DNA of 33,253 nt from Gemmatimonadota bacterium (GTDB taxonomy: Bacteria; Gemmatimonadota; Gemmatimonadetes; Gemmatimonadales; GWC2-71-9). Location of the stretch: positions 388,345-421,597 of the forward strand of contig SHZU01000001.1 in assembly GCA_009692115.1 (NCBI GenBank). The letters are read 5' to 3'. Below the pieces are notes generated by a model. It did not search any database and was not told the DNA's origin. It was given only the letters and a program-made list of their open reading frames with translations. Positions within the stretch are counted from its first letter, which is position 1. Each line of letters begins with the position of its first letter. The translations under genes and the position numbers were made by a program. Positions 1 through 33,253 of this stretch are shown piece after piece.

Positions 1-2259
1 ACTGCCTTCGTCTTTGGCGTGACACCGGCGGGGGAGCAGCGCGACATGCTGACGACCTCCGATGGCGGGAACCGCGATGCCTCGTGGGATCCGGTTTGGG
101 AAACCAAGTCCTTGATCGATTCGTTAGGCTGGACCGCTGAAATGCGAATCCCGTTTTCCCAACTCCGCTTCCCGGCGAGGGCTGAGCAGACCTGGGGCAT
201 CCAGTTCCGCCGGGACATCCGGGCCGCCGGCGAGGCCGTGGACTGGTCGTGGACCCCCCGAACCGAATCAGGGCAGGCCTCGAAGTGGGGTCACCTGTTC
301 GGCCTTCGCAACATCCCAGCCCCGCGTCGTCTGGAGGTGCTCCCGTATTCGGTGAGCCAAGCTCGATTCATCGAAGGTGCCAACCGAAGGAGCCCGTTCG
401 ACGACGGGAGCGTCCGATCGTTGGCCGGCGGGCTCGACCTCAAATACGGCCTGACCAGCGACCTGACCCTGGACGCCACGATCAATCCCGATTTCGGACA
501 AGTCGAGGCCGACCCGTCGGTCGTCAACCTCACGGCGTTCGAGACCTTCTTCGAGGAGCGACGGCCGTTTTTCGTCGAAGGCGCCGGGATTCTCGACTTC
601 GGAGTCCGCGACCAGGGCGTGAACTTCTATTACTCGCGGCGTATCGGCCGCCAGCCGAGTCTGTCCGCCACCGGCGCCGCCGAGTTCGTCGATCAACCGA
701 CCGCCACGTCGATTCTCGGCGCTGGGAAGCTCAGTGGACGGACTCGTTCCGGATGGTCGATCGGCGCCATTGGCGCCATCACCGGCCGAGAAACCGCTCG
801 GCTGGCGAATGCGAGCGGCGCTCCCTTGGCCGACCGGCCCCTCGAGCCGCTGGCCGGTTACGGGGTCTTCCGCCTCCGGCGCGACTTCCGGGGTGGCGGC
901 AGTGGGATCGGACTCCTGGCCACCGCCGTCGGCCGCGACCTCGGCGACTCATCATTCCGGGCGCTCCGGTCCAGCGCGGTCGTCGGAGGAGTCGATTTTT
1001 TCCATCGGTTCGGCCACAACGGGTTCGAGATCCGAGGCGGCATCGGCGGTTCATTGATTCGCGGCGACACCGCCGCGATCAACCAAGCTCAGTTGTCATC
1101 GACCCGCTATTTCCAGCGATTCGATCAGGCCAAGGTCCGCTATGACCCCACTCGCCGCTCGCTGGCCGGCCTCGGCGGGGAACTCAACGTCGGGAAGATC
1201 GGCGGCCAGTGGCTCTACTCCTTCGGCACCACCTTCGTGTCGCCGGGGCTCGAGTTGAACGACGCCGGGTTCCAGACCCAGGCCGATCGGATCAGCTTCT
1301 CCGGCCGCGTCAATCGCCGGTGGATCAAACCGAGTGCGTATTTCCGGAGCTTCGACCTCAGTTGGAACACGTTCCAGGCCCTCAACTTCGAGGGGATCAA
1401 CATCCGGCGGAATTTTGAGATGAGCGCCAATGGCGAGTTTCTCGGATTCGGCGGGTTCCGGCTCAACCTGGACCGGAATCCCGCATCCTTCGACGATCGG
1501 GCCACTCGGGGCGGTCCCTTGATCAAACGGCCCTCGCAATGGGGGGTCTCCGGCAATGTCCGAACCGATGGCCGGCGCACGGTGTCCGGCAGCATTGGCA
1601 TGGGATACGAGTGGGACGAGGCTGGGCGGTGGTCGGCCCGGATCGGCCCTGACATCACGATTCGGTCCCGGGGCGCCCTCTCGATTTCCTTCAACCCGGG
1701 CTACACCCGATCGCATGAGGCCTCATTCTATGTCGGTCAGAGCCCCGATCCGGCGGCCGCCGCCACCTTCGGGAACCGTTATCTGTTTGCCCAGCTCGAC
1801 CAGAATACGCTGAGCCTGACGACCCGCGTCAATCTGCTGCTCTCACCCAAACTTTCGGTCCAACTTTACGCCCAGCCCTTCGTGGCCACCGGAGACTACC
1901 GCGGCTTCCAGCACCTGAACGCGCCCCGCTCCTTCGGGTTCACCCGGTACGGGAGCGGCGCCTCGACGATCGGATACAACCCCGCCGACTCCACCTACAC
2001 GGTCGATGCTGACGGACCCGGGGCCGCGCTCCCCATCGTTGTCAGCGAGCCCGATTTTCGGGTCCGGTCCCTTCGGAGTAACTTGGTGGTGCGGTGGGAA
2101 TACCGGCCCGGCTCGACGGTATTTCTGGTGTGGAATCAGAACCGGGCCTTTCGCGCCACCGACCCGCGATTCCGGGCCTTGAGCGATCTGAGCGACATCT
2201 GGAACGACGACCAGCAGAACGTCTTCCTGATCAAAGCCAGCTACTATTTTTCCCTGTGA
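1..2259 (+). CDS. DUF5916 outer-membrane protein, 5' partial
   Basis: The frame is already open at base 1 and its first visible residues (AFVFGVTPAGEQRD) align with the middle of the carbohydrate-binding-like domain of the next gene, so the true start lies outside the window. The visible part is 752 residues. It begins in a CBM9-like region and continues into a long beta-rich segment. The family hallmark around residues 161-190 (NPDFGQVEADPS, then FFEERRPFFVEG) is clear. The protein ends in an aromatic-rich strand (SYYFSL), as expected of an outer-membrane barrel. DUF5916 proteins are predicted cell-envelope barrels with an N-terminal CBM9-like domain; their substrate is not established. The downstream gene is a close paralogue that starts 4 bases after this stop, so the two are almost certainly co-transcribed. 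Confidence 0.88.
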   Translation, partial: TAFVFGVTPAGEQRDMLTTSDGGNRDASWDPVWETKSLIDSLGWTAEMRIPFSQLRFPARAEQTWGIQFRRDIRAAGEAVDWSWTPRTESGQASKWGHLFGLRNIPAPRRLEVLPYSVSQARFIEGANRRSPFDDGSVRSLAGGLDLKYGLTSDLTLDATINPDFGQVEADPSVVNLTAFETFFEERRPFFVEGAGILDFGVRDQGVNFYYSRRIGRQPSLSATGAAEFVDQPTATSILGAGKLSGRTRSGWSIGAIGAITGRETARLANASGAPLADRPLEPLAGYGVFRLRRDFRGGGSGIGLLATAVGRDLGDSSFRALRSSAVVGGVDFFHRFGHNGFEIRGGIGGSLIRGDTAAINQAQLSSTRYFQRFDQAKVRYDPTRRSLAGLGGELNVGKIGGQWLYSFGTTFVSPGLELNDAGFQTQADRISFSGRVNRRWIKPSAYFRSFDLSWNTFQALNFEGINIRRNFEMSANGEFLGFGGFRLNLDRNPASFDDRATRGGPLIKRPSQWGVSGNVRTDGRRTVSGSIGMGYEWDEAGRWSARIGPDITIRSRGALSISFNPGYTRSHEASFYVGQSPDPAAAATFGNRYLFAQLDQNTLSLTTRVNLLLSPKLSVQLYAQPFVATGDYRGFQHLNAPRSFGFTRYGSGASTIGYNPADSTYTVDADGPGAALPIVVSEPDFRVRSLRSNLVVRWEYRPGSTVFLVWNQNRAFRATDPRFRALSDLSDIWNDDQQNVFLIKASYYFSL

Positions 2260-2263
2260 TTGC

Positions 2264-4906
2264 ATGCTGATCGTCCTCGGGCTCCTATTCCAGATCGGGG
2301 TCCCTCCAACCGACTCGGGCCTGGTCCATCGCAACGGCCGGATTCCCCGGTCGATCACGGCCGTTCGGACCGACGCGCCGACGACGATTGACGGCCGATT
2401 GGACGATGCCATCTGGGCCCGGATTACCCCTGAGAAGGGATTCCGGCGGGATGTCCCGAGCGACGGGAATCCCGCCACCCAGGCCACCGACGTCCGGATC
2501 GCCTATGACCAGAACGCCATCTACATCGGGGCCCGCCTCTACGACGACCAGCCCGGTACCATTTCCCGGCGTCTGAACCGACGGGACTCGTTCGGCGCCT
2601 TCAATGACGTGTTCTTCGTCTTGCTCGATTCATACCACGACCACCGGACGACCTTCGTCTTCGGAGTCACCGCCGCCGGTGAACGCCGGGACGCCCTCTC
2701 GACCGAAGATGGCAGCGGCGGACTCGACGCCGGATACGACCCGGTGTGGGCAGCCGCAACCAGTATCGACTCGTTAGGCTGGGTTGCCGAGATGCGGATT
2801 CCCTTCTCACAGCTCCGGTTCTCCGGCGCGGCCACCCAGATTTGGGGTATTCAGTTGCGGCGGGACAACGTCCGGGCCGGCGAGGCGGTTGACTGGCAAT
2901 GGTCGTCGCGAGCCGAACCGGGCCAGGCCTCCAAGTTCGGCCACTTGCTGGGCCTGACCGACATTCCGGCCCCCAAGCGGCTCGAGTTCCTTCCCTATAC
3001 GTCGAGTCAAGCTCAGTTTACCCAAGACATCGCGCCGGGCAATCCGTTCAACGACGGCCGGACCGGATCGGTCACCGGCGGCCTCGATGCCAAGTACGGC
3101 CTGACCAGCGATCTGACCCTGAACGCCACGATCAACCCGGATTTCGGCCAAGTGGAGGCCGACCCGTCGGTCGTCAACCTGACCGCCTTCGAAACCTTCT
3201 TCGAGGAACGGCGGCCCTTCTTCGTCGAGGGGTCCAATATCTTCGGATTCTACACCGGATTCGGCCGCGACCAGCTGTTCTATTCCCGCCGAATCGGCCG
3301 GAGCCCCGGCCAGTCGGCGTTAGGCAAAGCGGCGTTCGTGGACGAACCAGGGAGTTCGTCGATCTTGGGGGCGGTCAAGTTGTCGGGCCGGACCAAATCC
3401 GGTTGGTCGATCGGGGTCCTCGATGCCATAACCGGCCGGGAGGAAGCCCGCCTCGCCAACCCGGGCGGTCCGATCACCACCACTCCGATCGAGCCCGGGG
3501 CCAACTACGGCGTCCTCCGGCTCAAGCGCGATGTGGCCGGGGGATCAAGCGGCTATGGGTTCATGGGCACTGCGGTCAATCGGGGCGGCACCGCCGCCGA
3601 GTTTCCGGGCCTGACGAAGTCGGCGTACGTCGGGGCCGCGGACTTCTTCCACCGCTGGAAGCAGAACTCCCGCCAGATCATCGGGTCCTTCGGCTTCTCC
3701 CGGATAGCCGGTCCGAGCGAGGCGATGGCCGGTGTCCAACTTGCTTCCGCCCGATACTATCAGCGCCCTGATCAGGACTACGTCTCGTTCGATCCGACCG
3801 CTACGACGATGAACGGGGCCAACGGGCAATTGCTGCTCGAACAACTCGGCGGGGACTGGGTTTATCAGATCGGCGGGAACTTCACCTCGCCGGGGTTCGA
3901 GTCGAACGATGCAGGATTCCAGCAGGAGGCCGATCGAATCCGGATTGGCGGACTCCTCACCCGTCAATGGGTTAGCCCCGGGAAAATGGGGCGGTCCGGG
4001 TCATTCAACTTCCAAGCCAACCAACTTTTCAATTTTGGCGGGATCCGGCTGGCGCCCCAGGCCGGCGTCGGAACGGTCTTGAGCCTCCATAACTTCCATA
4101 CCATATACCTGAATTTCGACTATCGCTTCCAGGGGCTCGACGATCGGACCACCCGGGGCGGCCCCCTGATCGAGACCCCGAGCAATTTCCGCGGCAGTCT
4201 CCACTACTCCACCGATAGTCGAAAGGCCGTCTCGACGACTGCCGGGACCTCGATCGCCATCGACGATGACCGGTCCTCGAGCGCCAGTGTCTTTGCGCAA
4301 ATCAACGTCCAGAACCAAGGCCGGATTACCTTTCAGATCACGCCCAGCTACCAGCGATCCCGGCAAAAGGCCTTCTACCTCGGACAGTACGCCGACCCGA
4401 CGGCGAGCGCGACGTTCGGCAACCGGTATCTCTTCGCCCCGCTCGACCAAGACGTGCTGAGCATCAGCACTCGACTCAACTACTACTTCACCCCGGCGCT
4501 CTCACTCCAGTTGTATGCCCAGCCGTTCGTGGCCACCGGCGATTTTCGATCGCCCCGGTCGCTGGTGCAGCCGCGAAGCTACGGATTCCGGACCTACGGC
4601 ACCGGCGGTTCGACCATCGCGACCGACCCGGCCACCGGCGCCACCACGGTCGACGCCGATGGCGCCGGACCCGCCCCCTCGAATACCTACGGAAACCAGG
4701 ATTTCCGAATTCGGTCGATTCGGAGCAACTTGGTGCTCCGGTGGGAGTACCGGCCGGGGTCGACCTTGTTCCTGGTCTGGAATCAGAGCCGGTTCAACTT
4801 CGGGAGCGATCCGAGGTTCCGGCCCTTCCGGGATCTCGGGGACATCTTCTCCGACGACATGCAAAACGTCCTGCTCGTCAAGGCGAACTACTACTTCTCG
4901 TTCTAA
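2264..4906 (+). CDS. DUF5916 outer-membrane protein with CBM9-like N-terminus
   Basis: This 880-residue protein starts at an ATG 4 bases after the upstream stop. There is no clear ribosome-binding site, so translational coupling is likely. A short hydrophobic start (MLIVLGLLFQIG) may be a signal sequence. Residues about 35-215 form a CBM9-like domain (IDGRLDDAIW, then DVRIAYDQNAIYIGARLYD). The rest is a predicted outer-membrane barrel with the DUF5916 hallmark near residues 290-325 and a C-terminal strand ending NYYFSF. It shares long near-identical blocks with the preceding gene, which shows tandem duplication. The two differ most in the extracellular-loop-like parts of the barrel. A role in binding or passage of an oligosaccharide or peptide is only inference from the domain layout. 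Confidence 0.9.
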   Translation: MLIVLGLLFQIGVPPTDSGLVHRNGRIPRSITAVRTDAPTTIDGRLDDAIWARITPEKGFRRDVPSDGNPATQATDVRIAYDQNAIYIGARLYDDQPGTISRRLNRRDSFGAFNDVFFVLLDSYHDHRTTFVFGVTAAGERRDALSTEDGSGGLDAGYDPVWAAATSIDSLGWVAEMRIPFSQLRFSGAATQIWGIQLRRDNVRAGEAVDWQWSSRAEPGQASKFGHLLGLTDIPAPKRLEFLPYTSSQAQFTQDIAPGNPFNDGRTGSVTGGLDAKYGLTSDLTLNATINPDFGQVEADPSVVNLTAFETFFEERRPFFVEGSNIFGFYTGFGRDQLFYSRRIGRSPGQSALGKAAFVDEPGSSSILGAVKLSGRTKSGWSIGVLDAITGREEARLANPGGPITTTPIEPGANYGVLRLKRDVAGGSSGYGFMGTAVNRGGTAAEFPGLTKSAYVGAADFFHRWKQNSRQIIGSFGFSRIAGPSEAMAGVQLASARYYQRPDQDYVSFDPTATTMNGANGQLLLEQLGGDWVYQIGGNFTSPGFESNDAGFQQEADRIRIGGLLTRQWVSPGKMGRSGSFNFQANQLFNFGGIRLAPQAGVGTVLSLHNFHTIYLNFDYRFQGLDDRTTRGGPLIETPSNFRGSLHYSTDSRKAVSTTAGTSIAIDDDRSSSASVFAQINVQNQGRITFQITPSYQRSRQKAFYLGQYADPTASATFGNRYLFAPLDQDVLSISTRLNYYFTPALSLQLYAQPFVATGDFRSPRSLVQPRSYGFRTYGTGGSTIATDPATGATTVDADGAGPAPSNTYGNQDFRIRSIRSNLVLRWEYRPGSTLFLVWNQSRFNFGSDPRFRPFRDLGDIFSDDMQNVLLVKANYYFSF

Positions 4907-4919
4907 ACCCGGTGGCCGA

Positions 4920-6722
4920 ATGAACGGTCGCACGTTCGTTCCATGGCTCGTTCTGCTCATCACGGCACCGGCCTCGGCCCAAACGGTCCGAGTCCAGGCC
5001 GTCGAATCCGAAACCCAGCGGCCGGTGGTCGGGGCTATCGTGGTGCTCGTCGACAGCGCCGGCCGCCCTGGCACCCGAGGCTTGACCAACGAAGGGGGAC
5101 GGGTGGTGCTCACCGCGCCGCACCCGGGAACTTTTCGGCTCCGGGCCGACCGGATCGGGCATTCGGGTATCCTGACCGACCCCTTCCCGGTCGGTGACTC
5201 CGCTATCTCGATCACCGTCATCATGCCCGCGAGCCGTACGGTCCTGCCGGAGGTCACGGTGGCCGGCGCCACGCCATGCGATCGCCGGGCGAGTGGCGCG
5301 TCGACGGCGGAGCTTTGGAACGAGATCCGCAAATCACTGACGGCCAGCGAGATCACCACTGAATCCGAGAGCGTGGTGCTGGCCGTGACCCGATTTCGGC
5401 GGTACCGGACCCGGGCCGGCGTGATCCGGGCCGACAGCATCGTCGGCCGGTTCACCACCCGGAACGCCCCCTTCGTGAGCGGCGATCCGGGCCAGCTCCA
5501 TCGCGACGGCTTCATCCAGGAGCGCGGGGGCGGGTTCCAGTTTTTTGCGCCGGACGCGAGGCTGGTGCTGTCGGACGAGTTTCTGGAGGCGCATTGCTTC
5601 CGGGTCGCGACCGCGGACCCCGAGCAGCCGGGGTTTGTCGGGCTGGCCTTCGAGCCGGTTCCCGGGCGGCGCCTGCCCGACGTCCGCGGCACCCTCTGGG
5701 TCGATCGGCGCTCCGCCGCCCTCCGTCATCTGGACTTCGAATACCTCAACGCGCCCGAAGCGATTCAGTGGGACGGGATCGGGGGGCGGATCGAGTTTCA
5801 GCGGTTGGCAAACGGCCTCTCGGTCGCCACCGAATGGTTCATCCGCACCGCCGACCGGGTGCGGGTGGAGCCCCGCGGGTTCCGCCGGCTTCGGCAGGGG
5901 GTGGATTCGGTGGCTGGGTATGTCGACGAGGGCGGCAGCGCTCAACCGTTAGGCAGTGGTGAGAGCTTGGTCGACGATCAGGCGGCGAGGACGGCCGAAT
6001 CCACGGTGGCCTCGGGAGAACTGTTATTGCGGGTCGTGTCCGCCGCCGGGAAGCCGGTCGAGCGAGCCACGGTCACGGTGCCGGGCATCGACTCGACCTT
6101 CGCCACCGATCCAGCCGGCCTGCTCCGCCTCGGTGAATTGCCCGAGGGCCCCGTGGTGCTCCGGGTCGTGGCGATCGGGTACGCGCCCCGTGGACTCGGC
6201 TTCCGGATTTCGCTCGACCGCCGGTTCCTCGACACGACCCTGGTATTGAAACCCGTCGCCCAGACGCTCGCGCCCCTCGAGGTAACCGGCCGGACCACCC
6301 CGGTGGTGGCCAAGCTCGAAGAATTCGAGCGCCGCCGACAGGCCGGATTCGGCACCTTCGTGACCCGGGCCGTGCTCGCGAAATGGGAGGCGCACCCGCT
6401 CAGCGTGGCCCTCCGGACCGTGCAAGCCGTCCGGCTGGTGCCCCGGACGACCGACTGCGGCGGCGGGTTCGGCGCCGCAAGCCTCCGAAGCGGGCGTTAC
6501 GCCCCCTGTCTGATGGGCCCAGGCTGCCCGATGGCCATCTATGTCGACGGAGCGCGGATGTACGACGGCGATGGGCCGGTTCCGAATCTCGACGACTTCC
6601 TGACCGACCGCGTCGAGGCCGTCGAGATCTACCGGGGCCCGAGCGAGACGCCGGTCGAACTGAACACCACCGGCGCTTTGTGCGGGGCGGTCATGATCTG
6701 GACTCGGATCAGCGGCAGCTAG
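4920..6722 (+). CDS. Secreted carboxypeptidase-regulatory-like / TonB-plug-like protein
   Basis: The frame is open far upstream, but the ATG at 4920 begins a clean signal peptide (MNGRTFVPWLVLLITAPASA, cut before Q) just 13 bases after the DUF5916 stop. The mature protein of about 580 residues has a first carboxypeptidase-regulatory-like fold (residues about 22-105, up to LPEVTVAG). A middle region of about 240 residues has no assigned domain. A second regulatory-like domain lies at about 366-455 and ends in LAPLEVTG. The C-terminal segment resembles a TonB-receptor plug (PMAIYVDGARMYDG, then VEAVEIYRGPSETP) with no barrel after it. Proteins of this layout are probably periplasmic or envelope-associated. 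With the two DUF5916 genes it forms a three-gene envelope unit; its partner is unknown. Confidence 0.85.
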   Translation: MNGRTFVPWLVLLITAPASAQTVRVQAVESETQRPVVGAIVVLVDSAGRPGTRGLTNEGGRVVLTAPHPGTFRLRADRIGHSGILTDPFPVGDSAISITVIMPASRTVLPEVTVAGATPCDRRASGASTAELWNEIRKSLTASEITTESESVVLAVTRFRRYRTRAGVIRADSIVGRFTTRNAPFVSGDPGQLHRDGFIQERGGGFQFFAPDARLVLSDEFLEAHCFRVATADPEQPGFVGLAFEPVPGRRLPDVRGTLWVDRRSAALRHLDFEYLNAPEAIQWDGIGGRIEFQRLANGLSVATEWFIRTADRVRVEPRGFRRLRQGVDSVAGYVDEGGSAQPLGSGESLVDDQAARTAESTVASGELLLRVVSAAGKPVERATVTVPGIDSTFATDPAGLLRLGELPEGPVVLRVVAIGYAPRGLGFRISLDRRFLDTTLVLKPVAQTLAPLEVTGRTTPVVAKLEEFERRRQAGFGTFVTRAVLAKWEAHPLSVALRTVQAVRLVPRTTDCGGGFGAASLRSGRYAPCLMGPGCPMAIYVDGARMYDGDGPVPNLDDFLTDRVEAVEIYRGPSETPVELNTTGALCGAVMIWTRISGS

Positions 6723-6738
6723 GATTTGAAGTCCGGCC

Positions 6739-7971
6739 TCAACTCGACGGGATTTCGTTTACCAAGCCCAGGAAGAGAATGGTGCCGGACAACCGTTCTC
6801 GGATCGCGACCAGGAACGGCCGGTCGACCCGGATGGTGACCACCTGGGGCTGGCTGGTCCTGCCAACGCCCACCGCGGTGGCCGCCGCCGCTTCGGTCCC
6901 TTCCTCGTCGATGGCCACGAACGTCTTATGCTCGACCCGGGTGATGACCAACCCGTCATTGGCGATCCCGGTCAGATCGGCCCGATCGGAGAACGCTGGG
7001 TCCATCCCGAGCGCGATGAGATCCTGCCCGAGGGACCGTTTGTAGTCGAAGGTGATCTTCGGAAAGAAGAGATCGATTTTGGAGGAATGGAACCCGGCCG
7101 CCGCGGTCGCAAAGTCCGCTGCGCTGAGCCGGCTCGCCAAACTCGCGCCCGTGGTTCCCTCCTTCGGAAGGATGACCGTCATCGCATGGGCGCCGGCCCC
7201 GTACCAGAGCTCTGTCATTTCGAAATCGGGGCCCCGGAAGTAGGGCAGATCGTCCTGGCGGTGCATGAATGGAACCGTCTGGGACCCCCCAACCGCCCGT
7301 TGGAACGAAGCTGGAGCGGTTTCGCCCTTCTTGAACTGGGTTCGCCAGAGGCCCTTGAAGTAGATCGCGTTGACCGCAAAGAGAACCTCGTCGCTGCTGA
7401 TCGAGCTCAAGATCTTCGGAATCTTGCCCTTGGTCTTCTGGCTGACCCAGTTGTTGATGGCATCGAGCGCGGCCGGCGAACCAAAGTCGAGCGATTGCGC
7501 TTCGGCGTCGAAAAACTGCCTCGCATCGGCGAGGAACGAGGCCAAGATCGGATACCCCCGGCGGGTCCAGATCGAGTTCGCGATGGTGAATTGAACCTGT
7601 GGATCAAGACTCGCCAGCAGGGCGATCAGACTCCGGTAGCCCTCATTGATGTCCGCCTGCGACGTCGTGCCGAAGCCGAGGGTCGCGGCCATCGCGTCGC
7701 GGGTCTCGCCGCGGGCGCCATTCATGACCATGCCGAGCGCCATCGACACCGAAAGCGGGGAGAGAAAGACGTTCTTCCCCGGCTCGGCGGCGGTGGCCCG
7801 GCCGAGGAGGTCGAAGGCAAAGCGGTTCGAGGCACCGATGGCGGTGACTTCGGCCCCCGACAGCGCCCGGGGCAGCCGCTCGAGCAACGGGGGCGCACCA
7901 TTGGGTTCTGGATCGGTTGGGCCGGCGCATGCCGCGGCGAGGAAAAGCGTGAGTACGAGCGGGGCCTTCAT
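6739..7971 (-). CDS. Lipoprotein serpin (serine protease inhibitor)
   Basis: The ATG at 7971 gives a lipoprotein signal (MKAPLVLTLFLAAAC, lipid Cys15). The frame extends 35 codons upstream, but those residues are not signal-like. The 410-residue protein is full serpin length. It carries the shutter region NVFLSPLSVSMALGM (67-81), the NAIYFKGLW motif (201-209) and the family signature DRPFLVAIRERLSGTILFLG (383-402). The hinge E356-EGTEAAAATA matches inhibitory serpins, which need small residues there for loop insertion. Counting from Gly358 as P15 places P1 at Thr372 with Arg371 at P2; a one-residue shift would make Arg371 the P1 residue of a trypsin-like target site. Membrane anchoring and neighbouring exported peptidases suggest a role in guarding the envelope from proteases. 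Convergent with the plug-like gene. Confidence 0.93.
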   Translation of the reverse strand: MKAPLVLTLFLAAACAGPTDPEPNGAPPLLERLPRALSGAEVTAIGASNRFAFDLLGRATAAEPGKNVFLSPLSVSMALGMVMNGARGETRDAMAATLGFGTTSQADINEGYRSLIALLASLDPQVQFTIANSIWTRRGYPILASFLADARQFFDAEAQSLDFGSPAALDAINNWVSQKTKGKIPKILSSISSDEVLFAVNAIYFKGLWRTQFKKGETAPASFQRAVGGSQTVPFMHRQDDLPYFRGPDFEMTELWYGAGAHAMTVILPKEGTTGASLASRLSAADFATAAAGFHSSKIDLFFPKITFDYKRSLGQDLIALGMDPAFSDRADLTGIANDGLVITRVEHKTFVAIDEEGTEAAAATAVGVGRTSQPQVVTIRVDRPFLVAIRERLSGTILFLGLVNEIPSS

Positions 7972-7999
7972 GGGGTCATTCTCCGAGGGGAAACGCCGA

Positions 8000-8031
8000 G
8001 CCACGATCCTAGTATACCCGGGGATCGTGGC
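8000..8031. repeat. Perfect 10-bp inverted repeat between S9 peptidase and serpin
   Basis: GCCACGATCC (8000-8009) and GGATCGTGGC (8022-8031) are exact reverse complements separated by 12 bases. The site fills most of the 80-base gap between the S9 peptidase stop and the serpin start. No T-run follows on the minus strand, so it is not a typical intrinsic terminator. It could be a transcript-stabilising or attenuating hairpin, or an operator upstream of the serpin. Confidence 0.55.
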
Positions 8032-8051
8032 CGGTGTCATTCCCGCGGGCC

Positions 8052-10175
8052 TTAGTTGAGCCAGTAGTCGAACCACTGCCGGAGCCGGCCCAGCCGGTCA
8101 ACGAGCAACCACGGCTCACCGGTCCGGGACAAATCATGAGTCGATCGGGGATATCGGATGAACTCGACCGGCACCTTCTGCTTCTGCAACGCCATGAACC
8201 ACTGCTCGGCATCGGCCATCGGAGTGCGGTGGTCCTCTTCCGACTGGACGATCAACGTCGGCGTCTTGACCTTGTTGACATGCCGCATCGGTGACAATGA
8301 GTCATAAAGGGCCGGTCGCTCCCACGGCATGCCATAGAACTCGAACTCGGTCAGCCCGGGCACGTCCGACACGCCCCACCACGACCACCAATTGCTGATC
8401 ATCCGGTCGGCCTGGGCCGCCTTGAACCGGTTGGTCCGAGTGGTGATCCAGGCCGTCATGAAGCCGCCGTACGAACCCCCGGTGACGCCCATTTTGGTCG
8501 AATCGACGTCGGGCCGGGCCGCGGCAATGTCCACCGCCTTCATCAGGTCCTGGTAGTCTTCGAGCCCCCACCGACCCCGGGTCGAATAGGTGAATTCGGC
8601 CCCATACCCGCTCGACCCGCGTGGATTGGTAAACAACACCCACTTGCCCGACCCGGTGATGTTGTGAAACTCGTCAAACCAATTCTCGCCATAGGCGCTG
8701 TGCGGGCCCCCGTGGATGTAGAACACCAATGGATATTTCCAGCCCGGCTGATAGCCAAACGGCTTCTGGAGCCAGCCCTCAATCTCGACTCCGCCGACGC
8801 TCTTGTAGGTGAACCGCTCGGCGTCCGGCCAGACAATTTCCGTGTTGAGTTTGCCGTTGAAGTCGGTGACCTTGCGCTCGCCGGTCCCGTTCCCAGACGC
8901 CAGATACAGCTCGGTCGGCGAGGTGATCGAGGTCGCGACATAAGCCATGACCTGACCCGCCGGATCGATATCGGTGCCCGGAATCCGCCGCCGGCCCGAA
9001 ACGATTTCCTGCCGCGCCCGAGTGTCCGGGTTCACCGTGAAGACGGCGTCCCGTCCGCCGATCGAGGCGCCCATCAACATTTGTCCGCTCGGCAGCCAGT
9101 GGAGCCAATTCGGCTCATACACCCAGTCGCCCAGCAAATTGACCGGGGTACCGCCGGCGGCGGGGATGACCCAGAGCCGTTGGGCCCCGGTCCGGCCAAC
9201 CTGGGACACGTACGCCAACCGCGATCCATCTGGCGACCACTCAAGACCGCCCTCGGTTCCGGCGCCGGTCGTTAGGCGGCGAGGCTCGCCTCCGGAGGCC
9301 GGGATCACGAACACATCGCCATCGTTCCGGGGTGCCTCGGACAGCTTCGGGTCGTACTTGGCCCGCCGGATCGAGTCCTGCTCCGCCTGGGCCAGTGAAT
9401 CCGACCGGAGCTTCGAATCGGCGACAAAGGCAATCCACTGCCCGTCCGGAGAAATCGTCACCTCCCGGTGGCTGTAACCCGCCGTGGTGAGCTGGCGCTT
9501 AGCGCCCCCGTCCACCGGCCGAACCCAGATTTGGGCCTGGTTCCACCGGGGGGCCTGCTTCGGAGCCGGAATGAACCCTGGGCCGTTGAATTTGTAGCCG
9601 AGATCGATGATGTGCCGGCCGTCAAACCGGGCCGGATCCACCGGCGCGGTCACGGCCCGATAGGGCGGCCGCGCCATCGCCGGCGTCTTCTCATAGGGGT
9701 CCTTGGCCCCTGAATCGGCCTTCCATTCCAGGGTATCGGCCCAGGCCACGGTCCGGCCGTCCTTCGTGTACGAGCCGTTCGGTAAGCTGTCGACCTCGAA
9801 GGCCTCACCGGCCGGACGATCAATGCGGAGGCCCCAGGTGCGGGCCTTGCTGGTGGGCCGAGTCGAGGTGAACAGCAACATCTTGCCGTCCGGTGACCAC
9901 CGCGCCCCGGAGCTCTCCACGCTGGGCGAGGTCATCCGGATCGGCTCACCGCCGGTGGTGCCCACCATCCAGACTTCGGAATGCCGCTTGTTGTCGGCTT
10001 CCCGCACGGTGGTGGTGGTAAACGCCACCCACTTCCCGTCCGGCGACACCGCCGGACCCGACAGCGTCGTCAACCGATACCAATCCTTCGGCGTAAAGGC
10101 CCGCCCCTGGGCCATCGCCTCGGCGCCCTGCCCAACTACGAAGATCAGGGTCGCGCCAACCATTCGTCTCATCAT
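8052..10175 (-). CDS. S9 family peptidase (prolyl oligopeptidase-like), exported
   Basis: The start at 10175 is chosen because AGAGGTGG lies just upstream and the protein then begins with a signal peptide (MMRRMVGATLIFVVGQGAEAMAQ). A longer form from 10214 would overlap the upstream gene. A second ATG at 10172 is possible and better spaced from that site. The protein has 707 residues. The N-terminal half is a WD40/TolB-like propeller with recurrent SPDG motifs (VSPDGKWVAFT, WSPDGKMLLF). The C-terminal alpha/beta hydrolase domain has the nucleophile in GGSYGGFM (Ser568), Asp648 in SEEDHRTP and His680 in RSTHDLS, a complete catalytic triad. S9 enzymes cleave short peptides, often acyl- or dipeptidyl-terminated. 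Only 8 bases separate it from the M1 peptidase gene upstream, so the two peptidases form one unit. Confidence 0.94.
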   Translation of the reverse strand: MMRRMVGATLIFVVGQGAEAMAQGRAFTPKDWYRLTTLSGPAVSPDGKWVAFTTTTVREADNKRHSEVWMVGTTGGEPIRMTSPSVESSGARWSPDGKMLLFTSTRPTSKARTWGLRIDRPAGEAFEVDSLPNGSYTKDGRTVAWADTLEWKADSGAKDPYEKTPAMARPPYRAVTAPVDPARFDGRHIIDLGYKFNGPGFIPAPKQAPRWNQAQIWVRPVDGGAKRQLTTAGYSHREVTISPDGQWIAFVADSKLRSDSLAQAEQDSIRRAKYDPKLSEAPRNDGDVFVIPASGGEPRRLTTGAGTEGGLEWSPDGSRLAYVSQVGRTGAQRLWVIPAAGGTPVNLLGDWVYEPNWLHWLPSGQMLMGASIGGRDAVFTVNPDTRARQEIVSGRRRIPGTDIDPAGQVMAYVATSITSPTELYLASGNGTGERKVTDFNGKLNTEIVWPDAERFTYKSVGGVEIEGWLQKPFGYQPGWKYPLVFYIHGGPHSAYGENWFDEFHNITGSGKWVLFTNPRGSSGYGAEFTYSTRGRWGLEDYQDLMKAVDIAAARPDVDSTKMGVTGGSYGGFMTAWITTRTNRFKAAQADRMISNWWSWWGVSDVPGLTEFEFYGMPWERPALYDSLSPMRHVNKVKTPTLIVQSEEDHRTPMADAEQWFMALQKQKVPVEFIRYPRSTHDLSRTGEPWLLVDRLGRLRQWFDYWLN

Positions 10176-10183
10176 AGCCACCT

Positions 10184-13156
10184 CTAGAACGTGGGACTGA
10201 ACCCGATGGTCCATCGAAATCGGAATGAGCCGTCGTCATCCGCCCCGCCAATGGCCCGGTCGGGATGCGAGACGTACAGCGGAAAGTCGAATCGCGTCAC
10301 AAACGTAGTCTGCCCGATCCGATGGGTGAACCGGACGCCGGCCCCCGCGTCGCCGACAACCCGGCCGACGCCGTTGTAGGAGAAGAACCGGTTGGTAAAC
10401 GCCAGATCGCCGAACAGGGCCAAGCGGGTGTCTCGAAACAGCGCGGCTCGAGGGCGGGCCAGCACCGATCGGTCGGCCTCGACATTGATCGCGGCGAGCC
10501 GGGTCACCGCGACATCCCGGGCCATGCCGCGAACGTTAGCGCCGCCCGGCGTGTGGAAATGGACGTCGTCCGTCAGCAGCGCCGCCCGGGAGCGGACGAA
10601 GGGATTGCCGAGTTGCTGGTAGGGATCCGCGCCGGAGAGGAAGAACCAGCGCTGTCGCACGGGATCGGAATTCTTGCCCTCGACGATTCCCCCGAACACC
10701 CGGACCCCGAGACTCCCGCGTTTGCCCAGCGGACGTTTGGCCGTTGCCTCGGCCGAGAACCTGAGATAGGGCTGGACATCGTAGCGGGCGTCGGCGTCGA
10801 AGCCTGCGCCCCGATTCCGGTATTCGACTCCACCCGCGGTCGTCACGGAACCCGCCATGGCCCAGACGCCGCGCCGCGCCGAAGACCGGATCCACCACGT
10901 GCCCTCCACCGTGCCAGCGTTATCGTAGAGCGCCCGATCGAGGTAGTCGGCGTCGTAGGTGGCAAGCCACCGGACCGAGGCCCCCTTGAAGGTGGTCGGC
11001 CCGAAACCGAGGTGGCCTTTGGTCTGTTGCTCCAGCGACACCGCGACCCCTTCCCGCCCCTCGAAGTGAAGAGCCTCAAACTGGGTCGAGAGCCTGGGCC
11101 GGTACGCCCAGGTTGGATTCTTGACCCGAAAGAGCCAGTGATTGGCCGTACCGTCTTGGCAGCAGTCCTTCGTGGCGACACTATGCTGATAGGTCACCTG
11201 GTTGAAACGGCCAAGGTAGTTGCTCCGGCTTCGAGCGCCGAGCATCACGCCGCCCGCCTCGTTGTACCACACCAGGGGGGCCAGGGCGTCGGCCGTTCGG
11301 TCGCGATAGGTCCGAGTCGAGAAGAACCGGTCGAGATAGACCGCCCGGCGCCCATTGAGCCCGCCCCAACCGAGCCACCCCCGGGTCTTCCGGTTGTTGG
11401 TCATGTTCCAATCGTGCGAACGGGTTCGGGGATCGATCACGACCTCCTTGGGCTTGCCTCGGGTCACCAGCTCGACCCAGGTTCGCTCGGCCGGCCCTTC
11501 GACCCGAACCGCGGCGGAATCGGACTTCGACCGGACCACCACATCGACTGGGAAGACGCCGGACTCGTGGCGGCGGACCTCGACCCGCGACACCCATTGC
11601 CCGTCGGCCCGCCGCTTGGAACGGACCTGGCCCACCCCATAATCATAGAGCGTGGTCCTATGGAGCCATTGCCCGAAGAACCCGGCCAAGTCCCGCTTCG
11701 ACACCTCCTCGGCCACCTGCCGGAAAGCCCCCTCATCGACGTGTTTGAGTTGCCACCGGTCGTAGTAGGTTCGGAGGATCTGCTTCATCACCGCCGGCCC
11801 GACGATTTCGCGGAGTTGGTGGAAGAACAGCTCGCCTCGGGAGTAGATCATGGTGTTGTAGGTGACGAAATCCCGGTATTCGTTGCTGACGAAACTGGTC
11901 GGCTCCGACCAGCCATCGAGATCGAACTCGAGGATTCCCCGCTCGAGGACCCGGTATTCATCGAACTCGTCCTCGGGCCCCTTGACCCCTCGTTCCTGGA
12001 AGAACAACGCGGTCTGATAGCTGGTGAACCCCTCGTCGAGAAAACCCTCTTTCCACTCGTTGTTCGCCAAGATCCCCATCAAGTAATTGTGCCCGCCCTC
12101 GTGGAGAATCAACTTCTGGCTGGCCGAACCGTTATGCATCATCATCGGGAACTCGGTGCCCCCGCCCTCGATCCGGTGGACGTTGGTCATCTGGGGCCAG
12201 GGATATTTGCCGAACACCGAATCGAGCCACTCGAGGGCGACCTCGGTGCGCTTGACCGCGACGTTGCCGCCCCAGGACTTTTCATCGCCCGGTTGATAGA
12301 GCGTATGGACGGTCACGTCGCCCCACCGGCCTCCCTCGTACCGGTAATCCGGACGCATCGAGAGCGCGAAGTGGTGAACCTGCTCGGCCCGCCAGACGAT
12401 GGTTTTCCGGCCCGGGGCCTTCGGTCGACAGGCCCCAGAGTCCACCGCCACCGGATAGAACGTCCGTCGATACTCGACTGGGCGGTCGGGGTATTGATTG
12501 GCCCGTTCCCAGCCAGGATCGCCGCAGAGCGGCACGCCGGTGGCGCCGATCACTTGGTCGTCCGGCACGTCGAGAGTCACGGTGAAGTCGCCAAAGTCGC
12601 CGTAGAACTCGCCGGCCGGATAGAGGGGATGTTCTTGCCACCCATGCTTATCGTAGGCCACGACTCTCGGGTACCACTGGGCAAAATCGAACGCGCGGCC
12701 CCGGCGCCCCTGCCGGCGGGGCACCGTCGAGGGGCGGGCCAGCCAGTCGAGCTCCGCATCCAGGCTGCCGCCGGGCGGCAGGGGACGCGGCAACCGGAAC
12801 CGCACGATCGTGCTGTCGGGCGCGAACGGATACTCCGGCGTCACGATGCTCCCCATGATCCGGACATTGGCCACCTGATTGAGGCCGAAATCGGGATCCG
12901 CCAAGTCGTTGAACCGGCGCCGCTGCTCGGCGCTGTCGGCGGCGGCCCACCGGGACCCGGGGCGAAACGCGTTGAGATAGAGATGAAACGAGATCGAGGT
13001 CAGGGTGTCGGGCGAGTGGTTCCGGTATGCCACGCGCTGGCTGCCGCGGAGCATCCCGGTCGGTTCATCCAGCGAGGCATCGATGGTATAGGACACCTGC
13101 TGCTGCCAGTACGGCGGGGCCGCCGCCTGGAGGAGGACAAGGAGCGAAAGCAGCAT
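10184..13156 (-). CDS. M1 family metallopeptidase fused to C-terminal outer-membrane barrel-like domain
   Basis: The ATG at 13156 starts a short signal peptide (MLLSLLVLLQAAA). The frame runs 19 codons further upstream without signal character. Of 990 residues, about 1-580 form an M1 aminopeptidase-like unit. It has the zinc motif HEGGH (352-356) followed 18 residues later by Glu375 (FLDEGF), the classic HEXXH-x18-E. A GGGTEFPMM segment stands where M1 enzymes have their exopeptidase loop. The remaining roughly 390 residues alternate hydrophobic and polar residues in the manner of beta strands and end FRFRWTIGFSPTF, typical of an outer-membrane barrel's last strand. This suggests a peptidase anchored in the outer membrane. 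Lone M1 enzymes are usually 600-900 residues without a barrel. It shares a transcript with the downstream S9 peptidase. Confidence 0.9.
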   Translation of the reverse strand: MLLSLLVLLQAAAPPYWQQQVSYTIDASLDEPTGMLRGSQRVAYRNHSPDTLTSISFHLYLNAFRPGSRWAAADSAEQRRRFNDLADPDFGLNQVANVRIMGSIVTPEYPFAPDSTIVRFRLPRPLPPGGSLDAELDWLARPSTVPRRQGRRGRAFDFAQWYPRVVAYDKHGWQEHPLYPAGEFYGDFGDFTVTLDVPDDQVIGATGVPLCGDPGWERANQYPDRPVEYRRTFYPVAVDSGACRPKAPGRKTIVWRAEQVHHFALSMRPDYRYEGGRWGDVTVHTLYQPGDEKSWGGNVAVKRTEVALEWLDSVFGKYPWPQMTNVHRIEGGGTEFPMMMHNGSASQKLILHEGGHNYLMGILANNEWKEGFLDEGFTSYQTALFFQERGVKGPEDEFDEYRVLERGILEFDLDGWSEPTSFVSNEYRDFVTYNTMIYSRGELFFHQLREIVGPAVMKQILRTYYDRWQLKHVDEGAFRQVAEEVSKRDLAGFFGQWLHRTTLYDYGVGQVRSKRRADGQWVSRVEVRRHESGVFPVDVVVRSKSDSAAVRVEGPAERTWVELVTRGKPKEVVIDPRTRSHDWNMTNNRKTRGWLGWGGLNGRRAVYLDRFFSTRTYRDRTADALAPLVWYNEAGGVMLGARSRSNYLGRFNQVTYQHSVATKDCCQDGTANHWLFRVKNPTWAYRPRLSTQFEALHFEGREGVAVSLEQQTKGHLGFGPTTFKGASVRWLATYDADYLDRALYDNAGTVEGTWWIRSSARRGVWAMAGSVTTAGGVEYRNRGAGFDADARYDVQPYLRFSAEATAKRPLGKRGSLGVRVFGGIVEGKNSDPVRQRWFFLSGADPYQQLGNPFVRSRAALLTDDVHFHTPGGANVRGMARDVAVTRLAAINVEADRSVLARPRAALFRDTRLALFGDLAFTNRFFSYNGVGRVVGDAGAGVRFTHRIGQTTFVTRFDFPLYVSHPDRAIGGADDDGSFRFRWTIGFSPTF

Positions 13157-13251
13157 CGGACTCGGTTCGTTCGTGGACCGGAATTCTACCCGATCTCCCC
13201 AACGATTCGCCACGACGCCGCCCGTGGGCGGCAGAGACGGTCAGGGTCCTC

Positions 13252-13290
13252 CCAAAAAGAAACGGCCCCCTTCGAGCAGAAGGGGGCCGT
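13252..13290 (-). terminator. Rho-independent terminator after PEP-CTERM gene
   Basis: A perfect 11-bp stem (13262-13272 with 13280-13290, 7-base loop) is followed on the minus strand by TTTCTTTTT. It lies 20 bases downstream of the PEP-CTERM stop and upstream of the M1 peptidase start. It should end transcription arriving from the ATP synthase/PEP-CTERM side, so the M1 gene needs its own promoter in 13157-13250, where I see no clear one. Confidence 0.85.
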
Positions 13291-13309
13291 CCCGGGGACC
13301 TACCGATCC

Positions 13310-14032
13310 CTACAGAACCGACTTCTTCCGGCGCCGACGAACGGCGTCAGCCCCTGCCAGCGCCATCAACCCTGTCGCCGGCAGGATCATCGTGGCGGGT
13401 TCCGGTACCACCGTCGGAGGCGGCGGAGGACCGCAAGGATTGGTCTGCGTCGCGGTCGGGGACGGAGAGGTCGCGAGGCATTCGTATCCGGTCGACTGCC
13501 CGGCGGGCCCTGCCTGAGCATGGAGACCGAGAATCGCATTCGTCAGAGTGATCGTGGTCTCCGTGTCGATACAGACCTGGTTCGAGCCATTCCCCGTGCA
13601 ATTCGTGGTGAACGTCTGGAACGAGAAGGACACGAAGCCGCTCCCATAGTGACCCGATCCGGCCCAACTCGTAACAGCCGGACTTCCACCTCCTGCAATG
13701 CTGGTCGCGTATTGGCTGAAGATAGAACTGCCGACGCCGCTGATCGAAACCCCATCCGACCCGACCGGCCCGGGAATCCCGCCCCCGCTTTGGGCGAAGC
13801 TCCAACCGGCGTAGGCAGTCCCGTTCGGGTAATAGGCCTGGAGGTTCTGGAACGTCAGCCCGCTCCCGAGGCTAGTGAGCCCGACCGCGGTGAAGCCCGT
13901 ATTGGCGAAGGTGCTGGACCCGGGCAGCCCGGCGAGGTTCCAAATTCGGAGGGTGACGGTATTCCCGGAAACCGTCACGTGCGCCGAGGCGCAGGTGTTG
14001 AAGGTCCAGCCGCCGTTAAACCACCGCTTGAG
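13310..14032 (-). pseudogene. PEP-CTERM sorting-domain protein, 5'-truncated
   Basis: The C-terminus is a textbook PEP-CTERM tail: VPEPATM, then a hydrophobic helix, then the basic cluster RRRRKKS. This directs exported proteins to the exosortase system. The upstream part is Gly/Ser/Thr-rich with four to five Cys, like an exopolysaccharide-associated surface protein. The frame is open from the stop codon of atpH at 14033 and reads LKRWFNGGWTFNTCASAH before the first possible start, a GTG at 13978. That GTG lies inside the conserved-looking domain and gives no signal peptide. The signal peptide and probably 20-50 residues are therefore missing. The 3' end and terminator are intact. If translated from 13978 it would be 222 residues and cytoplasmic. 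I read it as a gene cut at its 5' end by a deletion or an assembly join. Confidence 0.75.
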
Positions 14033-14575
14033 CTATTTGGCCAGCAGTTGCCGCTTGAGCCGGACCAGCTTCCTCCGGATCGAGCCGTCATAGATCTTAT
14101 CGCCGACCCGAACGACCGCCCCGCCCAGAATCTCGGGATCGACCGAAAACGTCGCCAGGACCTCCTTGCCGACCGTCCGGGCCAACGACGCCACGATGGC
14201 CTGTTCGAGCGCAGGATCCGACTTCCGGGCCAGCGTCACCGTGGCGCGGACTCGGCCGAGCTTCTGGTCGACCAGGTCGCCATAGACCGCGGCGATCTCG
14301 GTAAACCGGGTCTGGCGGCCGCGTTTGACGACGGCCATCAGATACAGCACGAACTCCCGCGGGGCGCCGATGGCCGTGATGGCCCGGCCCACCAAATCGC
14401 TCTTCAAGGCTTTGGTGACCTTGGGACTGACCAATACCGCCTGGGCCGCCGGAGAGGACGCCAAGGCGCCGGCGGTGGCCGTCATCAGCCGCCCGTACTC
14501 CTCGAGCCGGCCCGACTTGGCGCCCAACTCGAAGAGGGCCTCGGCGTAGTTCTCCGCCACGGTGGAGCCGGCCAT
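14033..14575 (-). CDS. atpH: F-type ATP synthase subunit delta
   Basis: This 180-residue OSCP/delta protein begins AENYAEALFELG and ends with the family's C-terminal domain (VDPEILGGAVVRVGDKIYDGSIRRKL), so it is full length. Delta sits on top of F1 and links it to the b-subunit stalk. Its ATG overlaps the atpF stop (TAATG), a sign of translational coupling. In most bacteria atpA and atpG follow directly. Here the next codons after the TAG belong to a headless PEP-CTERM gene, so F1 subunits alpha, gamma, beta and epsilon are all absent from this locus. Confidence 0.96.
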   Translation of the reverse strand: MAGSTVAENYAEALFELGAKSGRLEEYGRLMTATAGALASSPAAQAVLVSPKVTKALKSDLVGRAITAIGAPREFVLYLMAVVKRGRQTRFTEIAAVYGDLVDQKLGRVRATVTLARKSDPALEQAIVASLARTVGKEVLATFSVDPEILGGAVVRVGDKIYDGSIRRKLVRLKRQLLAK

Positions 14576-15120
14576 TAGTGGGTGGTCTCCACCTTCGAGA
14601 GGTAGTCGACGACGATCTTCCGATCGGCGTCGCTATCCAACCGCTGCCCGATGACCTTGGCCGCGGCGCCTAACGCCAACTCCACGGCTTCCCGCCGGAG
14701 GTCGGCGATGGCCTTGTCGCGCTCGGCGGTAATGTCCCGCCGAGCCCGGTCCATCAACGCGGCCTGTTCCTGCTTGGCCTTTTCGAGGCCCAAGGCCCGC
14801 TCCTTCTCGACGGCGGCTTTGGCCTCGGACAGGAGCGACTGGGCCGCCCCCTGCGCTTCGGCCGTGGCTTTCCGCTGGCCTTCGACCAGCACCTTGGCCT
14901 CGGTATTCATCCGGCCGGCCTCGGCGAGCTGGCCCGCGATCGTCTTCTCGCGTTCCTCGGCCCGGCTCACGATGGTGACCCAGAAGGTCCGCTTGAAGAA
15001 GTACAGGAACACCAGGAAGATGATCCAGGTCCAAATCATCACCCCGGGGTTGACCGAAAACGGCCCGCCCCCACCCTCGGCTTCAGCGGCAACAACCGCT
15101 GCGAGCATCCCGAGCGTCAT
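14575..15120 (-). CDS. atpF: F-type ATP synthase subunit b
   Basis: The protein has 181 residues from the ATG at 15120. A TTG at 15132, directly abutting the atpE stop, would add four residues. An Ala/Gly-rich lead is followed by one membrane helix (about residues 26-43, VMIWTWIIFLVFLYFF). A long charged, Ala-rich coiled coil from about 50 to 165 forms the peripheral stalk. The acidic and glycine-rich lead (AAEAEGGGGPFSVNPG) is the usual entry to the b-subunit helix. It lies between atpE and atpH in the normal gene order. Confidence 0.95.
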   Translation of the reverse strand: MTLGMLAAVVAAEAEGGGGPFSVNPGVMIWTWIIFLVFLYFFKRTFWVTIVSRAEEREKTIAGQLAEAGRMNTEAKVLVEGQRKATAEAQGAAQSLLSEAKAAVEKERALGLEKAKQEQAALMDRARRDITAERDKAIADLRREAVELALGAAAKVIGQRLDSDADRKIVVDYLSKVETTH

Positions 15121-15132
15121 GGTCGCCGCCAA

Positions 15133-15411
15133 TTAAAGGATCTTGAGCAGCAACGCGAACACCAGCGCGATGATGGCCGCGCCCTCCAGCAAGATCGCGA
15201 AAATGAACGGCCCGCTGGCGATTTCCTTCGCCGCTTCCGGCTGCCGTGCGATCCCCTCGGCCACGCTGCCGCCGATCCGTCCCAACCCGATTCCCGCCCC
15301 AAGAATCGCCAACCCCATCCCGATCCCGGCGCCAAACAACCCAAGATTCTTGGCCGCCTCAGCCGACATCGACGAGGAAGCCTCCTGCAACAACGCCAGC
15401 ATGTTCAACAT
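15133..15411 (-). CDS. atpE: F-type ATP synthase subunit c
   Basis: I chose the ATG at 15411 because AAAGGA lies 7 bases upstream of it. An in-frame ATG at 15417 is too close to that site, and a longer frame to 15468 adds uncharacteristic residues. The product has 92 residues. There are two membrane helices joined by the conserved polar loop ARQPE (55-59). Helix one carries GAGIGMGLAILGAGIGLG, and helix two has the ion-binding carboxylate Glu76 in FAILLEGAAII. The sodium-type ligands (a Gln in helix one and a Ser/Thr next to the Glu) are missing, so the ring should be proton-coupled. The roughly 25-residue N-terminal extension before helix one may be a cleaved or periplasmic segment. Confidence 0.95.
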   Translation of the reverse strand: MLNMLALLQEASSSMSAEAAKNLGLFGAGIGMGLAILGAGIGLGRIGGSVAEGIARQPEAAKEIASGPFIFAILLEGAAIIALVFALLLKIL

Positions 15412-15603
15412 GATCATGTCCTTTAAGAAACCGGGGAGACTCAAATCCGTTTCGCGCGTCAGGCCCAAACCGGCTCTCCCGTACCGGCCCTCTCCTGGTG
15501 TCCGCCAATGCCCGAAGGCAGCGAACCTCGCCGGCCATTCAGCCGGCTACATCGGGGCGCCGATCGCGCAACGCCGCCCGTCTTTTCCCCGCCGAGCGCC
15601 GAG
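15412..15603. other. Gap between atpB and atpE with short heptamer repeat
   Basis: This 192-base spacer is long for an otherwise overlapping operon. Besides the atpE ribosome-binding site (around 15418-15423) it holds two tandem GCCGAGC units (15591-15604), the second of which runs into the atpB stop codon. The same heptamer is repeated four times upstream of the MoxR gene. I see no gene or terminator here. An mRNA element adjusting the high c-subunit stoichiometry is possible but not shown. Confidence 0.4.
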
Positions 15604-16452
15604 CTAATGGTGCTCGGTCTGCATCAATCCAATGAACGTCGCCGCCAACAGCGCAAACACATACGCTTGCAGCCCAGCCACCAAGGTCTCCAGCAACAGG
15701 ATCGCGGCGATCAGCACCGCCGTCGGGATCCCAATGATCCAGCTTCCGAAAAACAAAATGATCCCGGTCAGTGACAACACCACGAAATGACCGGCCGTCA
15801 TGTTGCCGAAAAGCCGGATCGCGAGCGCGAACGGCTTGACCAGTTTGCTCAGGATTTCGATCGGAGCCATCCCGATGGTGAGCGCGGCCCCGCCGACGCC
15901 ACTCATCCCGTCGATATGGGGAAAGATCGTGCCCAGGTACCCCTTGGGCCCCAGTTTGATGAACCCGCCGATCTCGACGATCAGGAACACCATGATCGCG
16001 AGCGCCGCCGTCACGGCCAAGTTGCCGGTCGGGGTCGCCCCCCAAGGCAGCAGGCCGAGCAGGTCCATAAACAGGACGAAGAAGAACAGGGCCACGATCA
16101 GCGGCGCGTATTTGACCCCGTTGGCGCCGATGTTGGCGATGACGATGTCATCCCGGAGCCACATCACGATTTGTTCGATGAACCCGGCAAACCCAGTCGG
16201 GGCTCTCTTATCGGCTCGTTGCTTAATCAGCCCGCGCTTGGTGATGGCCATGACCAGCAGCCCGAGCGCGGCCGCGATCGCCATGAAGATGACGTGCTTG
16301 GTGGGCGTCAGATTGATGGAGAGGCCACCGATATGGATGTCCTGCCATTTTTCCCACGACAGTTTCCAGAACGGCTCCATACCGATGGCGTACTCGTCGG
16401 AGGTATGGTGGAGGATGATCTCCCCGATGTTGACCTGAGTTGGATCAGTCAT
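15604..16452 (-). CDS. atpB: F-type ATP synthase subunit a
   Basis: The ATG at 16452 overlaps the upstream stop (ATGA) and gives 282 residues. The frame stays open 51 codons further, but those are Gly/Arg/Pro-rich noise antisense-like sequence. Several membrane helices are evident. The essential Arg of the proton channel is Arg213 in ALAIRLFGNMTAGH, the family's most conserved segment. The N-terminal 50 residues carry the periplasmic segment seen in many a subunits, then PTKHVIFMAIAAALGLL begins the first helix. With subunits c and b it forms the membrane Fo motor. Confidence 0.96.
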   Translation of the reverse strand: MTDPTQVNIGEIILHHTSDEYAIGMEPFWKLSWEKWQDIHIGGLSINLTPTKHVIFMAIAAALGLLVMAITKRGLIKQRADKRAPTGFAGFIEQIVMWLRDDIVIANIGANGVKYAPLIVALFFFVLFMDLLGLLPWGATPTGNLAVTAALAIMVFLIVEIGGFIKLGPKGYLGTIFPHIDGMSGVGGAALTIGMAPIEILSKLVKPFALAIRLFGNMTAGHFVVLSLTGIILFFGSWIIGIPTAVLIAAILLLETLVAGLQAYVFALLAATFIGLMQTEHH

Positions 16453-16799
16453 CGAAACCGTCGGACCTCGAAAAAGAGCAGCGGCACCAGCACCGCCAGA
16501 TACCCAAGCGCCGCGGGAAGCGGCGGAAACCGTTCTCGATCGAGCCCCACCGCCACCGCCACCGCCGCGATCCCAAGGAGGCGGAGGCCGGTCCCGACCG
16601 CCCATCGCGACAACAACCCACCCCAGTCACCGGCGCCGATCTTGGGGCCGGCCCACGCCATGGCAACGACCTGGACCACCGTGGCCGTGAGGCCAAACCA
16701 AGCGGCCGCCATCATGCCCACCGATCCAGCGAGCGCCCAGCCCACCAGCGCCGCGACCAGCGTTAGGGCGAGTCCGAATCCCGCGGTTTGTCCGACCAC
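16449..16799 (-). CDS. AtpI-like small membrane protein
   Basis: From the GTG at 16799 the product is 116 residues with about four membrane helices (for example LALTLVAALVGWALAG, AAWFGLTATVVQVVAMAWAG and LGYLAVLVPLLFF). A longer frame upstream overlaps the preceding gene and is not hydrophobic. It begins inside the 3' end of the AtpZ-like gene and ends overlapping the atpB start (ATGA). Size, topology and position between AtpZ and atpB fit AtpI, an assembly helper for the c ring, although sequence similarity is weak. The start is uncertain. Confidence 0.7.
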   Translation of the reverse strand: MVGQTAGFGLALTLVAALVGWALAGSVGMMAAAWFGLTATVVQVVAMAWAGPKIGAGDWGGLLSRWAVGTGLRLLGIAAVAVAVGLDRERFPPLPAALGYLAVLVPLLFFEVRRFR

Positions 16800-17014
16800 G
16801 AGCGCATCTTGCCTTCCCGCTTGATACTGAAGAACCCAAGTACGGAGCCGACCACCATGCCAACCAAGGTGAAGAGCGGCGTAGTGTGGATCCACCGGTC
16901 GAGCGCCAGCCCACCCAGTAGGAACATCACGATCGCTCCGGCGAACCGCGTGGCGGCGGCGAGGGGACTAGGGGTCCCGGCGCCGCCGGCCGAATTCGGT
17001 TCCTGGGTTCGCAT
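16763..17014 (-). CDS. AtpZ/AtpI family protein
   Basis: This 83-residue protein has two membrane helices (AAATRFAGAIVMFLLGGLALDRW and LFTLVGMVVGSVLGFFSI) separated by a short turn with the characteristic LDRWIHTTPLF. This is the AtpZ-type pattern found first in many ATP synthase operons, linked to ion handling or c-ring assembly. The ATG at 17014 is preferred to a TTG at 17023. It is the first gene of the ATP synthase operon. Confidence 0.85.
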   Translation of the reverse strand: MRTQEPNSAGGAGTPSPLAAATRFAGAIVMFLLGGLALDRWIHTTPLFTLVGMVVGSVLGFFSIKREGKMRSWSDKPRDSDSP

Positions 17015-17032
17015 TGGCGCCAAAGATATTCG

Positions 17033-17052
17033 CTTGTGAAATTTTTCGCAAG
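17033..17052. promoter_or_regulatory. 20-bp near-palindrome upstream of the ATP synthase operon
   Basis: CTTGTGAAA (17033-17041) and TTTCGCAAG (17044-17052) form an inverted repeat with one mismatch in nine and a 2-base centre, 19 bases before the AtpZ-like start. It is unusually AT-rich for this window. The 94-base gap 17015-17108 should hold the operon promoter, so a repressor or activator site is plausible. No strong -35/-10 pair was found. Confidence 0.4.
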
Positions 17053-17108
17053 CAACTAATGGCGCAGCTCAACTCTTTATCCAGCAAGTGATTAGGCGAT
17101 GCCAGCAT

Positions 17109-18725
17109 CTAATGGGGCCGGGCCGGAACCCGGCAGGAGTAATTGGCCGCCTCGGCGGTCGACCCGGTTCCCCGATATTCCGCCACCTTGGGGTAGGCGC
17201 AGAGCGGCCGGCTGACCGGAGCGGCCTTGGCTGGGTCCAAAAGCGGCTCGCCCGGCCGGATGCCGGCACCGATGATCTGCTCGGGGGCCACGCCGTTCTC
17301 GACCCACCGATTGAGCGCGGCCACCATGTCCCGGCCGGGATCGCCGGCATGGGCCGAAGGCTCGTTCTGGCCGAAATCGGCGGGTCCGATGCCGCCGCCG
17401 CAGTGCCCCATGCCCGGGACCATGAACAAACGGTAGAACTCCGGCACCGACGGACCCAAGGTCGCGAGGACCTGCTCGTAGTATTCGATCGAGCCCGGCG
17501 CCGGGATCGCGGCGTCACCCCAGCCGTGGTACTGAATGAGCTTCCCGCCCCGGGCCCGGAACGGTCCGAGGTTGGAGTCGGTGGCATCGAGCACCGGAGC
17601 GAGTTTGGCCATGGCGGTCGCAAGGTCGCGATCGAAGTCCATGGTCCGGTAGTCCCAATCAGGCTTCTCGAACACCATACTTTGGTAAAAGGTCGTGCCG
17701 AACCAGGCCAGGAACGGGAGCGGTTGCTCTGGACTGGCCACCACCCAGCGATGCCAGTTGCCCATGATCGCCTCGGTGCCGGGCACCGCCCCCGCGTAGA
17801 TCTGCTCCCCAGTCCGCGGGTTCCGCGGCCCCTGGTAGATCTTCCGGAGGGCCGCCAGCTGGGCCGCCGTTAGGCAATCCGCGCCGTCCGCTCCGGTACA
17901 TTGGAGCGGCGCCGGATCGAACCGGCAGATCCGGGGATCCTCGATCAGCCCGTCGGCCACCCGGTCGAGCCGGTCGCAGGCGGCCGCGGCGGCCCGCTGG
18001 ATCAGGCCCAGCTTGGCGACCGGAATGGCGCTCCCGGCCGTCTCGTTGAGGGCCCTCCAATTCCACACCCCGGAGGTCAGGAGCCGGGTCCAATTGTTGG
18101 CGGGGGCGCCGGCGATGATCCCGTCGAAGTCGGCGGGATACCGTTGGGCCTCCATCAACGCCTCGCGGCCACCATCGGAGCAGCCCACGAAATACGAACG
18201 GCTCGCCGCCTTCCCGTAAAACGACTCGACGAGGACCTTGGCGTGGACCGCCGTGAGGTGGACCGCCCGGTGCCCGAAGTCGACGACCTTCTCCGGATGA
18301 CCCGCCGCGAACACCGGGCTCATCCCGGTATGTCCGTTGTCGGTGCCGGCCGTGGCAAAGCCGCGCTTCAATCCGTTGGCCAGCGAGGACGCGGGGATGC
18401 TCCCCGCGTATCCACCATTCCCCGCCTGCTGGAACTTCCCGTTCCAGGTGGCCGCCGCCGGCAGCCACACCTCGAATTTGATCTCCGAGTCCGCCGTCGG
18501 CCGGGCCGTGCCCTGAACCCGGCAGTAGGCCGGCAGCGCCATCGGTGAGCCCGGCAACCCGTCGGCCGGCGGCGTAAACACCCCCGCCGCTACCTCGGTT
18601 GCCGCGGTGACCACCGCGTCCGCCAGCCTCGTCCCAACCAAGCTCCCACAGGCCCGCGGCGCGGCCGCCGACCGCGCCGACCCGGCCGCCAGCACGACCA
18701 TCCCCGCTACCGCAAGACGTCTCAT
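17109..18725 (-). CDS. Tannase/feruloyl esterase family protein, exported
   Basis: The start at 18725 is preceded by GAGGGG at 4 bases. The in-frame ATG at 18737 has no such site. The 538-residue protein begins with a signal peptide (MRRLAVAGMVVLAAGSARSAAA). The nucleophile lies in GCSDGG (Cys182-Ser183), the acid is Asp404 in YHGWGD, and His441 is followed by Cys442 in GMGHCGGG. This is the CS-D-HC motif of the tannase family, where the two Cys form a disulfide holding the triad. Other Cys are consistent with an exported fold. Such enzymes hydrolyse aromatic esters such as gallate or ferulate esters of plant material. It is divergent from the MoxR gene and upstream of the ATP synthase operon. 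Confidence 0.93.
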   Translation of the reverse strand: MRRLAVAGMVVLAAGSARSAAAPRACGSLVGTRLADAVVTAATEVAAGVFTPPADGLPGSPMALPAYCRVQGTARPTADSEIKFEVWLPAAATWNGKFQQAGNGGYAGSIPASSLANGLKRGFATAGTDNGHTGMSPVFAAGHPEKVVDFGHRAVHLTAVHAKVLVESFYGKAASRSYFVGCSDGGREALMEAQRYPADFDGIIAGAPANNWTRLLTSGVWNWRALNETAGSAIPVAKLGLIQRAAAAACDRLDRVADGLIEDPRICRFDPAPLQCTGADGADCLTAAQLAALRKIYQGPRNPRTGEQIYAGAVPGTEAIMGNWHRWVVASPEQPLPFLAWFGTTFYQSMVFEKPDWDYRTMDFDRDLATAMAKLAPVLDATDSNLGPFRARGGKLIQYHGWGDAAIPAPGSIEYYEQVLATLGPSVPEFYRLFMVPGMGHCGGGIGPADFGQNEPSAHAGDPGRDMVAALNRWVENGVAPEQIIGAGIRPGEPLLDPAKAAPVSRPLCAYPKVAEYRGTGSTAEAANYSCRVPARPH

Positions 18726-18826
18726 CACGCCCCTCATTTTTTTGGTTGACGTCCCAATCTACCACTCCCGCCACCGCCTCTTGCCTCCACCCCCCCGCAA
18801 CGTTTCCTTTCGCCCCCACGTAAGGT

Positions 18827-18854
18827 GCCGAGCGCCGAGCGCCGAGCGCCGAGA
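18827..18854. repeat. Four tandem GCCGAGC heptamers
   Basis: Three exact GCCGAGC units and a fourth ending in A occupy 18827-18854, in the 152-base gap between the divergent tannase and MoxR genes, 24 bases before the MoxR ATG. The same heptamer occurs twice in tandem at 15591-15604. No other promoter signal is evident in this gap. Slippage-prone repeats here could alter spacing of the MoxR promoter or leader. Confidence 0.6.
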
Positions 18855-18877
18855 CCTTTACCAGGCTTCCCAACTTC

Positions 18878-19900
18878 ATGGCCGCACCCCAACGCGTTCC
18901 ATCCAACGACGTCGAAGAACTCCGCCGCCTTGCCGGTGCCATGGATTCACTCCGATCCCAAGTCGCCAAGCGTATCGTGGGGCAAACGGAGGTGGTCGAC
19001 GGGGTCGTGACCGCGATCCTGGCCGGCGGCCATGCCTTGTTGGTGGGCGTTCCCGGCCTGGCCAAGACCTTGATGGTCCAGACCGTGGCTGAGGCGCTGG
19101 AGTTGTCCTTCAACCGGGTCCAGTTCACCCCGGATCTGATGCCGGGCGATATCACCGGGACCGAAATCGTCGAAGAGGACCCGGCCACGGGGCGGCGGGC
19201 GTTCCGGTTTGTGCCCGGGCCGATCTTTGCCCACGTCGTGCTGGCCGACGAAATCAACCGGACTCCTCCGAAGACCCAGGCCGCGTTGCTGCAGGCCATG
19301 CAGGAGCACCAGGTCACGGCGGCCGGCAAGACCTACGCGCTGCCCGATCCGTTTTTCGTACTGGCCACCCAGAATCCGATCGAGCAGGAGGGCACCTATC
19401 CGTTACCCGAGGCCCAGCTCGACCGGTTCATGCTCGATTTGCGGGTGAGTTATCCGAGCAAGGCCGAGGAAGAGGCCATCGTCGAGCAAACCACCGGATC
19501 GCGGAAGGTCAAACTCGAGCCGGTCCTCGATGCGGCGGCCCTGCACGGGATGCAGGACTTGGTGCGGCGGATTCCGGTCTCGAAGGGCCTGATCGCCTCG
19601 GCGGTGACGTTGGCGCGGATGACCCGGCCGGTGGATGCGGAGTCGCCGGCGTTGGTGAAGGAGTACGTCGAGTGGGGCGCGGGCCCGCGCGCGTCCCAGT
19701 ACCTGGTGTTAGGCGCCAAGGCCCGGGCGGCGATGGCGGGCCGCCCGATGGCGGATCTCGACGACGTGAAGGCCATTGCCCCGTTCGTGTTGCGGCACCG
19801 GGTGGTGACGAACTTTGCGGCCGAAGCGGCCAGCCGCAGCAGCGACGACCTGATCCGGGAGTTGGTGGCGGGCTCCGCTTGGCAGACGCGGCGGATCTAG
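18878..19900 (+). CDS. MoxR-family AAA+ ATPase
   Basis: This 340-residue protein has Walker A GVPGLAKT (57-64), Walker B VLADE (121-125), a sensor Asn in ATQNP (166) and an Arg in QLDRFMLD (183), all in MoxR spacing. MoxR ATPases act as chaperones that help mature or activate other proteins, usually with a DUF58 protein and VWA-domain proteins encoded just downstream. Here no such partner follows; a convergent DUF1801 gene ends 17 bases after the stop. The ATG at 18878 lacks an obvious ribosome-binding site, so a start at MDSLRSQ (residue 22) is possible. Confidence 0.94.
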   Translation: MAAPQRVPSNDVEELRRLAGAMDSLRSQVAKRIVGQTEVVDGVVTAILAGGHALLVGVPGLAKTLMVQTVAEALELSFNRVQFTPDLMPGDITGTEIVEEDPATGRRAFRFVPGPIFAHVVLADEINRTPPKTQAALLQAMQEHQVTAAGKTYALPDPFFVLATQNPIEQEGTYPLPEAQLDRFMLDLRVSYPSKAEEEAIVEQTTGSRKVKLEPVLDAAALHGMQDLVRRIPVSKGLIASAVTLARMTRPVDAESPALVKEYVEWGAGPRASQYLVLGAKARAAMAGRPMADLDDVKAIAPFVLRHRVVTNFAAEAASRSSDDLIRELVAGSAWQTRRI

Positions 19901-19917
19901 CGCCCGTGCCGGATGCC

Positions 19918-20316
19918 CTAAGCCTTCGGCTTCTTCTTCGCTTTCCCCTTCGAAGTACCGTTCAGAGCAACCGCCTGGCGAATCAGCGCCTTGAAGGCGG
20001 CTGCATTAACCCGGCCGCCTTCGGGAATGTCGATCGCGCGGCGGGTATTGCCTTCGAGACTCGAATTGTAGAGACCGGCCGGATCCTTTAGCGCCGCGCC
20101 TTTGGCGAAGGTCAGCTTCACGACCTGCTGGTAAGTTTCGCCGGTACAGATGATACCGTCGTGCGACCACACCGGCGTCCCCTTCCACTTCCACTCTTCG
20201 ACGACCTCCGGATCGGCGTCCTTGATGAGCTTCCGCATTCGGGCGAGGGTTTCTCCCCGCCAGTCGCCGAGCTCGGCGATTCGGTTCGAGATCAGTTCCG
20301 CCGCGGACGGATTCAT
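19918..20316 (-). CDS. DUF1801 (YdhG-like) domain protein
   Basis: The ATG at 20316 has AAGGGG about 5 bases upstream and gives 132 residues. The DUF1801 pattern is visible: ADPEVVEEWKWKGTPVWSHDGIICTGETYQQVVKLTFAKGA. It is followed by the usual segment on the size and shape of the response (LYNSSLEGNTRRAIDIPEG). It ends in a Lys-rich tail. These small alpha/beta proteins have no firm function. The start codon overlaps the stop of an upstream frame (ATGA) of which only the last two dozen codons remain. Confidence 0.88.
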   Translation of the reverse strand: MNPSAAELISNRIAELGDWRGETLARMRKLIKDADPEVVEEWKWKGTPVWSHDGIICTGETYQQVVKLTFAKGAALKDPAGLYNSSLEGNTRRAIDIPEGGRVNAAAFKALIRQAVALNGTSKGKAKKKPKA

Positions 20317-20384
20317 GGCTTCCCCTTCGGCCGAGGCCGATTGTCGCAATACACCGCCGCCACCTTGTCGATAAACGCTTCCGG
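20313..20384 (-). pseudogene. 3' remnant of an unknown gene upstream of DUF1801
   Basis: On the minus strand a frame reading [22 protein letters not shown] and then TGA overlaps the DUF1801 start codon (ATGA), as in a normal two-gene operon. Upstream of about 20384 the sequence changes to phosphoglucomutase coding on the other strand, so only the C-terminal tip remains. I do not recognise the family. It could be chance open sequence, but the coupled stop/start and codon pattern favour a real remnant. Confidence 0.35.
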
Positions 20385-21001
20385 CGCGGCCCCAGTGGCC
20401 GGCGAGCGCGGTGGTCGGCAAGACCCTGGTGTCGAGCGCCATCATCGACCGGGTCGTTAGCGCCGCCGGCCGCCGCCTCATGGAAGTGCCGGTCGGATTC
20501 AAGTGGTTCACGACGGGGCTCTTCGACGGCCGCTGTTGCTTCGGCGGCGAAGAGAGCGCGGGGGCGAGCTTCCTCCGCCGGGACGGGTCGGTGTGGACGA
20601 CGGACAAGGACGGGCTGCTCCTCGGCCTCTTGGCCGCGGAGATCACCGCCGTCACCGGGAAAGACCCCGGGGAACATTACCGGGAAATCACCGCCGCGCT
20701 CGGTTCGCCGGTCTATACCCGGATCGACACCCCGTGCCCGGCGGCGGCGAAGGCGGGATTCAAGCGCCTGACCCCCGAGGCCGTCACCGCCACGACCCTC
20801 GGGGGTGACCCGATCGAGGCGAAGCTCACCCAGGCGCCGGGCAACGGAGCGGCCATCGGGGGACTCAAGGTCACGACCCTAAACGGCTGGTTCGCGGCGC
20901 GACCCTCGGGCACGGAGAACGTCTACAAGCTCTATGCGGAGAGCTTCCGCGACGCCGGCCACCTCGACCGCGTGGTGGCGGATGCCCAAGCCATGCTGTA
21001 G
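20384..21001 (+). pseudogene. pgm: Phosphoglucomutase, C-terminal fragment
   Basis: From [17 protein letters not shown] onward, about 204 residues match the C-terminal third of alpha-D-glucose phosphate-specific phosphoglucomutase. They include [26 protein letters not shown]-like (here [12 protein letters not shown]), [40 protein letters not shown] and the phosphate-binding [12 protein letters not shown] loop. A full enzyme has about 545 residues; the first roughly 340, with the catalytic phosphoserine and metal loop, are missing. A stop codon lies in frame just upstream at 20372, and the first possible start is a GTG at 20411. The fragment cannot be an active mutase. The 3' end is natural. 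Confidence 0.82.
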
Positions 21002-22136
21002 CGGGTGCTCGGCTAGGGTACTCTAAGATTTTTTCTCTGTCAAAGACTCCGACCAGCGCCGGCCGCTTCAGATCCACGAGTCCCCGGCGGATCCGGACCA
21101 TGGGCACACACCCGGCGCCCCCCGATGCGGCCGGCTCGAACCGGACCCCGTTGTGGACGGCAAAGGCCGGATCCATCCGGCCGCAGGCACCGGCTTCGCG
21201 GCCGGTGGCGTCGAGCGAGGCCAGCCGCTTCTCGAGGGCCTCGAGCGCGAGTCGGGGACCCCAATACACGCTCTTCGGATCCCGGAGCGCCGGGGCGGCG
21301 AACTGCTCTTTCCGGCGTTGATAGTCCGACTCGTCGGATTTGTCGGCCGCATCGAGTTCTCCGGCGAGGGTCGTTGGATTCCGGAATTGCGTCTTCCAAC
21401 GATCGGCCCGCTTCGCGCGCCGCTCGGCCTTGGCCTGCGGCGTCATCGACGCCTCGAGTTGCTCGAGTGACGACTTGGCATTCCGGTCCATGTCGGCGAT
21501 CAGTTTCTTGACTCGCTCGATCTCGCCTTCGAGGAGCACCCCGACTGGAGCCGGCTCGAGGACCGATCGTCCGTCCTTGGTGAACACCAGCATCGAGTTG
21601 TAGAGGGTGCCACCCCCGATCTGACCAAAGGTTCGCGGTTCCGCAAACATGCCCTGCAACGGGTCCTCGGCCACCAATCCGCGAGTGAAGTTGCCCCGGG
21701 TGGCCGGGTCCTCGAGGTTCGGTGGCGTAGGCGGGTTGTTGGTTTCGAACCACGCCAACAAGTGGGCGTCGCCGGTCTTGGGCCACAAAGACCCATCCGG
21801 ACGCAGTTTGACGTCCTGCGGGGCCGACCAGTAGACGATCAATCGTTCGCGGACCGCGCCATCCCAGACCGTCGGCCATGCGATTGCCAGCGTGGCATGT
21901 TTAGCCGGTTGGCTGAAGACTGGCGCGGCCTTCAGAAGATCATAGACCCGTTCAGCGCGGGACCGTGCCGCCCTGAGCTCCGCCGGCGTCAACTGGCGTT
22001 GGGTCGACGGTCGGACGTCGGGGTCGGGGTCCCAGGTCACGATCGAGCTCATCCGCGGGGGAGAAACCGAGGTGACCTGGGCCGTGGCAAGGCCCGGAAA
22101 GAGGGCGAGGCCGAGGGCCAAACGAAGTGGAGTCAT
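20871..22136 (-). CDS. Exported protein of unknown family, 3' end disrupted
   Basis: The ATG at 22136 begins a signal peptide ([20 protein letters not shown]). The next roughly 345 residues look like a real secreted domain: [39 protein letters not shown], a charged helical stretch ([32 protein letters not shown] split by turns) and a Cys-containing end ([25 protein letters not shown]). I do not recognise the family. After VGVFD (about 21045) the codons turn atypical (AGA GAA AAA ATC TTA) and the frame runs 131 bases antisense to the phosphoglucomutase end, stopping only at 20871. The natural C-terminus is probably lost near 21035-21045; the last 50-60 residues are likely artefactual. Confidence 0.6.
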
Positions 22137-22183
22137 GGGGATGGGAGGTATTCGGCCGCGCCTCGAATATCTATCGTCCCTAG

Positions 22184-22198
22184 TTTGTACAGTACGAA
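22184..22198. promoter_or_regulatory. TTTGTAC-A-GTACGAA near-palindrome, putative operator
   Basis: A 15-bp inverted repeat with one mismatch and a single central base (containing TGTACA at 22186-22191) ends 3 bases before the -35 box of the lipid-modification operon. Position and symmetry fit an activator or repressor site. TGTACA-type half sites are used by B12-dependent MerR-family light regulators (CarH/LitR) in other bacteria. Assigning this site to such a regulator is speculation. Confidence 0.45.
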
Positions 22199-22201
22199 AT
22201 A

Positions 22202-22230
22202 TTGACAAACCGCCGCTCTCGACGTATTAT
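22202..22230 (+). promoter_or_regulatory. Near-consensus sigma70 promoter of the lipid-modification operon
   Basis: TTGACA (22202-22207), a 17-base spacer and TATTAT (22225-22230) match the housekeeping consensus at 11 of 12 positions, which is striking in a GC-rich window. Transcription should begin near 22237. This excludes the TTG at 22202 as a start codon for the oxidoreductase and points to the GTG at 22283. Confidence 0.75.
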
Positions 22231-22253
22231 CGACGTTCCAGGGCCTCCGTCCG

Positions 22254-22286
22254 ATGACCAACCCGAACCTTCAGCCAACGGCGTGA
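22254..22286 (+). other. Possible 10-codon leader ORF
   Basis: In the predicted 5' leader an ATG at 22254 opens a short frame, MTNPNLQPTA, whose TGA overlaps the GTG start of the oxidoreductase (GTGA). Neither start has a strong ribosome-binding site. The arrangement could couple translation of the oxidoreductase to the leader, or be chance. Confidence 0.25.
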
Positions 22287-23509
22287 CCAGAGTCGCCATC
22301 ATCGGCAGCGGCGTGTCCGGACTGGTCGTAGCCCGGGGCCTTCGTTCGACCCACGACATCACCGTGTTCGAGGCCGACCGCCGGATCGGCGGGCACGTCC
22401 ATACCTGGACCGTGGAGCGCGAGAGCCGGACCTGGGCCATCGATTCCGGTTTCATCGTGTACAACGAGCGGAACTACCCCCACTTCACCCGGCTCATCGC
22501 CGAGCTCGGGGTTCCGACCCAACCCAGCACGATGAGCTTCAGCGTGCGGCATGACGGCGCCGATCTCGAGTACAACGGCTCGACCATTCGACAACTCTTT
22601 GCCCAAAAGCGGAACCTGCTCCGGCCGTCGTTCCTCCGGATGCTCACGGAGATCCTCCGCTTCAATCGCGAGGCGACGGCGGCGGCCGGAAGCCTTGGCG
22701 ATGCGCCGATTCGCGAGTTGCTGGATCGCGGTGGATATTCCGCCGCATTCCGCGATTGGTATCTGCTCCCGATGGGGTCGGCGATCTGGTCGATCCCCGC
22801 TTCGACCGTGCTCGCGATGCCGGCCCGGTTCTTCGTACAGTTCTTTTCCAATCACGGCATGCTCACGGTGGACGACCGGCCCGAGTGGCGAGTGGTCTCC
22901 GGAGGGTCGTCGCGGTATGTCGGGGCCCTGGTGGCGCCGTTTCGCGACCAGATCCGGACGGGGTCGCCGGTTCGCCGGGTCAGCCGATTCGCCGACCGGG
23001 TCGAGGTCAACGGCGAGGCGTTCGACCGGGTCGTCCTGGCCTGTCACAGCGATCAAGCGCTCGCGATCCTGGCTGAGGCTACCCCGCTGGAGCGGGAGCT
23101 ACTCGGATCGCTCCCCTATCAAGCCAACGAGGCCGTGCTCCACACCGATGCCTCGGTGCTCCCGCGACGGCGGGCGGCGTGGGGAGCCTGGAACTACCGG
23201 CTGGGCCATGATGCCGGGTCGCCGGCTGTCGTGACCTATAACATGAACCTGCTCCAGTCCCTCGAGGCGCCGGTCACGTTCTGCGTCACCCTCAACGGCG
23301 ACCATCTGATCGATCCGGCCCAAGTGATCGGCCGGGTGCAATACCACCATCCGGTCGCGACCGTAGCAGGGGCCGCGGCGCGGGCTCGCCGGAGTGAAGT
23401 GAGTGGCGCCGGACGGACCCACTACTGCGGGGCGTACTGGGGCAACGGCTTTCACGAAGACGGGGTCGCCAGCGGGCTGGCGGTCGTCTCGGAGATTGGG
23501 TCGCCGTGA
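22283..23509 (+). CDS. FAD/NAD(P)-binding oxidoreductase (COG2907-type, amine-oxidase/desaturase-like)
   Basis: From the GTG at 22283 the product has 408 residues and starts almost at the dinucleotide-binding fold TRVAIIGSGVSGLVVARGL (GSGVSG at 8-13), followed by the FAD-binding EADRRIGGH and the segment IDSGFIVYNERNYPHF. The C-terminus has the second FAD motif (YCGAYWGNGFHEDGVASG). This family resembles phytoene desaturases and amine oxidases and is regularly encoded beside DUF1365 and cyclopropane-fatty-acid synthase genes, where action on membrane acyl chains is suspected. Its stop overlaps the next start (GTGA). First gene of a four-gene overlapping operon. Confidence 0.88.
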   Translation: MTRVAIIGSGVSGLVVARGLRSTHDITVFEADRRIGGHVHTWTVERESRTWAIDSGFIVYNERNYPHFTRLIAELGVPTQPSTMSFSVRHDGADLEYNGSTIRQLFAQKRNLLRPSFLRMLTEILRFNREATAAAGSLGDAPIRELLDRGGYSAAFRDWYLLPMGSAIWSIPASTVLAMPARFFVQFFSNHGMLTVDDRPEWRVVSGGSSRYVGALVAPFRDQIRTGSPVRRVSRFADRVEVNGEAFDRVVLACHSDQALAILAEATPLERELLGSLPYQANEAVLHTDASVLPRRRAAWGAWNYRLGHDAGSPAVVTYNMNLLQSLEAPVTFCVTLNGDHLIDPAQVIGRVQYHHPVATVAGAAARARRSEVSGAGRTHYCGAYWGNGFHEDGVASGLAVVSEIGSP

Positions 23510-24288
23510 ACAGTTGCCTCTATCGCGGCACCATCCGCCACCGACGGCTCTCACCGGTGTCGCACACGTTCCGGTATCCGCTGTTCATGTGCTACCTCGA
23601 TCTGGCCGAGCTCCCCGCGCTGTTCGACCAGCGCTGGCTTTGGTCGGCCCGCCGGCCATCCGTGGCATGGTTCCGCCGTGCGGACTATCTCGGCGATCCG
23701 TCGATCCCCCTCGACACCGCGGTTCGCGATCTCGTCACCGAGAGAACCGGCCGCCGGCCGACCGGCGCGATCCGACTCCTCACCCACCTCCGCTACTTCG
23801 GCGTGGCGATGAACCCGGTGAGCTTCTACTACTGCCACGACCCGGCCGGCCGGGGCATCGAGGCGATCGTGGCGGAAATCACCAACACGCCGTGGGGCGA
23901 ACGACACGCGTACGTCCTGGTGCCGGGGCCCGAGCAGCAGACCGCCCGCTCGATCGGATTCCGGCTCGTCAAGGAGTTTCACGTTTCGCCGTTTCTGCCG
24001 ATGGAGATGGGCTACGACTGGACTTTCTCCGCGCCCGGCGAACGACTGGCCGTGCACATGAAGAATCTGAGCCGCGGTGGCCGGGTGTTCGATGCGACGC
24101 TCGCTCTTCGGCGGGAGCCGATCACCACCGGCTCACTGGCAGCGGCGCTGGCCCGTCATCCCTGGATGACCGCCTCGGTGGCCCTCGGCATTTACTGGCA
24201 AGCGCTCCGGCTTTGGCTCAAGCGGGCGCCGTTCCACGTTCACCCCTCGCTCCGGAAGACCCATGACGTTGCTGACCGCGCTCGCTGA
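23506..24288 (+). CDS. DUF1365 family protein
   Basis: This 260-residue protein starts at a GTG overlapping the previous stop. DUF1365 (COG3496) signatures are clear: SCLYRGTIRHRRLSPVSHTF at the N-terminus, RLLTHLRYFGVAMNPVSFYYC, EITNTPWGERHAYVL, and KEFHVSPFLPMEMGYDWTF. There is no signal peptide; a hydrophobic stretch near 228-240 may touch the membrane. The biochemical function of the family is unknown, but it is nearly always next to the oxidoreductase and CFA-synthase types found here. The last 26 bases overlap the next gene. Confidence 0.93.
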   Translation: MNSCLYRGTIRHRRLSPVSHTFRYPLFMCYLDLAELPALFDQRWLWSARRPSVAWFRRADYLGDPSIPLDTAVRDLVTERTGRRPTGAIRLLTHLRYFGVAMNPVSFYYCHDPAGRGIEAIVAEITNTPWGERHAYVLVPGPEQQTARSIGFRLVKEFHVSPFLPMEMGYDWTFSAPGERLAVHMKNLSRGGRVFDATLALRREPITTGSLAAALARHPWMTASVALGIYWQALRLWLKRAPFHVHPSLRKTHDVADRAR

Positions 24289-25504
24289 ACGGGCGTTGAT
24301 GCCCCGCCTCGCCCACCTGACGGAGGGCCGGCTCGTCCTTCGCGACGGCGCCCGAACAGCAACGTTCGGCCGCGGTGCCGCCCAGCCGATCGAGGTGGTG
24401 GTCCACGACCGGCGGTTCTACCAATCGGTGGCGTTCGGCGGTCACATCGGCGCGGGCGAGGCCTATGCTGAAGGCTGGTGGACCACCGACGACCTGACCG
24501 GCCTGGTCCGGCTGCTGGCCCAGAATCGCGGCGCCCTCGACGGCTTAGAAACCGGCTGGGCTCGCCTTGCCCAACCGCTCCGGCGGCTCCTCCACGCCAT
24601 GAACCGGAACACCCGGAGCGGGAGCCGCCGGAACATCCAGGCCCACTACGACCTCAGCAACGATTTCTTCCAGACCTTCCTCGACGAGACCCTGACGTAC
24701 TCATGCGGGATCTTCGAGCAACCCGACATGACGATGAGCGAGGCCTCACTCGCCAAGTATGACCGTCTGGCCGCCTTGGTTGACCTCGGGCCGGACGATC
24801 ATGTCGTTGAAATCGGGACCGGCTGGGGCGGGTTCGCGGTCCGAGCCGCCGCCCGGTTCGGCTGCCGGGTCACCACCACCACGATTTCGGCGGAGCAGTT
24901 CCGGTTCGCGAGCCAGCGCGTAGCCGATGCCGGGCTGACCGACCGGGTCACGGTCCTCAACCGGGACTATCGCGATCTCGAGGGCTCCTTCGACAAGCTG
25001 GTCTCGATCGAGATGATCGAGGCGGTTGGCCATGAGCACTACGATACTTTTTTTGCCAAGTGTTCCGAGCTCCTCGCGCCCAACGGCCTGGCCGCGATCC
25101 AATCGATCACGATCCAGGACCATCTGTACGAGGCGGCCCGCCGCGAAGTGGACTTCATCAAGCGGCACATTTTCCCGGGCAGTTGTATTCCCTCTCGCGC
25201 GGTGCTCCGTCAGGCCGCCGAACGGATCGGGCTCACCTTGGTCCGGGCCGACGACATCGGCCGCCACTACGCCGAGACGTTGCGCCGGTGGCGAGCCAAC
25301 TTCCGGGCGAGCCACGACCGGATCACCGCGCTCGGATTCGACGACCGGTTCCAGCGCCTCTGGGACTTCTACTTCTGCTACTGCGAGGGCGGTTTCCTCG
25401 ACGGGGCTATCGGAAACGCCCAGTTGACCTTCGCCAAGGCCGCCGCGGCGGGCCGGCGGATCGTCGCGCCGGATGTGGCCAAGTTCGAGATGGTGGCCGG
25501 ATGA
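24263..25504 (+). CDS. Cyclopropane-fatty-acyl-phospholipid synthase family protein
   Basis: The 413 residues match COG2230 CFA synthases. They show HYDLSNDFFQTFLDE (128-142), TYSCGIF with Cys148, and the SAM-binding loop EIGTGWGG (183-190). SIEMIEAVGHEHYDTFF carries the acidic residue that helps bind catalytic bicarbonate. HIFPGSCIPS, HYAETLRRWR and FYFCYCEGGF, with a conserved Cys, follow. CFA synthases add a methylene from S-adenosylmethionine across acyl double bonds of membrane phospholipids. Where the E. coli enzyme has a His in LLHTIG, this protein has Gln (AIQSIT), as I recall for many bacterial homologues outside the classic enzyme. The product could be a cyclopropane or a methylated acyl chain. 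It overlaps both neighbours. Confidence 0.93.
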   Translation: MTLLTALAERALMPRLAHLTEGRLVLRDGARTATFGRGAAQPIEVVVHDRRFYQSVAFGGHIGAGEAYAEGWWTTDDLTGLVRLLAQNRGALDGLETGWARLAQPLRRLLHAMNRNTRSGSRRNIQAHYDLSNDFFQTFLDETLTYSCGIFEQPDMTMSEASLAKYDRLAALVDLGPDDHVVEIGTGWGGFAVRAAARFGCRVTTTTISAEQFRFASQRVADAGLTDRVTVLNRDYRDLEGSFDKLVSIEMIEAVGHEHYDTFFAKCSELLAPNGLAAIQSITIQDHLYEAARREVDFIKRHIFPGSCIPSRAVLRQAAERIGLTLVRADDIGRHYAETLRRWRANFRASHDRITALGFDDRFQRLWDFYFCYCEGGFLDGAIGNAQLTFAKAAAAGRRIVAPDVAKFEMVAG

Positions 25505-26532
25505 CGTCGCTGCTCAGGTCGGGCCTCGCGCTCGCCGAACGGGGGCTGGTTCCGACTCCGCTGCTCCGCCGGGCCATCCGCGGCCTCTGCGAAGATCGTC
25601 TCGACGAGCTCCGGACCGCGGGGGGCCTCGACCGGTTCATCGCGACGCTCGAGGGGGCGCCGATTGCGCTCCTCCCCGACCAGGCCAACGCCCAGCACTA
25701 CGAAGTGGCCAGCGACTTCTTCTCGCTGGTCCTCGGCCGCCGGCTCAAGTACTCATCCTGCCTCTATGGACCTGGCATCGACACGCTCGACGCCGCGGAG
25801 GAGGCGATGCTCGCGCTGACCTGCGAGCGCGCCATGCTCGAAGACGGGCAGGACGTGCTCGAACTCGGCTGCGGCTGGGGCTCGCTCTCGGCCTTCATGG
25901 CTCGCCGCTATCCGCGGTCCCGGATCGTGGCGGTATCCAACTCGGCCACCCAGCGCGCCTTCATCGAGGCGCGGCGGCTCCCGAACCTCGAGGTGCGGAC
26001 CGCGGACATGAACGGCTTCGATCCGGGCCGGCAGTTCGACCGGATCGTGAGTGTCGAGATGTTCGAACACATGCGGGACTGGCCCACGCTGCTTGGCCGG
26101 GTTGGCGGGTGGCTGCATCCGGCGGGCCGGCTCTTCGTGCATGTGTTCTGCCACGCCCGGGAGGCCTATCCCTTCGACACCGAGGGTGACGACAACTGGA
26201 TGGGGCGGTACTTCTTTTCCGGCGGGATGATGCCGGCGTACGACCTGCTGCCTCGGCTCGCGGGGCCGGCGCTCAGGCTCGAGGAGCGGTGGTGGGTCGA
26301 CGGGACCCACTACCAGCGCACCGCCGCCGGGTGGCGGGCGAATCAGGAGGCCCGCCGCGACGAGGTGCTCCGGGTGCTCCGGACCCACTACGGCCGCGAG
26401 GCGGGTCTCTGGTACCACCGCTGGCGGATGTTCTTCCTGGCGTGCGAAGAACTCTTCGGGTATCGAGGCGGCGCCGAGTGGGGCGTCGGCCACTACCGTC
26501 TGGTTAGGCCGCCGGCTTCGGGTACTGTTTGA
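25501..26532 (+). CDS. CFA-related SAM methyltransferase, coclaurine-N-methyltransferase-like
   Basis: The ATG at 25501 overlaps the previous stop (ATGA); 343 residues. It shares the CFA-synthase plan: HYEVASDFF (67-74), KYSSCLY, SAM loop ELGCGWGS (121-128), SVEMFEHM, HYQRTAAGW and a late Cys in FFLACEELFGY. Its C-terminal half (DNWMGRYFFSGGMMP at 231-245; ELFGYRGGAEWGVGHYRL at the end) resembles, from memory, plant coclaurine-type N-methyltransferases and their bacterial relatives more than true CFA synthases. This suggests simple methyl transfer, perhaps to the acyl chain handled by its neighbours. The substrate is unknown. The last 29 bases overlap the convergent S9 peptidase gene. Confidence 0.88.
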   Translation: MTSLLRSGLALAERGLVPTPLLRRAIRGLCEDRLDELRTAGGLDRFIATLEGAPIALLPDQANAQHYEVASDFFSLVLGRRLKYSSCLYGPGIDTLDAAEEAMLALTCERAMLEDGQDVLELGCGWGSLSAFMARRYPRSRIVAVSNSATQRAFIEARRLPNLEVRTADMNGFDPGRQFDRIVSVEMFEHMRDWPTLLGRVGGWLHPAGRLFVHVFCHAREAYPFDTEGDDNWMGRYFFSGGMMPAYDLLPRLAGPALRLEERWWVDGTHYQRTAAGWRANQEARRDEVLRVLRTHYGREAGLWYHRWRMFFLACEELFGYRGGAEWGVGHYRLVRPPASGTV

Positions 26533-28576
26533 ACCAGCTCATCATGTAGAGCATGGTCCGCATCCAGTTGGACGGCACCGACTCGGTGCCATGCCATTCG
26601 TTCTCGAACCGGAGCAGCTTGGTCGGAACCCCCCGGACCTTGAGTGCGGCGTAGAAGTCCTCGGTCTGCGGCATCGGGGTCCGCATGTCGAGCACGCCGG
26701 TCATCAAGAGCGTCGGGGTGTTGACGTTGCCCACGTACGCGAGGCTCGACTGCTTCCACCACGCCATCGGGTCTTCCCAGAACGGCTTGTCGAAGAAGGC
26801 GTAGGCGAAATACGGCACGTCGGCGTTGCCGGCCATGCCGATCCAATTGGTGACCGGGCAGCGCACCGCCGCCGCCGCGAACCGGTTGGTATGGCCGATC
26901 ATCCAGCTCGAAAGCGCTCCGCCGCCGCTGCACCCCGACACATACAACTGCTTCGAATCGACGTAGCCGCGGCCCAGCACGGTGTCGACGCCCGCCATCA
27001 GGTCATCGTAGTCGGGCCCCGGGTAGGACTTTTCAATCGTCCGGACGAAGGCATCGCCGTAGCCGGTGGAGCCGCGCGGGTTGAGGTAGAGCACCACGTA
27101 CCCGTTGGCCGCGAACGTCTGCCACATCATGTCGAAGCCGACGCCGTACATGCCCTGGGGGCCGCCATGGATCTCGAGCAGCATCGGATACTTCTTAGCC
27201 GGATCGAAGAACGGCGGCTTGACGATCCACCCCTGGATCTTGGCCCCGCCGGTCGACGGGTACCAAATCTCCTCGGCGGTCGCGAGTTTCTTGCCCTGGA
27301 GCAGGTCGTCGTTCACTTGGGTCAACTGGGTGATCTGAACGGCACCTTTCTTGTCGGCCGTCATTCGCACCACGTCGCCGGGTTGCTGGAAGTTCGACCG
27401 GATCCCGACCATTTCACCGGTCCGGGCGATGCTCGACACCGAGAGGGAGTGATTGCCGGTCGTGAGATACCGCGGCGGGCCGGCCAGCGGCACGAAGAGG
27501 ACGTTTTCAGTGCCCCGGTCTCCGGGGGCGACGTAGAGGCCGCTACCGTCGGGGGCCCAAAGCGCATCGGCCCCGCCAAAGGCGCCCATTTCCCGGTCAA
27601 TGGCTCGGGTCAGATCCCGGCTGCCGGAGCCATCGATGTTCATCACGTAGAGATCGGCGGTCTGCCACACGACCGGCAACAGCTCCCGGCCCGCGAAGGC
27701 CACCATCTTGCCGTCCGGAGACACCCGGGGCGCCATCCACGAACCCTTGACCGTCGTGAGTTTCTTCAGGGTGCCCGACCCTACGTCGACCGCGTAAATA
27801 TTCGACTCGCGGAAGTTCCGGTCCGAGTTCGGCTCGGCAAAGCCGTCGAAGAGAATTGCCTGGCCGTCCGGAGTCCAGCTGTGGCTTCCGCCGACGATCA
27901 TGCCATCGAACGCGGCCCCGACGCTCCAGTCTCCGCGGGTGATCTGGCGCGGCGACCCGCCATCGGCCGGCACCACGAACAGATGGGTGAACCCCGGATC
28001 GGTGTAGCCTTGGTGGTCGGCCCGGTAGTGAAGCCGGTCCGCCACCCGCGGCGCCGGGGTCCACTTGGCGTTCGGCGGCGGGGCCGGCATCTCGATAGCC
28101 CACTCGGATGACTTCGCGACCAAGCTCGTGAACGAGATCCACTTGCCGTCCGGCGACCAGGTGAGGTTCCCCGGCGACTCGGTCAGCCGGGTGATCTGGG
28201 TCGTAGCCCCTTCCGCATCCATATATCGGACGAAGATCTGGGCGCCCTTCGGATTCTCGGAGGCCGCCACATACGCAATCCGGGTGCCGTCCGGCGACCA
28301 GACCGCCCCGCCACCCGTCAACAAGAACCGATTCTTGGTGCCGTCGGCGTTCATCTGCCAGATGGCGCCGCTCCAGGTGTCGTTGACCTTGTCGACGAAC
28401 CCGCGCGAATAGAGCACCGTCTTCCCGTCCGGGGAGATCTCCGGGCTCCCGACCCGTTCGAAATCGAGATAGTCGGCCACGCTGAGGGTTGGGCCGGCCG
28501 GTTGGGCCGAGACCGATCCCCGCGGCGCCACGGCGGCCGCCAGGGTCACGAGCACTCCGATTCGAGTCATCAGCAT
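26504..28576 (-). CDS. S9 family peptidase (second copy), exported
   Basis: The ATG at 28576 has GGGAG 5-6 bases upstream; the 690-residue protein begins with a signal peptide (about 1-25, ending SVSAQ). The N-terminal propeller has repeated SPDG/TPDG turns (ISPDGKTVLYS, WSPDGKWISFT, WTPDGQAILF). The hydrolase domain has Ser550 in SGCSGGG, Asp630 in GVLDMRTPM and His662 in NEWHGTES, a complete triad. The nucleophile loop GCSGGG differs from the GGSYGG of the other S9 peptidase at 8052-10175, so they belong to different S9 branches. It likely degrades peptides in the periplasm. A small NTF2-like gene lies 29 bases upstream. Confidence 0.94.
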   Translation of the reverse strand: MLMTRIGVLVTLAAAVAPRGSVSAQPAGPTLSVADYLDFERVGSPEISPDGKTVLYSRGFVDKVNDTWSGAIWQMNADGTKNRFLLTGGGAVWSPDGTRIAYVAASENPKGAQIFVRYMDAEGATTQITRLTESPGNLTWSPDGKWISFTSLVAKSSEWAIEMPAPPPNAKWTPAPRVADRLHYRADHQGYTDPGFTHLFVVPADGGSPRQITRGDWSVGAAFDGMIVGGSHSWTPDGQAILFDGFAEPNSDRNFRESNIYAVDVGSGTLKKLTTVKGSWMAPRVSPDGKMVAFAGRELLPVVWQTADLYVMNIDGSGSRDLTRAIDREMGAFGGADALWAPDGSGLYVAPGDRGTENVLFVPLAGPPRYLTTGNHSLSVSSIARTGEMVGIRSNFQQPGDVVRMTADKKGAVQITQLTQVNDDLLQGKKLATAEEIWYPSTGGAKIQGWIVKPPFFDPAKKYPMLLEIHGGPQGMYGVGFDMMWQTFAANGYVVLYLNPRGSTGYGDAFVRTIEKSYPGPDYDDLMAGVDTVLGRGYVDSKQLYVSGCSGGGALSSWMIGHTNRFAAAAVRCPVTNWIGMAGNADVPYFAYAFFDKPFWEDPMAWWKQSSLAYVGNVNTPTLLMTGVLDMRTPMPQTEDFYAALKVRGVPTKLLRFENEWHGTESVPSNWMRTMLYMMSWFKQYPKPAA

Positions 28577-28605
28577 TCTGTCTCCCTAAATTTGAATTGG
28601 TCTGC

Positions 28606-29076
28606 TCAGTGCGGCAGTTGGTTCCAGGCAGCCTCGGTGATGGCGTCGAGCTGGCGCTCCATCACGATCTGCCAGCGGCCATTCGTCTTGACCAGCAGAG
28701 TCTCCATCCGGCGAATACTCGGCGTCTGCTTGCCGGCGCGGTCCGTGGTCGTGTACTTGAACGCCCCGATCTCAAACGCCGTCGTGGCATCATCCTGCCG
28801 CTTGTCGAACCGGAGTTCCACGGTGGCCCGGACCCCGTCCTTCTTGGCCGTCACCATGTCCTTGCCCCAATCCGCTAGCGTCGTGGCGATCGGCTTGGTG
28901 CCGGTGTTGCTGACCAGGACCGCCGCTGGATGATAGGTCCGGCCCATGGCGACAATGTCGCCGGCCACGACAGATGCCGCCACCGCCGACCACACCTGCG
29001 CGTCGATTTCGGCGCTGGTGGGACTGCCCGCGGGCAAGCTGAGCGCAACCAGGGAAACCAGGGCAAGTCGCAGCAT
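28606..29076 (-). CDS. Exported NTF2-like (DUF4440/SnoaL-type) protein
   Basis: This 156-residue protein starts at 29076 with AAAGG about 8 bases upstream and a signal peptide (MLRLALVSLVALSLPAGSPTSA). The mature part has the alpha-plus-beta cone layout of the NTF2 superfamily: IDAQVWSAVAASVVAGDIVAMGRTYHPAAVLVS, then beta strands, ending KTNGRWQIVMERQLDAI. Such proteins are usually small-ligand binding or enzymatic pockets; no catalytic residues can be assigned. It sits between an S9 and an M14 peptidase and may share their transcript. Confidence 0.8.
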   Translation of the reverse strand: MLRLALVSLVALSLPAGSPTSAEIDAQVWSAVAASVVAGDIVAMGRTYHPAAVLVSNTGTKPIATTLADWGKDMVTAKKDGVRATVELRFDKRQDDATTAFEIGAFKYTTTDRAGKQTPSIRRMETLLVKTNGRWQIVMERQLDAITEAAWNQLPH

Positions 29077-29132
29077 GGGTGAACCTTTTAGTCAGTGGTT
29101 GGATGGTGATGGTCGGGGAAGCTACCCCGGCC

Positions 29133-30407
29133 TCAGGGTAGCCGCCCAAGTTCTTTCGACGCCGGATCGGCGGATTCCCGAATGATGAAGCGCGCCGGCG
29201 ACCCGATCGGAACCCAGACCCGCCCGCCGGCCTGGAGGACCGCATCCGGCATCGGATGCAGGAATCGCCCTGACAAGTCGAGGGTATCGAGGGCAACCGT
29301 CCCCTCGAGATCGCCAACCTCCCGGACCCGGCCACCAACCCGGGCCACCGAATCGTCGAAGTTGATCGCCACATCGGCCCGGAGCGCCCCCGCACCCGGC
29401 ACGACGAGCGAGCCTCCCACCACCAAGAGATCGGAGGCCCCGCCCTGATTGAAGGGCAACGACTCGTACGCCGCCGGGTCGGCCCGCTCGTAACTCCGGG
29501 CGGCAATCGCTTCCAGCACGCCGAGAATCGCCGCGGCGTTCAGGGTCCGAAGTCGTTGCTTCTGGGGGTCGCCGGTCAGGGCGCCGCTCTCGATCAGCAC
29601 GGTGCTGGTCCCCCAAGCCTGCATCAGGTCGCCAAACGCCCGGGGATTGAAGGTGTCGTCATACCGCGCGATCCGGCCGCCGACCGCGTGACCGAAATCG
29701 GTGGCGAGCCAGGCCGCCACTTGCCGAGCCCGACTCCGGACTGGTCCATAACTCCGCGCCTGATCCGCCGGCGGCGGTAGCAACGCGATGGCCGCCTGCT
29801 CGCCCTGCCCGACCCGGGTTCGGGCGTTTTGATCGTGGAGATTGAATCCGAAATCCGGCTCGATCCGGTCGTGGACCGCCTTGAGCACCCGGGCTTCCGG
29901 ACTACTGAGCCGGCGGACATCCCGGTTGATGTCGATGCCCGCCGCATTCTCCCGCTGGAAGACCTCGGCGCCATCGGGATTGAGCATCGGGAGAAAGGTG
30001 ACCGTCAGATCACGGGCCACCCGGTCGCGCAGCGGGCTCGCCTCGGTCGAGGCGAGAAACGCCAAGACATCCGCTAGGGCCATCGTGGCGGTGGCCTCGT
30101 CGCCGTGCATTTGCGACCAGAGGAACACTTTGACCGGGCCGGCGCCAAAGGTGACCGTGCGGAGTTCCCGCCCCTGCATCGAGCGGCCCACCTCGGTGAC
30201 GACGAATCGGTCCGAGGCGAGCGCGGGCGCCACCGCGCGCCAGAACTGGTCGTGGGTGAACCGGCGCTGGCCGATCGCTCCGATCTGGAATCGCTCGGCG
30301 AGGGTGACTCGATCGGCCCAAGCCGTTTGGCCGGCGAGCGGCATCGGGGTTCCTCCGAGCGTCAACGCCGTCAGGACCCAAGCCCCGGCACTCCGAGTAC
30401 GATTCAT
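29133..30407 (-). CDS. M14 family zinc carboxypeptidase, exported
   Basis: This 424-residue protein has a signal peptide (about 1-27, ending LAGQ). All M14 landmarks are in place: zinc ligands His101 and Glu104 in QMHGDE and His191 in FNLHDQ, the substrate pair Asn161-Arg162 in DINRDVRR, NPDG at 143-146, and the catalytic Glu273 in VLIESGA. Family members remove C-terminal residues from peptides or from cell-wall stem peptides. The C-terminal 120 residues form an extra, beta-rich domain of unknown role. The start at 30407 has GAGGG directly adjoining it, closer than usual, so its use as a ribosome-binding site is uncertain. Together with the S9 enzyme it suggests periplasmic peptide breakdown. 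Confidence 0.93.
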   Translation of the reverse strand: MNRTRSAGAWVLTALTLGGTPMPLAGQTAWADRVTLAERFQIGAIGQRRFTHDQFWRAVAPALASDRFVVTEVGRSMQGRELRTVTFGAGPVKVFLWSQMHGDEATATMALADVLAFLASTEASPLRDRVARDLTVTFLPMLNPDGAEVFQRENAAGIDINRDVRRLSSPEARVLKAVHDRIEPDFGFNLHDQNARTRVGQGEQAAIALLPPPADQARSYGPVRSRARQVAAWLATDFGHAVGGRIARYDDTFNPRAFGDLMQAWGTSTVLIESGALTGDPQKQRLRTLNAAAILGVLEAIAARSYERADPAAYESLPFNQGGASDLLVVGGSLVVPGAGALRADVAINFDDSVARVGGRVREVGDLEGTVALDTLDLSGRFLHPMPDAVLQAGGRVWVPIGSPARFIIRESADPASKELGRLP

Positions 30408-30471
30408 CCCTCATCGTACGGCGTCCGGAGCCCTCGGCGCAAGAGACCGACCTGCCCCTTTGGCCGAGACC

Positions 30472-31011
30472 TCAGTAGCCGGCAGCCAACCCAAAGCCCC
30501 GCGGCTCCGTCACGTCGCGATCGTACGCGCCGAGGTCGAACGACGGACAGAAACCGGTGGTGGTCCCGATCGGCTGTCCGGCGGTGACCCGGGTTCCGGG
30601 GACCATGCCCGGCAAGAGCAACACGTGATCGTAGTAGTAGTGGAAGGTCTTCGTCATCTGGATGTCGACCTTGGTGTCGCCGCGCGCCTCGGTCCCCAAG
30701 ACGAACGTGATGACGCCACTCCCAGCCGCGTCGATCGGGCGCTTGCGGCAGTCATTGTGCTGCTGATTGCCGCCGTAGGGGTCGACGAACGAGATATAGA
30801 CATGATCGGTCGGCAGGGTGTGGCCCGGAGGGCCGATCTTGCCGAGCGGAGTGACGGCGATGACCGATGCAGTGTCGATCGGCGATACCGACAGCACGCC
30901 GGGGCCAGTGATCGTGAGGCCGTAGGGGTTGATCCCTTCGGGGTCAGTGGGTCCGGTACCGCCGCTCCCCCCGCCACAGGTGGGAAGGGCAAAGAGGAGG
31001 CCGGCGCTCAG
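30472..31011 (-). pseudogene. M23-like lipoprotein lacking a start codon
   Basis: The frame reads LSAGLLFALPTCGGGSGGTG from 31011, which looks like the end of a lipoprotein signal with lipobox LPTC. No ATG, GTG or TTG lies in frame between there and the neighbouring AlkD-like gene; only a CTG is available at 31011. The mature domain resembles the M23/LytM beta-fold (HYYYDHVLLLPGMVPGTRVTAGQPIGTT, then FDLGAYDRDV). The usual full set of zinc ligands (HxxxD and HxH) is not obvious, so enzymatic activity is doubtful. The 3' end is intact. The first clean internal start, GTG at 30897, would remove the signal and give 141 residues. I infer that the first codons were lost at a junction near 31015. 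Confidence 0.55.
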
Positions 31012-31226
31012 GGAACGGGGGTGGCGAGGATCCGGGCATCGTGGTTGCCGGTAGCCCAGAGCGCCTCGGCCAGCGCCTGATCGACCTTGATGGTCTTGAC
31101 GAGTTTGCCGAGCACGGCATAGCTCACGCCGAACATCGGACTGGTGATGCCGTGGCGTCCGTAGGTCTTCCGGGTTTGCGCCGACCCGGCCTTCTCCAAC
31201 TGTGCCAACACGTCGTCGAGTGTCAT
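31008..31226 (-). pseudogene. AlkD-like DNA alkylation repair protein, truncated
   Basis: The ATG at 31226 lies 4 bases after the psd stop. The 72 residues (MTLDDVLAQLEKAGSAQTRKTYGRHG, split across a turn, then FGVSYAVLGKLVKTIKVDQALAEALWATGNHDARILAT) match the N-terminus of the DNA alkylation repair family (PF08713), whose full members have about 220-240 residues. Just where homologues continue into the next HEAT-like helix the frame reads PVP and stops. The enzyme is therefore cut to one third and cannot fold as an AlkD glycosylase. The breakpoint coincides with the missing start of the next gene. Confidence 0.7.
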
Positions 31227-31230
31227 GGCC

Positions 31231-32079
31231 CTAAGCTCCGCTCGAAACAACGCCCATCCGCCGGCCAAGGACCGACGGGGCTTGGTGGTCGAACCGATCG
31301 AGATTCACGGCCCCTTCCGGGAACAGGAGGATCACGGTGGAGCCGTAGTTGAAGCGGGCCATTTCGGCGAACCGCTCCAATCGGATGTTTTGCCCCCGGA
31401 AAACGGTCCGCTTGGGTTGGTCGGCGTACTCCGGAATATTGACACCGTTCCACACCGTTGCCACACCCGACACCAATAGCGCGCCGACCATCACCGAGCA
31501 CATCGGCCCCAAGTCAGTGTCGAAGTGGCACACCAGCCGCTCGTTCCTGGCAAACAGCCGCGGCACATCGGCCACCGTACCCGGTGACACGCTGAACAGG
31601 CGCCCGGGCACGTGCAGCGTTTCGGCTAAGGTACCGGTCCACGGCATGTGGACGCGGTGATAGTCGCGGGGCGAGAGATAGATGTTCATGAACGAGCCGT
31701 TCCGATACGCCGACGCCAAATCGGCGTCCCCGAGCAGCTCGGCGGCGGTGTAGTCGTGGCCCTTGGCCTGGAAGATTCGTCCGTTCTCGATTCGGCCACA
31801 CTGGCTGACCTTGCCGTCGGCCGGCATCAACAGGGTCTTCGGATCAGGGTCCGGTACCCGGGCGCCGGGCTTCAGTGCGCGGGTGAAGAAGGCGCCGAAA
31901 CTCGGGTAGTTGTCGGGGTTCGGATCGGCCGCTTCGCCCAGGTTGACATCGAAGTTGGCCAACACGGCCCGGATGACCCGGCGTTTGATCCAGGGAGTTT
32001 CCGACTGAGCAATCCGGCAGGCCAGGTCCGACAGAAAGCGATGGGGCAGCAGATACTGCGCCAGGGACGACACTTTCAT
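31231..32079 (-). CDS. psd: Phosphatidylserine decarboxylase proenzyme
   Basis: The protein has 282 residues from the ATG at 32079 (an ATG at 32082 is equally possible; GGAG lies just upstream). Family motifs are all present: FFTRALKPG, the catalytic MPADGKVSQ (Asp88), [11 protein letters not shown] (His144), [18 protein letters not shown], and the self-cleavage site YGST. There Ser247 becomes the pyruvoyl group after cleavage between Gly246 and Ser247. The site is YGST rather than the more common LGST. The enzyme makes phosphatidylethanolamine from phosphatidylserine at the inner membrane. No phosphatidylserine synthase gene is adjacent. Confidence 0.96.
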
Positions 32080-32106
32080 CATGCTCCAAGGTAACAACCC
32101 GGATAG

Positions 32107-32135
32107 TTGATCGGACCCCCGCGATCCCGTAGCTT
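32107..32135 (+). promoter_or_regulatory. Weak candidate promoter for the Ig-like gene
   Basis: TTGATC (32107-32112) and TAGCTT (32130-32135) are 17 bases apart in the 91-base gap between divergent psd and the Ig-like gene, and would give a leader of about 30 bases. Both boxes are imperfect, so this is tentative. Confidence 0.3.
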
Positions 32136-32170
32136 CACTCATCCTGCGTCCCCTTCCGGAGCCCGTCCCC

Positions 32171-33253
32171 ATGCGCGTCACAACCGCCATCGCCCTCGGC
32201 CTTGCCTTCCCCGGCGCGGCAGTGGCCCAAACCCTCGAACTGGCTCCGATCCGGGCACGCGTCGTGGCCGGCCAAGAAGTGCAGTTCCAACTCCGGAGCA
32301 CCGGCGGGGCGGCCGTCCCGAATGCCCAATGGCTGATCGGGCCGTTCGACGTAGCGGCCGTGAGCCAGACCGGCGTGGTCCGCGGACTCCGTCACGGCAC
32401 CGCCACCCTGGTGGCCCGCTCGGGCGGCAAGACGGTGACGGCCGAGATCATCGTCGAACCTAAGGGCCCCGCCACCATCGACATTTCGGCCGACCCAGCC
32501 CAAGTCGTGCCGGGCGGCATCACCCTCGTGACCGCACTGCCCTTCACCAGCGACCGCGATCCCCTGACCGGCCACGCCGTCACATTCCGCTCCATGGCGC
32601 CTAACGTGGCCACCGTAGACGCTGCCGGCATCGTGGTCGGACGGGCCGTGGGCCAGGCCACGATCGTGGCCGAGGCTGGAGCGGCCCGCGCGGAACTAGT
32701 GGTGAAGGTCGTCGCCAACCGAGTCGCTCAGCTCGCCCTGACCGCACCGGCCCAAGCTCGCACCGGTGATGTGGTCCGATTCCTCGCCCAAGCCACCGAT
32801 GCCCGGGGCCAAGCCGCCGATCCCGCCCCGGTTCGGTGGAGCGTGGACCGCTCCGACGCCTCGGTTTTCCACGACGGCGGCTTCGTCGCCGAGCGGCCCG
32901 GCACCTACGTGGTCACCGCGGCTGTGGGCGCCGTGTCCGCGTCAGCGCCGATCACAGTGAGCCAGCGGGTCCATAACCGGACCTTCGAAATCGCGGGGTC
33001 TGCCACGTTCGGCCAACTCCAGGCCGCCGAGCACTGGGCGGTCAACGACGTCCTCTACGTATCGACGATCTCGGACCGGCTCTACACCTACGATATTTCC
33101 GAGCCGGCGAGCCCGCGGCTCACCGATTCCCTGATGGTCGATGCCCGGCTGATCAACGACGTCTCGACTACCCCGGACGGCCGGATCGGACTCATCACCC
33201 GGCAACAGGCGTCGTCCCGCAAGAACGGGATCGTCTTTCTCGACTTGGCCGAC
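32171..33253 (+). CDS. Exported Ig-like (Big_2) / beta-propeller protein, 3' partial
   Basis: The ATG at 32171, with GGAG about 9 bases upstream, begins a signal peptide ([20 protein letters not shown]); 361 codons are visible before the window ends. Three bacterial Ig-like repeats follow (about residues 22-97, 100-180 and 185-260). Each has the Big_2 pattern of a strand, a [15 protein letters not shown]-like or [15 protein letters not shown]-like turn and a terminal strand. From about residue 285 [29 protein letters not shown] resembles LVIVD-type repeats that build beta-propellers. Such proteins are surface or periplasmic adhesive or binding proteins. The specific ligand is unknown. Confidence 0.85.

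Follow-up and report, generated by a model that had tools for sequence, protein, structure and literature searches.

Why should a bacterium of the Gemmatimonadota pack an FAD oxidoreductase, a DUF1365 protein and two methyltransferases of the cyclopropane synthase family into one operon? The operon (22283-26532) lies in an assembly of 3.1 Mb that is 97% complete, within what we call the window, i.e. the whole stretch of 33,253 nucleotides that was analysed. We interpret it as ufaD-ufaO-ufaM-fufM, with every gene expected for making a dimethyl furan fatty acid and with expression that is most likely held down in darkness and switched on by light, and we give this reading a probability of roughly 0.8. 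The operon is genuine, its pathway is a known one and the case for control by light is good; it is no new kind of system. What is new is the operator match at the ufaD promoter, the proximity of litR to the operon in relatives, and a model of UfaO together with a balanced equation for ring closure.

The four open reading frames follow one another on the + strand at 22283-23509, 23506-24288, 24263-25504 and 25501-26532. The start-to-stop overlaps reported in the initial annotation are confirmed (4 nt, GTGA; 26 nt; 4 nt, ATGA), and given these overlaps the four genes are co-translated. The first gene encodes a ufaD-like, presumably FAD-dependent acyl desaturase of 408 aa (Pfam Amino_oxidase/NAD_binding_8, PF01593 and PF13450; E-value of 4e-21 for Amino_oxidase), whose best solved relative is LkcE. 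The longest mechanical reading frame of this gene begins at TTG 22202, within the -35 box. We placed its start at GTG 22283 because of the conserved N terminus VAIIGSGVSGL and because TTG 22202 falls inside the promoter. The second gene is the sole DUF1365 gene of the genome (PF07103, 283 bits for a cut-off of 25, E-value 2e-84) and encodes a ufaO-like protein of 260 aa, the predicted furan-forming oxygenase. The third, a ufaM-like SAM-dependent acyl methyltransferase (413 aa; CMAS 277 bits, 2e-82) with E250 and Q280, and the fourth, a fufM-like SAM-dependent methyltransferase of the coclaurine N-methyltransferase branch (343 aa; CMAS 121 bits, 9e-35), account for all CMAS genes of the genome.

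These are the families of a published pathway in which UfaM, UfaD and UfaO convert cis-vaccenate on phospholipids to 9M5, a monomethyl furan acid, while FufM yields its dimethyl counterpart 9D5; there, UfaO is the DUF1365 protein and UfaD has an NAD/FAD domain (PMC7380195, Lemke 2020). The suggestion of a lipid-modification operon, with relatives making methylated or furan fatty acids, was thus well founded. The order first proposed, oxidation of the acyl chain followed by methylation, does not agree with the one described: methylation of the 18:1 chain by UfaM comes first, followed by desaturation by UfaD, closure of the furan ring by UfaO with the use of O2, and a second methylation by FufM (PMC7380195). 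Nor is DUF1365 left in an unknown step, since it is the ring-closing UfaO of that account. In the operon studied here, UfaM would thus transfer a methyl group from SAM onto the double bond of an 18:1-type membrane phospholipid chain, with a shift of the double bond. UfaD, with FAD and O2, would then take away two hydrogens and so leave a conjugated diene bearing the methyl. UfaO would add O2 and close the furan ring, and FufM would place a second methyl on the ring. The sigma-70 promoter, with its -35 box in a LitR/CarH-type operator, would most likely be off in the dark and on in the light, and its release by light would supply the membrane with a scavenger of singlet oxygen. The gene identities rest on family, gene company and signature, not on direct identity to RSP1090/1091/2144 or RPA0924, and we infer the product, its chain length and position, the light response and the LitR copy involved.

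A link of such gene sets to light and singlet oxygen had been named in the initial annotation and is in line with the literature. Furan acids are described as being destroyed by singlet oxygen and were proposed to act as messengers, and their genes belong to the core sigmaE-ChrR regulon (PMC6852236). In Pseudomonas mendocina, ufaM was reported to be induced 25-33-fold by light, and the light-inducible promoter examined there also has a LitR site overlapping its -35 region (PMC9758184).

The promoter upstream of ufaD is a sigma-70-like TTGACA-17-TATTAT (22202-22230, + strand) that matches the consensus at 11 of 12 positions with a 17-base spacer, as first annotated. It is the sole match of at least 11/12 (spacing 16-18) in the 33 kb window, and none of 12 first-order Markov resamples contained such a match. 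A laxer scan (at least 9/12, positions 13500-33253) returned 2 matches for 2.0 expected. Hence, only the 11/12 quality of the ufaD promoter is unusual. It had been called a very strong promoter, which misses an operator lying over the -35 box: with this box inside a LitR/CarH-type operator, the promoter is probably not constitutively strong but kept repressed in darkness. The operator region spans 22161-22221 (no strand assigned), and its core, TTGTACA-N10-TTGACAA at 22185-22208, overlaps the -35 hexamer. The operator sequence TTTGTACA begins at 22184, precisely where the stretch flagged in the earlier work begins.

We assessed the operator with a matrix re-estimated from 14 of 25 litR/carH promoters of relatives that are devoid of the operon. 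These 25 were among the 30 litR loci taken, from 50 litR matches in 43 genomes; the seed consensus was drawn by eye from litR promoters that included operon-bearing genomes. Over the whole window and on both strands, the top site of the matrix is the ufaD promoter, with scores of 14.2 and 9.3 and a maximum of -1.2 elsewhere. None of 500 column-permuted matrices reached the score of this promoter and the region topped the window in just 20 of the 500, so base composition does not explain the match. The core pattern occurs without mismatch at two places in the genome, the second being a litR promoter, a circular result as the pattern was derived from these sites. At one mismatch, TTGTNNA-N10-TKGACAA gave 5 matches against 3 for a reversed control, and two of the five are one site read on both strands, twice over. 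Given this circularity and the small margin over the control once a mismatch is allowed, we rely on the matrix.

The litR promoters themselves carry 11-bp repeats in a two-plus-two arrangement, TTTGTCAAGnn TnTGTCCAA ... TTGACAnnnnTTAGACA, resembling the CarH repeat nAnnTnnACAn (PMC8156234). The litR promoter of the window genome scores 45.4 with the matrix and that of its paralogue 12.7. Among the operons of relatives, that of G010 has a supported operator in its promoter (0 of 500 permuted matrices reach its score), and those of G021, G033, G027 and G016 have operator sites in the region shared with litR or heading litR. The site in G025, favoured by the matrix scan on its own, is weak and not significant under permutation (70 of 500), and the operon promoters of G077 and G065 show no site supported by the matrix and the permutation test.

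Two MerR regulators with a B12-binding domain are encoded in the window genome, at L026:6114-7052 and on contig C5. The Wx9EH motif is present in 30/30 LitR loci. At the cobalamin histidine, there is a V in the C7 LitR of the window genome and in G005, and a Q in G011, while the second copy of the window genome (C5) keeps the histidine. The V suggests that the C7 LitR may not sense light via B12. A litR gene is present in 8 of the 9 operon-bearing genomes, against 24 of the 72 others (Fisher p 0.002, with genomes counted as independent despite kinship); G065 has no litR at 1e-30. In five of these nine genomes, which include the window genome, litR lies within 10 kb of the operon (G010, G016, G021, G027 and G033). 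Control by sigmaE-ChrR is not favoured for this operon, as no ECF/ChrR gene was found among the scanned neighbours, and LitR/CarH seems to replace it as the regulator here.

One might argue that the ufaD promoter is constitutive, with an operator-like sequence that is either a relic or the target of a different MerR-type regulator. The C7 LitR does lack the cobalamin histidine, and the operator is shorter here than in litR promoters, with two clear half-sites. Yet, a matrix from genomes devoid of the operon still picks this site as the best of the window, which no permuted matrix did at that score, and the genome has another LitR that keeps the histidine. We thus consider constitutive expression less likely, and dark repression by a LitR/CarH-type protein the better account of this promoter.

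The fourth gene raises another question. FufM of the window has coclaurine N-methyltransferase as its best solved relative (6gkv, E 3.9e-55) and is 27% identical to UfaM of the window. With N-methyltransferases as nearest solved relatives, one could imagine that UfaD, UfaO and UfaM make a monomethyl furan fatty acid and that the fourth protein methylates another substrate, e.g. an amine. We find this improbable: FufM itself (RPA0924), which is 26% identical to UfaM, is 37.9% identical to Arabidopsis LIME1 (AT4G33110), a FufM-like gene accompanies most of the relatives considered below, and in this operon the gene is coupled to ufaM by ATGA. As LIME1 is a CNMT-like protein, the coclaurine N-methyltransferase branch is compatible with a FufM, the role that we assign to the fourth gene.

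The assignment of UfaM can be examined at its active site. We aligned 76 UfaM sequences, i.e. the window and 75 loci that passed length and stop filters, out of 78 with UfaM among the best 80 of at least 592 UfaO loci. Q280 and E250 (before the FEH motif) occur in 76/76, as do E253 and Y336, and the residue at the Cfa cysteine position varies (S in 45/76, C in 25/76). E. coli Cfa (6bqc) has the fold family, the SAM site, E253 and Y336 in common with UfaM, but it differs at the two other positions: H stands in place of Q280 in this Cfa, in two other Cfas (7qos and 5z9o) and in CmaA1 (1kp9), and G in place of E250 in the cyclopropane synthases compared. The hydroxymycolate synthase MmaA4, which adds a methyl without cyclopropane closure, has E and Q at these positions, as UfaM does. 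The identity of a canonical cyclopropane synthase, with its active-site H (LLHTI), was accordingly rejected. That this gene is an ordinary cyclopropane synthase, in an operon making cyclopropane chains and trimming them further, is very improbable, for although it belongs to the CMAS family, keeps E253 and Y336 and has plant relatives in the same branch (Sterculia) that make cyclopropanes, the replacement of H by Q and of G by E is universal in the alignment and UfaD and UfaO, without known role in cyclopropane synthesis, are nearly always alongside. UfaM as a methyltransferase of the furan pathway is the preferred reading, and ufaM of Halomonas is reported to have yielded a furan fatty acid intermediate in E. 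coli (PMC12089945).

For the oxygenase step we offer a fold and a balanced equation. Sequence comparison gave no relative of UfaO with a solved structure. An AlphaFold2 model from 75 sequences reached a pLDDT of 94.3 and a pTM of 0.91, with predicted beta strands over residues 4-204 followed by C-terminal helices. The nearest solved folds are the spirocyclases OlmO/OssO and nitrobindin (Z 6.3-7.8, rmsd 4.1-4.6), the best match being 7sfn (Z 7.8) and nitrobindins ranging over Z 6.3-7.6, all below 8 and possibly a common arrangement. A Foldseek search with the model gave no match with E <0.001, and the modelled resemblance to nitrobindin and spirocyclases is too weak to claim kinship. The structure alignment covered 74 of the 80 loci (three failed length and stop filters and three more were left out), and H12, R14, N103, N127, K156 and H159 are invariant in both UfaO alignments. 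Ring closure balances as C19H34O2 (methyl diene) + O2 -> C19H32O3 (furan acid) + H2O. A 1,4-addition of O2 followed by loss of water would account for this, so UfaO would need no external reductant. It was reported that added reductant is not needed for this step, which the authors attributed to reductant supplied by the extract (PMC7380195). We would tentatively speculate that UfaO is a lipocalin- or nitrobindin-like beta-barrel that binds the methylated diene and performs such a dioxygenase-type addition at a site made of these six residues, with B12-type LitR/CarH gating in Gemmatimonadota, so that light would itself turn on this O2-consuming protection by furans.

To place the operon among its relatives, as the initial annotation had proposed, we searched genome contigs with a UfaO profile, took the best 80 of at least 592 relatives and identified their neighbours by tblastn at 1e-6. 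These best 80 loci hold UfaD (79), UfaM (78) and FufM (59), which makes the gene set a conserved one. They also hold DUF1295 (54), a desaturase (41), DUF2878 (39), a lipocalin (35), LitR-like proteins (19, without a check for the B12 domain) and ChrR-like proteins (6), all counts being lowered by short contigs. After length and stop filters, the alignments contained the window and 53 FufM, 76 UfaD and 75 UfaM loci. The row of L019 was set aside as well. By record title, UfaO loci belong to Pseudomonadota, Planctomycetota, Nitrospirota, Acidobacteriota, Gemmatimonadota and others, some titles of metagenome-assembled genomes being doubtful. Hence, furan fatty acids probably occur much more widely than measurements have shown. 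The DUF1365 cut-off is passed by 9 of 81 genomes (10 at E 1e-3), and by 1 of 6 within the genus. A quick tree puts the UfaO of the window as sister to that of G065 (support 86), inside a mainly Gemmatimonadota group (90).

The recurrence of DUF1295, the desaturase, DUF2878 and the lipocalin names the usual company of these genes. A plasmid of Acinetobacter schindleri carries desaturase-ufaD-ufaO-ufaM-DUF1295-fufM near a photolyase gene, in the same order as the Gemmatimonadota relative G021. The four-gene set is thus a reduced form of a cluster that is itself widespread. A desaturase gene precedes ufaD in seven relatives; in the window genome it lies at G000:C1:162108, shares 66-76% identity with the copies in clusters and had no operator in the matrix scan. 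The sole full DUF1295 of this genome is of another subfamily (34-38%). In our literature search, which covered mainly papers outside subscription journals, no paper combined DUF1295 with furan fatty acids or FufM, and the papers that best matched CarH, LitR, ufaM and furan or cyclopropane fatty acids did not mention Gemmatimonas.

Rhodobacter sphaeroides and Rhodopseudomonas palustris have the same four families with the same expected roles, but ufaM (RSP2144) is described as apart from ufaDO (RSP1091-1090) in the former, and fufM (RPA0924) as unlinked from ufaMOD (RPA2569-2571) in the latter (PMC7380195). Here, in contrast, all four genes expected for a dimethyl furan fatty acid stand in one operon of a member of the Gemmatimonadota, where they overlap, with a LitR/CarH-type operator instead of the control by sigmaE-ChrR. 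Arabidopsis has a homologous set, AtUFAMD1, AtUFAO1 and LIME1/AtFUFM1, proposed to make lipid-droplet furan fatty acids; it differs in being eukaryotic, with UfaM and UfaD in one protein and a function that is itself proposed (PMC10940516). A parallel in regulation is the light-inducible ufaM cluster of Pseudomonas putida and P. mendocina, which shares a light-linked LitR repressor, a site overlapping the -35 box and a 24-bp dyad (PMC9758184). The class II LitR of Pseudomonas is reported to work with a LOV protein (PMC9758184), whereas the LitR of the relatives studied here retain Wx9EH and, in most cases, the cobalamin histidine, as in CarH. The ufaD promoter offers a testable light switch. 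In G021, litR also adjoins a lycopene cyclase gene.

The region upstream of the operon (window 19918-21001) looks rearranged. It contains a C-terminal remnant of a phosphoglucomutase gene (20411-21001, + strand), which retains part of domain III together with domain IV and lacks the N-terminal part of the protein. The gene preceding this remnant encodes a MoxR ATPase, unrelated to phosphoglucomutase, and a DUF1801 ORF (19918-20655, − strand) overlaps the remnant in antisense. The 392-aa gene divergent from ufaD (20961-22136, − strand) had no match in a Pfam search, and comparison with the genus's five other genomes gave none either.

On the other side, the S9 peptidase gene adjoining the operon (window 26502; L156) has a counterpart in the related genome G003 that is 85% identical. 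DNA similarity between G003 and the window stops where this gene ends, and a search of the G003 genome for a DUF1365 gene (ufaO) found none. In G025, a relative's single-contig genome, the ufa cluster is broken within ufaO; its two halves (L024 and L025, at 1.016 Mb and 1.696 Mb of contig C1) lie on opposite strands 0.68 Mb apart, reflecting either an inversion or a misassembly.

Among the 80 UfaO loci (L075-L154; the best 80 of at least 592 relatives), genes for DUF1295 (54 loci), DUF2878 (39/80) and a lipocalin (35/80) stand beside the ufa genes. These recurrent neighbours have no pathway role assigned to them. Both litR genes of the window's genome (L026:6114-7052 and L027:6587-7555) are divergent from a fasciclin-domain gene, and the operon-near litR of two relatives (G021 and G033) is likewise adjoined by fasciclin genes.
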